From contig NW_026570231.1 in assembly GCF_019649055.1 (NCBI RefSeq), positions 496,001-560,000 of the forward strand: a stretch of 64,000 nt of DNA, in the 5' to 3' direction. The first letter of the stretch is position 1. Each line of letters opens with the position of its first letter. This document shows positions 1 through 64,000 of this stretch, piece after piece. The notes beneath the pieces are model-generated. The model was given only the letters and a program-made list of their open reading frames with translations, ran no database searches and was not told the DNA's origin. The DNA comes from Paramacrobiotus metropolitanus (taxonomy: Eukaryota; Tardigrada; Eutardigrada; Parachela; Macrobiotidae). The position numbers were made by a program, and so were the translations under genes.

Positions 1-295
1 ATGCCAGAAGCGAATTGCGACCCCCGACTCCCGGAGAAATTCCGCAAGGGATTGCTGGTATTTCGGGAGTAATTGCTGGTGTCGGCCGAAGAAGCTGGCG
101 TAAACTTACCGTCAAAGTAAGGAAATCGTAATACACCGCCAACTGTTAGCATTCACAGTTATTGCTTTTTAGGAAGCTTGGCTGAACACACTTGTGGGTA
201 TTGAGATAGCATGCTGGTTTTTCGTCGGAGAAGTTATTGCAAGGCGTAATTTAATTGGATACGGACCTGGTTGGGGATACAAGGGTCATCATTAA
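1..295 (+). CDS. ATP5MG: ATP synthase subunit g, 3' part (5' end outside window)
   Basis: Two exons are visible, <1..116 and 173..295 (stop TAA 293-295), joined in phase 0 through a 56-base GT..AG intron. The first carries the family signature PPTPGEIP followed later by KLTVK. The second reads EAWLNTLV, then a membrane-type stretch with a GxxxG-like FFVGE, and ends in NLIGYGPGWGYKGHH. In metazoan F1Fo subunit g the same blocks are PPTPAEIP, LTVKEA and GEIIGKRGIIGY, so identification is firm. The protein sits in the inner mitochondrial membrane and helps ATP synthase dimerise. The start codon and presequence region lie upstream of the window. The C-terminal tail GWGYKGHH is longer than the vertebrate end. 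Confidence 0.9.
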
Positions 296-1323
296 GTTTC
301 ATGCAGTTATATACCTGTGTTCGGGACTCTGTGAAGTACAAAATTGAGTAGCGTGTTTGTGAATATGGCCTGAGAAATGCCAGGTACGGTTTATCGTTTA
401 TGACTTCAGTTACGAGTGTGTGTGCTGATAAATTTTTTTTATTTTAGCTGTTGTGTAGATTTGAATAAACGGCTTTTACTCTTACTGGTGTGGCTGTTTG
501 TTACCGCTCTGCATTTATCAATAACAATATAATATTAGCAGTTGCGATGACATGAATTAGTCGATTAGCGTCTTTTCCGGGTAATAATCAAATAAGTAAT
601 GTTGATAGTAATTTTAAGTAGAATTTTTTGTTAGAAGTTGTGAAAAATTTCATGCAGTGCGACAGCTGTCAGGAATTTAGTCAGCTGTCAGGAATTTATT
701 TAATCTACATTCTACTGGTAGTGTTTTTAACGTGCCAACCGTTTACTGTTTAATATCATATGTTACGTGGTATTTGAGCAGATAGTATTTCCTTGCACCA
801 TTTTTGTAGTCAGGTCTGCGGCTTGCGGTTTCGCTATGCTTTGGCATCTTTATTTATACGACTATTCTGTATATTTAAGAACTGATAATTAAATAATACA
901 TAGACCCTAATCACACAGTTATCTCGCAATCAAATGTATGATTTATCCAAATAATCCTTTCTTCTGCATAGAAGCAATAAGGGCGTCCCTGTACTGCAAT
1001 GAATAAAATCATGTATAAAATTTTTCTGGCGTTGTACAATGTAAATGTCTGCAGAGTGCAGAGTATACTTCAGTATCACCTACGGTGACCTACCTCAATG
1101 TCATCTTGGTATCTGTCCCGTAAATTTGCGTACTTTATGGCTAGGGCGTACAACAACTGAAAGCATAAATTTACAGTTAATGAATATTTACTGTTAAGTA
1201 TTTCTGAGCATAATTAATAAATGTTGGCGATTCTTGTACAGTACTTTTTTTTGTACGTTCTTGTACTATTTTGCATCTGTTTTATTTGTTATATAGATAT
1301 GTAACAAATAGCTGTCGTTTCCG
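296..1323. other. Non-coding interval after ATP5MG
   Basis: AT-rich intergenic DNA with no supportable exon. It holds a 19-base-period tandem duplication at 663-698 (CAGCTGTCAGGAATTTAGT repeated almost twice). The 3' UTR of ATP5MG presumably occupies the left side; AATAAA-like strings occur near 463. Confidence 0.5.
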
Positions 1324-1327
1324 CTAG

Positions 1328-2398
1328 TTATACGATGAAGAATATATCGGCGATGTATGCTTTACATATTTTAATTGTGCATACCGTTTGGTCGTTATTT
1401 CCCCATCCGGAACCTCCCCATCCCCAGCCATGACCACCGTAGCCAGACTGGGAAGAACCTCCGTGGTACGCTTCGCCGCCGCTACTACCCCCTCCGTAAC
1501 TGCCACCACTATAACTACCGCCGCCGTAGCTGTTCCCACCGTAACTGCCTCCACCTCCTCCGTAGTCATTCCCTCCCCATCCACTGTAGGCATTTTCTCC
1601 TGCTGCAGCAATATACCCCAGATTGTATCCGTCACCATAGTTGCCGTCCTCGCCGGCCGCTCCAGAAGTCGTACCACTCTGAGCGGTTTTGTAACTGGTT
1701 TGCACCGGCACGCTGGAATCGCTGTCCGTGTAGTCGTCCGCCCGGCTCTCGCGCTGACTTTTCGCCGTGATGATATCGTAAGACGATGGGCTTAGTAACC
1801 TCACCGGTGCCGGCGTTGCTCTCTGGATCTTCTTTGTTGTGTATCTTTTCGTGGTCGCTGTCGTGGCATAGATGATTGGCTTGTAATTGGCGTAAGTAAT
1901 ATTCAGGTCCGGAGATACATATGAATTTCGTTTACTGCTTCCGGTACCGGTTAATGCAACATTACTGATGCTGCTGGGGAGCTCCAAAAATCGGATCCCG
2001 GATGTGTCGGTTCCGTTGGACGATGTGGAACGTGTGCTACCATCGTCTTCCATTGAAGCAACAGCTGAATATTGGGAGTTAAGAAGATGCATGTTTTCGC
2101 TATCTGCCAAGTTGGCGCTTTTTTGAAGCGATAGCGCTGCCGTTGGCTTTGGCGTAGACGCGGCTAAAACTGCCGGTATACCGAATACATTTTTCAAAAG
2201 GTCAGCCTTTTTCGACGCTCCTGGCGAAGGTATAAATGCACTGTCGTATGTCTTAGAGAATTCCACCGATGAGACTGCCGTTTTGTTTTCGGGCTCGGCA
2301 TTAGCAGCATGAGTTACCCGCAAAACAGATTGAGCTAGTATAAACAATAACACAATTGCAACAGTCAGTATTTCTGACGATCGGTTCCCGGGGGTCAT
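1328..2398 (-). CDS. Secreted glycine-rich protein (cuticle-like), 356 aa
   Basis: The ATG at 2398 opens a 356-residue frame. Residues about 10-32 form a hydrophobic signal peptide (core VAIVLLFILAQSV) ending near THA-ANA. The middle is Ser/Thr/Ala-rich with no recognised domain. From about residue 250 it becomes Gly/Tyr/Ser-rich with repeated GGSYGGG-type blocks, as in structural cuticle or silk-like proteins. The last 19 residues after NNDQT are unlike the Gly-rich tract, and a plausible donor (ACG|GTATGC, near 1382) sits there. The annotated C-terminus may therefore be read-through into an intron, but I could not place a following exon. No known family is recognised. The role as an extracellular structural protein is inferred from composition only. 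Confidence 0.7.
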   Translation of the reverse strand: MTPGNRSSEILTVAIVLLFILAQSVLRVTHAANAEPENKTAVSSVEFSKTYDSAFIPSPGASKKADLLKNVFGIPAVLAASTPKPTAALSLQKSANLADSENMHLLNSQYSAVASMEDDGSTRSTSSNGTDTSGIRFLELPSSISNVALTGTGSSKRNSYVSPDLNITYANYKPIIYATTATTKRYTTKKIQRATPAPVRLLSPSSYDIITAKSQRESRADDYTDSDSSVPVQTSYKTAQSGTTSGAAGEDGNYGDGYNLGYIAAAGENAYSGWGGNDYGGGGGSYGGNSYGGGSYSGGSYGGGSSGGEAYHGGSSQSGYGGHGWGWGGSGWGNNDQTVCTIKICKAYIADIFFIV

Positions 2399-4221
2399 TG
2401 TGTGTAATTAATAACAATCGGAATTAAATACACCGAACCTGGAACAGAACCGGGATGTCGCGATCATACATCACAACGACAAATACTGCAGTAGCTGAAA
2501 TTATAGACTTCCAAAGGCAAAGTGATTGTTCATAATGTTTATACAAGTGGTCATGGACCAAAGTTACGCGACGAATTCTTATGTCATGACCAAGCATGTG
2601 AAATCAAAGTAAATGAAACAAGTTCAATTAATCTGATCAGATGTCGAAGCAAATCAAAATCAACGTAATTAATATGCAGACTGCAAGACCTATTTTCGAC
2701 ATGTTTACTGGAGCGCGAACATTTATTCACTATTAGTTGCAGCAGAGGGTCATGTATATTATGCAAACTGAAGCGGACCAGGTAATTTACTATGTCTTTT
2801 ACTGGTTAACTATATCTAGATATGTACTTGATAATGTACTGTACATCGCCCGAACATTAGCTGGACAAAAGTAATCGATATCGAGAAGCACATCGCTTTT
2901 ATATAATTAGTATGAATATTCCGATAATGCCCGTAAAGCAAATCAATCCAAAAATAAGAAAGGAAAAAAACAGCTGAAATGAATAATGATGATGTGATGG
3001 GAACAAGTAGCTACAGCAGTTGCCTGTTAAAATCGTATCTTTTCGATGATAATATTAATAGCCGATCAAACAATAGTCTAATACTGACGAACAAATTTAC
3101 TCATACTTAAAGTTGTAAAAAACTAGATGTGCACAATATACGTAATAAACACCAATCCAAAGTCCAAACCCTAAATGCTTTAAACTTTATAAAGTAACTT
3201 TACATGTACATTGATGCTTTGGATCTGCAGTTCGGGAACGTACGACGATCGCATAAGAAATACTGCTACAGATAAGCATTAATTTTCAACTCCGTAGCCA
3301 TAGTGTTCCGGAAGTGGTCAAATAATGCATATCAGGAATAAACTCCCAATATATTGAATATGGCCATCCTCGTTCATAGTTATCATCCGAACAAATTCCC
3401 CAGTAGTGGTAACAGCTGCAAAGAAACAATGAAACATTAATTCGAATAACCACAGACCCGTATAATTATGGCGACGAGTGCGACCTGTATAATTATGGTG
3501 GCGGCGAATAAGTATATTCCTCAATATGTAACGAGTATCTTTAAAGCACATCCTCAAGGTTTTTATAGTAGGCATCCGCTACGCTGTTACAATTTCTTAG
3601 TGAGCAAGTTTTGAGTTGTCACAATTTTTTTGCGTTGCTACTCGTGTTCAGTTGGTTACAGCATAAAGGTTTCAAACCCCAAGCTAGACTGTCGCTCTAG
3701 CCAGACATGAGACGCCTGCTCGGATGCGAATTAAATTATATAGAAGTTGCGCTTACCAGAGGAAACAGACGCTGTAATGGAAAACCGCCGTTGTTGTCGT
3801 TGTTGTTGTTAAGTATTTGTTCTCTCTCCTGTTAAAAGTTATAACATAATTAATTTTACTGTATGGAAAACGGTTATACTGCGCCTCAGAAATATTGATA
3901 CCGAATAATAGAAGCTAATATTAATGGTATAAAGATATCTTAATGGCAGTCCACACATTCAAAGAACTATCTAATGTTACCGCATAACAGCTGTCTGAAT
4001 TGTGGTACGTGGCACCATCCACAGACGTGCTCGGAACTAAACAAGTATTATTATGGCACGGGGCCATAAGAAATTACGACTGTACTACGAGTCGAACAGT
4101 GCGGTGATATCAATTTCTGAAAATTAACTCAAACGGTACCCGTATTCTGTGCAATTCTTCCCGTCTTCTTAGGAGCAGCAACAGAAGCAGTAGCTGCAAA
4201 ATACAGCACGTGACCTTTAAG
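2399..4221. other. Intergenic interval between two Gly-rich genes
   Basis: No credible exon was found. The open frames here are short, lack splice support and have low-complexity or AT-driven composition. A short imperfect direct repeat (TATAATTATGG twice) lies near 3460-3500. Confidence 0.5.
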
Positions 4222-5015
4222 TTACAACAAAACCGGGGATGTATTTCCAATACGCACATTGTTATCAGAGCCCCCATAGGGTGCAAACCCATATCCAAGG
4301 AACGGTGGTGGAGGCGGATAGAAGGGTCGTGAGCCATAATATCCCCCGTAGCCAGGACGCTGGTAGTACCCACCGCCATACGCGCCAGCCCCATACCCTC
4401 CACCACCGTAGGCCGGACCGTACCGGCCATAGTTATTCCAGCCCTGATATCCGTTGTAGGTCATCGCATAAGGATTATCGTTGTAATATCCTGCTGTACT
4501 CGGATACGGTCGGTAGTTGGGAGAATAGCCAGAATCATCTTTTTCATCGAAAAATTCCCTTCGTGGCCCGTATGAGTGGTATGACCTTGATGAATAATCA
4601 TTATCTTCGTGGCTATAGGAATCAGAGTAATCGCGTTTGGAGCCCCATCCATTATTTCCGGTGTAGGTATCGTGCCGGTCACCGTAGACGCCGTCTCCGT
4701 AATAAATTCGCGCAGTTCTGTTATTTACGAGAGCTGATGCCGCAGCCACGACATTGTCCACTGTTAGATTCCCGAGAATAGCGAAGTTATTTTCCTTTGG
4801 GATATCAGGCTGAATTGTGATGCTATCATTATTATCATTAACAGCGGAACAAAGACAAAAAATCCACCAATGCCACCACAGAATAACTGAAACCTGAAAT
4901 TAAATAAAACCGATCATGCTGTATAGTAGAATAATAAAACTAAAATGCGGCTTAAACACACTACTGCAACAAAGATACTACGTTTTCCTACCATGTTAAA
5001 TGCATATATCGCCAT
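4222..5015 (-). CDS. Secreted Gly/Tyr-rich protein, two exons
   Basis: Model: exons 4992..5015 (MAIYAFNM) and 4222..4893, joined in phase 0 by a GT..AG intron. Exon 2 begins VSVILWWHWWIFCLCSAV, so the two exons together make a signal peptide of about 26 residues, which supports splicing over an internal start at 4761. The mature part has an N-terminal segment with an N-glycosylation-type NLT, a Ser/Tyr/Asp-rich middle, and a Gly/Tyr/Pro-rich tail (GGGGYGAG, FYPPPPP). It is 231 aa long and matches no family I can name. Like the gene at 1328-2398 it is minus-strand, secreted and Gly-rich, so the two may be neighbouring cuticle-type structural genes (inference). Confidence 0.72.
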
Positions 5016-5433
5016 TTTGCTATCGTTTTCCGTCCACCGAGCGTTTGCGGTTCGCTTATGAGTAGCATCGCTTTTCACGATAAATTAATTGGATCAATAG
5101 AGCATCAAAAAAAGGAGAGGTGGTCAGGTGGACTATGCGGAAAAGATCGTAAAGCACTTTCACTTCTCTATTTCTAGAGTATTAAGCAATCTTCTTCCTA
5201 CACACAGTACAGCTGAGCTTTGCTGGTGCTAACAAGAGCGGAACAACGTAAACTGTCACAACGACCAGTATTATTGAACGTTTGCGAACACAACGGCGTA
5301 ATGCAATTGGTCGGAAAATATCACAGAATTGCTGCCCGCAAACGACGAAACAACACGTTTTAAAACTTGATGGAAAAACAACAAAATAGTGCATTAAAGT
5401 AACACAAACAGTAAGTACCTCCATATGAAAATA

Positions 5434-7539
5434 TCAATAAAATCGTTTGCGTCTGTCCTGCTTGCTATACTGATACAAGAATATACCACCAAAAATCACA
5501 ATTATGCAAATGATTATGATCAAAATGACGTATCCAAAAACTTTCAACCCGGAACCGGCAACTTTCGCTACTGTAGATGGTGGAACATCTTCTATGTGAG
5601 CTGAAAAAACAATTGTCAAGGATTAAAAACATTCTGCAATGCAGGTACGTATTTCGAAACTTACGCCTCTGCGGTTCAGCGTTAGACGCAGAAGGAATGA
5701 TACGAGATCGAGCCATTGCAGTATTCTGCAAAATTTAATAAACAAAAAAAAATTACCATCTTCAATCCAATACCGCATAATCACAAACAAAAATGTTGGG
5801 AGCGCTTACATAATCCGCATTTTCATCCAAATTGTAAAATTTCAACGATATTATGTCGTGATTATCTGCGAAAACTCAGAATTCATTATCACATTCTCAG
5901 TTATGCTAGCGGTAAAGATGTGTAACCTGATAAATCCCCAGTAGCAGCTGATACTCCGAAAAAGTAGCCTGTCGGCAACTGCACTCCTTCCACTTTAAAA
6001 CATTCTTTCCATGTATTTTCCCCATCAATGTCCATGGACACCTACAATCAAAACGAAAAATGCCAAAACGTAAAATTAGAAAGGCAATTACATAAGTTTA
6101 TTTTTAAAACCTTCAGAACTGGAGGATCATATCGAATTGCGACGTGAGTGGGCGTATTTTTCCCTCTGAATTTTGAAGTGCATCCCGCCAGTTGGGTATG
6201 TGTACCGTCCCGATCGTGATCGTACCCAATCGACCCATTGCTGACCATGGACGAGACAAAAGGGTGCTCGTGCTACGATACACATTAGTTTTTTCTGGGA
6301 ATTTAAGCGAGGGCAATGTATGTGTATGTCGTAAGCCATAACTCACATTATGGGCTCCGTTATGGTTATTATACCTAAAAAGATCCAAACAAACACACCC
6401 CAGACTCACAGTAACGATTACAGCTCGTAGAACAATGCCGATATACATATTTTACTCACGTGTCCATAAAGATAGCTAATCCCGAAAAGAAGTCCTTATT
6501 TCCAAAAACCGGCCCTGCAGAGAAGGCATGGTAGAAAAAAACTGCACAGTCAACAAAATTTACAAGTATCACTGAAAACGTGGGCAACGTTAAAGAATAC
6601 TGTCAATGATCATATTTTTGTAGTGCCATGCTGGCAATACCGGTCTGGCACATGGCTTAGGCCCATCAATTAGATATTAGCGAAAATCTCTCCCGGTACT
6701 TTTACAATTATAAGTACTATCACATACAGTGTACTTTTTCATCAGGCTAGTCATTTCTTGCCATGTATGTAAATTCCTAATTTTTATCCAGTGTAACTTC
6801 TCGCTGTACAATTAACGACAAAACGCCGCGAAAAGAAAACTTACCCAGCTGCATCCTGTCTTTGGTGTACCAAATTGTAAAACCATCTCCATACAAATCT
6901 TTTCCGTGTCCGTGAACATGAAACTGAACTTGAAATTCCCATTTTGTCCAGAAAACCGGCTAAAAATATCCAGTATGGTATCACTGCTACGCGTTAGCTG
7001 CATCGGTCAAAAATATTGTGCAACATATCGCAAAGAAATCATGTTGCGGAATACAGTCAAGTTCGTACCACATTGTTCCATATAGCACCCTGTTTGCTCT
7101 GCTGATCCGGTGTCAAACGAATGAAATTGTTCGTCACCATCGTCGCGCCGATAAAGTCCCACTGTGGTATACTCATTCCAGAACCTGAAAAATCATTTTC
7201 TACTACTGCTCGTTTCATAATTCTTGTAACAAGCGAGTACACAAACCTGCAAATGGTTGTAACATAAACTACGACAATATGCAGTGCAAAAAACAGTAAC
7301 AAAGTACTAGAGTAGTAAAAAGGATACATGCAACAAAACATACACCACGACAATCGAAAACACCGCAAAAACGTTCAGTATTTAATGGATTGTGGTAGTA
7401 GCATCACGGACAAACCTTGGTACGGCTTCACGAGTGAATGCTCCCTCTTTAAGCTGTCCATCGTATTTAAAGCAAACGAACCGCTAACCAGCATAAAGAT
7501 CCAGTGCCAAATTAAAGATAAAATATTCCGGAGCTCCAT
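5434..7539 (-). CDS. LMAN2: VIP36/LMAN2-like L-type lectin cargo receptor
   Basis: Ten exons fit without a phase break: 7416..7539, 7069..7184, 6845..6959, 6460..6514, 6347..6374, 6111..6272, 5927..6041, 5810..5865, 5665..5725, 5434..5600 (332 aa; vertebrate VIP36 is about 356). Order: signal peptide (residues 1-23), then the L-type lectin fold with landmarks SLKREHSLVKPYQG, GDGFTIWYTKDR, GLAIFMDTYNNHNG, MVSNGSIGYDHDRDG, PTGYFFGVSAATGDLSDNHD. After a Pro/Ser linker comes one C-terminal membrane helix and a short cytosolic tail ending KRFY, as in VIP36. The family binds high-mannose glycans with Ca2+ and moves glycoproteins between ER and Golgi. Some introns are 60-75 bases; the longest is about 330. 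Confidence 0.93.
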
Positions 7540-8673
7540 TTTTTCGGAATCCGCCCAGCAGATAAACAGACTTCCAACCCGTTTCGCAAGACTGCGATTC
7601 AGTCAACTCACAAAGTTCAGTTTGTAAACTGTATCACAAGCCTCTTGCTAAATTGCAGAACTTGTTACTAACTTGTGTTATTGTATTATTACTCGCCTTT
7701 AAACTGCAACGACATCTAATTTCATCTATCAAATTTATCGAATGAAAATTTTCATCGACTGCAGCATTATGCACGTTTTAGAAAAATTTGAAAAAATCAG
7801 TGTTTACATACAGCGCTGACGTTGCGCGGTTAACTGTGTTGTGGATTGAAGTACGGTATGGTTTCGAATGACGTCGGTGCTCGGTATCCATTTGCCGTTT
7901 GCCAGCGGATCGGCTGGATGTGCACGGCGGCTGCACTCAGTGCACTGCACGCCTGTATTAGCATTTGACTGTAGCCACTGTGCTACGGCTTTGAGTTAGG
8001 CTATCCTGATCAATAAGAATAAATATTTTATTATACAAAATACTGTTTTGCAAGTTCATTTTGATTTATTAATGTGAAGATGATATTACTTTATCTCTGT
8101 TTTAATTCTACAAGCTTCGTGGTCGATGCAATAGATTTGCGGCCATACATACGAAATTACGAGTACAGAACATAGGCTAACATACCATACACGTACTGTA
8201 CGTATTAAAATTAATGGTTTTGCCAACTTTTCGGTTTTGTTGTTTATGCCCTACCCCCACGAGTGGCTGTTGTAAGGTAAAGGCAAAATTACCAAAATCC
8301 GCGACTTTTATTTTGTATTTGCCGTTTGCGTAAAGACTTTTGAATTTTCGTTCTGTTTTCTCATTACTTCCTCGAAGTTAAGTTACTTCTGTTTTCACCA
8401 TTTTTGTTGTTAGAAATTTCGCATATCTTTTCTGGGTGGAGCCTTGTTGATGGAGTGATGACACTGCGACCCAAGTATTGGAAAACAATAAACTCGATAA
8501 CACTGGAATCGAAGATAATCTGCAGTGGGACGTGATGGCTTTATGTATCGTGCGTTCCAGCTTTATGCTGGTTTAAATACTGTTCCAGCTTTCAGTTTCC
8601 TCATTGTGGTCATACATCTTGAAGACTCTAGACAATCATATTGCGAACATAACTTGTGAAAAACATTTTCATC
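7540..8673. other. Divergent promoter interval LMAN2 / PPP1R11
   Basis: This 1.1 kb lies between two genes transcribed away from each other and should hold both promoters and 5' UTRs. No exon could be supported. One copy of the recurrent octamer TACGAGTA is at 8158-8165. Confidence 0.5.
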
Positions 8674-9236
8674 ATGGCTGAAGCGTCCACGCTTGCGAGC
8701 GAAGGAACGGAAACTATCACCGTTGCGGAGAATCCAGCTGTTCCAGCGCAATCAGTGAGTTGATTTTTGAAGACGATCGACCGATGGCCTAGGTTTTAAT
8801 TGTTCTTCGTATTATTTGTACTTGGTCAAGAATTCAGTGAATTGGCTTGATGATTACAGAATCAACCAACATTAACACTGCGTTTGAAAAAACCGAGGAC
8901 GTCACGGGAGGTACACTGGGCTGAAGACACGGTTGACAACGAGGGACTGAATAAAAAATCGTCGAAATGTAAGCATGCACAGATTTTTAGAATGGAGTCG
9001 ACAGGATATACATATACAAAATATTGACGGGGCACACTTTAGGCTGCTGCATTTACACTAAGCCGAAGACATTTGAAGAGAGAGAGAGTTCCTCGTCGGA
9101 GAGTGATGACGATTGTGAACATTGCCGTGGTCATGTGGAAAAGAAGAAGAAACGTTTGAAGCCATCCGACGAAGGCGACGATGTTAGTTCTCCTCATAGT
9201 CCAAATGCAGGACATCCTGTGCCGGCAGAATCGTAG
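8674..9236 (+). CDS. PPP1R11: Protein phosphatase 1 regulatory subunit 11 (inhibitor-3)
   Basis: Three exons, 8674..8754, 8860..8968 and 9043..9236, give 127 aa (human 126). The start MAEAS matches the human N-terminus in style. The conserved core is complete: LTLRLKKP, VHWAEDTVDNEGL (with the PP1-docking V-x-W type motif), then SSKCCCIYTKP with the triple cysteine created across the exon 2/3 junction. A Ser/Glu/Asp-rich acidic run, a Cys/His pair (CEHCRGH) and a basic KKKKR block follow. The family is a small, mostly disordered inhibitor of PP1, and vertebrate members also have ubiquitin-ligase activity mapped to the Cys-rich core. Confidence 0.93.
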
Positions 9237-9916
9237 TTTCCCTCAGACTGATTTCCAAAGTCTGCGTGCTGGAAATTTGCTTGGATATTATGATAATTAC
9301 CCTGACGGATGTATAGTGCTTAAATGTTTGATGGCGTGATGATCATGGTAAGAAATCGCTTTCTGGCAGGCTTATAATAATACCGTGGATTTTCAGACTT
9401 GGCGCTGGTGCAATCTTGGCTGGTGTTAGGTGAAGCGTGCCATCGCGGTACGCCTTGCTGTGTTTCGGTTTTACCCTTCAGCATGTACATTTCACGCATT
9501 GTGCAGTTGGAAAATTTTGTATCTACCTTATTGAAAGTGTTTGCAAACTTCTCAGACGAGCTAAGTACGGTAGCGCACGGTTGTGTTCAGCTTGCTAAAT
9601 AAAACTTGATATATGCTTTGTATAAATCCTGACTGGTGAGCTGTTGTTGCCGTTAATGCCAATAAACGGAATCAGGCATAAATGCCCGTACAAATTAGCG
9701 CAAACAAAAATGCGGTTTGCAGACAAGCAACCTCAGTGTAGACCGCAGCAGTATGCGGTAACTAATTTTGACTTTCTAGGCACTGTAATATGAGCGCTAA
9801 ACGTAGTACCACAATTACCAAATTAAATCGCACAACAGTTAATTTTATGAGCTTGCGACTTTAGCTTTTAGTCTTGTACAAATATGCGTCTGTCCTATAG
9901 ACTCTATAACATTGGT
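9237..9916. other. Convergent 3' interval
   Basis: Between PPP1R11 (+) and the ZP-like gene (-), both ending here. It contains 3' UTR material (AATAAA-type strings near 9598 and 9660) and one 67-codon frame (9399-9602) with no family match and no splice support. Confidence 0.45.
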
Positions 9917-11318
9917 CTAGTAGTAAAATCTGTCGCTGGATGGAACGCCCGAGGGTCCGGGTCTGTCCGTAGGTCGACGCGGTGCCACCATTTCGGCTCG
10001 GGCTGCTTGTGACCGCGGGTAACCGCGAGGTTGTGGAGGACGCGACCTTTCGATATGCTGGGCCACTGCGGTTCTTTTGGAGGGAACATCAGACAAGCTC
10101 ATCTCTCCAGCAGGTCGTCCGCCAGGCTTGGATGAACTGCTGGACAACGCTTTCAGTGCGTAGTATCCATCTGCACTGATCAGCACCAATAGCAACGCTC
10201 CCAGTCCCGTTACCAGTGAGATAAAGAGTGCATTGTTAACGCAAACGAGGTCTGAAACCGGTCGTTCGTCCGCTGCAACGTAGCGACATTTAATAAAAAA
10301 TTGTGTCCGCATGTTACTACGTACTAAAATCGAAAGATCTGCAGAAATTCTCGCAAAGCAAACTTGCTTACCGGCTTGTCGTTTAGTGCGCTGCACTAGA
10401 GCACTTTTCTCTGTCAAGGTGCGAGTTAAACGAGTGCTTTGGGAGACACTGCCGAAATTTGTGCTGCGCAGGTCACAGCTTGCGCGATCTTGAGAAAGTC
10501 CGAAGCATAATTTTACCGCGCAGCGGATACTCAAGTCCATTTTTTCAGCGGCAGAGTTGATATTAATCGAATTGATATCCATGAAAAAAGATGTTGGATT
10601 GCCTTCGCTATCCACAATGGAATCACTGCTGCTAACGATACCCGTTTGGTCCAGGATTTTACTGCATCGCAAAGAGCGAACGGATTTAATTCTGGCAAAC
10701 AACATGCTGAATCCGTGTCGGAAGTACTGACCTTTCGTGTACAATGCGCACCATCACACGCGATCCCGTGGGAAGCTCTTGTGCTATCAAGTCACATTCT
10801 TTTGGCAGAATGCTAGAGTATCCTACAGCGTACAATAAGGAAACACTACAGGTTAGCACTTCGCAGTGAAAAGAAGTTTTCTATTACTCCTCTTGGACGC
10901 GTCAGAAAGCTCCATTACGAACCGCACAGTTTGATTGTGAAACAATGGCGGACCATTAAGGGCGAAAGCCATTTGTGAGCCCGGATCGGTGAAATATGTT
11001 CTGATGATTTCAAACTGATCGTTTGGACTGTCAGTGGCTGACAGGATGCAATCTGCCGCATTTTCCGCTTTTGCTTCTACAAATGTAACTGTAAAACACC
11101 TGTTACCACTTGAAATACGCCGTATGACTTAAAGTTTTCATTTACTGTAACTTGTATTTTACAAGTTTACAGTGAACAACCTGTTTTGTAACAAAATACG
11201 GAATTTACTATAAACCTGCGCAGTAAGTGCCAAGACAGGAAAACAGTATTCCAGCCAAGATACATAACCGATAGTCGGGATGTAGATGAAAGCGACGGGA
11301 TATTCTGCTAATATCCAT
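9917..11318 (-). CDS. Type I membrane protein with ZP-like C-terminal module
   Basis: Five exons in continuous phase: 11216..11318, 10888..11088, 10732..10822, 10372..10691, 9917..10272 (356 aa). Residues 1-34 form a signal peptide (ATG 11318, core LCILAGILFSCL). The ectodomain has a cysteine pattern ending in IRCAVKLCFGLSQDRASC, like the last part of a zona pellucida (ZP-C) module. It is followed by a furin-type site RTKR, a single membrane helix (LFISLVTGLGALLLVLISA), and a Ser/Pro/Arg-rich tail. That order (ZP, furin site, helix, tail) is typical of cuticlin or apical matrix proteins. The ZP-N half is short and weakly recognisable, so the assignment is tentative. The 10692-10731 intron is only 40 bases. 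Confidence 0.6.
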
Positions 11319-11872
11319 TGGTTTAGTAGAGTAGTGCTTTTCTCAGATCCACATAACAGCAAAAGAATAACACTGTGGACAGTACTGTGCACTACAAAAA
11401 AGCGCTAGAAGTTAAAAAATCTTCTGGATCACTTAAATACCGATCAACCAGCGGAAGATGAAAAAAGATGTTAACCAGCGGAAGATGAAAACCACGGTAA
11501 AGTACAGCGGAACTGAATAATCAATGATATACGATTTACGTCGGTACCTACTGAACAAGCACAACAATGCAATGCATCGAAGTTTTGAGCATTCAAGCGT
11601 AATGAGATAATAAAATACATTGCTGTGATAGGGATTTACTGTAATGGCCATATAATTAGATAAACCCATTCACTGATTACTCTCAAAGATTGCTACAGGT
11701 CGAAAAGGAAAAGCGAGAAACTTATGGTAAACATAATCTGTTAGAGATAAGAAAACATTATCCAAGCAAACCATGATACGAGTACAACATATACAGGAAG
11801 TTTCATTGGTACACCATTGAGCAAATTAATTTGCAAAGACAGCGCGCACAAAATGTACCGGAAGAGGGGATT
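11319..11872. other. Interval between CutA and the ZP-like gene
   Basis: Presumed promoter and 5' UTR of the ZP-like gene plus the 3' UTR of CutA. A 27-base-period duplication of AACCAGCGGAAGATGAAAA lies at 11445-11491. One TACGAGTA lies a little upstream at 11777-11784. No coding exon supported. Confidence 0.45.
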
Positions 11873-12772
11873 TTACGGCTTCTTGACAACTTCTCCTAGC
11901 CACTGCATGTACGGCGGGTTCCCTTGGATTATCTATTAAGCAAGATGAATCGTATTTCATATCTCTGTTACAACAGTGCAAACCAGACAAAAAGTTACTG
12001 TTCTTTGTAATAAACTTGTAATTACCGGAGTTGAAATAACCTCGCAGACGTCGTACGGATGATTATCACGGATAAACGTTGTCATCTCTTCGAGAATGCT
12101 TTTTCTTGACTTGATGATCTACCCATAAGAACATCGCATATGGACATGAGTTCAAAATTTTCGGCGTAATTAATCTTCTTCAAAGCCTGTCTTTTGTTTG
12201 AGACCACAGTGTATACCATTACCATAAGGACCTCGGAATCTTCTTGCGTTTCATTCTGCAAAAACTGGCCTTTATTAGCCAGAAGTGGAGACACGGAAAC
12301 TGAACTTCAATTTTGCTAGTATCTGATCGCACCTTCCAGGTGTAAATGGAAACAATTCCCGGCACAACATTCACGCAAGCTGCGAGTTTCTTTTCCACCA
12401 GTCCTCTAAATAGTAAATACAATGCATCGAACTTTTTTAAATTACAAATAGCATGCTTTATTGTGATATCACTTAATACCGTACTATATGAAAAATTTCT
12501 ATTATGTTTATTGTTTACCTAGCAATGTGCTTTGCAACCGTATCATTGGGCGCCGTCACATACGAAACGGTAAAACTTTCTTCCGCTGTGAAAGAGCTCA
12601 TGGCCACAGTCCGCACAATACTTCGAGAAAGACTGAAACTCGTCACGAGCAGGCTCTGAAGTCCACCGAAGATCGGCATGCAGGAAGGAACCGCAGCGAA
12701 CAAAAAGAAAAGCACCTGAAAAACAATGTGTGACCGACAACAACTTGTTTTTGAAACAAGACTTCTAGTCAT
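11873..12772 (-). CDS. CUTA: CutA1-family protein (divalent-ion tolerance type)
   Basis: Exons 12519..12772, 12333..12405, 12223..12255, 12026..12118, 11873..11932 join in phase (170 aa). The conserved core is intact: TVSYVTAPNDTVAKHIARGL, VEKKLAACVNVVPGI, SIYTWK, then EDSEVLMIIKSR, DNHPYDVCEVI and a final NPPYMQWL. CutA forms a trimer related to PII signalling proteins; in mammals a membrane-linked isoform is tied to acetylcholinesterase anchoring. The first exon encodes about 60 extra N-terminal residues with a hydrophobic run (VFQVLFFLFAAV), as in animal forms with a leader. The true start could instead be an internal Met (the one before SSFTAEES), so only the core is certain. Confidence 0.88.
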
Positions 12773-13191
12773 TAATAGTACGCTCTACCAGAGCAGAATC
12801 GCTAGCATACAATCTATGATCCATAACATCTCTACTGCAGGGCAGCAAACATCACAATCTTGTCATTACCCAAAATTTCAGAGCGAACTTCAATAACTGC
12901 AGCATATCGCTTGCATTTCTCTCGTTCTTTGTGAAGCGCAGCCTTACTGTCTAAATCGTTCCCTAAAATTTTAAAACGAAAAAATGAACGGCACGTAATT
13001 TTTCTAAGTCGAAATGCAAATTAAGCCAGTGTGTTGTCTACTGCCAGTGCTTGTGTTATGCGCAGCCGCATTCTGATGGCAGCAAGACAAACAGTAATGT
13101 AAGCATAATAAATTCTGTAAAAATTAAAATCTTCAAATTTTGCTACGTTCCTGAATCTTGCTTAAGTTTATGCTAGCTGGTTTGTACTACA
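12773..13191. other. Divergent promoter interval CUTA / PIGL
   Basis: About 420 bases between divergently transcribed CUTA (-) and PIGL (+). Nothing coding seen; presumably the two promoters. Confidence 0.45.
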
Positions 13192-14983
13192 ATGGCCTTT
13201 TACCTGTTGATATCAATGTTCGTTGGAATGCTGGTTATTTATAAATGCATAAGCTGGCAAACTCAGATTCCAGAGAGGAAACGGAAGCTAAAACAAAGCG
13301 AACGATTGTTGGTGGTGATAGCACACCCAGATGACGAGTGCATGTTTTTCGGGCCGTTAATCGTAACAGCCGTACGGAAATGGTGTTTGGAAGATGTCTT
13401 TGTTTTATGCTGTTCCATAGGTAAGCTGTTAGAGACTCTAAGATGAGAGGTAAAAATATATACATCGAAAGTAATTCACAATCGTCAGGACTCCAGTTGG
13501 CAGTGTCTACTGACTACTGAGTCACTACTCTAGCAAGTACCATGGAAGTACTCTTACTCTGTACGGTCCATAATTCGTTCCTAGCATACGGTATCCAATT
13601 AATTTGCGAGAATGATCCGTGTTCTTGCATCGTCATTCTTACATGTTCTAAGACTTTCTTTGTGCTTTTCTACAAGTTCAGTGCTCGTATGTTTTTTAGA
13701 GCATATCTTCGGCACATAAATTAATTGCACATAGATGTATTTACCATTGTACCTGGATGGTTTAGGAAATCATTACGGCATGGGGGACATACGAAAGCGA
13801 GAGCTCGTGGAAGCTTGTGAAATTCTGGGTGTGCATCGAGACAATATAAAGTGCATTGACGATCCGTAAGCTGTTAACAATAAGACGTACTAGTCGAGTC
13901 CCTCCTAAATTAGAAACCGAGGGGCTTTATTGCGAGAGTACGAAGATTTAACTTTGAGTAATATTTAATAACAATCAGAAGTAAATATTTGGAGGAAAAC
14001 ACTACTCTAGGGGAAAACCGTTTCTGATGAGATGACACTATAAAAACAGCTTAATTGCAGTGCACTTCCGGATGATCCTGAGGTTGACTGGAGTCAGTTA
14101 CGACTTCGATCTTTGATCACTGATACCATTTCGGAATGGAATCCAAGCGTGGTACGGAGAATAATAAGTTTTTGTAAACCTACCACAGTCATCAGAGCAT
14201 TGCGCTGTCGGCTGATAGTCTGCCAGTTTTTGAGTTTTTTATGATACCTTATTAATAGATAGCGACATTTGACGAGAGCGGCGTGAGTGAACATCGAAAC
14301 CATCGAGATTTATCCCGGTGCTTAACTGCGATGCAGAAAAATGCTGCGTACTGCATGAAAGGTGAAAAAGCAATCGCGATCTATCGTGGCTTGGATTTCT
14401 TGCAGTCCCTTCTGGACAACATAATTTTAGTCTTCGTATTTACTTCTCTAATTACTATCGTAGCCAGTTTTTTTGCTTTTTAATAGGACGCCGATTGTTA
14501 GTTCTGGATACTGTGAATTCTGTCAGGAAGTATTTGCAATACATTGATATTCCAATCACGTTGTATGGCGACTGGGATTTGATAACTATTGTGAGCAGAG
14601 ATCACACCGGGAGAATACAAGTAAGAAGATAATGTATGAATAAATACGACTCTTGCGGTTTTGCTTTAGGGCATATTTTTTTGTTTGTACTGTATCAATA
14701 ACAATATGGTTACCTCATGTGCGGTTCAATCTGTTTCAAGCACATGCAAAAAATATTTGGAAATGTTTCTTAGAGACGAAAGGTCAAAGTCAGTCTTATA
14801 AGGCACTTCTTGACCTTTCCATGGTTAACCTCGTAAACTCCACGTCATTGCTTTTGTGTGGCATTTCAGAGGGCTATGCGATGTCACGCATCACAAATGG
14901 TTTGGTTTCGGTGGCTATATATTGTCTTTAGTCGCTACATGGTGGTAAACACGTTCCGGGAGATTTCAAAACAAAATGCTTGA
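13192..14983 (+). CDS. PIGL: N-acetylglucosaminyl-phosphatidylinositol de-N-acetylase
   Basis: Six exons: 13192..13420, 13766..13865, 14061..14151, 14259..14361, 14487..14620, 14870..14983 (256 aa; human 252). An N-terminal hydrophobic anchor is followed by the metal-binding AHPDDE motif (His45, Asp48). Then come [23 protein letters not shown], the second conserved block [13 protein letters not shown], the [17 protein letters not shown] segment, and the end block [26 protein letters not shown] removes acetate from GlcNAc-PI on the cytosolic face of the ER, the second step of GPI-anchor synthesis. All catalytic motif residues visible in the family are present, so the enzyme should be active. 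Confidence 0.93.
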
Positions 14984-15125
14984 CTTCACCAGACACGCAG
15001 GACCGGACTTAACATTTTTGTCTGGATAATGCTCTGCAAAAACGGATAATTACCTTTCCAGATTACCAGTTAAATATCGCTGTCAGTATTGCTGTCAGAT
15101 GGATCGCCTTTAGCACGTTTATCTA

Positions 15126-16694
15126 ATGGATGTACGGGAGTTTCAGCGCATTTGGGCATTCCAGGAAAATCGCACGCATCACGCGCTTGGTGAAAAATGC
15201 AAGGAATCTACAGTTCTAAAAAACCAGATTAAAAGCGAGATCGACTTTTGGCGTAGGTACAGAACATCCGCTACGAGTATAGCTGAGAACTTCTCGCCAT
15301 TTATTTTCATACGAGTTTTTTTTAACGGGATCGTCTGACCAAAGTTTTTTGAAGGTGATATATTAAGAAATCTGCAGCTTTTGCACAACAGAACTCGAAA
15401 TGCTTTATATTGGACCCAGCTACCATTGGAAATCAATCATGAAATCGTCAGTTTATTGGTTAAAGCGGTCCAGGACATCCCGGATTTCCTTATGGCGGCA
15501 ATTAAAGATGTAGATGCAACTTGTGCACAGAATGATTTTATGAAAATGTCTAAATGTGTCCTTGGACATTTTATGTGATTTCTGGTTTGTACGAATGGAG
15601 AAATCGTTTTTGTTTGACAGGAAGCCAACGCAATAATCCAGCGAAGTGAAGAAATGTTGAAAATGCAGGGAGATGTGCGACAAAAAGAGATGTATGGTAA
15701 AATCGCACGAGATGGGAATTGATAATCAGAAGCTGAAAATTATTTTTGTAGAGAAGCTAATCACATCCGATCGCAGTTGGAGGGCTTTTGGAATGATAAG
15801 ACACTGGCGCTGGACGTGGACGTGATAGCTCATAACGTGTCCGTTGATTCCCGTTTCATCACGTACAAGCCACTGGCAGAGGGTGCAAATTTAGCTGTCT
15901 CCCACAATAAGTAGGCAGCGGAAATACTACTAGTTGTTCCATAGGGATAATGTTTACTTATAGGAATTGAATTATTCTGCAAGCGATAGTATTCGCTTAC
16001 TAACAAACCTTACCGTTTTAGGGAAGGTGAAAGTTTCTACCGGACAACCGATACAATCAAACGCTCACAAATTCTGCGTGATCTGCAACATAAATTCTTG
16101 AAGGACTGTGATCGGGGAATTGCATTTACGGCTACGGCAATCCAGAATGCCCGTGATAAAGTGATTTCGGCGTTGGCTGAAGGACATCACTTAGCACATC
16201 GAATGAAAGAATTGAATCAGGAACAGCTGTTATCAGCGAACGAAGAGAAAGAACGATTCAAAAAGGACTATCTGGATCTGCGAAATGCGGTGCACGATAA
16301 CAACCGGTCGCTTATGCTGGCAGAAACCAGGCTTTTTACGAGAACACAAAAACCATCCACCGAACAAGAAGATGATGAGTCGAATAAAGCGTATGTGATG
16401 ATGTGGCTTAAACATCTTCGTTTAAGTAACTATCTCTACGATTTTAAATAATAAATTGATCTTTACAGCCTGTTGGATCAGTTACAAACGATGCAGAAAG
16501 TCTACCGCGATAATGTCCTTCCAATGAAATCGCTTCAGAGAGGCGTTCAAGATCTTTTGGATAGTGAAATTGATATTTCTAGAAGTATTGAACTTGTCAA
16601 TAATAAACTAATCACTGTCTATGGGCAATGTGCTGAGCGGGGTAGATTTTATCCAACATCACAGCAGCTGCTTGGATTAGGTAGTTCTTACTGA
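15126..16694 (+). CDS. Divergent tektin
   Basis: Model: exons 15126..15256, 15368..15509, 15621..15696, 15754..15910, 16022..16390, 16469..16694 (366 aa, within tektin range). Family features are the early ALYWTQLPLEINHE segment (tektin LPL.IA.ECL type), the mid-coil WNDKTLALDVDV, heptad-rich coils throughout, and a block AETRLFTRTQKPSTEQEDD at the place of the tektin nonapeptide region (canonically RPNVELCRD). The nonapeptide is therefore degenerate. Tektins are filaments inside doublet microtubules of cilia and sperm flagella. Exon 1 and its splice junction are the weakest part of the model. No paralogue assignment (TEKT1-5) is possible. Confidence 0.75.
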
Positions 16695-17162
16695 AGAACA
16701 ATTCTCGGCCCAGACGTTTGATGACTGGAGCTAATTCTGATGGAAAAAAATTGTCGCTCGCGATTCCTGACTGCAGTACGACTGTACGAGTACCAGTATT
16801 TGCGGCAGAGAGTTTAACCAATTTTCGGTTACTTGCGCACTGCCGCTCTTCTTTTATTCTTGAATAGTTATATATTACTCCTATCTTTTAATCTGCACAT
16901 GGGTCAGAAAAACATTCGGACAATGGTTTTCAGTTTTCGCATTATTTCGGTGATCTTGGCACAGACCACAGGCAGCAGGGTTAAGTGAGGTGAACCGTGA
17001 AATCATATAAACATCCAAGTCCTTCCTATAGTGCAGAATATACTTGTAGAACGTTCCTGGATATCATATTATATCATACAAAGTGTGAGATCAATTGCAA
17101 AATCATCAAGCGACACTGTGGCAGCAAAAATAAACAGGTACTGTACTGTACTTGAATATAAG
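16695..17162. other. Convergent 3' interval tektin / CEP43-like
   Basis: About 470 bases of 3' flanking DNA with one TACGAGTA (16785-16792) and overlapping TACTGTAC strings near 17138-17150. No exon seen. Confidence 0.4.
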
Positions 17163-17639
17163 CTACGAAAACCCATCTAACTGTGTGTCTGGATCAAATG
17201 CTGGGCGAGACGTTTTTCGATGAGCTGTTTTCGGCCTATCCTCTTCCAGAACAACATGGGGACTGATCTGCAGATACTGGACTAAAGCGGGTGACGATGA
17301 ATCGGAATTAACATTCAGGATAGTGGTTGCATTTTCATTATCGGCCAGAGGACTGACTCCACTCTCCGCGTCGAAGATGGATAAAGTATGCAGCATATTA
17401 GTTTTGGTGAGAAAATTTCGTATTATCGTAACTGCTGCTCGCTCAGCTGGTGCTAAAGGCCCAGTGGCCAGCGTTGACTTGGTGAAAGGAAAATTGCTAT
17501 CTTGGTTCCCCTCAAGCGCAAGATAAACTCCAGCGCGTAACTGCGCGCGCAAGCTCGCTAACTGACCGCTTGCATCCAAGGTCTGCATGATCATTTCCTT
17601 CAGTTCTGCATCCACGACAGTTTCCGTATTCTGTGACAT
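17163..17639 (-). CDS. FOP/CEP43-like centrosomal protein, single exon
   Basis: ATG at 17639 gives 158 aa without introns. I prefer it to the in-frame ATG at 17690, because the upstream 17 residues look like translated 5' leader and the Met is followed by the conserved start. Residues 10-40 (DAELKEMIMQTLDASGQLASLRAQLRAGVYLALE) match the FOP/CEP43 dimerisation region (human ELRDLLVQTLENSG...). A LisH-type helix pair follows (IIRNFLTKTNMLHTLSIFDAESG). CEP43 and CEP20 act at centrioles and ciliary basal bodies. It is far shorter than human CEP43 (399 aa) and closer in length to CEP20, so the exact orthologue is unclear. It lies beside the tektin gene, another microtubule component, but on the opposite strand. 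Confidence 0.78.
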   Translation of the reverse strand: MSQNTETVVDAELKEMIMQTLDASGQLASLRAQLRAGVYLALEGNQDSNFPFTKSTLATGPLAPAERAAVTIIRNFLTKTNMLHTLSIFDAESGVSPLADNENATTILNVNSDSSSPALVQYLQISPHVVLEEDRPKTAHRKTSRPAFDPDTQLDGFS

Positions 17640-18318
17640 CCTGAAATAATTTACAAAATTTAGCAAGAACCACGACTTCGGATTATCCATACTTCTAGTC
17701 GTAGGCTGACCATGAGATAAAGAGGCCTACGGCAATCCTTGCATTGTACACTTACAAATCAATGAATGCAAACGTACCTGCACGGCTTGAAAAAAACCTG
17801 CAGCACCTGCACAGTCCCGAAGTTCGCTTTCGAAAACTCTTATACGTTGAGCACCGCAACAAAATTTCGAATTGAACTAGGCTGGTAGCCAATGTGAATC
17901 ACTGAATATAGAATCACTAGCGACTTTCTGGAAATACCAAAAATTGTCCAAAACGAAGCACAAAAAAACGAAAATAACGCAGCGAAGGAAGGATGATGAA
18001 GAGTTGAAGACCGCCTCGCTTCGCCACGTCTCACATGCATGTAGGGGCCTTACGTACTCACGGCAGCATGTCTTTACTACTGCGCACGCGAAAAAGTGCA
18101 GTATTATCAGGGCCACAGACTGGTCGCTGGTATTATTCTTTTTATCTTTTAGTTTGCCATTTCTTTTAGTTTCTACAAAAACTCTGAAGCTGCAACTTTC
18201 GTTGCTTGACTGTAAACTGTATTGCGGTTTTGTGCAAACTGCATATCGATTTTTCAGGTTGGTTTTGTAATCAAGAAGTTCTGAACTTGCAAAATTTTGC
18301 CGACCAACAGATAATGCT
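17640..18318. other. Divergent promoter interval CEP43-like / RAD50
   Basis: About 680 bases between divergent genes, presumed promoters. The open frames present here have no splice or family support. Confidence 0.45.
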
Positions 18319-21300
18319 ATGGAGCATAATGGAACGATGAGCATGGGTAAGATTGCCTGACTGTGAATTAGAACTGCAACAGCGTACCGTTGGTTTGGAG
18401 TTGACTGCTCTGGAACCCGAAGCTGAATCGTGGTCATTGTTTTCCTAGAAACCGACCATGCAGATAACACCGAAACGACCCAAGACATTGCGCACGGAGT
18501 GAAACGACCGCGAGATCCATCCCCCGTGAACGAAAATGACACTCACGAAACGCAAGTCGATGGAGAGAAGACATACGGAGTTGCACTGCGAACACTGGAT
18601 ATTCAGGGCTTTCGCAGTTTCGGTCCAGCTTTGGATGATGTCGGCCATATCGACTGGATGTCTCCAGTTACCCTGATTATCGGCCCCAATGGGACAGGAA
18701 AAACCGTACGTAGCTGCAAAATTATTATATAATATTTTTTTGCGAACGTCCTGTTTTTTGTAGACGATAATCGAATGCCTGAAATTTGTGCTGACGGGAG
18801 AAACCCCTCCGAATAGTAACAGGGGAACAGCTTTCATCCACGATCCCAAGGTTTGTAGAACATTTCGCTAACATTTTTTCCTTTTGAGTATTAATTTAAC
18901 GCTCAAAATTGGATTGTTACTTTAGCTGAACGGAAATGCTGAAGTTCGTGGACAGATCTCATTGAAATTTTTTGGAGCCGATAATAAAGATTATGTTCTC
19001 ACTCGTACCGCCCAAGGCAGCACAACAAAAAATGCGAAGGTAAATTCGATACTGCACGGTCTGTGTCCCTGCTGAATTTTGATCTGGTAGGGTCAAGTGG
19101 ATGTGAAATTCAAGACGTTAGAAGCTTCGCTAAGCTACTTCGATGGTGGCAAAAAGGTTGCGGTAACGCATACGGTCGACCAAGCAGGCCAGACAGTGAG
19201 TTATGGTTTCCTTTTTTTGGTTTTCGTAAAAATATTTACAAATTCATTCCATTGTCCCCTAGATGCAAGCGATTGTTGGGGTGTCGAAACCGATCTTAAA
19301 TAGCGTGATCTTCTGTCACCAGGAGGAATCCGACTGGTGAGTGTCTGATTGGTGATAATTTGTATTAAGCTTTCATATATATCTTACAGATCATTAGCCG
19401 TAAAAATTTCTGAAAATTTGTTACTTCAGTGAAATTTATGTAAATTTGAGATACAACTACACTACTGCAGTACGTAGTCTCGTACTTATTTTTAATTTCA
19501 ATGTTGTCTGAGCCAATTTTTTTTATGGCCAGCTTTTGGATGGTTAGCTTACTGTCGGTTAGTTGCCCGTACCGACCTGCTGACTAACCGCTGCGGAGCC
19601 GCTTTGTGTTTGGCAGCGCATTTCAGAACCAGAATCTCACTACTAATAAATTGCTGGTTGTTTTGAAAAATCAAGAAGCGCCATAAATTTACTGAAGAAA
19701 TTTTTTTGCTACTCTGGTCTCCATTTCTGTAAAGTTGTAAACTGTTTTAGCTTAAAATGTTTTATATTCCGCAGCACGCATGTGGTGATTTTGCTAATTA
19801 TTCATCCCGATTCATTGTATTGTGTGTATTTACTTCTTGTTAGAAATGAATGCAGATGAACTGTGTCGTCGCCGTAAAAGTTTTGTGCCGATTTAATCGA
19901 TTTTAAGCATTTGCCATTTTAGGCCACTTGATCAAGGTGCCAAACTGAAAGAGAAATTCGATGAGATCTTTTCAGCCACAAAATACATTAAAGCTTTGGA
20001 GGCTTTCCGGGATCTCAAGAAAACCGATGTTAGTAAATTTAAATGTTAGCACATTTTGTGATTGTGCAATCCGTGCTGACTTTGATACGTAATGTGTTGT
20101 TTAGAAGTTGGAACTGAAAGCAGCGGAAGTTGTACGCGATACTAAGCGTAATTATCGGAATGAAGCGGAAGTGGTAAGTCACCCCCCTCACCAAGCTTTG
20201 ACGCCTGGGTCGACATTTTAGCGCTTTTTATGCGACCATTGCAGAAGCAAACAGAATTGGACGCTTATAAAACGGATTATGCGACGCTGAATACCTCTCT
20301 GGATGAGCAACAGAAAGTTTTCGCTGATCTAAAGGTCAGTAACTGATCTTGCCGTGATAGGCGTACTTTGCTTTTATATGGTGCCGGTTGCTGGCACTGA
20401 GAGTGATGCCAAAATGATAGCGTTAATGATAGTTCTAACTTCTAATCGATGATTGCAGGGATCGCACGATGTTCTGTTGGTCCGGGTCGAAAAAGTTACG
20501 AAATTGGAAAAGGATGGCGGTAAAGCACACTTCGACAGCTACTGTAGCGACTAAGTTGGGTGCAGTTTTATGATAATTGGTTCTGTTATTCTAGAAAAAC
20601 TAAACTCGAAGATTCAGCAGTTAACGAGCCAGATCGCTGATCTTGAGAAGCGGTTGGGCGAAGAATATGCCGGAACTACGGAAGAACTGGAACGTGAAAT
20701 GCAAGATTCTAAGAATGCCGAACAGGATAAAAAATTGCTGCTTGCCACGGTTTGTATGCACTTGATGCTAGATCAGTTAGTTTTCTAATATCCTCCAGTT
20801 TTTTCTCAGGAAAAGAAAAAGGGCACGGAACTGGACAAACGTTTGAACGAGTTGAGGAAGAACCATGGCAGATTTGTGCAGAACCTTGGAGCAATGAAAG
20901 CTGAAGCCGACATCAATTCCAAAACAATATCAGAACGAGACACAAAAATCAAGGATCTCGCTGTCGCGAACGAACTAAAAAGTGCGTACGAAATCACGGT
21001 TGTTTTTTTTTATTTCTGAGTCTACGGGAGTCGAATTTACAGTTTACACGGAAATCGAAGTGTTTTCGGCTGAACAAATTCAGGGCTTCGACAGTGACTA
21101 TCAGCAGTTAATTAATGCCGAAGAGGACAAGCTGGAGCAGAGGAAGGTATCGTTGCTTTCGCTTTTAATCAGATTTGACGGTTAACTAACCTTGAGTGTG
21201 TTCCGGTGCGCGTATCACTGGTCGTGCGGATGTCAGCAAACTTACTGAGTTTATTTTGTCAATTTTAGAAAGACATCACCAATGAGCTAGACGAATTGAC

Positions 21301-24300
21301 GAAGCGTGTTATTGAAAAGAAGTCTGAACAGGACACTTTAACCAAAACCGTCACTAAGTTGCGGAAGGAAATTGTACGTTCCTAAGTTGGCTTTTCATGC
21401 GTGAATTAAGGCTTTTAAGTTACTCTGTTCAATTTTAGCGAGAAAAAACTCAGCAGACGGAAGATGTTACGGATAAGTTGAATGATATGCAGACACAATC
21501 AGCTAAGTTAGACGCGCTTGGAATTAAAATTGATGAGCAGGTACAGTTCTTACTTATAACTTACAACTCCTTTGGGCTTGGGCTAATCTTAACCAAGTAA
21601 TGCCGGCTCTCCAGCATCTTTTTTGTGCTCGTTTTGCAGAATGAACGTTTGAGCGAAGCCGAATCTGCGATGGATATTTCCCAACTCAAAGCTAAAATTT
21701 CCGAAGATATGCTGCAGAAAACGGCGCTAGGCGATCGCTTAAAGCCATTGAAGTACTGTACTTCCGTTGTAGTGTTTCAAGCTGTGACTTAGTCAAAATG
21801 TTCGAAATGTGGCTAATGTTATAGAGCTGCAGTGCAACAAAAAGAAAAGCAGATGACTTTGCACAGTCAAGTGGAGATCCTTCAGGCTCAGGTGACCGAG
21901 AAAAAGGAAAATTTGGAGAGGCTGTGAGTTTATCCCGGATTTAATTTAACGCTTGGAGCTTGAAAGTGATCTACTGTACTGTCTATTTGGAAAGGATACA
22001 TATGTAGTGTTACAAGTGGTATTTATAGTGAATATCTTACGCTAGCGCATGTAGGCTGGAGGTTAAAAAGTAAAGTGTCTTTAAAAGTAATTGCTTTTTA
22101 TACAAAATAAATGCTAGTAATGCAGTTACTGAGTTTCGATTTTGTAAAAACGATCCCTCCTTTTGTGCAGGAGAAACAAACTGCAATCTTTCGTGGATAA
22201 AATGGGCGGTGAGCTGCGAAGCGAGGAGATGAGGACGACGTTGGATACCAAATTGAAGTAAGTGCAGTAACCAATTTACTGAATCAATCCGGCATTCCGA
22301 TAGTCGATTCCGGACGGCGTGGGAATGATGGCATTAATTTACATCTCTGTATGTATAACAGGGAAGCGACTCGCCTCTGTGACGGTACAAAGAAGTCCAT
22401 CGGACGATTGGAAACAGAAATCGCTGTTAAAGAGCGGGACCGAACTAACGTCAAGTATTGCTGCTAACTTCAGTGCCTTAATGTAGTTGAAATATGCAGT
22501 CTTACAATTAGTACTTCTAATTGTTTCCGATTACAGGAACGACTTGGACGCCAATGCCGGCAAAATAAAAGGTATGTGTATGTAGTGTTGCACGAAAACT
22601 AGCGATGATGTTATAATTCGAAGAGAGCCGTTGCAGATTTTGAGAATGAACTCGAGCGATTGGCCGGAATCGAAAAAGATATTGATGCTGCACAGCAAAA
22701 CATTGAAGAAGAAATGAAAAAGTGGCAGAGGTAAGTGTCCAATATAATTAGCGTGACATTCTTTGCGTGCCGTTTCTAGCGGCATACTGCAACATGAGTT
22801 AACAGTAATTTTGATAGCAAATTTATTTTACTTGTGTGTGATCATTACGCAGAATTGTTCAAGTATTCTGCGTTAATTTTACAGTGAATTAGCGGAATGG
22901 CAGGGGAAATCCGATGTCATCAAAAGCTTGAAAACAAGTCTGTTACGCCAACGCCAAGATGGAAAATCATGCTGCCCTACGTGCCACCGTGCGTTTTCCA
23001 GTCAATCGGAGGCTACTGATTTGTCCGAAGAAGTTTGTTGCTTACGGTTCGAAAAGATAATGTATTTGTTTAATGAGGGGTGTTCTGTAGTTCGAACATA
23101 CTCTGCGCGATGTTCCCAATCAAATCTCGGCCAAACAAGCGAAGATTGCTGAATGCGTTGGCCGTCGCGATGCCATAATAGCTTTTTTGCCAGAGATCAA
23201 AAAGGTATTACGTGACTAGTTAAATCAACTTAAATGTCATGATCTATTAATCATCTGTTTTCAGATCGAGAAAGTGAAAAAGCAGTTAGCGGATCAGGAA
23301 GAAAAGCAGAAGAAGTTGACAAGTGATATCCTGAATCTGCAGAAGCAGAAGGCAGAGTTGGAAGCGACGCTGAGTGAAGCAATGGATTTGCACCAGTTTT
23401 GTACCAGCTCGCAACCAGATGTTTTGAAATTTGATAATTCGCTCACCGATTTCAAAAAGGTTGAACGAGAACTCAACGGTCTTCAATCGCAGTTGGACCA
23501 ATTTGGAGGTCTGTTTTTCAGAACTGTTTCGAAGCGATGGAAATGCCGTACCTAATTTTTTCGTTAGCCGCTTCTTGTTTGTCAGTCTTATTTTTCTGTT
23601 TATGTTAATACGTCGATGCACTGAGTTTTTCAACTTCATATGACACATCGATTGATTTCTCAGATCCTCGATCCTTGGAGGAATTGAAAACTGAGCGTGA
23701 CCAACTGGAAGCTGAACTGTAAGTTTTGGCTTTATATGTGCTACAGTACATACGGGACGTCGGGCAGCTCGACTCGTCCGCCTTTCAAAATAACTAGACA
23801 GAACACTATTCCGTTTCTGTCTGAAATGTACATCACTCAACAGGGATCGGATGGCGAAATCTGTGGACGATACTCGTGAATCTGTTGCGAAACAAGAAGC
23901 CGTTATCAACCAAATCCGCGATGAACTCAACACACTTCGTGAACAGAAAATGAAAATTACGGAAAAGCTGCAAGAGAAAGTTGCACTGGAGCAGAAACTG
24001 GCCGATTTGAAGACTGAAGTTGAGAAAGCTACCGCGGAAGCGGATGATCTGGTTCAAAAAGAGGCTCCTTTGAAAGTAAGTAGCATTTTTAAATGATCTT
24101 CGCTTTGCGAGGAAGGTGTGGTTGGGAAACTTCGATTATGATTTTGTGTTTATGAATCTGTTTGTGCAGGAACTAATTGTTACACTGGGCACCCAGAAAA
24201 CGCAGGCTCGAGCTCGACTGAATGCAGAACTCAATGATAAGGAACAAATGGTAATTATAGTACACAGATGCACTGCGCTACGAGTAATTATGTCGGCAAC

Positions 24301-26546
24301 TTGGCATATTATTATGAACTCCTGACTCCTTTAAAGCGCGCTAGTAGCACCAGCAAAAGAACCATGCCGAAATGTAAATGTCTTTTTTGCCATAGGTGAC
24401 AGCGCTGAAAGATGGGCAAAAAGAACTGCAGAGGATGTATACCAAAATTAAAGAGTAGGGATTTGCTTTGTGTTACAGAATAATTTTCTATGTCTTTTGG
24501 TACTGAAAGCTGTTGTTTATAGTTACGAACGTAAAGGAAACACTGAGAAACTTCATACTCTACAAACTGATCTCGACAGTTTGAATGAAGAAATCAAAAA
24601 TAAGGAACAAGAAAGAAATGAGCGAGCTGAGGATTTACGGAAAATCGAAAACGATTTGCAGGGAATGAAGGTACATTCTAAATACAAGCTTTGAAAGGGG
24701 GGAACGTCTTCGATTACGGTTACTGTTTCTGGAACGTCTGATTTCTTACAGACGCGCGATCAAACGTTGAAGGATAATAAAACGTTACGTGACAAACGGG
24801 AAGAAATCAAGACTCACCAAAACACGTACGTCGGCATTGAAGAACAGCTGAAAGTGGAAGAGCCAGTCACGCTTCGGGAAGAATTTAAGGAAGTCGTATC
24901 CAAGAAGACCGCTTGCAGTGATCAGGTGTGTGCTAGAATGAGGATTATTTTACTTTTATTGGTTGTTATCCTCTTGCCTTTTGTCGTTGCAGATTAATAA
25001 TTTACAAGGACGAAAGACAGAACTGGAGCGCAGCATTCGTTCAAAAGAGAGGGAACTGGATGTGGATCACTATAAGAATGCCCGCAAACACTACGCTGAA
25101 GCTGTGGTTAAATGTCAGGTGACGAGGGGTCTTCGTGTATTACCGTATTTGTCGCATTACTGTAACTATAGGCAATTTTAAAGTTTGAACCGAGACGCTA
25201 TTAAACTACGTCTAAATGAAGAAAGCGAACGGTACAGCAAATCAGAAAGAGCTGCTCTTAATATTGAATATATTCATGCTATTGCCTTTTGAGGGCTTGT
25301 AACTGCATTGATTTGAAGAGGTTGTTACTTACTTGTATGTTGTACTAGCTCGTTCGATGGTTTTCGCGGCAGTACTTGTGTCTTGCTAACTTGAAGCTGA
25401 GCTACTGGTTATGATGAATTATAAACCATCATCTTTATTATTGCAGGTCATTGATTTTGCTATGAAAGACGTAGAAAAATTTTACAAGGCGCTGGATTAT
25501 AGCGTAATGAAGTTCCACTCAAACAAGATGGAAGAGATTAACCGGATCATACGGGAACTCTGGCAGAATACGTATCAGGGTCACGGTGAGAAAATAATTT
25601 ATTTGGTTTTATATCCAGCCAGTTTATTTGCATTAACCGTTAAATTTTTTAGATATTGACTACATTGAGATTCGGTCGGACGCTGATGAAAATGGTATCG
25701 AAGGAGAAAAAGCCCGTCGAACGTACAATTATCGGGTACATAAAAATGGTCTGATAAAATAATGTGGTAGTGGATAATCCGTTGTGTACGGTACTTCTAT
25801 GGATAGTCTTTTATTGCTTAGGTGGTGATGATCAAAGAAGATCATGCGTTGGATATGCGCGGACGCTGCAGTGCTGGGCAGCGGGTAAGGATATTTTGTG
25901 TACAGTGCAAATATTTACTCTTATCTAGTGTTGTTGTCTATCGGCTTACGATATTTCTGCACATTATGTTGCACGAAAACGGAAACAGAGTCTTTTTATG
26001 ATTTTTTCTGCACGCGCGTTTGTTCCCTGTGTGTCCCGTTCATGATGAAGAACAGGTTCCTGGAATATTATGATGTGTCGTTTTCCTTACAGGTCTTGGC
26101 ATGCTTGATCATTCGGTTGGCGTTAGCGGAAGCTTTTGCAATGAAATGTGGCGTTTTGGCACTGGATGAACCGACTACGAATTTGGACCGGGATAACATT
26201 GAACATTTGGCGAAATCTTTGTCGCTGTAAATACCTATCAGTTTTTAATGAATAATAACAGTTTTTATCATTTCGTCTCGAATTTGCAGCCTCATTCGTT
26301 CTCGGGAATATGCGCAGTTGCGCCATCGTTTCCAGCTGATTATCATTACTCATGATGCAGAATTTCTGAATGCATTGAATACAGCTGAAACTGGTATTTT
26401 GGTTGATCGCTATTACAAGATCTGGAAAGACAAGAAGTATGCACCTTTGCTAAGCAGTCTAATGTTGGTATGAAATTTTCTGATTGGTGTTATTTTGCAG
26501 TGGTCACAGTCGCTTGACGAATCTTCCCTACAATGGACACTTTTGA
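18319..26546 (+). CDS. RAD50: DNA repair ATPase RAD50
   Basis: About 36 small exons. I start at ATG 18319 (exon 18319..18346), which splices in phase to 18449..18705; a frame opening at GTG 18430 is intronic. The N-lobe has [12 protein letters not shown] and Walker A GPNGTGKT (18682-18705). Long Glu/Lys-rich coiled-coil exons follow, then the zinc hook CPTC (22973-22984) at mid-protein, the returning coil, and the C-lobe. There the signature SAGQR (25870-25884), Walker B with D-loop [12 protein letters not shown] (from 26153) and H-loop ITHD (about 26345-26356) are all present. The last exon, 26500..26546, ends [11 protein letters not shown]50 pairs with MRE11 and NBS1 in double-strand-break sensing and end tethering. 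Every catalytic motif is intact. Internal exon edges were not all resolved. Confidence 0.95.
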
Positions 26547-27071
26547 ATCTGTTCAATTTAATGTATGTTTTCTATTTGTACATTAACCATCCATTCCCTT
26601 TAAAGCGTTGTGGTTTGATGTTTCGGTAGTCTGTTGGTAGTGGATGGCGAGTCAGTTTCAGGTTCCCATGTTATTTTGTGGATGTTTTCGCTATGGAATT
26701 CTGCTCACGCTTTGGCGTTTTCGACACTGTTTGTTGGACGTATTTTTAATTTGTTCTCGCAGTCGTTTTTTTCTGTTCTTATTTTGTTGTTTGCTGGTGT
26801 CTGATACTTGCGTAGTATTAGCAGGACGTCATACTATGTAAACGTGGATAAAAGTTGCACCACGCATGGCTTATAATATCAGAGGAATGTAGGAATCAGA
26901 CTTCGCAGCCGAAATTTTTTTCTGTGTTTGATATGTTGCCTTTGATGTTCCAAGGCGTTTTATTCCCACTAATTCGAAGTCACATATCATCCACCTAAAC
27001 CAACTACACTGCTTGGACAACACGAGTCAAAGAAACACAGATTGTTAAAACCGAATAATTTGAATGAATTG
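26547..27071. other. Non-coding interval after RAD50
   Basis: AT-rich 3' flank of RAD50. A 65-codon plus-strand frame (26644-26841) is Phe/Cys/Leu-rich and unsupported. Nothing else seen. Confidence 0.4.
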
Positions 27072-27499
27072 TTAAAACTGAATACAAATGGTGAAGCTTT
27101 GCTGAAACCACTTCTTCCATAATCGATGTCGCGATGGTGTTTTGGAATCTATTTTGACAGAAAATACCGCCACTGGTGTCAGTAGAAAAAGCAGCGCGTG
27201 TAAAATTCTCGATCGGAGCGAGTATTGTATGTAAGTCAGACGTTCTGGAATGGTGATACCATAGGTACGAACTACGAACAGGATGCCAAAAAAAGCTCCA
27301 GCACTCCCTAATTCAGCTGCGTTTCGAATCAATATCCGACCTTTGAAATATAAAGCCTGTGTAAAACGAAAAAAGCCTTGATTAATGTAATTTTATGTTG
27401 TCCGGAAGTACATAAGTTGTTGCTACATACTGCTCAGTTTTTCCAGGATAATCCTGATACTTCTGGATTATGAGCAGTATAGCCTCACAAACTACTAAT
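27072..27499 (-). other. Candidate exon pair of an unknown membrane protein
   Basis: Two minus-strand blocks join in phase 0: about 27436..27497 (CEAILLIIQKYQDYPGKTEQY, acceptor near 27499, donor TAT|GTAGCA) and 27072..27388 (ALYFKGRILIRNAAELGSAG and on to the stop). The second block has two hydrophobic stretches (GAFFGILFVV and LHALLFLLTPVAVF) and a basic tail. No initiator could be placed, because the gene for CAMKMT ends at 27525 just upstream on the same strand. This may be the 3' end of a gene whose earlier exons lie within CAMKMT introns, or merely a fortuitous frame in the CAMKMT 3' UTR. No family is recognised. Confidence 0.3.
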
Positions 27500-27524
27500 A
27501 TTCCATTATTTCAGCTACTGTGGA

Positions 27525-29603
27525 TCAAGGACTTGCAGTCGTCTTATGGAGCTTGATAAGCAAAGGATAATGTAAATCCGGAATGTACGTATTGTTGGTG
27601 TTGCAGTACAGACGATGGCGATCAGACACCATGTCGTCGTACTTTTCCATAACTTGGACGATGAATTCGCTGGAAGCAGCTTGGATAAATGACTGCAATG
27701 CCGTGCCGCGCCGCGGAGAAAAAAGAAGAGCGTAACCCTACAACCGATAACTGAATTTAATGTGTTGTTAATAAGCAATTACTGTATCTGCCAAGTCTTT
27801 AGCATAACATAAAGTAACAGGTATTGATCGGCGTTTAATCACTTCCAATAATATTAAGACTAAGATTAGAATCGATAAGCCCGGAAAAATACCTTAATTA
27901 GAAAAATCAAAAATTCAAACTTTCTTAACCACCAAATCTTGATCACCCTTATTAAGGTACTGTTACAATCAGCGCCAAAAATATTCTATAACAACTTCTA
28001 CGTACCTTATCGTTCAATAAATCATAAATGCACCGAACCAGTGCTTGGTGAAATTTTTCGACAAAAATACAGTCAGCGGCAATGACGAGATCAACGCTGT
28101 GCATTAAATCTTGATAATCTTCCAATGCATCCCAGCGTAAACACCTAAGGTAAACATGAAAAGACCAATCTCTGCCTATTACCAGTACTTTACAGATTTT
28201 GAGCCCAGAAGTAATTCTGCAGTGGTATTACTCACCTAACACATATGTTTTCCGCACTGTAAAGGCCCAAACTTTTATTACGCTTGACGATTTCTTCACA
28301 ATCTGTCAACACTCAACAGGTTAAGTCTTCATAGTTCATATCAAAAAATGCGCAACATACGGACATGGTGTTTACTTTGAACACATTTAGCGTTGCCATC
28401 GGTCAGAATAACGTGACTCGTCTCCGAAGTAGCGGCAACCTACGAATTTACGAAAGAATCTATTTAGTGTTAATGGTATGCCGAAATGTGAAAAGAGTTT
28501 TCATAATCTTCCATACCATATTTGCAGCTAAGCAAGTCATTCCACCACCCAATTCACATATCCTCGCTCCGCTATAAATGTACGAAAAAAGATAGAAAAA
28601 AAAATTTCATAAAACTAACCAGAGCTTGTATTCACAACGTTCGATTTTTTCCAAAGCTCGAAATCTCGAAATATGACATTTTTGCTGCAGTTTGCTGAAT
28701 TTAACGGCACTGCCAGTTATTGACCCTACCTGAATTCTTCCCAGTGCAGCAAACAGTAAAAGGCCAAAATTTCCTCCGCCGGCCAAATGCCTATACAGAT
28801 GTTAGTCACGATCAGATTTGCCAATTACAGTAATTCGTTCCACACAAAATTTACAGATATTTCCAGTGTTGTCAAATCCAAATATATCCGATGTCGTCAT
28901 CGCGGGACTGCATCTGCCAAACAGTTTACTTGAGTTTGATTTGGGGGAACATTTACAATTTCCTCCAATCAAGTCACGAAGCTCAAAATTCAAATATATT
29001 CGCATGCGCTTTAGAAAAAAATTTTGCAAAATCACTCTAGCAGCGCAGACTCGTACTTCAAGTATAGCTGCTTTTCGGGTGGACTGTCATCAGTTTGGCA
29101 TCCAGAATGGCCATTCACTTCAGGGAGCGCCAAGGAGTTTGGCCGAGATTGAACGGAGCCACGATGCGGAACAGCAATTTTCATCCATTCGTCTCCGTTA
29201 ATGGTTTCCTTTGTTTTCCGCAGAAGATCAAAACCGCAAAAATTTCTCGCAGATATTTGGCAGGCAGTGGCATCAGCTGGGTTAGAACATCTTTTACGAG
29301 CGCGAAGTGACTACAGCAGATAGCTGTTAAAAGAACTGGCAATAACAACATTTTATCATTTTAATGATTTTGATAATTTCTGAGTTTTGCGGCCCACAAG
29401 GCAGCTAACAAGGTACGTTCTGCTGCATTACAAATTTAATCCGTATCAGCATCATAAACTAACAGGCAAAATGCTACCAATGTTTCGTGAAGTCTTGCGA
29501 AACACGATACCAATGCGATGCTTTTCATGGTTTTCATGGTAGCTACCGGACTTACCTGAGACAGAAACTTCCAGCGAATTTGAGCGTTTGTATTTGCCGA
29601 CAT
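27525..29603 (-). CDS. CAMKMT: Calmodulin-lysine N-methyltransferase
   Basis: The start exon 29556..29603 reads MSANTNAQIRWKFLSQ, resembling the human ARWKLLRQVL block. Next come 29119..29310 (ISARNFCGFDLL), about 28855..29008 (ending FGFDNTGNI), then exons with CIWPAEEILAFYCL, RICELGGGMTCLAANM (SAM-binding motif I), VILTDGN, CLRWDALEDY, VIAADCIFVEKF, and the last exon with FSPRRGTALQ and DLHYPLLIKL. Human CAMKMT has FDNTGNVCIWPSEE, CELGGGMTCLAG, LLTDGN, FAPRRG and NLHYPLL in the same order. The enzyme trimethylates Lys115 of calmodulin. The junction between exons 2 and 3 (about 29009-29118) is uncertain; the rest joins cleanly. Confidence 0.9.
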
Positions 29604-29650
29604 TTTCAAAGGCTCTCAACACTTACGCAGACAACGTCATTATCCAGCTT

Positions 29651-29956
29651 TCAGATTCCTTGAGCACATTTTACACTAACCTGACAAACAAATTTTTCAC
29701 GGTCAGTCAAAAGGTTGCCAGCTACAAATAACAGCGAAAAAAAGGGAAATAAAATTATAAAGGAAACGTCCACAGTTTGTTTTGCTTTTGACGTTACCCA
29801 CGTAACTGCCCCCTTAAAGCCGTTCACGCCTTTGATTTTCACACGATTTTTTGGGTCAAAAAATAGGGTTGACTTTAATTCATAATACATTTGTTTTTTG
29901 ATTGATCGTAGTAATAGTTTATATAATTGATCTTGGCTTGAAGAGTTATTTGCCAT
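29651..29956 (-). other. Orphan open frame with one membrane segment
   Basis: A frame from ATG 29956 begins MANNSSSQDQLYKLLL and contains one hydrophobic segment (VSFIILFPFFSLLFVAGNLL). A possible donor CAG|GTTAGT lies at 29681/29680. Just downstream is the CAMKMT start on the same strand. It could be a first exon of an unplaced gene, a short protein, or chance. Its 5' part overlaps the presumed mS27 promoter on the other strand. No family match. Confidence 0.25.
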
Positions 29957-30036
29957 TTAAAACTGTTATTTATTCTAAGGCGTCGAAACATCTTTCAAAT
30001 TTGGAAAGCTTCGGAAGATCTGGCTGCATTAACCCA

Positions 30037-32516
30037 ATGGCCCTTAACTGCCGGTTCTTTACGGCATACCGGATAGCAAGAGATCTTCGCTTTTCCTTGG
30101 CTCAGATAGGCAAGTCTGGGAATTGCGGGCTTGATGTAAATGTCACAATGGCTCCTTGTTTGCAGCCCCACGCAGATTCTACTCCCTGCTGCCATCTGCG
30201 TATCACTTGGACGATGTTTGGCGAACGCGCTTGGATACTCCGTTAATGCAGCAGCTCCGAGCAGGTGCGCTTATCATGCCGTCGGAGTTTGGAGGCAAAA
30301 TTTCGTGATAGGTTGCATTTTGCTAAATGCATATCTCTTTTCAGAGGAATTTTACGTCGAACTGCGAAAACGCTTTGAGATTACCAAAGACGCCAGTCCA
30401 CTCGATGTGGAAATTGTATGTGTGTTTTGTATTTTTATGCAGAATATTAGTCTTCAGTGTCGCGTTTGTTCTGCAGTTCGCCAATAAAGCATCGCGAAAT
30501 GAAGAAGCAAAGCATTTGGTGGAGATCTTGGAATTGTAAGCCAGTCTTCAGTCTGAAATTTGATTATCATTGTTTATAACCTTATAGGTTTGAGATTTTT
30601 AAGTGGTTCTTGATAGCTTCCGCACGTCGAATGTGACAAGTGTGTTTCGCGAAGGAATGCACCATGCCTTTGTCAGGCTGTTTTTGGAATTGGGAAATTT
30701 GGATGAACTACTAAAGATTTTAGCGAATAAGCCCAAGTATGGATTATTTTTGGACCATTTCGCTGCCAGTCTCCTGATGGATAAGTTCTTACAGTTAAAA
30801 AGACCGCAAGGTGAGGTTAGCAAAATGCGCGGGAATTTCATTTCAAATGGTGATGAGGAAAGCAGTCAGCAAGTAGAAGAAAGTGGTTAATTGGTTAATC
30901 TGTTAATATACAATAAATGTTGATACGAAATTGCTGAAAAATGTTTGTCGGCCTTTGGTAATATTTCTGATACAAGAAAGTCTACAAACTACGAGTAGAG
31001 TATTGTTTTCTGTAGGCTCGCCCAAATGCGTAATCACAAAAAATTCCACAACTTCATAAATATAAATTTATCACGTTCTAAATTTTGCAGAGGAGAATCA
31101 GTGAATAGTAAAAACATCCTTAAAAGCCATTCCTCGGAATGTGCTACTGAGGGTTTTTGCATTACATCTAAGGTAGCCACTTTGCCGTGTTGTTGTAGAT
31201 GCGGTGAGGATAGCTATTGACCAAATGCTTCAGGAGGACTTCCAGTCGCCGGTGACACGCGATTTGGCCCTGCATTGTTGTATATCGTTCCTTACAAGTG
31301 GCAGTCCCGATTGGAATCTACTTGCATCGCTAGTTGAGCCGGTTGTTGTTCCGGACACTGGAGAAGAAGTATGAATTCTGTTTCATTGTTGCCGTTTCCT
31401 ATTTAATAACGTGCCGATAAGAAACCGTTTACTGTTGCCGTTTTAGTTTTCTCTAAAAATCTGTAATTGTTTTTCGCGACAGATTATCGTCTACGTTAGG
31501 AATATCAAGAATCCATTCTTTGACGATCATTTTGATACAGCCGACCCAAAGCATTTGTTTGGGAAAACTTTATACATGGCAGGCCGTGCACATAACGATC
31601 TTCTTGGACGAAGCTGTCAACTCATCGGTCTAGGTCTGTATGAGAAATGGGATAAGTCTGCGAAGCTTCTACAGATGTGCTTAGAGAAAGGACAGGAAGG
31701 GACACTCCTAAAAGAATCGGTATTTTAATCTTTGTCATCACTGACCATGATTCCAAGAGTGTATACATGCGCGTTTCGTAGATCACAGTTGTGTATATCG
31801 TATGTTGTAGCTTGAGATATTTATGGATATCCTGAAAAACACAGAAAAGACACCTGAAGGATTTCCTGTGAAGCCGTCGCCCTTTGAAACCCAACCAATT
31901 ATTCCGGTAGTGGGTGGTATTACTCCACCGGCCCCGGTTGATCTTAACGCTCTTCTCAGAAAAGCGGAAGAAATAGGGCGTAGTATGAGCGCGAACAAAT
32001 CTCTTGTTGATGGATCGCTTCCGCAGTTAGCCGAAAAACAGGTACGAATATCCGTTTCAATTGTGGAGATTAACGCAGTAATAAAATTTAATCTGTAACC
32101 AGGTAAAAGAGACCATTGAAAGAAACTGGCAGCACGATGCAGAGAAACAGTCGGCATTATATGCCTCCTGGACATCGAGTCGTGAGACCGAAGTGGATCG
32201 GCTGATGCGTAAATTTCAGATCGAAGAACGACTGAAAGAACTCCAGACGCAGAGAAATGCTCTAACAGCCGAAGAAGAAGTTTTGTTCTTTTTCGAGCGG
32301 AAGAACGAATGGGAAAAGCTACTAACGCCTACTGCACGGCAGAATATGCTGGATGCGGAAGCAGCTGATGGATCTTCATATGACTATCGCATTGAAGATC
32401 CACAATATGCCGTTCAACAGATCCCTGAACCGAGCACCTACAGGTTCGTCCGTTGGTGGAAGAGAGACCAAGCAGCATATGATGCAAAGCAAAAGGAATT
32501 AGATTATCATCGCTAG
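30037..32516 (+). CDS. MRPS27: Mitochondrial small-subunit ribosomal protein mS27
   Basis: Nine exons: 30037..30109, 30166..30264, 30345..30415, 30477..30535, 30617..30810, 31199..31368, 31483..31719, 31811..32041, 32103..32516 (515 aa; human 414). It starts with a basic presequence (MALNCRFFTAYRIARDLRF). The PPR-like helical core includes FYSLLPSAYHLDDVW, a FFRTSNVTSVFREGMH block, and LANKPKYGLFLDHFAASLLM, which parallels human [38 protein letters not shown] follows. The C-terminal half is a Glu/Lys-rich coil. The first intron appears to use a GC donor (G|GCAAGT at 30110). mS27 is a PPR protein of the 28S mitoribosome that contacts 12S rRNA. Confidence 0.88.
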
Positions 32517-32629
32517 TAAACTCATCTGATTGCTATTTTGTTCGACTGGATTTTGGTGTACTAAAGTAATTAAAGTGTTACAGATATGACATTCAGAGGA
32601 AGCGATGCATTACATGTACAAATTATCGA

Positions 32630-33282
32630 TTAAGATTTGCTACTGAGAGAAGCAGACATTTTCTCAATTATCTTGTCATAATTGTATCTTTTACGAGGAA
32701 GCAGCTGACCGCTAGCTTTCCACACGGCCACGCGCTGTCGGTAGTAGGTTTTATCTTTTGCGCGTTTCGCCATTCGCAATTCCCAGTAACGTCCGCGCAC
32801 CGATTTCAGCAACATTTTCCGTTCGATTTCCTTCATAAGAACCACTTTATTCCAATATTCCATGGTCGTAGGGTCCAGTTCGCTTAGCGGGGGCGGTGGA
32901 CCGGTGCGCAAATTCCACAGCCAGTCGGGATATTCGTTGTCGGGCTTTAACTTGATTTCTGGTCCCTCTTTCAAATACTGACCGCCACATAGGTAATTAA
33001 CCAGTTTGTGAGGATCACTTTCTACTTCAATTTTCTTCTTTGTTACAGTCATTCCAGCCTTAAACGCTAAAAAGATGCAAAGTTAAGCAGTGAGTGCGGG
33101 TGGACGGATAGACGTTGTCACGCTGGCAGAGCCACAAATACACTAAATGCTTGCTAACCTCCTGTAGTCTTTTTTGGAGGAGGAGCACAAGTAGCAGCGT
33201 ACACTTGAAATGCTCGCCTCTGTTGATGAGAGCCACAGTCTTTAAGCACGGTGGAAACCGTCGACGTTCTTGGGGTCTCCAT
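32630..33282 (-). CDS. MRPL54: Mitochondrial large-subunit ribosomal protein mL54
   Basis: Two exons, 33159..33282 and 32630..33066, join in phase 1 (186 aa; human 138). The start METPRTSTVS begins a basic mitochondrial leader. The family core follows: KIEVESDPHKLVNYL, GGQYLKEGPEIKLKPDNEYPDWLWNL, then LDPTTMEYW and a basic region. Human mL54 has KEGPEVQLKPDSEYPDWLF and LDPETREYW-type text in the same order. The C-terminus is about 45 residues longer than usual and Arg/Lys/Tyr-rich. The gene converges on mS27, with stops 113 bases apart. Confidence 0.9.
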
Positions 33283-34061
33283 TAACGGATGCGTCCATCG
33301 CGTACGTTTAAGCTGCTGTCCCAAAACAAGTAACCCTAATCGGATAATGTCATTCATTATCCTGTTTTCTATGAAAACGAGGACGAAATCCAAATCAGCA
33401 ATCAAACTTGTACGTTGGACAGATAGCCATAAACGACCGTGAAGTGCCGTGAGAACAGACAAACATCTGAGATGAGTAACTAAAAAGCTAAATGCAAGGC
33501 ACCACCAGTTTCTCTCTACGGGGAAGCAGTCGAAGTCTGCATGCTGCAACAACAATAGCAAATGGGGAAGAAACAAAGAAAGAATATATAAAGGTAAATA
33601 AAATAGTTGAGATTTAGATCGCAAAAACCAATATTCACTACAATTCTACATCGCACTTATAGCAGCCTGAAGTCCCTATATATCCAGGATAAACAGACGA
33701 TTACAGGTTGTCAGGTCCCGGTGAGCGGAATGATGCGACACTGGCATTTGCACGTTACGAGTAGGTATCGGATTTACGATTAATTGTATAGAAGTAGTCG
33801 TAGTGATGTACAAATTGTACTTACTTACTGTACTCGTATCGATTTTACACAAGTACCGTAATGTGCTTAAATTCTGTCTAGATCCTTTTTCAGTTATCGA
33901 CGTATCGCTGAAGAAAGAAGGGAAAGCCGAAAGCGAGCCCGTTTGCCCGAGTTGGGTATTAAAATTAAATTTAATGAAGTCGTTACAACTTACAAGCACA
34001 TCTATACAGTACCTTCGGTGACCTTTTGAGTATTCGCCGGACCACACTGATCGTACTAATA
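33283..34061. other. Divergent promoter interval MRPL54 / Rab-like
   Basis: About 780 bases with two recurrent octamers (TACGAGTA 33756-33763; TACTCGTA 33831-33838). Long frames here overlap in several phases and have no splice support. Confidence 0.45.
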
Positions 34062-34829
34062 ATGCCTGACCTGCAGCATATTCAACAATATCTTTCTCTT
34101 TATCAAGACAGCAATGATGCATCTCAACCGAACTCTGGCAACAAAAAGCATTTTAACTTGAAGATTGGTGTGGTTGGACCGTCGCATGCAGGAAAAACTT
34201 CCATATGTGCTCAGATCGCTCATCAAGATTTCCCCCTAGCTTACCGTCCAACATATGGTGCCAGGTTTTACACGAAGAAAGTGCTGTTCGAACAGTTTAC
34301 GGTGGATTTCCATTTCATCGAAGTTGGTGGTAAGGAAGAAAATCAAAACGATTTTAGGGACCTTTTGGGAGAAGTTCGCGTATTTGTTTTCGTCGTGGAT
34401 CTGACCGATCAGTTATCCTTTGAGAGATTTCAATCACAGTGCGTCGACACATGGAAAAAGCAATGCGAAGACGGACTGCTTCTGGGGAACCGAAGCGATC
34501 TTGTTGCTCGAAGGCAAGTCACCACTGAAGCGGCAGAATACTTTGCTCGGGCTCTCGGAGTAGAATACCTGGAAATTTCAACCAAATCTGCAGTCCATGT
34601 GAAAGATGTGCAAAAACGCCTCGAACAGATCGCAAAAAAATTCGTTAACGTAGGATTCCGTGACAAAAGCCAAGAAAACACTGGAAAAGCAGAAGCGGTC
34701 AAACCGCATGCTCCTCCTAGAAGTCGCAAGCAACCGTCAGGGGATGTCACGGCACAAAATACACCTTCCAAAAAATCGAGTGATTTAAGGCTGAATAATG
34801 CAACGGACGACCCGGACGACGATTTTTGA
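34062..34829 (+). CDS. Intronless Rab-like small GTPase, divergent
   Basis: ATG 34062 gives 255 aa in one exon. The Ras fold begins at residue about 31: P-loop GPSHAGKTS, switch I with PTYG, strand FHFIEVGGKEE at switch II, then VFVFVVDLTDQLSFERF (Rab F motif type), the base motif NRSD in place of NKxD, and STKSA for the G5 loop. Relative to WDTAGQE, the Asp is Glu and the catalytic Gln is Lys, which in Ras-like enzymes abolishes GTP hydrolysis. The C-terminal about 60 residues are Lys/Pro/Ser-rich, end DDPDDDF, and carry no CAAX or double-Cys prenylation signal. I cannot assign a subfamily. It could be a retrogene or a regulatory pseudo-GTPase (inference). Confidence 0.8.
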   Translation: MPDLQHIQQYLSLYQDSNDASQPNSGNKKHFNLKIGVVGPSHAGKTSICAQIAHQDFPLAYRPTYGARFYTKKVLFEQFTVDFHFIEVGGKEENQNDFRDLLGEVRVFVFVVDLTDQLSFERFQSQCVDTWKKQCEDGLLLGNRSDLVARRQVTTEAAEYFARALGVEYLEISTKSAVHVKDVQKRLEQIAKKFVNVGFRDKSQENTGKAEAVKPHAPPRSRKQPSGDVTAQNTPSKKSSDLRLNNATDDPDDDF

Positions 34830-36246
34830 ACCAGGAGTCGGCTTGTATAACTTAGAAGACAAAAATTATTGTGCTTTGTGTCTCTTGTGTCTGTCATAGT
34901 GTGTGTGACTTACAATGCTTAATTATTAATCTCAGCTGTGCAATATTATACACTGACAACTATAAGCTGCAATTAACAACCCTGCGAGTACAGCACTCAT
35001 ACAAAAAAATTTACTATGATTCGCAACTTGCAGCACCAATGCAAATTGCAATAATTAACATTGTAAGTATGTTAGTTAGCTATCATGTTCTTAGCTTGTA
35101 CCGGTATACGAGTATTTGAAACCATCTGCTCCGACTTAATTGTGTTCTGGCTGACTGTATGAAATGACAAAAAATTTATTCCTAAACGGCTAACCATGCA
35201 AAATATTACTGTATATAAGCCGTAAGCGATATCAGTAAGTAGTATCGGTTCCAGCTGCAATAATAATAATTTAATTAATTTTAACAGCTGTATAAAAAAT
35301 ATTTTAGAAGTACAACTGTATGTTTATGTGTACAATTGTGTTAATCAGCAGTATTGTAAGTACTTAAATTTTAATTCACCCATTCCATGGCGCGGAAAAT
35401 AATGTAGTCAGACAGTTTAATTATTTTTTTTGATAATTTATATGTATCTCAGTATCTGTAAACTTTAGTGGAATGTGGATTATGAGAGTGAGGTTGCAAC
35501 CAGGACATTGCCAGGCCCGGCACAAGGTTTCTGAAAAGGGGGTCCCATTGCATATCCAGTGTTCTTCCAGGCATTTCCGGTTCAATCATAGACGACAGCA
35601 GTCACAGCAGCCTGCGCCTGTTTTAAATGAAACGAATGAAATGAACCTGATTTGCTTCCTGTTCGCTAATCTTGTGTAACCAACTGATTGAATTCAGCGC
35701 ACGCTGCTGTTGCCGGAATACATCGCTGTATCAGAGTTTGGACAACCGAAGCTAAAAATGTGGTGTGAAATGTGAATTCTGCAGCCTGAAGGCACTGACA
35801 GGGCAGTCAGGCACGGTATTAAAAATCCCATAAATTCCTTCCATCATACAGCAGTAAGACTGTAATAAGACTTAAGAGCACTGCTTCATTCTAAACTTTA
35901 CGGCATTATTGTTTAAAGTTCACTTGTTCTAATCCGAGATACAACGAAGAATCTTCTATTTAAGTCTACAATTTATCTACTTACCGCCTTGTGTCTACAA
36001 TCAACGCAATGGGATGCACTGTCATGCACATGAGTGAAGCTTTATGATTATTTTATCGGTGAAGGCAAAGTCGGTATCTGAACTATCTTCTGTGGTTTTC
36101 AAAGCTCTTCTTCGTGTTCTGTGCTGAGACTGTAAAACCTGCTGCAGTAAGTTAACCTTGTTTGCGAGATCCATTAAGGAGTTTCCCTTGCGAGAATACA
36201 CCTTGCCGTGTGGCAATCATTCTGACGGTGATACAGCGCAGCAATC
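34830..36246. other. Intergenic interval upstream of calcineurin B
   Basis: 1.4 kb without a supportable exon; presumably the calcineurin B promoter and 5' UTR. One TACGAGTA is at 35107-35114. The stretch 35473-35640 is more GC-rich but its 68-codon frame has no match. Confidence 0.45.
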
Positions 36247-36762
36247 ATGGGAAACGAAGCATCCCTGCAGCTGGAGATGTGCAGTACTTTTGACGCCGAG
36301 GAAATCCGACGTCTCGGGAAGCGTTTCAAAAAGCTGGATCTCGATAATAATGGTTCACTGAGTGTGGATGAATTTATGTCCCTGCCGGAGCTGCAGCAGA
36401 ACCCTCTAGTCCAGAGAGTGATAGATATCTTCGATACGGATCTGAACGGTGAAGTGGACTTTAAGGAATTCATCCAGGGTGTCTCGCAGTTCAGCGTCAA
36501 AGGCGATAAGGAATCCAAACTGCGTTTCGCCTTCTCCATCTACGATATCGATCGTGATGGCTTCATCGCCAACGGGGAGCTCTTCCAAGTCCTCAAAATG
36601 ATGGTGGGCAACAATCTGAAGGATCAGCAACTTCAGCAGATTGTCGACAAGACCATCATGTATGCCGATAAGGATGGGGATGGGAAGATCTCCTTCGAGG
36701 AGTTTTGTGCCGTAGTGGGGCACACGGATGTACACAAGAAGATGGTGGTGGATATCATTTAA
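36247..36762 (+). CDS. PPP3R1: Calcineurin B, regulatory subunit of calcineurin
   Basis: A single exon encodes 171 aa (human 170). The N-terminus MGNEASL carries the N-myristoylation Gly2. Four complete EF-hand loops are at residues 31-42 ([12 protein letters not shown]), 63-74 ([12 protein letters not shown]), 100-111 ([12 protein letters not shown]) and 141-152 ([12 protein letters not shown]), each with Ca2+ ligands at positions 1, 3, 5 and 12. The protein pairs with calcineurin A to form the Ca2+/calmodulin-dependent phosphatase. Being intronless amid intron-rich neighbours is notable. Strong conservation and a clean frame argue for a functional gene rather than a processed pseudogene. 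Confidence 0.97.
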
Positions 36763-37422
36763 GAAGGGTCCCGTTCGGGGAAGAGTAACGAAACAGGAAA
36801 GCATACTCCCCTGCCACCAATCATTACGTCACATTTCCCCTGGATACGAGCAAACCGGTTTCGACGGAGAAGGCTCAAATTATTTTTATGAAGCCTTTAA
36901 GTTCGACGTATACCATGTCGATTACTTTCAGATAGATAGAATAATAAATGAAAATATGATTGTGTCATATTAGTTTCCCGTGATTTAATTGGTCATAATC
37001 GGTTGATTTGTTTCAGACTGTAAAAACCTGTAACTCATTTTTCTGAGGGGAGTTGGTTAAATTTGTACGAGACGTTTTGATAGCTTTTAATCACTTCTTT
37101 TTATGTAAGTGTTTTTGTCTTAGTCCTTGGGCTTTGTCTGTCATATCTCGCTTGGGTTATTAGTGACTCGTAGATATTTGAGTTGTCTGTGGATGCTGAA
37201 AAAGTTTTCTTGTAACCACTAGCCAGCAAACAATTAAATTTTTAACAAGTACTGTAACCTTTCAGCCATACGTGTAATTTGGTAATCGAAATTATTTTGA
37301 CGAGATGTAAATAAGCGTTCAGAAAGTACCGTAGTCAATCGTATAAAACATTGTGGTTACTGTAAAGGTTATGCTAACAGATATCGGAATGATGATGTAT
37401 TCCATTAACCAAATTACTGGAA
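36763..37422. other. 3' flank of calcineurin B
   Basis: Contains an AATAAA-type signal at about 36941-36948 and AT-rich DNA. No exon seen. Confidence 0.4.
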
Positions 37423-38628
37423 TTAACGAAAAGCTGCCAGAGGTATCCACGCCGTTCCTAGCTGATTGGGAGCCAAAAATCCTTTGGCCGGCGGCAGAGA
37501 AATGGACTTGACCTCGGGATTCTCTTTCGATTCTGACTTCGGTGGTACTGCCATTTTTTCTGCGGCCATGTCGTCACTAATATTTCTCCTTTTGTTTACC
37601 AAACGAATGCGGGAAGGTTTGTTACTGGAGCTTTGAACTTTCGGAAAAGGGAAACGACTTCCTAAACCAATTTATGATATTATACTATAGTAATTACAAT
37701 ATTATGTAAATGGATGCGCTACCACGCCGGAATAGAACATTTCGGTAAATTATACGTATTTCGGCATACGCCATGCGACCATTTAGACTTTGTACCTACA
37801 GTGGAGGGTTTAGGTTAACTGTTTTTAAAAGTTTTAAAGGTTTTAAGACTTGGTCCACTATACTCTAGCTTAATATTAAAGATTAAATAGGGCCCACTAT
37901 GTACGTACGGGTACCTAGTCCTACACTGGTTCAGACGGACATTTCGGCACTCAAATGTTTACTAATGGCAAGCAGTTTATGAAAATAAATGAAGTCTAAA
38001 TACAATTTCAACACAACGTACGACACGATATCCCGGGCCAGAATCAGAGTGGAGAAGCTATAACGGCAATCGACGTCGAAAGTAAGGAATATCACGACTA
38101 AAAACTGGTATTAACGTTTTATGCCGAAATGCCAATACACGCCAAAATAACCGTATGGCGAAATGTCCGACTACGCTGTAAGCTGGTTGCCAATTAACAT
38201 AAACGATTGTATGCGAGTAGTCATGAGTGATGTACCCTATTATTTGGCAAAAACTACATTGTAATTGCTTTAGAATTATTAGTACGAGTACGATCGCGAG
38301 TAAATAAAACAATTCGGCAGAATGATAAATGTACGACTACGTACCACTTCTTTCTGTCGAAAATGGACGGCTTGGAAGCTCAATACGATTTGGACTATTG
38401 TCGGCACCCACCCACTGCAGTAACGTGTTAACAGAATCACCCATTCCAAGATTGCTAGGAAAGGTTATGTCCAGATGTTCTGAGTTAGGGGATGACAGAA
38501 ACTGATCCGCTGGAAAACGGTTGAAATTGAATAATTTATGCTTTGTCACCTTGGGAAACGCGAAAGATTCATCGGCTGCCATTTGAGGTAGATCGCTATT
38601 TGCACGGTTTCCTCCGGTAAACGACTGA
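37423..38628 (-). CDS. Orphan ORF, two exons; may be the 3' part of the CBM14 gene
   Basis: Exons about 38345..38628 and 37423..37661 join in phase 1. Frame: a Ser/Asn/Pro-rich protein with RFPFPKVQSSSNKPSRIRLV and a final GFLAPNQLGTAWIPLAAFR. An internal ATG lies at 38582, but the frame continues upstream of it to a good acceptor (TTTCCAG at 38629) in phase 2. An earlier exon is therefore likely. The CBM14 exon at 39733-40068 lies just upstream on the same strand. Its phase is 0, so at least one connecting exon is missing from my model. The tail looks like the disordered extensions of secreted chitin-binding proteins. No domain recognised. Confidence 0.5.
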
Positions 38629-39732
38629 CTGGAAATTTTGGAATTATAAGCGAGTCATGCATATGTAATTCGGATTCAGAACACACAACCTTCTTAATTA
38701 AAATTTCCATAAACTGTTAACATCTGTACGATATTGAACACCGTATCTGCAAGTTAAAAATCAAAATTACAGTACCGTATATCATATGTTGATTTTGTGA
38801 TGTGGTGCGACTCGTAAATCGCATGAATCTCAATAAAGCCTACAGCTACAGAGTAGTAATCTGACTTGCGGTGTCTGCATGCTAAAAAATATGATAATAA
38901 TGTCAAAAAGATTTCTAGAAAAGGTAACAACACAATAACAGCGTTCTGACTTCTGAGCAGGTGGTCAGTGAGTGCTGGTTTGTGAAAGAACCGGTACTGT
39001 ACTTAATTGTTGTACAGAGTTAGCACTTATACTAGAAGTAATTACTCGTAGATCGCGGCAATTAGCACCTCTGTCAGCTCATTATACTGCAGGCAGTAAT
39101 ATTATTATTGACTTATACATTTACATGCAACCCGTAAGGCATTTAAATTTAAATTTAATGCAATGCGTCACGATACCTTGGACAGCGCACGTTAAACCAA
39201 TAATCACAGCTCTGCGATACTTGGTCGAATACCTAAAAAAGATAATAATTGCATACCGATCAAATATCGCTTGGAAATTTTGACTGCTCGTTTTATTTCT
39301 CGCTAGGTAGTCCGGTATTAAAGTTGTATCATGTACTTCGAAGTATTGATGTACTTCGAACCCGATTTCATGCCTATAAACTAATTTCAAGCCTTCATGC
39401 CTATTTCATGCCTATAAGACAGTTGCGATTAGTCCTCATTGCAGGTTACAGGACACTGGGCACTCAGCAACTTGCGATTAAATAATGTTGATCACTACAT
39501 ACAACAAATACATAGTACGTCTTTTTAACCAAAGAGCATAACTACAGAAATGCTTCTGCTCTCTAAAAATACATTCACATGTATGTACTGTAGTTCACAA
39601 CTCCATATTACAGCATTCCGACACCACTTCCATGCACAACGATTTAAATAATTATTTTAGTTCATTATCTGTATTGTACATTAAGTTAAGTATATATCAG
39701 CACGTAGTTTTAATTAGCATACGAGTACTTAC

Positions 39733-40068
39733 TGTGACATTTGGACAGATGTAGGAAAACATAAAATTTTCTATGGTACATCGACGAATTACTTGGCACC
39801 CGGTTTCAGCATCAGCATAGAAACCTGGTTGTTTTACATTGCTGCATGAAAAACTAGTTTGTGGTGGAGGATAACCGAAAGTTGGGAAGGGAAGATTCCC
39901 ATCGGTCCGCAACTGGACCATATCGTCGGCTCTTCCGGAAGCAGCCAAGGCGCGATTGCTTAATTTTTCTTGCGCCAATCTAGAGATCGACTGATCACAG
40001 AATGCATACAGGGCAAAAAAAATCAAAGATATCAACACGTAAAATCGTGAGAATGTCATTATATTCAT
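39733..40068 (-). CDS. Secreted chitin-binding (CBM14/peritrophin-A) protein, 5' exon
   Basis: ATG 40068 starts a signal peptide (core FYVLISLIFFALYAFC, residues 8-24). After a linker the frame reads FPTFGYPPPQTSFSCSN and then the CBM14 pattern C-x14-C-x5-C-x10-C (CSNVKQPGFYADAETGCQVIRRC...YICPNVT). The exon ends at a good donor (ACA|GTAAGT, 39733/39732) in phase 0. The two remaining cysteines of the six-cysteine fold (usually in LFNQ..VCDWW..VDC) should be in the next exon, which I could not find. CBM14 domains bind chitin in cuticle or peritrophic matrix. The two-exon ORF at 37423-38628 may be its 3' end. Confidence 0.75.
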
Positions 40069-41232
40069 TTCTTCATTGAGGACAGAATTTCAGATTCCAA
40101 TGATTTCAAGTTCAAACGGAAAGTGTAAACTCTATGGATAGAAGTATCAAATGTGGAAACTGGCTTAATTAAGTCACACCATACTATACTTATACGTATA
40201 CCTGCGATCCAAATGGACACCCAACAGAAAAATGAGAGCGAGATATGTAAAAAACAATGAAGAAACCATCTCAAGCCGGCAGGCACGAATCAAAAAATAT
40301 TGGTGAACGATACCGCACAATACCTTTGCGAATTGAAAGAAAACAGTGCGCCTGCTATGTCAATATGGAAACCGGTGCCTTTACGTCTACTTTTAACAGC
40401 TTCCCACCTAATGATCGTTCTCTTTCCGTATAAAGTGGTCACTCATTTCAAACAATTTCATTACCATTCGGCAATTGTAAGTACTCAAATAAATGACCTT
40501 CGTCAATACGAAACGTTCGTTTACAGGCACAGCTACGAATACGCTACTGTAGACTGCCAAAGCCCCAGGAAACGTTTCTCCAGTTTATTTGACATCAAAC
40601 AAAACCATTAAGGCAGAAAAAAAAGAAAATCGTAGCACGGTACAAAATACTTTGTACCGAGCTCGGAGATTGAGGCAATGTGTCGCCAATTACTCGCCCA
40701 ACGCCGTTTGAAATTTTATAATTCAAAATGGATATGTGATACGGCTGCTCTGTGTCCGGCAATACCGTCAAAATGGATTACAAAATAAGAAACTATTATT
40801 CTGTACAAAAACAAATCCAACGACCAGATCTCCGACCGAAAGCCATTCCAATCTGAAAACCAAATACGATCAGATATTGACATTAACAACAAACACAACG
40901 TTATCCAGGAAAAGCAGCGATGTAGGTTACATGACAATGCCGTAAAAATATAAATAAAACCTTAATAAGCGATAGTTACTCGTACTACTCGTACAGATAG
41001 GAGACAATAATTATATAGACATGTATTAAATTACTCCCTTAATACTGTACATGTGTACCAGCATAATACAGAACTAACCATGAGCGATACTTGGCACATT
41101 ACTCACAACGTAAAGCCAGCTTCCACTGTTCTGTACTAATTTCACAGAAACAGGCGTTCAGTTTGTATGGAGCGAAAACTGGAGATCGAGTTATAGATTT
41201 GCGATAAATGTACGAGATGCCGAAGACATGAA
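40069..41232. other. Interval between chromodomain gene and CBM14 gene
   Basis: 1.1 kb with two adjacent TACTCGTA octamers (40978-40985 and 40986-40993). A plus-strand frame of 103 codons (40300-40611) has no family match. Non-coding as far as I can see. Confidence 0.4.
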
Positions 41233-43638
41233 TTAAGCGGCCCTACCTCTTTTCTGGCACTGTCAGCAACTGAACTGATGCAGTCAATCCTGAAGCAGCA
41301 AAATGAATGTTCACAAAAGCTTAGATATCGAAAAAATTTCTAATTTACCTCTTTCGAATAATATACCTCCACTCCGTTTTCAATTACTCCCTGTAAAATA
41401 AAAGCCAAAGTCTGCTAAATTTACTTAACACAATCCGGTTAGTAACGAAATCGATGGGCATCAAAAGCATCTATAAACCAGATCGGTCAACTGACTGTTT
41501 ATCATTACTGAAATTAGTCTCGAAAAAATATGAAAGTTTTGCCTCGAATGCAATGACATACTGAGATCACGTCAGCAGTACTTCTGCCAGATTTTACACA
41601 CCTCGTCCTCTTCTGACTGCGAATCCACATCATGCGTTTTAAACTTCCTGCTCTTCTCGAGCTTATTCAATTTCTCCCTAGAAATAACAAACTGCGTGTA
41701 AGTATGGAACTGGGTTTCAAGACAAAAAACCATACAATGTTTTTGGAAAATACTGATGCATGTCTTCTTGGCTGAAAGCTTGATAGTCCTTGGGACTGTC
41801 CTCTTGCACGCATATATAGCAATTCAGCTTGTGCACAATCGATGTCATTCGTCCAATCACCGTCACGCGTTCTTCAGGGTCCGCAATCGTTGCACTATTG
41901 TATTCCAGTTTACGGTGGCCTAGGTGTTCCGGATTGAATTTCATGGCTTTGCATCTTGTAATGACAGGACCATGCATCAGGCGAACCATCAACACTGTAA
42001 GAAATCGGAATATATAATACGTTAGTTAATCTCATTACATGGTATGGAATTGATTCCGGCCAGTAATAATTTCAGTACAACAGAATAAAGATTACTAAAT
42101 TAAAAAATGTCTGAAGTTTCCAAAATTTGCAGAGCTCGGTAGATGCTTGATTCCTTCTTAGTTTCATTCACCAGACCCGTAAGAAATAGCCTAATCAACT
42201 GTATTCTCATCGCTGCGTTAACTAAAATGATTATAGCAAATCACGTGCCAATGTCACCTTTAGTGTATTCTTTCTGGTTCACTCCATCACCTTCTTCTTG
42301 CTCTTCAATTTCTGGCGTGAGTGCTCTTTTCCCACGCTTTTTCGCAGGCGTTCCAGCGCTCTTCCTCGAGGATGTCACCTCTTTAGTCGACCTGGCTGGT
42401 TTGCCCGTTTTACCCGATGAGCCGGCCACACCGCTGGACGATGGGCGACCAGGCCAGTCCTCCAGATAATCACCCAGTGCTTCTACAGGAGATGGGTCTG
42501 GCTCATTTCTGACCCCACGCGCTGGGCGCGATTTACTCGGTGTTGCCGTATTTCCTGGACGCCGTCGACGAGTGCCGGTTTTACGGTTGTTTCGAGGTTG
42601 TTCTTCCGGATCATCCTGGTCACGGGACGGACTTGACTGGTCAGCAGTCTGCATGTCTTCCAGATCGTTCCCACTCGATCGCCGTGTAGGATAAGCGGAA
42701 GTGACACGCTTCTTTGCCGTAGATGCACTTCCTTTGGCTTTAGGTGTTTTGACTGGATGCTCCCGATTGTACCGCTCCAATAGTTCCGTACAGTTTAGGT
42801 TCTTTTGCGGCTCCCACGTATTCTCACTCTCGGAGCAGTCCTTCCATTTGATTTTATATTCATAGTAACGCCCTCGTTTACGGCGATCCACAATAGCTTC
42901 CACTTCCCATTGGTTTTCGTCAGATCCACTTTCAGCTGAAGGCACCGCGTCCATGTCTTCGTCCTCTACAGAATTAGCGGAATTTTAAAAAAAAACTATA
43001 TTTTATCATTAATATTTTTATGCTTGGCTTATCTAATCAAATTTTATTCGCAGTTACCGAGTTATTTGTTTGGTATGTTTTCATAACAATTCTACAGGAC
43101 TACATACAGGTGGTTTCGTTCTCAAATACTGTAATCAAGTGCCGCGGTAATTACCAGTCTCCATGCCACGCTCGTTGAATTCTTTGATCAGATCCTCGCA
43201 GTGCATATCGGATTCGTGAACCCAGTTGAACTCATGTTCGTCACTTTTGTCTCCGTTCCAGTTTTTCCACACCACTTTGTAATAGACTCCAGGCTTCGAA
43301 CCATTTTTAACCTTACGTTTTTTCTCGATCTTCTCGATTTCGTGTTCTTCGGGAGAATCATCTGCACAAAAACAGAATTTGTCGAATCTCAAAAACGCTT
43401 TCGATTCTGGTTCAATGGCATAGCCGCATATGATATAAGTTTATCATGCGGCCATGCCTACTAGGAGGTACTCGGGCCACTCAAGTGATATGTGTGTTTA
43501 TCAAAAGGCGACACATTATCAGTGATTTCCTGATTTCCAGTTTTGCTTCCACTACTAACCTTCAGGCTCGGTTCCTGCTATCTGTTCTTCGTCATCCTCC
43601 TCCGCTGCGATTTTCTTCTTAGCGATACCTTTCCCCAT
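41233..43638 (-). CDS. Protein with two chromodomains and a divergent C-terminal domain
   Basis: Firm exons: 43560..43638, 43155..43361, 42258..42965, 41736..41994, 41602..41677, 41367..41390, all in phase. The 3' end is uncertain and is placed at 41233. The start is MGKGIAKKKI. Chromodomain-like 1 (about residues 30-85) reads HEIEKIEKKRKV..YYKVVWKNWNGD; chromodomain 2 reads WEVEAIVDRRKRGRYYEYKIKWKDCSESENTWEP with the aromatic cage W/Y residues in place. A long Ser/Arg/Pro-rich linker follows. Then comes a folded-looking segment (VLMVRLMHGPVITRC...FSQEDMHQYFPKTL) that could be a very divergent chromoshadow-type domain (inference), and a Lys-rich then acidic tail. Likely a methyl-lysine histone reader. 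No orthologue named. Confidence 0.75.
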
Positions 43639-44609
43639 GATTGGATATTCACTAAATGCATTAAGAAATCAAGCGTAAAATCTCTGATTAAGAGAAGTCG
43701 ACAGACGTGAGCTAATCAAACAAGCGGCCCGTTACAAGCCGGAACAGTCGAGAGCTAACAATGAGTCCGTACTCATACGCAAATCAATCCCAGCCAAACC
43801 AGGGGTGGTTGTTAGTTTTTACTTTATAGTCATCAAATCATCATCAGTTTTGCATGGCTAACAGACCAAAATAAAAGGGGATGACCCACCAGCAACCGCG
43901 ATGCATCAAAATTTCACGAAAACTATAGAAGTGCTACGCGTTTCCGAAAAGAATGCCTGCGGCTCTCGGTATCTGTGGTTTCCAAATTCCAGATGACTTC
44001 CTTACCCCAAATCGGAAATTATTGTTCAAAGAAGTAGACCGGATCTCACACGCCCAACGAGAAAATGCAACAAGAACAGCTAACTTATGGAAAAAATTAA
44101 AACGTTCCTTGTCAGAAGACAAAGACACCACAAAGCAAGAGCACAAAAGTTAAAACTTGTCTTCGGTATTAAAGAGACTTAAATAAAGACTGAAATCATA
44201 TAAAGAAGAAAGTCGAACCGAAACTCGCCGGAGCTTTGAACGGTTTCGGAACCGCAAAATTTGAATTTGTAGACTGTACAAGATTCCCTAGTAGTATTTA
44301 ACCAGCCGGTTCGCTGCACCGGTACGTGTGTACGGTTAGCCTGGTCCAGCCAAGGAACTGGACCAGGCTAACCGTACGTTGCCCAGCCGGCCCGCGAGGA
44401 ACCGCCCAGTTGGCCTTTCGTCCTGTTCGATTCAGCTGCGCGTGCTTCCCGCAGCTTACGTGCTGAAAGTGGTACCGTGAAACATGTTTTAAATTTATTT
44501 ATAATACGCTTTTTGGCCCGGCTTCCTTTAAATTGGTGTTTTAATTTAAAGTACATTGTTGAAGACAGTAATCGTTCCCGTTTGATTCAATTATTTTCAG
44601 CCTTAAATT
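43639..44609. other. Divergent promoter interval, chromodomain gene / eIF3d
   Basis: About 970 bases holding both promoters. Its main feature is a perfect 20-bp inverted repeat (44330-44377). The rest has no supportable exon. GC content rises between about 44310 and 44460. Confidence 0.5.
44330..44377. repeat. Perfect 20-bp inverted repeat with 8-base loop
   Basis: Left arm 44330-44349 is GTACGGTTAGCCTGGTCCAG; right arm 44358-44377 is its exact reverse complement; the loop is CCAAGGAA. The element lies 232 bases before the eIF3d start codon and about 690 bases before the chromodomain gene start on the other strand. Function unknown. Confidence 0.95.
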
Positions 44610-47329
44610 ATGGCATCCTTTCGACTTCCTGTTTTGGAAGGTAATCCGGATGGTTGGGGTCCCACTAAGGTCCCTGAGCAGCTAATCAAGGTTCCATATC
44701 AGCAGTTTTCAAAGTCTGAACCACTTGGAAGAGTAGGTTATCCGCTATCAACTGCCATTAACGCTTTGTAAGAGGTACCACCATGAATTTTTTGATTCCA
44801 GATCACAGACTGGACAGGCGCCCTGCGCTTCCAAGGACGCTTCAGTCAAGGTGCGGTACCTGCGGGAGACCAGTACGCATATGTTCACGAGGAGGATGAA
44901 GCCACGTTTCAGCTGGTGGACTCTTCGCGACCTGCACGCTCGTACTTCAGTCGAGGAGTTGGTCGCCTGCGCAGCAACCAGGTAGGCAGTGGACATGGGC
45001 ATACAGTTTCATAATAACGCATAAGTTTGTTCTTGTAGGCCTTCCGTCGACAGCGTAATAAGGATTTCCGTAATCTTGCGGACAACCAGCGTGATGGCCG
45101 CACGTAGGTTTGGTTGCGGCAACAAGTATCTTTATCCGGTCCCTATCGTCGTTTTGTTAACAGACAGAATCAAGGGCAGAATCGCCGTGGTGGCCTTCAG
45201 CGGACTGGTCGACAAGATTATAACCGTAATCGCGTAAGTTTGTGATGCATTTTGCATTAGATGACGAGCATGACGCTTTTGTATTATATTTGATTTAATG
45301 TAAGTTAGATTTTAGACTTGTATAGTGTGTGTCACTTGTGAAAAGACTGGCTTTACTGAGTTTCGCTTGTCTAGCAATTTAACAAGCAACGGGAACCTTC
45401 GGTCCCAATCAAAGCAGAATATGTGGTGATTGAGGATATGGAATTCCATCGAATGGCCAAATTGAGTTATCCCATGAAACCCAAAGCATCTGGGGACCGT
45501 GAAGTGGATGACAAGGGAAAAATTGATGTTGGTGAGGACATCGTGTCCTGTGGCGCTCTGGATTGGTACGATAAATCTTATGACCGAGTGACCGTGAAGA
45601 GCGAGAAACCGTTGCTGCGAACGGACAAACCTTTGCTGAAACACGTTTCTACGACTGACGATCCAGTTATTCGACGTGTAAGTTTTTTCTTCTTGGATTG
45701 ACCACGGTGGTTGTTTTGCTGTTGTTTTTGTTTTTGTTTGATAATTGTGTTCGTGCGTTTTCCAGCTTACTAAAAACGAGGAATATAACGTTTTTGGGAC
45801 CGATGCCATAATTTCCACGCTGATGGCTGCTTCACGGTCCGTGTATCCATGGGATATTATCGTGCAACGCGTTCAGAACAAACTGTTTTTCGATAAGCGG
45901 AGCAAATCGGATTTGGGTAGGTCCTTCTGGTTGTTTACCCTGTATTTTTCATTATTGATTTATTCGATCTTGCTGGCAATATATTTAACCGCTACCTAAT
46001 ACTGCATTCTTTTTATTTTAAGATTTCTTAACGGTCAACGAAACTGCTAATGAACAGCCAACCGAAGACGGACCAGCTGTGAACACACCAAAGAATCTTT
46101 CGCTGGAAGCCACTTTAGTTAATCACACATTTTTGCAGCAAGTTTTGAAAAAGGTATTTTGTAGGCGTGTTTGTGTTACTAGACATTCATTAATCATTTT
46201 TTGAACATTTTCAGTCTTCCGAAAGCGAGCCGCGATATAAATTCAAGGAACCGAACCCTTTTGTCAGCGCGGACGATTTGGATAAAAATGTGTGCAATGG
46301 ATATAAGTATCGTAAATTCCAGATCGCCGACGGAATTACAATGGTTGTACGTTGCACGATCGACGCAGTAACGTCTGGGCCGTCTGGTGAATTGAATCTT
46401 TTAAACGTTAAAGCCTTGAATGAATGGGATCCACGGGTAAGAAACGGTTTTTAATGCAGTTAAGTATTTGTTTTTGACAACCGCATTGGCTGCTTCTCTT
46501 TAGTTTGCCGGTGTTGATTGGCGTTCGAAATTGGATACCCAACCGGGAGCAGTGTTGGCAACAGAAATGAAGAACAACAGTCTCAAACTAGCTCGCTGGA
46601 CACTGTCTGCTCTTTTGGCGGGTGCTGATACACTGAAAGTTGGGTAAGCTGCAACGGAAGCTTCTGGAAGATTTTTTGCGCAAGTTGTGCAGCTTCGGGG
46701 TCTTGAGTAATGTGAGCAAATGGATTATGGATTAATAAGTCAATATTTTACAGATTTGTATCACGGGCTAACCCAAGAGATCCATCGCAACACGCCATTC
46801 TGGGCACGCAACAGTATCGGCCACAGGAATTCGCCAACAATATTAATTTAAATCTGGATAATGCCTGGGGTGTTTTATATTATATTATTCGCGTTTGTAT
46901 GGATTTAGAGGAAGGAAAATATCTGATTATGAAAGACCCTAACAAGGTACGCATTGTATTGCGTCACGCATTGTATTGCGTCACGCATTGTGTTATATTA
47001 ACAACTTACATAGTAATAACTTAATATTAAGAATTGTTTATGCAGTTTTTATATGGACTTACTCATGTGAAAATACATTTGAGTTATTTAAGTTCGAGTT
47101 TAATAATTTGAGTTTGCAAATAACGAATGAGCATTCAAAAACAAATTTGTTTTATTGTGCCATGGTGCTTGACAACCTACCATTGTTGAATTGATTTGCA
47201 AACAGTGTCATTTTTACCGAGTTCGTGCATTTGCAGCCAATTTTGCGCTTGTATGACATACCCGACGAATCATTCGAATCTGAAAATGAGGAGGAGAGTG
47301 ACCAAGAGACGGAAAAAACAGGTTTGTAG
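44610..47329 (+). CDS. EIF3D: Translation initiation factor eIF3 subunit d
   Basis: Starts at ATG 44610 ([18 protein letters not shown]). The conserved order follows over about nine exons: [42 protein letters not shown], an Arg/Gln/Gly-rich RNA-binding stretch ([19 protein letters not shown]), [98 protein letters not shown]. It ends with an acidic tail ([11 protein letters not shown]). eIF3d is the cap-binding subunit of eIF3. The stop is TAG 47327-47329. An alternative splice (ACAG|GTTTGT to an acceptor near 47398) would change only the last two residues. The 46947-47236 intron holds a 17-base tandem repeat. Confidence 0.95.
46950..46991. repeat. 17-base tandem repeat in an eIF3d intron
   Basis: CGCATTGTATTGCGTCA occurs at 46950-46966 and 46967-46983, followed by a partial third copy (CGCATTGT). 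It starts just inside the donor site of the intron. Confidence 0.9.
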
Positions 47330-47564
47330 AGCTTTTCTTTTGTAATATTTGTCGTCAAACAGCAAGCAGCCTCGACCTTACGGTGCTTTGTGTTGCAGCT
47401 AAATGAGAGAACAAAATTCTCCCTGGAGGACCGCGGTTAATTTAATTTACTGTAGAAGGAAAGAAATGGTTTTCTAATTTTTGTTTTATTTATCTGATTC
47501 TGCAGTGATTTAACACAAAGGGAGGCAATTGGCGACACTCGACAGTAAATGAGCTACAAAAAAA

Positions 47565-48674
47565 TCATTCTGTTTCATTGATCGGCACTGGTGAACCATT
47601 AAATTGTCTGGCTCGACTAACAAGAATATTCCATGCGAAATAGTTCAGAGGTTGTTGTTCCGGGATTGCGAGGCCCTGAAATCTGTACAGTCTTCCAATC
47701 CCATGGCAATCAATAGGGTACACAGCGGTAATCTGATGCCGCCCAATCATGCCCGTGTTAGCGATCATTGGTCCACTGCTGATCTCCACATGATCGTCCA
47801 CTCTATACACAACTACGCGATCTTTGGTGGGACTCTTTTCAGCAATGACGGGAATCTGTAGCTTCTTGAATTTATTATGCTCAAACATTTTCATGGCTAA
47901 ATCAGCGCTAATTTCGAGACGCTCAATGGGCAACTTGCGACTGCGTAGCTGCGAGATAATAATGGTCAGAGCGCGAAGTTCGTCTTCTTTGGGATTCCAC
48001 TCTGGCATGTCCAGATCAACGTCGCAGATGAAGCTTCCAGACTGAATGTCCTGATACGGCCAGCTATGCACCTGCACTAAATAATCATCCCGAAAAGCTC
48101 GATCCACCACGTAGGAAAGAATCAACGATCCTGTTCGCCAGAATGCCAAATTCGCTTCGTTAGGGTCTTCTTGGATAAAATGTTGCAGTTCCAGAACACA
48201 ATCGCGTTCCAGAGGCCGATTCATATCCCATGGTTTGCCATCTACCATCGCCAAGGCACTACGCTTAACCAGCACCTCGCTGATGTGTTGCGCGCAGTGT
48301 AGTGGAGTGGAGAAGTTTTTATTCATGATCAGCGTCACATCTTCCGGCTGTCCACGATGCAATACCTCAATTTTTTCCACCCGTGTCACGGATTCAATCT
48401 GTCGGATTTTTTCTTGGGTGAACAGGGCATTGCGCTGCGCTCTTATGGTCTCGTTCGTTACTGTCCGCTTCGTCTTGGGAGCCGGTTCCACAAGTGTTGA
48501 GAGCGGAGGCAACGGAGTACGTGGAAGAGCCAAGAACTGTCGCGATACCTCTAAATCCTGAATGGAAATATTAGGCGCCGATGCCGCCGTGGAAGCAAGC
48601 CTGACTAGTTGACATGGTATGGAATTCAACAGTGCTGTCAAAGAAGATGTTGCTGCCTTCCGTAACGATAACAT
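47565..48674 (-). CDS. MRPL39: Mitochondrial large-subunit ribosomal protein mL39
   Basis: One exon. I start at ATG 48674 (MLSLRKAATSSLTALL), a typical basic mitochondrial leader. The in-frame ATG at 48725 is preceded by nothing family-like, and a CTTTCAG string sits between the two, so a spliced leader or 5' UTR acceptor is possible. The protein (369 aa; human mL39 is about 338) resembles threonyl-tRNA synthetase N-terminal domains: a TGS-like segment (IMNKNFSTPLHCAQHISEVL, ALAMVDGKPWDMNRPL) followed by the ThrRS editing-like part (ELQHFIQEDPNEANLAFWRTGS, ..GRLYRFQGLAIP). It has no catalytic role and is structural in the mitoribosome. It converges with eIF3d. Confidence 0.9.
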   Translation of the reverse strand: MLSLRKAATSSLTALLNSIPCQLVRLASTAASAPNISIQDLEVSRQFLALPRTPLPPLSTLVEPAPKTKRTVTNETIRAQRNALFTQEKIRQIESVTRVEKIEVLHRGQPEDVTLIMNKNFSTPLHCAQHISEVLVKRSALAMVDGKPWDMNRPLERDCVLELQHFIQEDPNEANLAFWRTGSLILSYVVDRAFRDDYLVQVHSWPYQDIQSGSFICDVDLDMPEWNPKEDELRALTIIISQLRSRKLPIERLEISADLAMKMFEHNKFKKLQIPVIAEKSPTKDRVVVYRVDDHVEISSGPMIANTGMIGRHQITAVYPIDCHGIGRLYRFQGLAIPEQQPLNYFAWNILVSRARQFNGSPVPINETE

Positions 48675-48725
48675 ACTGAAAGGAGACTTTGAATCAAACA
48701 GCACTGAGCACAATCGTAAACACAA

Positions 48726-49318
48726 GCAGCGGATTCAAAAGCCGATGAGGGTTCACGTCGTATTTAAATAAGTAATCGCTTGTTCACATGCAAAATTAAA
48801 TCCATCCAACTTCAGAATCTATTACAATTTACAGTTGGGTGCAGCCTTATGGAAGAGAAATTTAGCAATGCAATAAAAAAACTTCAAACCAAAAATTAAG
48901 AAAAACACCCTGGTTTTACTTTTCCCAAAGTCCAAACACAATCACGGAAGCAGACAAATGCTCTCGTCCAGTCGTCCACAAAGTGCTGAGTAGTGAGAGC
49001 TCTTGTTTATTTTGTGTCGACTTGGTTAACTGCCACGGGAGTCGATTATTACTACGGTTATGTACGCGACGCGACAGCATTATTTTACGTACTTACTTCA
49101 ATACAGTACTTGGTTAAATCGTGAAGAACGCTTCGTCACTTCCCAAATTGGCTACGAATAGTGTTGGACGCCTGCATGTTTTTTTTATGGAATAATCTTG
49201 TTGATGTTGATACTGATAGCATACACACTTTGGTATCGGGAATTCCCACGAATTCGAGGACGGGAGGGAAGGAAGGAAGAACTTTCTGAGCAGAAAGATT
49301 GCATTACAAAACTGCAAA
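48726..49318. other. Divergent promoter interval MRPL39 / UCHL5
   Basis: About 590 bases between divergent genes; a GGAAGG-rich tract occurs at 49261-49283. No exon seen. Confidence 0.45.
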
Positions 49319-50869
49319 ATGTCGAGTGCTCATGGCGAATGGTGTACGATCGAAAGTGATCCTGGAGTTTTTACGGAGCTTATGCGCGAGTTTGGAGTAA
49401 AAGGTCTCCAAGTGGAAGAGCTATGGGGATTGGATGAGACCCAGTTTACTGAGCTCAAGTAAGCTAAACTTCGGTACTGCACGACATTAATGCCCTGCAG
49501 TGCAGTTGCTGGAAATTTCCTGTTGGTGGGCGGCTCTTCTCTTTGTTTTTAAAGTGGCTATCCCAGTGCATTTCTTGACATTGTGCTTCTTTTACAGACC
49601 AGTACACGGTTTGATTTTCTTGTTCAAGTGGGTCCAGGAGCCACCAAATACTGCGAAACTTCTTAAGGACGGAACTCAGGACATCTACTTTGCCAAGCAG
49701 GTGAAAAATGCTGCATCTCTCGGTTCTGTAAATTATAAATACGTACTTTTAATTTGTAAAACCCAACCCATTTACAGGTTATTCATAATGCGTGCGCCAC
49801 TCAAGCCATAGTGAATCTGTTGTTGAACACGCAGCATAGCGATGTCCAGCTAGGACAGACGCTCAGCTCTTTCAAAGACTTCACTCAAAATTTCGATCCC
49901 ATGCTGCGAGGACAGTGTTTGAGCAATTCGGAGCAGATTCGTGCCGTCCATAATAGTTTCGCGCGCAATGAGGTCTTTGAGACATTCGGTCGGAAAGCGG
50001 AGAAAGAGGAAGACGTGTTCCATTTTGTGGGATATTTGCCCGTGAACGGGCGTATCGTGGAGTTGGATGGTCTGGCCGACGGGCCCATCGATCATGGTGA
50101 AATTCCCGCGGGAGAAGAGTGGACCAAAGCGGCCACACCAGTTATCGAACAAAGAATGCAAAGGTTGGCTGGTATTTTCTTTTGATATTATCGATTGTTT
50201 TTCGTGTCCCAAACAGTTGTCAATACCTATCTAACATTACCAATTTTTTAATAATTTGTTTTTTTAATTTTGTTTGTTTCTATGTGAAGCTGCTGATATC
50301 TTTTGCTAATACGAGTACTTACTATCCAAAGACCATTAACAATGCTGATTATGGTTCTGAATCGTTTCTGTGATTACAGATACATGGAAGGAGAGATCCG
50401 CTTCAATCTTCTGGCTCTAGTTAGCGATCGTAAACTAGTCTTGAATAGGAGAATCAATGAATTGCAGCAGAATTATGAAAGCATGCCCGATGATAATCTT
50501 GTTGTCGAAATGAACCATCTCAAGGAGTTGCTCGAAGAGGAAAATGCCAAAGATTTGAAAGCTAAGGTGGGCAATTGGTACTGCTCTCATTCTGATGACT
50601 GGCGCGTTACTATTTAACTCAAATTGCCAACATGTTTCTCAACAGGTGGAAAATCTCAGACGAAAGCACAATTTCCTTCCGTTTATTATTGAGTTGTTCA
50701 AAGCGTTAGGAGATTCTGGCAGACTGAATGGGATTTATAACGAGGTAAATGCATATGTGCTCATCCTTTTATCAAAATTGTCGATAATATATTTGTGTAC
50801 CTTTTTTAGGCCGTCAAAAAAGGAACCGAACGTGAGAACAGAAATAAAAAGTTGAAGACCGGTTCTTAG
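49319..50869 (+). CDS. UCHL5: Ubiquitin C-terminal hydrolase UCH37
   Basis: ATG 49319 ([18 protein letters not shown]) to TAG 50867-50869, six exons. Peptidase C12 triad: Cys87 in HNACATQA, His163 in [10 protein letters not shown], Asp178 in VELDGL; the oxyanion Gln81 is in FAKQ. Human UCHL5 has Cys88, His164 and Asp179, so length and spacing agree almost exactly. The C-terminal ULD segment follows with [16 protein letters not shown] and the KEKN-like helix ([21 protein letters not shown]). It ends in a Lys-rich tail that in the human protein binds the proteasome receptor RPN13. UCH37 works on the 19S proteasome cap and the INO80 complex. Confidence 0.95.
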
Positions 50870-51032
50870 TTCGATCCGATTTGCCGGTGGTTATGAGACA
50901 GGCTTCCAGGATGAAAAAAGGACTTTTTTGAATATATTGTTGTATTTACTAATTACCACTCTTCGATTGTTTGTTGCAGTATGTTAGTAATAAACGCTGT
51001 TGGTAGCACCGTGTGCTTTAATAAGATATTCA

Positions 51033-54000
51033 TTAAAATGGTTCAACTGAACGTGTGATCTTATTAGACATGGAGAGCCAATCTGATCGTTGTAAGGCAA
51101 ATACTTTATCAGACGGATGCAACTGGAATCCCTCGGGTGGATTGGTGATGACGTATCGTTTATGGGGGAAATCGGCATCGCTGTCCGTTAAACGAAATAC
51201 TCCCAGAACAATCAATCCCAAACTAGTCAGTGCGTCCAAAAATAAGGCTCCGTAAACAGAATTCTGTAAATGGCCGGGATGTTGAAATACAAATACACAA
51301 TAATACAGCATCGCCGTGATAGTGCTTGGTAGTGGGTACCATAATACTTCATATCCCGTAAGTTTTGTAGATAAATTACGTTGATCCTCCCGTGTTACTT
51401 CGGTACTCACTACTCACCGCATGAGATTGTAGATAGCCGGCTGTAAGTGGCAGCAGAATAATTTTAATCTGATCTTTCATATTAGGTGGCTGGGAAATAT
51501 TGCTTCCTCCGATTAAACCAGCCCCTTCGGCGATAATGCGTTCGAGTTCCAGAGATGCTCCCCCGAAAATCATTGCGTGGAAAACCTAACAATATAAATG
51601 TTTTATTGGAACGATTATCCTCGTTAATGGGACCAAGCCATTTTGCTATCCAATAGGTCACCTTTATGATCGGGGCATTGAAGAAGGATGTTATAGTCAG
51701 CAGGTCCAATACGCTGGCCGCAAACGCTCGCCCACCGGCATACGGTGCTGTACAGTAGAATTCTGTTCCTGGCATATCCTTGTCATCCTGCTCTAAGTAC
51801 TGCACATTCGAATCTCGCACTATCAAAACGAAATTACAATATACGATTATCGCTGCACAGATAGCGATAACCGATGAACTGCAGAAAAAGCTGTTACCGT
51901 ACTGAGATCTGTAATTAAAGGTATGTCATAGCCGGTTTCACGAGGTGTTTCATCAGGAAGAAAAGCTTCCACAGCATCTATATTTGCGACAAAAAAATAT
52001 CAAAACATTATTATTAAATGTGTCAGACATATTCTAGTAGATCACAAAAATAAAACGCGTATTGATTAAGCGATTTTACCTCTTTCCGCACGGGAAAACC
52101 TCATCGATCGCACATTGAGTGTGGCCAGTATAACGTTCTTATCCACCATGGTCGAATCGCTGTTCTTCTTTTCTGTCAGTCCCGGTGACCCGAGAATTAC
52201 ACACATCCCGCACGAATATAAGTTGATGGATCGTAAATCTGCTCGGTTTAACGCACTACCCTAGAGCAGACGAAAAGGTTCTAAAATAGTTTAATTTCCG
52301 GCACCAAAAAATGTTCCTTTACCTTTACAATAAATAACTTGGGTAGGTTGTAAATGTAATGCCATTCTTTTTCAAGATATCCAACATCGCCTAAGATGAT
52401 AATTTCCTGCAGTTCTTCGTAAGGTATGTTGCTCGAACGTAAAGGAAGTACAAAGCTGGACAGTCCAATCAGCTGGGAACTGGATTCAGCCATAACGCAC
52501 ACCACGATATGATTGTGAAAATCCGTAACTGCTGCTCGATACCGGTTCTATTAAATTGTATCCTGAGATTAAAATGTATCTTGAGATTATCGAGGATAAA
52601 TTCGAACTAATTATTCTGTTCTTATTACGAGCAAAATCGCGAATACGTAGTTAAAAGTTCGTAGAACTTACAGTATTCTATGCCTTATTGCGTGCCGTAA
52701 ATGTGACGCACCATAATTATTTCCGGCAATGCTCGAGCCGGACACCAGTGGAACATCCCAGTTGAATCGTACATAATTTCCGAGCTCATGTGTGGTTGCA
52801 GCAATGCAGACTCTTTTGTGGCCACATCCTGGGCGATATCAGTCTCGCTTCCATGTATCGGCCTGAAAAAGCGTGACCTTAGTCACTTAGCGTGAACTGC
52901 GTGGTTACTACGATGTATTACGAGTTGTCATTCATAACATAGATCACTTATGCGATCCGTATTGAAATATTTATTATATAAAGGTTCATCTTCCTTTGGG
53001 TATCAGTAAATTATTATTCAGAAGGTTCGGGCATGGATATTTTTATTTTTTATCGTTGTACGTAATACTAATTATGTAATCGCCCACTCACGTATTCGGA
53101 TACTGACAAATAAAAGACCAAATCTTGGCTTCCAGTTCCAGATCTCCACGGCATGACAGCATTCTGGAAATGTTACTTTGCTGCTTGGTCAGCTTCCCGT
53201 TACGTGACAACGCAACAAAGGTACCTTCAGAAGATTTGACTCTGGTCTCTAGATCTAGATCTGGTTACAGTACTGGCTTAACACAAGTAGCAACAGAATC
53301 ACGCACTATGACAGCTGCACTTCTTGATCAAATCCAAATCGGTGACCCCATTGTGACAGATTCGGCAATAAATTTCCACACTAAACAGACGTCCAGGTAA
53401 TAATAAATACACCGGCCAAATGATCAACACTGGTGATGTAAGGTAAACGTAATCGTACCGGTCAACTTCCTTTGTGCTATCAGCAATAAAATATCCTCGT
53501 GACCCTTCGCAGATCACCACATATGAAGGTGGATTGACTTGTGGAGCGGAAAACGGGTCCGAAGGCTTAATTTGCACGGCAAGTAACACGATTTTCAGTT
53601 TTCGGTAACAAAATCTACGATTAGTACAAAACAATAAGAAGTTTAATCGACAAAATACTTATCGGCAAAATGCAACGGATAAATCTTTTTTCTCACTCGC
53701 ACGCTTCCACAAATCCCATTCCGTAAAACGCTTCACTAAACGGTCGTGAATATAGTTCTAGTGCCGTACCACGGACGTATTCGTCCATCCATGTAATCTC
53801 GGACAACTGCAATTGTTAGCGGAAAAATCTACTAGAATATTAACCTTTTGTCACCCTGAGTTTATAAAACAATTAAACTTTTTTAGAAAAACCATATGTA
53901 TAAATGATATGTTATTCGTTTGGTTTTAACCGTCGTTATATACAGAAATTATATAGAAAAATTAACCTTCGTATCGCCATCTTGAGATCGTGTCGTAAAA

Positions 54001-57000
54001 AAATTGGCCATCAGAGTTGAGAATCCCGGCGCACAACAACTTTGTGCTAGCAAACCCAACCGCAGCTCACTGATACACAACACAGTATCGCCATATTTTG
54101 GATTCCAGCTGGGGATATTTTGCAAATATGCCTGAAATATGCAATCTGTTAAATTTTTTGTCTATTGCAGTCCCGGTATCATAAAGTACAATGTATGACG
54201 AAGACAGTATAAAGCACGAATAACATAAAGATTACAGCACTCAAAATCGTTAACCATACTTTATTGTGATATTGTAGTATTTGTACAATGATGCGCGCTC
54301 TCTCGCGGTAATTTTTAATAGCAACTACGCGCATGATATTAGCGGCATCTTCCGCATCGGATTCCGCAGCAGTCCGATCGGCCAAAATCATCACCGCTTC
54401 GGCATCCATTAACTGCACACGGTTTAAGTCCTTCAGTTTCATACATGTCCCGCGCCGGTAATCCAACCGATTGAAATACTGCTCCAATAAATTCCGCATA
54501 TCCTCATCTGGTTCTTTTTCATCCAGTATCAGAATCTTGAAATATTCACTAGTTTCGCGATCTTTGTTGTAGAACTCTTTAAGGAAACTGCTCATCACCG
54601 CAGCATTAACCGATCCGCATACGATTACGTGTCTGCAGCAAAAACCATCAGAACGTCGTCTGCACAAACGTTTGGAATAAACTATATAACTGGAAAGGTG
54701 TTCAAGGAAGTAAACGTACAAGAACATTATAGGGGTTTCGTATTTTTTATCGTATTCCGGAGTTATCCTCACCAGAAGTATAATCTGCGGGATGGCTTTA
54801 CTAACGATTCCCTGCAATATGTGACAGAGCAAGTTGACCACGAACGTTTGTATTTATTCGATTTGCCGCACATACCAACGCCAAAATTTGGAAAAAGTAA
54901 ATAATGATCCTTCCAAGCTACAACAAATAGTTCACCGTGTAATTCAATATGCAAGATGAAATTCATTAATTGATTAAACACGTCCAATATTTTCCCGTCC
55001 CGGACTTCTGCTGTTATTATTATGCGCTGAGCTACAGTTATATTTCTGCGTTTCACATGCTACTACGAGTATTTATATACCAATTTTGGTAGGGAATCAC
55101 GTAGTGAGTCCATAATCGCATTAATTCGAGCATACCATTGTACGTATCCGCATGCCACTTAGGTCCAGTAAGGTCACTCTTCCATACAAGTAAAGATAAC
55201 AGCGCCAAAAAGAAATAGACTGGCCATTGTAAGTGCCTTTATTGGCAAACGGCCAAGGATCTCCCATGTTTTCCACCTATAAACAATACCGGACTCATAC
55301 GTACGTAGAATATTATAATCTACAATGGAACGCTGACGAACAGATGCGTACCAAATGCAGGAATCCAGCTGCAATCATTAGCAGAGAAACCACAGTGAAG
55401 ACCAGTTTAGCTAATTTGATTGTATTGGTTTTTCGGAATACGCCACGGTTGGAAAGTATGTCCACAATCCACAGAAAATTGTAGGCGCGAAAAAACGAAA
55501 AACCTGTAAAAAGGTGAACATGCTTTGCCAACCTAAGTATAATCTGCCACATTACTGCACGAGTACTATAACAAAGAGTCCAATTACCGGTAAAGTAGCG
55601 ATTCAAGAAAACGCTGATCATAACCGGTGGAATCGTGAAGTAATCCACAATGCTGTGCATTGAGTGCTGGATAATTCGGATTTTCTTGTCGTTGCCGATC
55701 AGCTGCAAAACTGACTATTACTGGATATCCAAAATTATTGCTAATCACGTTGTGAAATTATTGGTATTACTGACTCGAACAATGAAGTAAAACAGCATGT
55801 ACAAATTAGCCACAAAATCCAACGCCTGGTATACGTTCGGTAATGTCCCGCAGGTTTCTACACTGTCAACTGGCCTGAAAAAGCCAACACGCAAAATTAT
55901 GAAATTAAAACACCTTTCCAATTTCGTTACAACTTGCAATAATAAGACCCTAGTTATTTCGATTTAGTGCTATATAAAATCAAAAAACACTCCAAGCAAC
56001 TTACATGGACACCGTAGAAAGATAAATGCACAATGATACAGCCGCACAAGTAACCGCAATCGTCATCTGCAAAACCAGCTTGTTACGTTTCAACTTTTTT
56101 ACGGTTTGATACCAGAAGTAACCATATCTACAGAGTATATAGCAGTACTGGTATAGTTACTGTAGCAGTAAACTTCCGTCGATGTCGTGAAAAGAAAATT
56201 TGATGTTATAAGAAACAAAATTTCTTATGATTTTGAGACGTTGTGAGAAATTTATTAATGGAAATTAAGTTAAAAATTGCAAAAGAAAAACGAAGCACTC
56301 GTACAATTTTGTAATTCGTTACTCCCCTTAAAACATCAAAATTATACTGCTGTAATCTTGAAAAGTCAACTGCATAAATCGTAACAGCAGCCGGTTTACA
56401 GTTGTTCTAGTGGATTGGTTCCATCTTACCACGATCTGTCCTTTTTTGAAAGCATGCGGAAAAAATGTGGAAACAGTTATAAATTTGCACTGCAGTATGC
56501 TGTTCGTGTTTATATTAATTTTATAATGGTCTTTTAGTAATTCGTGCACCAATTCAGATTAATATTAATTTGTACATATATTTTGTACCAGAATTTGGCC
56601 CAGCTGACTTTGAGGGGAAGCTGCTTCCGTAAAAAACCTCATAAATGGCGACTGACGCTGTTTTGCTTCCATCAGCAGCTTCATTCGTTCGACACCGGAC
56701 TTTTTAATCCCACCTTGAGCCATTTCATCACTGTCGCTGTCAGATGGTTTTGGCACAAATTCTTCATTAATATTGTCTTGACGGCACTGTAATCCTCGAC
56801 GCTTCAAATTGCGCAGCACAAATCTTCTTAATCTGTCAAACTGGACATAAATCAGAGCCAAAATCGGGATGACAAAACCGGAACCGAAGTAAATATACAC
56901 CAATTCCTTTCTTCCCACCAAGTAACACGGTGCCGGCAACCTAATCGAAATAAAACCACAGTCATTTTATTGCTTAATTATCTATGCGAGTTTCATTTAC

Positions 57001-57473
57001 TGACACTCGCATAACCAAAGGAGGTAACTGGAGAAATTTTAAGGTACAGTATAGTTACAAACAAATTTTTAGATAGTGCAGACCCTGTAAAAGGAACACT
57101 TCACGCATATATTCTACAAATTTGTCTATATAAGCGATAATACGGCTGATCATGAATTTCAAAATTTACTATCTGCTATAACGAAAGCAAATACCGTATA
57201 TACGGAGTTATTTAAAAATAGTAATAGTATGTTATCTTATGTACACATTTCTGGCCGAGAAAATCAGTTTGTTAAAAGTACGCCTCGCCCGGATTTATTA
57301 TTGCTATATAAATTTTTTTTGTAGTTATTATCTGTTAGGTCTTTAAATGATTGGGGATATGAATTATGAACCTCGATCAATAGCTACTGTACGTACGGAA
57401 CGGTAGCATTAGGATCATAAGTCGGCCGAACAACCACCGGAAACGGAAGCGGAACACATCCACCGGCATCCAT
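51033..57473 (-). CDS. SLO/BK-type channel subunit lacking the K+ filter signature
   Basis: Resolved 5' exons: 57397..57473, 56589..56940, 56005..56066, 55775..55874, 55588..55702, 55352..55503, 55136..55276, 54876..54917, 54720..54811, 54260..54632, 53967..54131; the stop is at 51033. Order as in SLO1: S0 ([19 protein letters not shown]), S1, S2, S3 ([17 protein letters not shown]), S4, S5 ([15 protein letters not shown]), pore, S6 (LGRIIIYFF), RCK1 ([26 protein letters not shown]), the [10 protein letters not shown] linker, RCK2 with a calcium-bowl-like [11 protein letters not shown], and [10 protein letters not shown] near the end. Against human KCNMA1 (from memory), the pore aligns without gaps but reads TLLDLSG where STVGYGD is expected; S4 keeps one of three arginines. 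The frame is intact throughout, so it is probably an expressed, altered SLO paralogue. Confidence 0.85.
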
Positions 57474-58041
57474 TGTTGCGATGATGTTCCCAGATTCGCT
57501 TATAATACGAGGAATGAGCCAAATAAGTTATCTAGCAGTAAAAATGACATAACAAAATACGGATCAACAGGCATCAGCGAATTGCCAATAATAATGAGAT
57601 ACAGTGCGTAACACGACTGCCGACACCTTGACAAGAAAAGGGATGCTGATGTTTTGACAGCAGCTCCCGTGCTCTCCCTGACTAATGCAGCGCGAAAGAA
57701 ACGATAATGCAGCGCGAAGGAAACGATATTTGCACAGAAAATGTGACTTGGAGGTGCCCGACTTAGGTATAAGACACTCTTGTATTTGACGATCTTGGTA
57801 AGCAGTGTCGCAATGACAATACATTTGAGAGTCACTACTGTTTTCCATAACGAAACTGCAAGCACAGCGTTTATTTTGTTTGGTGTAGTCGTGCAAGACA
57901 ACGAACCTTGCTATGCCCAGACTCACTTCGCAGTTTTTTTTATCCAAACAACACAATCAGATTTAAAGAAATCTTATTCAACAATACAATTAAGCAGCAA
58001 AGTGGACCGTAAACTGAAAAAAATTAAAACATTCAACTTTG
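57474..58041. other. Promoter interval of the SLO-like gene
   Basis: Contains a near-perfect 22-base tandem duplication (57684-57727). Two overlapping minus-strand frames (57500-57956) in different phases lack family matches and are treated as non-coding. Confidence 0.45.
57684..57727. repeat. 22-base tandem duplication
   Basis: AATGCAGCGCGAAAGAAACG plus AT at 57684-57705 is repeated at 57706-57727 with one A-to-G difference. Confidence 0.9.
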
Positions 58042-60190
58042 CTATCTGAAAGGTTTACGCTTAATATATTTGTAATACCAAAGAAAAGCTGTTATCACGC
58101 TCAAGGAAAACCACGTTATGGCATAATTCATGTGTTCATTGCGCATCTCGATGATGGTCTGACCTCCAAGAGGACCTCCCGGAATACTTGATTCTAAAAG
58201 GCAAAGTTTATAACTGCTCTTACGGTCTTACTATAAAACCACTATTCGCATCAGGAATAGTTTTAACACTTCCCAAACTTCTAAATTATGTTTTCCAGTT
58301 CGTAATCAGGTACAATTAACCCTCCTATTCTACCCCTATCAAAAGCCGAACGGACGACAAGAATCCAGCACAACTTATATAACATTCCCATACGCGCATG
58401 GCTAGTTCAATATCCAAGTTTATCAACGTAATTAGTTACCTTTTGTTGCTTCGATTAACAGGGGCGTCACACCTAATTCTGCAGCCATAAGATCGATATT
58501 TCGCACCGCATAATTTCTAGAACCCTCCTTATGGACCGGGGAAAACCTGCTGCCCTTTTCGGATCTCCGCAAAGCTCCGACCACTTGCACTTCGCCCTCC
58601 ACTTGACCTTCCGATCGGGTGGCTGGATCCAACCGGGCTTTCGGCACCCAGCCTCTATCCACTAGAATAGTCTGACTACAAACCAACAAAATATTACAGT
58701 GAAATTAAAATGAACGATACCTAATACACAATAAGAAATGTTGGCGAAACAGCTTCTTCAATCTTTAAAAATCAGTGATATTTCACAACAGCAGTGTGCA
58801 CATATCTATATATCGCATAATACGAGTATATGAGACATTTGCCATATATGGAGAACTAAGAAGATTTAAACACTTATCAAGAAATCCACGTCCAGAACAA
58901 AGAGAAGAGTAACTGCGATACATGCTAATGCAAATGGACACACATACTTGGATTCGCTTATAGTAAAGGGCGTGATGACACGACCACCGTGGGTTGGTGA
59001 GGAAATTAAGCCACCACCAGCCGGTACCGAGGTGATAGGAGTTCTGGGCACCAAGTAAATTTCATGGCTGTGGTGAAATTTTCCACGCAATTTCACTCGC
59101 CGATACTCCAAATCTCCAATGTCATCCACACTTTAACAAATCAACACACCTGATAAAGCGCTGCAATTGAATAATACGTATTTTGCTTTTAGGATTTTGC
59201 CTACTGTTTTAGCAACAGTATCGATAATCTTACAGACGGTCTGGCGACAAAATTTGGAAAAAAAAAGGACAACGCTTAATCTTTAACCTACTTAATTTCA
59301 CACTGACTTTGAAATATCAATTATTTCAGAAGCAAATTGTTTCCAGACCTGGGTGTCAAAAAGGGGAGTGCCGACATTAAAGTAATGGGGCAGTTAACAT
59401 TACTGAATTTATTTTCTTTTACCGAAAGTTACCGAAAAATCTGACAAACAGCAAAAAAAAAGTTTTATTTCCATGAAAAACGTGCCAAACCAAAAGAACA
59501 CGTCTAAAAAAAGCGTAACAATACCGGAATGATCTTAATTACATACTAATCGTACACAAAAAATATTCGCACCTAGCAGGCAAATTTTCGTATCCGAGCG
59601 GCGGAGCACGGATTCTTGTTGTCCTTTCGTCAATCAAACCCAATTTCCATTTTAGACGTCGCAGCTGCCAAACTCCAAGACAAAATGTTAAAACAGGAAC
59701 CACCTAATTGTAGGACAAACAAAACGTAACACTATCAAACGCTCAGCAGACACTATTTAGCTTCAAGCCGTATCATATATTATCATTCCTGGGCCTGCTG
59801 ACTTGAATAGATATGTTCAAAAAAATCAGACAGCCCGTATTACTTAGTAGACTTATCGTTAAATCAAGCGTACAAAATGTTAATATCGCTATGTATCGGT
59901 ATAAAACAAACACAGATCAGTATGCACGCTCTTACTAAAAGCACATAATTTCGCGACTGGTGAGCAACGGTGTGGTCCTTTTCGAAGAACGAGCCAGATT
60001 TTGTGATATTACGGAGAAAAACACTGTTATTTCCGAAACGCTTCGCTCCAGGATTGTTCTTCCTGGCCCAAATGGAACACCATGACGAATCAGTACTCAG
60101 TATTCGGTGTCCATGGGTCCGCAGTCCCGAATTGCGGTAAGCAAAGAAGAGCGCGTATCGCACATTAGAAGAATGTAACAACAGTTTCAT
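58042..60190 (-). CDS. SURF1: Cytochrome c oxidase assembly factor SURF1
   Basis: Exons 59936..60190, 59573..59703, 58948..59130, 58440..58675, 58042..58193 join in phase (318 aa from ATG 60190; human 300). The leader is basic (MKLLLHSSNVRYALFFAYR). The first membrane helix leads into LGVWQLRRLKWKLGLI, as in human FGLGTWQVQRRKWKLNLI. LEYRRVKLRGKFHHSHEIYLVPRT follows, then LISSPTHGGRVITPF, TILVDRGWVPKARLDP, IPGGPLGGQT and the second helix near the C-terminus with RNEHMNYAITWFSLS. SURF1 sits in the inner mitochondrial membrane and assists COX1/haem a maturation. An in-frame upstream ATG at 60235 is possible. Confidence 0.93.
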
Positions 60191-61131
60191 AGCAAAATAA
60201 AAACTGCCGAAAAAGGCAGTAAACAATAAAATCACTAAACTGGTATCAACAGGAGAAGAAGAGTAACACTCAAACAGAGTCTCTTCTACAAATTCAGTAC
60301 ATAATGGAAAAACCTAAACTGCAATAGATCAAGACAGATCCAGTACTTAAGCAAAAAGAATTGAATTTTGAATTCGAAACCTTACAAATAAAACAGACAT
60401 AAAAGCAATCAAACCAGCCCATCAAACCACAATGATAAAAGTAGCTACAAACGAAACTATAAATATATTTATAAATATTTCCAAAAACTTCCGCTACGCT
60501 TCTTAACAGCTGACTATAACAAACAGAAAACAACAGTCAAATATTTCAAACAGAACACACTCCAACAGACGGCATTCACTTGCATTAACTTTGGATGATC
60601 CAAATCTATTGTGTCTTGCCTCTGCATCGAATCCTGCAAACTGAATCCAGATTCTGCATTTTATTCAATATGTACATCTGTAGTCACTAGTAGTAACTAC
60701 CATTGCATTTGCAGGAACTGCTGGTAGTTGAAATTGTTCAAATCAGAAGTAAAATAAAATTTTACATACAAAAATTAGTAATCTCCTACGCTATTGCTAA
60801 TGAGTAATGACACATCTCTGTATGTAAACGGTAATCGTATTATACTGCAATTGACTTGTTAGTCACTGGTGATATCAGCTAATGACAAGTTGCAGTTTAT
60901 TTCGTTGCTCACATTCAAACTACGACTTATTGTTAGATAATTATATAAAGTAGGTAAAACACCTCATAAACCCGAGTACGGAAAGATTTACTGCAAAGTA
61001 ACAACTGGTTTGAATTAACAACTGCTATCGAAATATAACATCACTAATTATAATTTATAAACCGAGGAAATGCACTATCATTGAGATTTTTGGCTCAGTA
61101 CTAGCATAGTGGTGTTGAAACAGTTTGCTCA
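60191..61131. other. Interval between SURF1 and the unknown 61-63 kb gene
   Basis: AT-rich, about 940 bases, no exon supported. Confidence 0.4.
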
Positions 61132-63203
61132 TTATCGTCCCGGTCGGCGAGGCCTTTTGAAGACTTCTTTGGTAGTTCCAGAACTGTCGTTTGGATCTGG
61201 GGAAGACAGTTGTGCAGCCTTTCTTTTCTTATCGGCTGCGATTGAATCTTCTTTTCCCTTCATTATTCGATCCAAACTGGCCAGATCTTTGTGAGCAGTT
61301 GTTCGCTCTGTAATCAAAGCAATTAAACAACATAAACCCAGCTAGTAAATGGTAAATGCTTTTCCAGAATTCTGTAGTTGGCTGACCTCCATTCAACAAA
61401 TTTTTCACTTTGGTCTGAGCCGTGAGCGAAGCAGCCATATCAACACTAAGTACCGCTACTGTTCCACTTTCTTCGGATTCCTTCGGAAGTTGAAATACGA
61501 GAACACCCTGTTTTAGAACAGAATTTTAAAGCAAAATTTTGGTGTGCCCAATAAAGCACTTCATTTGCCTATCATAAAATCACGCAAATTCCTTACGGCG
61601 TTATTTGAAGAAACGCTCTGATGGGCCATGTCGAACGTAAAGGAATGATTCTGTACCGTTGTGGTCAACTGAGCACAATGGCCAATGGGATCAAGAAACA
61701 GCGAGCCCATTTGTACAAAGCCGGATAATTCTTCTGGTTTGGTACCGGCGCCAGGAGGAACTGCAAGGGCGGGTAGCTGGAGATGTACGGGGCAATTGTC
61801 TAGAGAAAAATGCGTTAACTATGACCAAAAACATAATATAACACAAACCATTTTAAGATTTTAAGAAGCGTAATGTTAGTAAAGCCGTGTACGATAAAAA
61901 CTTTTCAGCTAAACCATTAATCGCATGACTCGACATTCCAAAAAATATGAAGGTACTTCCGCTACTTCGACATACACGCTAGTTGAAGGCTTGAAGCACG
62001 TATACTATATGTCCCAAAAGCATGTGTGCGCAGTTTCTCGCGCACACAGCAGCGCACATTACTAGTACTGCCCAAGAATATAAAATATAAAAGAATATTC
62101 CTACCGTAACCGTACTATCCAATATTTGTATAAAAGAATATCCCTACTGTATAAAAAATATTCCTACCTGGTAACCGTAATAAAAATTGTGCGACATCCT
62201 CCTCGGACGGCAAGGGTATTTCCATTTTGTAGTGGTGGTCGATCATCTGATCGCAGAAAGTTTTCAGAGCTGAATTATCACATACGCCCACGATCGGCAT
62301 CGGCAGAGCAACGGGCAAGGGAATATCTTCTCGAGCATCTCTCTCATCCACGATAAAAGGCTGAACTAGCATTACATACCCGATAAAGTTGACCGTTGCA
62401 GAGGACGATGCGTGCAGCGTATTCATACCTGTAAACTCCTTGTCAACGACGCTTCTGCCTCGCGTTCGTCCGGATTTCGCACACGCACCATAAGAGGAGC
62501 ATCAATCTGCCAGAACATAAACGCCGAAAATGAAAATCCAAGCGTGAGGTCCAACTTAAACGCACTTGCGCGGCTTGCCTGATCATCGTCATCGTCAAAA
62601 GTGGAAGAAAAAGTCTGAGACTGAGAGTGCGCTAGATTTTCTCGAACACCCGTACGGGTAGCACCTTTGCGTCGATCTATATTAAAACCGAATGGTCAAT
62701 CGAAGTTCGACAATTTAAATTACAGAACTATTGCATACCGCCTATACGTAAGTACGTACCTTGAATTCTTGCTAACGATGACCGTATCACCGATCGCGAA
62801 ACTGCAGCTGTGGTATTATCTTGACTGGATGGAGGGGCGACGTCGGTGGCATTTCCGCCCATATCAGGCAACAAATCACTTTGTCCTGGCTGGGACTGAG
62901 GACTGCAATCAGTAAATTCCGATCAGGCAGGCTTCTGTCGCAGTTCTGACACCATGGTTAGAAAGACTTCGTGTGCAGGTGTGCTTACGATTCAGTAAGC
63001 AACCAGTGGAACTGTGGAAGATAGGTATAATAACACTACAAAACCCTAACAGTGTGCACTTACAGCTCACCAGAAGCAGCCTCATAGTTCAACTGAAATA
63101 TACTCTCAATTTCCAATTCCGGATCATCGAAGACATCCGGGAAAGCCCCAGAAGAGCCCGACACAGAGCCTCGAGCACTTCTGGGAGACCGTCTCACACT
63201 CAT
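61132..63203 (-). CDS. Unrecognised multi-exon protein, Ser-rich with basic C-terminus
   Basis: Resolved exons: 63064..63203 (ATG 63203, MSVRRSPRSARGSVSGSSG), 62760..62902, about 62450..62676, about 62166..62370, about 61590..61802, about 61390..61510, and 61132..61310 (stop TAA). The N-terminal 120 residues are Ser/Gln/Asp-rich and disordered. A more ordered middle reads IDAPLMVRVRNPDERE, IPLPVALPMPIVGVCDNSA, FCDQMIDHHYKMEIPLPSE, CPVHLQLPALAVPPG, GFVQMGSLFLDPIGHC, GVLVFQLPKESEES. The tail is Lys/Arg-rich (ADKKRKAAQL, VFKRPRRPGR) and looks nuclear. Exon-edge phases fit for exons 1-3. I do not recognise a family. The intron after DDDDDQ is unclear, since reading straight through also stays open. 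Confidence 0.55.
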
Positions 63204-64000
63204 CGCGATGCAGTCCGAATGGCGCGAAGTAATTCCGTCCAAGCAAAGGCTACGCTTTGGTCAATCAGAAAAGGTTTTTAAAACTGCCTTCACATCAACG
63301 CAGTAATGTTTCATAATCAACACCAAAAAGTACGTAGATTAAAATTAATAGTCTTTATCATCTTCTATTTTCCTTTTTGAACTTATTCGGATTCCCTTTC
63401 AAATTTCAATATTAATTTTGTCAGTTCACTACTATTTCCTCACAGTCAGTCTGTCAGTGGGAAAAGCCTGCCAAAGCGCTAACCAGGCTTAAGTAGATAC
63501 ACAAGGGGGTTACCCACATAAAAGGCCGCTCGGGTGGGGTGCCGCGGAGCGTAGGGGCTGCGTTTGTACCACTTGCCGTACCAAAAAGTTTGCGTTTGTT
63601 TCGGTTTGTAGTTGTACCAAAACTTGTTTTTTTTAAGTGTTTTTTTGAATTTTGATAAGTACAGTACTTTACTGTACACAGCTTACTGTTACTCAATGTC
63701 ATTGGAGTCTTGGACACTGTGATTATATCCAAAAACTTACGTTTAATACGAGTACCTCCTGCAGCTTATTTTTATTTTATTTTGCATTAATCTGTTAGGT
63801 AGGTACTATTAGTACTTTTGGTTTTCTGGAACCCTTGTTTCGTCAGAAATCCAGGACACTGTACTCACGCTCAGATTGCCGACTGTGATCTGTGGGTGAC
63901 AGATTAAAATTTGCGACATTTCCGGGATTTCCCGTGTACTTTTGAAGGGAAACCACTAAGATCTGAAAATGTTGTTTTATTCCTTTTTCAAATCCCTCAT
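63204..64000. other. Right-edge non-coding interval
   Basis: Presumed promoter of the 61-63 kb gene and flanking DNA. One TACGAGTA at 63747-63754 and two TACTGTA/TACAGTA strings near 63660. A 92-codon minus frame (63454-63732) has no match. Confidence 0.4.

Follow-up and report, generated by a model that had tools for sequence, protein, structure and literature searches.

Analysis of a stretch of 64,000 nucleotides from the tardigrade Paramacrobiotus metropolitanus (the window; GC content of about 41%) revealed an intact homolog of the SLO1/BK channel (KCNMA1, Slowpoke) in which the potassium selectivity filter is absent. The data point to this window gene (WIN), encoded on the minus strand at about 57.5-51.0 kb, belonging to a group of genes derived from SLO1 that has been maintained and in which another conserved pore sequence has taken the place of the K+ filter. 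We hold it to be almost certain that these are real genes devoid of a K+ filter, and the filter-altered proteins probably do something other than pass potassium.

Modelling of WIN on its paralog L001 by spliced alignment resulted in a gene of 22 exons and 934 amino acids with no frameshifts and no stops. The Pfam domains RCK1, BK_channel_a, RCK2 and Slowpoke_C appear along the protein in the expected order, and the 936-residue model obtained on human SLO1 is 38% identical to it over human residues 115-1056, so that the SLO1 homology proposed in an earlier note on this DNA was well founded. Neither did any Pfam family match the pore exon at E values up to 0.1, nor was a C-terminal cyclic-nucleotide domain matched at the same threshold among the 10 WIN open frames scanned, RCK domains being found there instead. 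Regarding the models, the spliced aligner was written for this analysis, and the human SLO1 reference was compared with PDB. In the WIN model based on human SLO1 the first two small exons are spurious and the model is sound from S2 on; S1 was taken from the L001 model, and the initial exon and the 5' boundary of the S0 exon were set by eye. The number of frameshifts in WIN varied with the reference: one on human SLO1, located in a poorly conserved stretch between the first half of RCK2 and the calcium bowl, one on L004, and none on L001, L002, L003, L009 or L021. The exon layout is given in Table 1.

Table 1. Exons and domains of the SLO1-like gene WIN (positions within the window; residues in human SLO1 numbering).
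Feature	Position	Strand	Basis
Probable first coding exon (MDAGGC...)	57397-57473	-	By eye, no alignment support; ATG at 57473, GT donor after 57397, phase 2 fits next exon
S0 segment and S0-S1 linker exon	56589-56940	-	End, spliced alignment to L001 (aligned 56589-56636); start, by eye at AG acceptor
S1 exon	56005-56066	-	Spliced alignment to L001
S2 exon, D153 and R167 kept	55775-55862	-	Spliced alignment, residue table
S3 exon, D186 kept	55588-55702	-	Spliced alignment, residue table
S4-S5 exon; R210 kept, R207 to S, R213 to N	55352-55503	-	Spliced alignment, residue table
Pore exon, different residues in place of SLO1 VYLLMVTMSTVGYGD	55136-55276	-	Translation, spliced alignments to human SLO1 and L001
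S6 first half, I308 to Q	54876-54917	-	Spliced alignment, residue table
S6 second half; S317 to K, E321 to Q, E324 to L	54720-54811	-	Spliced alignment, residue table
RCK1	54260-54632	-	PF22614, E 9.6e-28; spliced alignment
BK_channel_a region after RCK1	53967-54131	-	PF03493, E 4.7e-13
Three more exons after RCK1 (53697-53806, 53459-53614, 53303-53380)	53303-53806	-	Spliced alignment
Two tiny exons, uncertain	53241-53254, 53092-53128	-	Model on L001
YDSTGMFHW exon	52712-52862	-	Spliced alignment
RCK2 exons (52323-52547, 52080-52260)	52080-52547	-	PF22614, E 4.6e-14; spliced alignment
Exon leading to calcium bowl	51903-51977	-	Spliced alignment
Calcium-bowl exon	51662-51819	-	Spliced alignment, residue table
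RCK2 C-terminal part	51418-51585	-	Spliced alignment
Last coding exon, Slowpoke_C, to stop	51033-51263	-	PF21014, E 5.5e-15; aligned to 51093, remainder is open frame to stop

Judged by eye only, the gene is flanked by the end of a UCH-type deubiquitinase (50001-50870, plus strand) and by a SURF1-like protein (about 58000-58700, minus strand). The window also encodes a protein with four EF-hands (36232-36762, plus strand; EF-hand Pfam matches), similar by eye to calcineurin B, and open frames for a Ras-like GTPase (33978-34829, plus), a tektin (15990-16451, plus), a mitochondrial L37-like protein (32630-33082, minus), a chromo-domain protein (42241-42984, minus) and a TGS-domain protein (47565-48734, minus).

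Translation of the pore exon agreed with its earlier description as that of a SLO homolog without a K+ filter: the SLO1 stretch WECVYLLMVTMSTVGYGD is replaced by other residues, with LLDLSG at the site of the TVGYG filter. Both introns beside this exon are of phase 0, in keeping with the consistent splice phases and open frame noted previously. The alignment to human SLO1 had been described as gap-free, and this was found to be correct from W275 to the LGR motif; the description fails for the whole exon because of a 4-residue insertion in the turret before W275. The reported lack of a GYG string in other frames was also confirmed, since no G[YFL]G was present in the three gene-strand frames of the WIN S5-to-S6 block. 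A search for the string [TSAVG][TS][VIL]G[YFL]G in all six frames of the sequence examined at the 15 filter-less loci described below, the window locus included, found no occurrence. It has to be noted that the same search recovered the filter in 12 out of 13 filter-bearing loci, the miss being L020, whose filter is split by an intron; a split filter can thus be overlooked by a string search.

To place WIN among its relatives, the genome assembly (169,799,020 bases in 533 contigs) was searched; the locus counts that follow are lower bounds. At least 28 SLO1-family loci had a pore that could be read: TVG[YF]G is kept in 13 of them (L010-L020, L022 and L023) and changed in the other 15, in 13 cases to a different conserved sequence. 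These 13 genes correspond to group A, formed by five genes like the window gene (WIN and L001-L004), and group B, with eight genes (L005-L008 and L028-L031); group C comprises L009, with TIGSPD, and L021, with TIGGSE. That WIN belongs to a conserved multi-gene group had been missed in the earlier note, and the canonical SLO1 for which it had recommended a search is present as L010, modelled over human residues 112-659 and 62% identical to human SLO1 in that part. The 47-residue pore-exon query gave 10 matches in the genome, namely itself, eight open paralog exons corresponding to L001-L008 (E values from 8e-17 to 0.11) and L009 (E 0.86), and the match to the paralogs is far from chance. With the canonical SLO1 pore as query, 27 places were obtained at E up to 1, the TVG[YF]G paralogs among them; judging by position and weak scores, some of the 27 are other K+ channels. 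Two extra queries were used, one of which provided four more group B loci and the other no further group C locus. No additional group A gene resulted from one RCK1 query of the genome, and no relative outside it was detected when viral contigs were scanned once with the RCK1 open frame. Each of the eight group B pores is followed, at most about 7 kb downstream, by Slo-like RCK stretches that exceed the Pfam cut-off, and group B genes are therefore SLO-like as well.

Two loci were left out of the counts: L024, which would fit as the C-terminal half of L023, and L025. The region of the latter (L027, then L025; G000:C18:40715-52714) carries the C-terminal half of a SLO gene that is closest to group A and has its calcium bowl intact, and no convincing pore or S1-S6 within the 12 kb examined; it may be a gene for the gating ring alone, or one interrupted by a very long intron. 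The models of group B, L003, L010, L020 and L023 are incomplete at the C-terminus. The L007 model contained one frameshift on each of four references (human SLO1, L008, L028 and L029) and two on L006, that of L018 one on human SLO1, and that of L004 one on human SLO1 and none on L001 or WIN; L008 and L028 showed one stop each when modelled on L006 and none on the other references shown. The group C pores lie at 3001-3168 (plus strand) in L021 and at 5001-5126 (minus strand) in L009, both full-length SLO1 paralogs. Among the TVG[YF]G genes, L015 and L017 are close TVGYG copies, 90% identical and placed on two contigs (C325 and C22), which could be true duplicates or uncollapsed haplotypes. A cluster of TVGYG/TVGFG paralogs (L018, L019 and L022-L024) was observed at about 81-132 kb of G000:C107; in this cluster the calcium bowl is gone from L018, L019 and L022, and L023 is not covered there.

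Inspection of individual positions (human numbering) revealed residues common to the 13 genes of groups A and B: K/R276, Y282, G283, K/R284, D289 and Q308. In S6, the five group A genes carry K/R317 and Q or R in place of E321, and E324 is conserved only in L002. In S4, all five have N213 and keep R210, and none has R207. D153, R167, D186 and D367 are retained throughout group A, and E535 in four of the five genes, the L003 model being poor at this position. With respect to WIN itself, the calcium residues D895, D897, D367 and E535 are all present, and the BK features missing from it include the TVGYG filter and the S4 gating charge R213. The loss of R213 is shared by the 12 TVG[YF]G duplicates other than L010 and is therefore not specific to filter-less genes. 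Both bowl residues, D895 and D897, were found in three of the four group A genes with data (L004 being the exception and L003 uncovered), in the two group C genes and in none of the 10 TVG[YF]G duplicates for which data were available (the models of L010, L020 and L023 do not cover the bowl). Calcium sensing is doubtful in group B, since its eight genes have N at position 367 and its models reach no bowl.

The maintenance of these genes was analyzed in 13 pairs: eight within groups A or B, one in group C and four between TVG[YF]G genes. The two closest filter-less pairs showed dN/dS values of 0.15 (L008/L028; dN 0.143, dS 0.981, 656 codons) and 0.11 (L006/L029; dN 0.161, dS 1.41, 575 codons). 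Among the remaining six pairs of groups A or B, four of which involve WIN, synonymous sites were saturated and amino-acid identity was 45-59%. The preservation of protein sequence with synonymous sites saturated or nearly so is a strong argument against a pseudogene, an assembly error or a frameshift, and these values indicate that the filter-less genes are subject to purifying selection. The pore takes part in this conservation. A 32-codon pore stretch was more alike than the whole protein in seven of the eight A or B pairs (0.75 vs 0.59 for WIN/L002) and equally alike in WIN/L003; in the C pair it was slightly less alike (0.53 vs 0.55). The four TVG[YF]G control pairs all displayed a pore surplus, in three cases larger than in most filter-less pairs (0.91 vs 0.69, 0.62 vs 0.43, and 0.91 vs 0.54), so that the replaced pore is conserved, but less tightly than the K+ filter. 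Furthermore, differences at codon positions 1, 2 and 3 of a 36-codon pore stretch amounted to 113, 79 and 227 of 360 each in group A and to 246, 129 and 620 of 1008 each in group B (summed over pairs, which overlap), and this third-position excess indicates that the exon is neither dead nor misread.

Regarding function, the reading that we favor, at somewhat less than an even chance, is that the filter-altered genes encode proteins that derive from SLO1, sense Ca2+ and would form conducting assemblies of their own around a repurposed, non-K+-selective pore. Subunits would assemble as SLO1-type tetramers, calcium would move the gating ring, and the opened pore would not be selective for K+, since the carbonyl ladder provided by TVGYG has been lost and Asp 289 and Gln 308 now occupy that pore region. 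Voltage control is probably reduced in the window group as a result of the loss of R207 and R213. The S6 residues of group A at positions 317, 321 and 324 are unfavorable for cations, so an anion-passing or shut pore is possible, and the positive residues at 284 and 317 disfavor an easy flow of cations. A pairing of K/R284 with D289 is also conceivable.

A close rival, which we regard as quite possible although not probable, is that these subunits conduct nothing and join canonical SLO1 or the TVG[YF]G paralogs through the gating ring, lowering or retuning the K+ current in a Ca2+-dependent manner. Such a role would be consistent with the conserved gating ring, with the retention of the bowl by most of the window group, with the loss of the S6 acid ring in the window gene and K/R at 317, and with the presence of filter-bearing partners in the same genome. 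However, a plugged pore would not obviously need its loop to be more conserved than the remainder of the protein, as observed in seven of eight A or B pairs, and thirteen long-kept genes are many for inhibitors. Electrically silent Kv subunits (Kv5, 6, 8 and 9) offer a likeness as paralogs that possibly work only with partners, but they keep GYG, unlike the filter-less genes described here.

More tentatively, the genes may represent a class of calcium-gated channels that arose from SLO1 in this lineage, in which YG would have been lost first and the pore then rebuilt around the conserved Asp and the S6 Gln, giving a non-K+ pore, for cations or anions, on a BK-type gating ring. The order TVGYG to TIGGSE or TIGSPD to LLDLSG is a suggestion from the motifs and not a tree result. 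In the tree based on the full alignment, pore included, the 15 filter-less genes formed one clade with a support of 92, and A grouped with B at 100. When the pore and S6 were left out, A, B and C were each recovered as a clade (100), A joined B at 66 only, and C grouped with human SLO1, L010 and L020 (85). Once group B, L012, L014 and L023 had been removed in addition, a clade uniting A and C was neither shown nor rejected (p-AU 0.194), and the best tree needs two changes. On these grounds, our claim is that filter losses would number one to three, rather than that there was a single loss. Both results, the support of 92 for a filter-less clade and the placement of the TIG genes elsewhere in the absence of the pore, make this stepwise origin slightly less likely.

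We consider it unlikely that the proteins act as Ca2+-sensing membrane scaffolds or signaling proteins whose pore domain is structural only: the conserved gating ring and the missing gating charges R207 and R213 would suit this role, but conservation is higher in the pore stretch than in the protein as a whole in seven of the eight A or B pairs. There is very little likelihood that an alternative exon outside the model supplies TVGYG in some transcripts, although the split filter of L020 shows that a string search could miss one; the 15 filter-less loci, as far as their sequence was examined, contain no unsplit filter string in any of the six frames, and S6 has changed together with the pore, both of which speak against it. 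Hardly credible at all is a pseudogene, an assembly error or a frameshift-compensated exon, as the odd motif itself and the single frameshift in the models on human SLO1 or L004 might suggest, given the intact model on L001, the low dN/dS of the two closest filter-less pairs, the codon-position pattern and the same motif at 12 other loci with open pore exons, and the view of the earlier note that an assembly error is unlikely was thus upheld.

Coming back to the proposed Ca2+-sensing protein with a repurposed pore, its closest known relative is SLO1/BK, with which WIN shares the segment order, two RCK domains, the calcium bowl, Slowpoke_C, VENxGDPW at the start of the pore exon and LGR at the start of S6. 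It differs from SLO1/BK in the replaced filter, in R at positions 276 and 284 of the pore helix, in Q308 and K317 of S6 and in the lack of E321, E324, R207 and R213. A tetramer with an acidic pore-loop residue recalls bacterial Nav/Cav channels and CatSper, whose pores carry an acidic ring; no pore homology is claimed, and the Asp of WIN-type genes occupies the site of the first Gly of GYG. The filters of CNG channels lack the YG of GYG, and TIGGSE and TIGSPD of group C appear similar to them, as partly changed K+ filters minus YG; this is a likeness, not descent, and group C genes are built on a SLO1 backbone and carry RCK domains over their whole length. This CNG-type filter (TIG without YG) is restricted to L009 and L021, and WIN has lost TIG too. 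In PMC6091977, the CNG filter is given as ETPP, without discrimination among alkali cations.

A calcium-activated potassium channel duplicated in tardigrades has been described, and the multiplication of these genes has been linked to signaling in anhydrobiosis (PMC5531438). The family expansion is alike in our data, and the statement in that text makes no mention of the pore. Duplication of SLO genes in tardigrades was thus already known; the replacement of the filter is apparently new, as no description of such a replacement in SLO genes was found in the literature searched, whose coverage was partial.

Few channel sequences are as conserved as the K+ filter. If the proposal is correct, these genes would constitute a natural experiment on the change of selectivity, in which the BK gating ring was kept and the filter was replaced under selection, with Ca2+ sites kept in most of the window group and partly changed filters coexisting in the same genome. 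Altogether, this would bear on why tardigrades multiplied their SLO genes.
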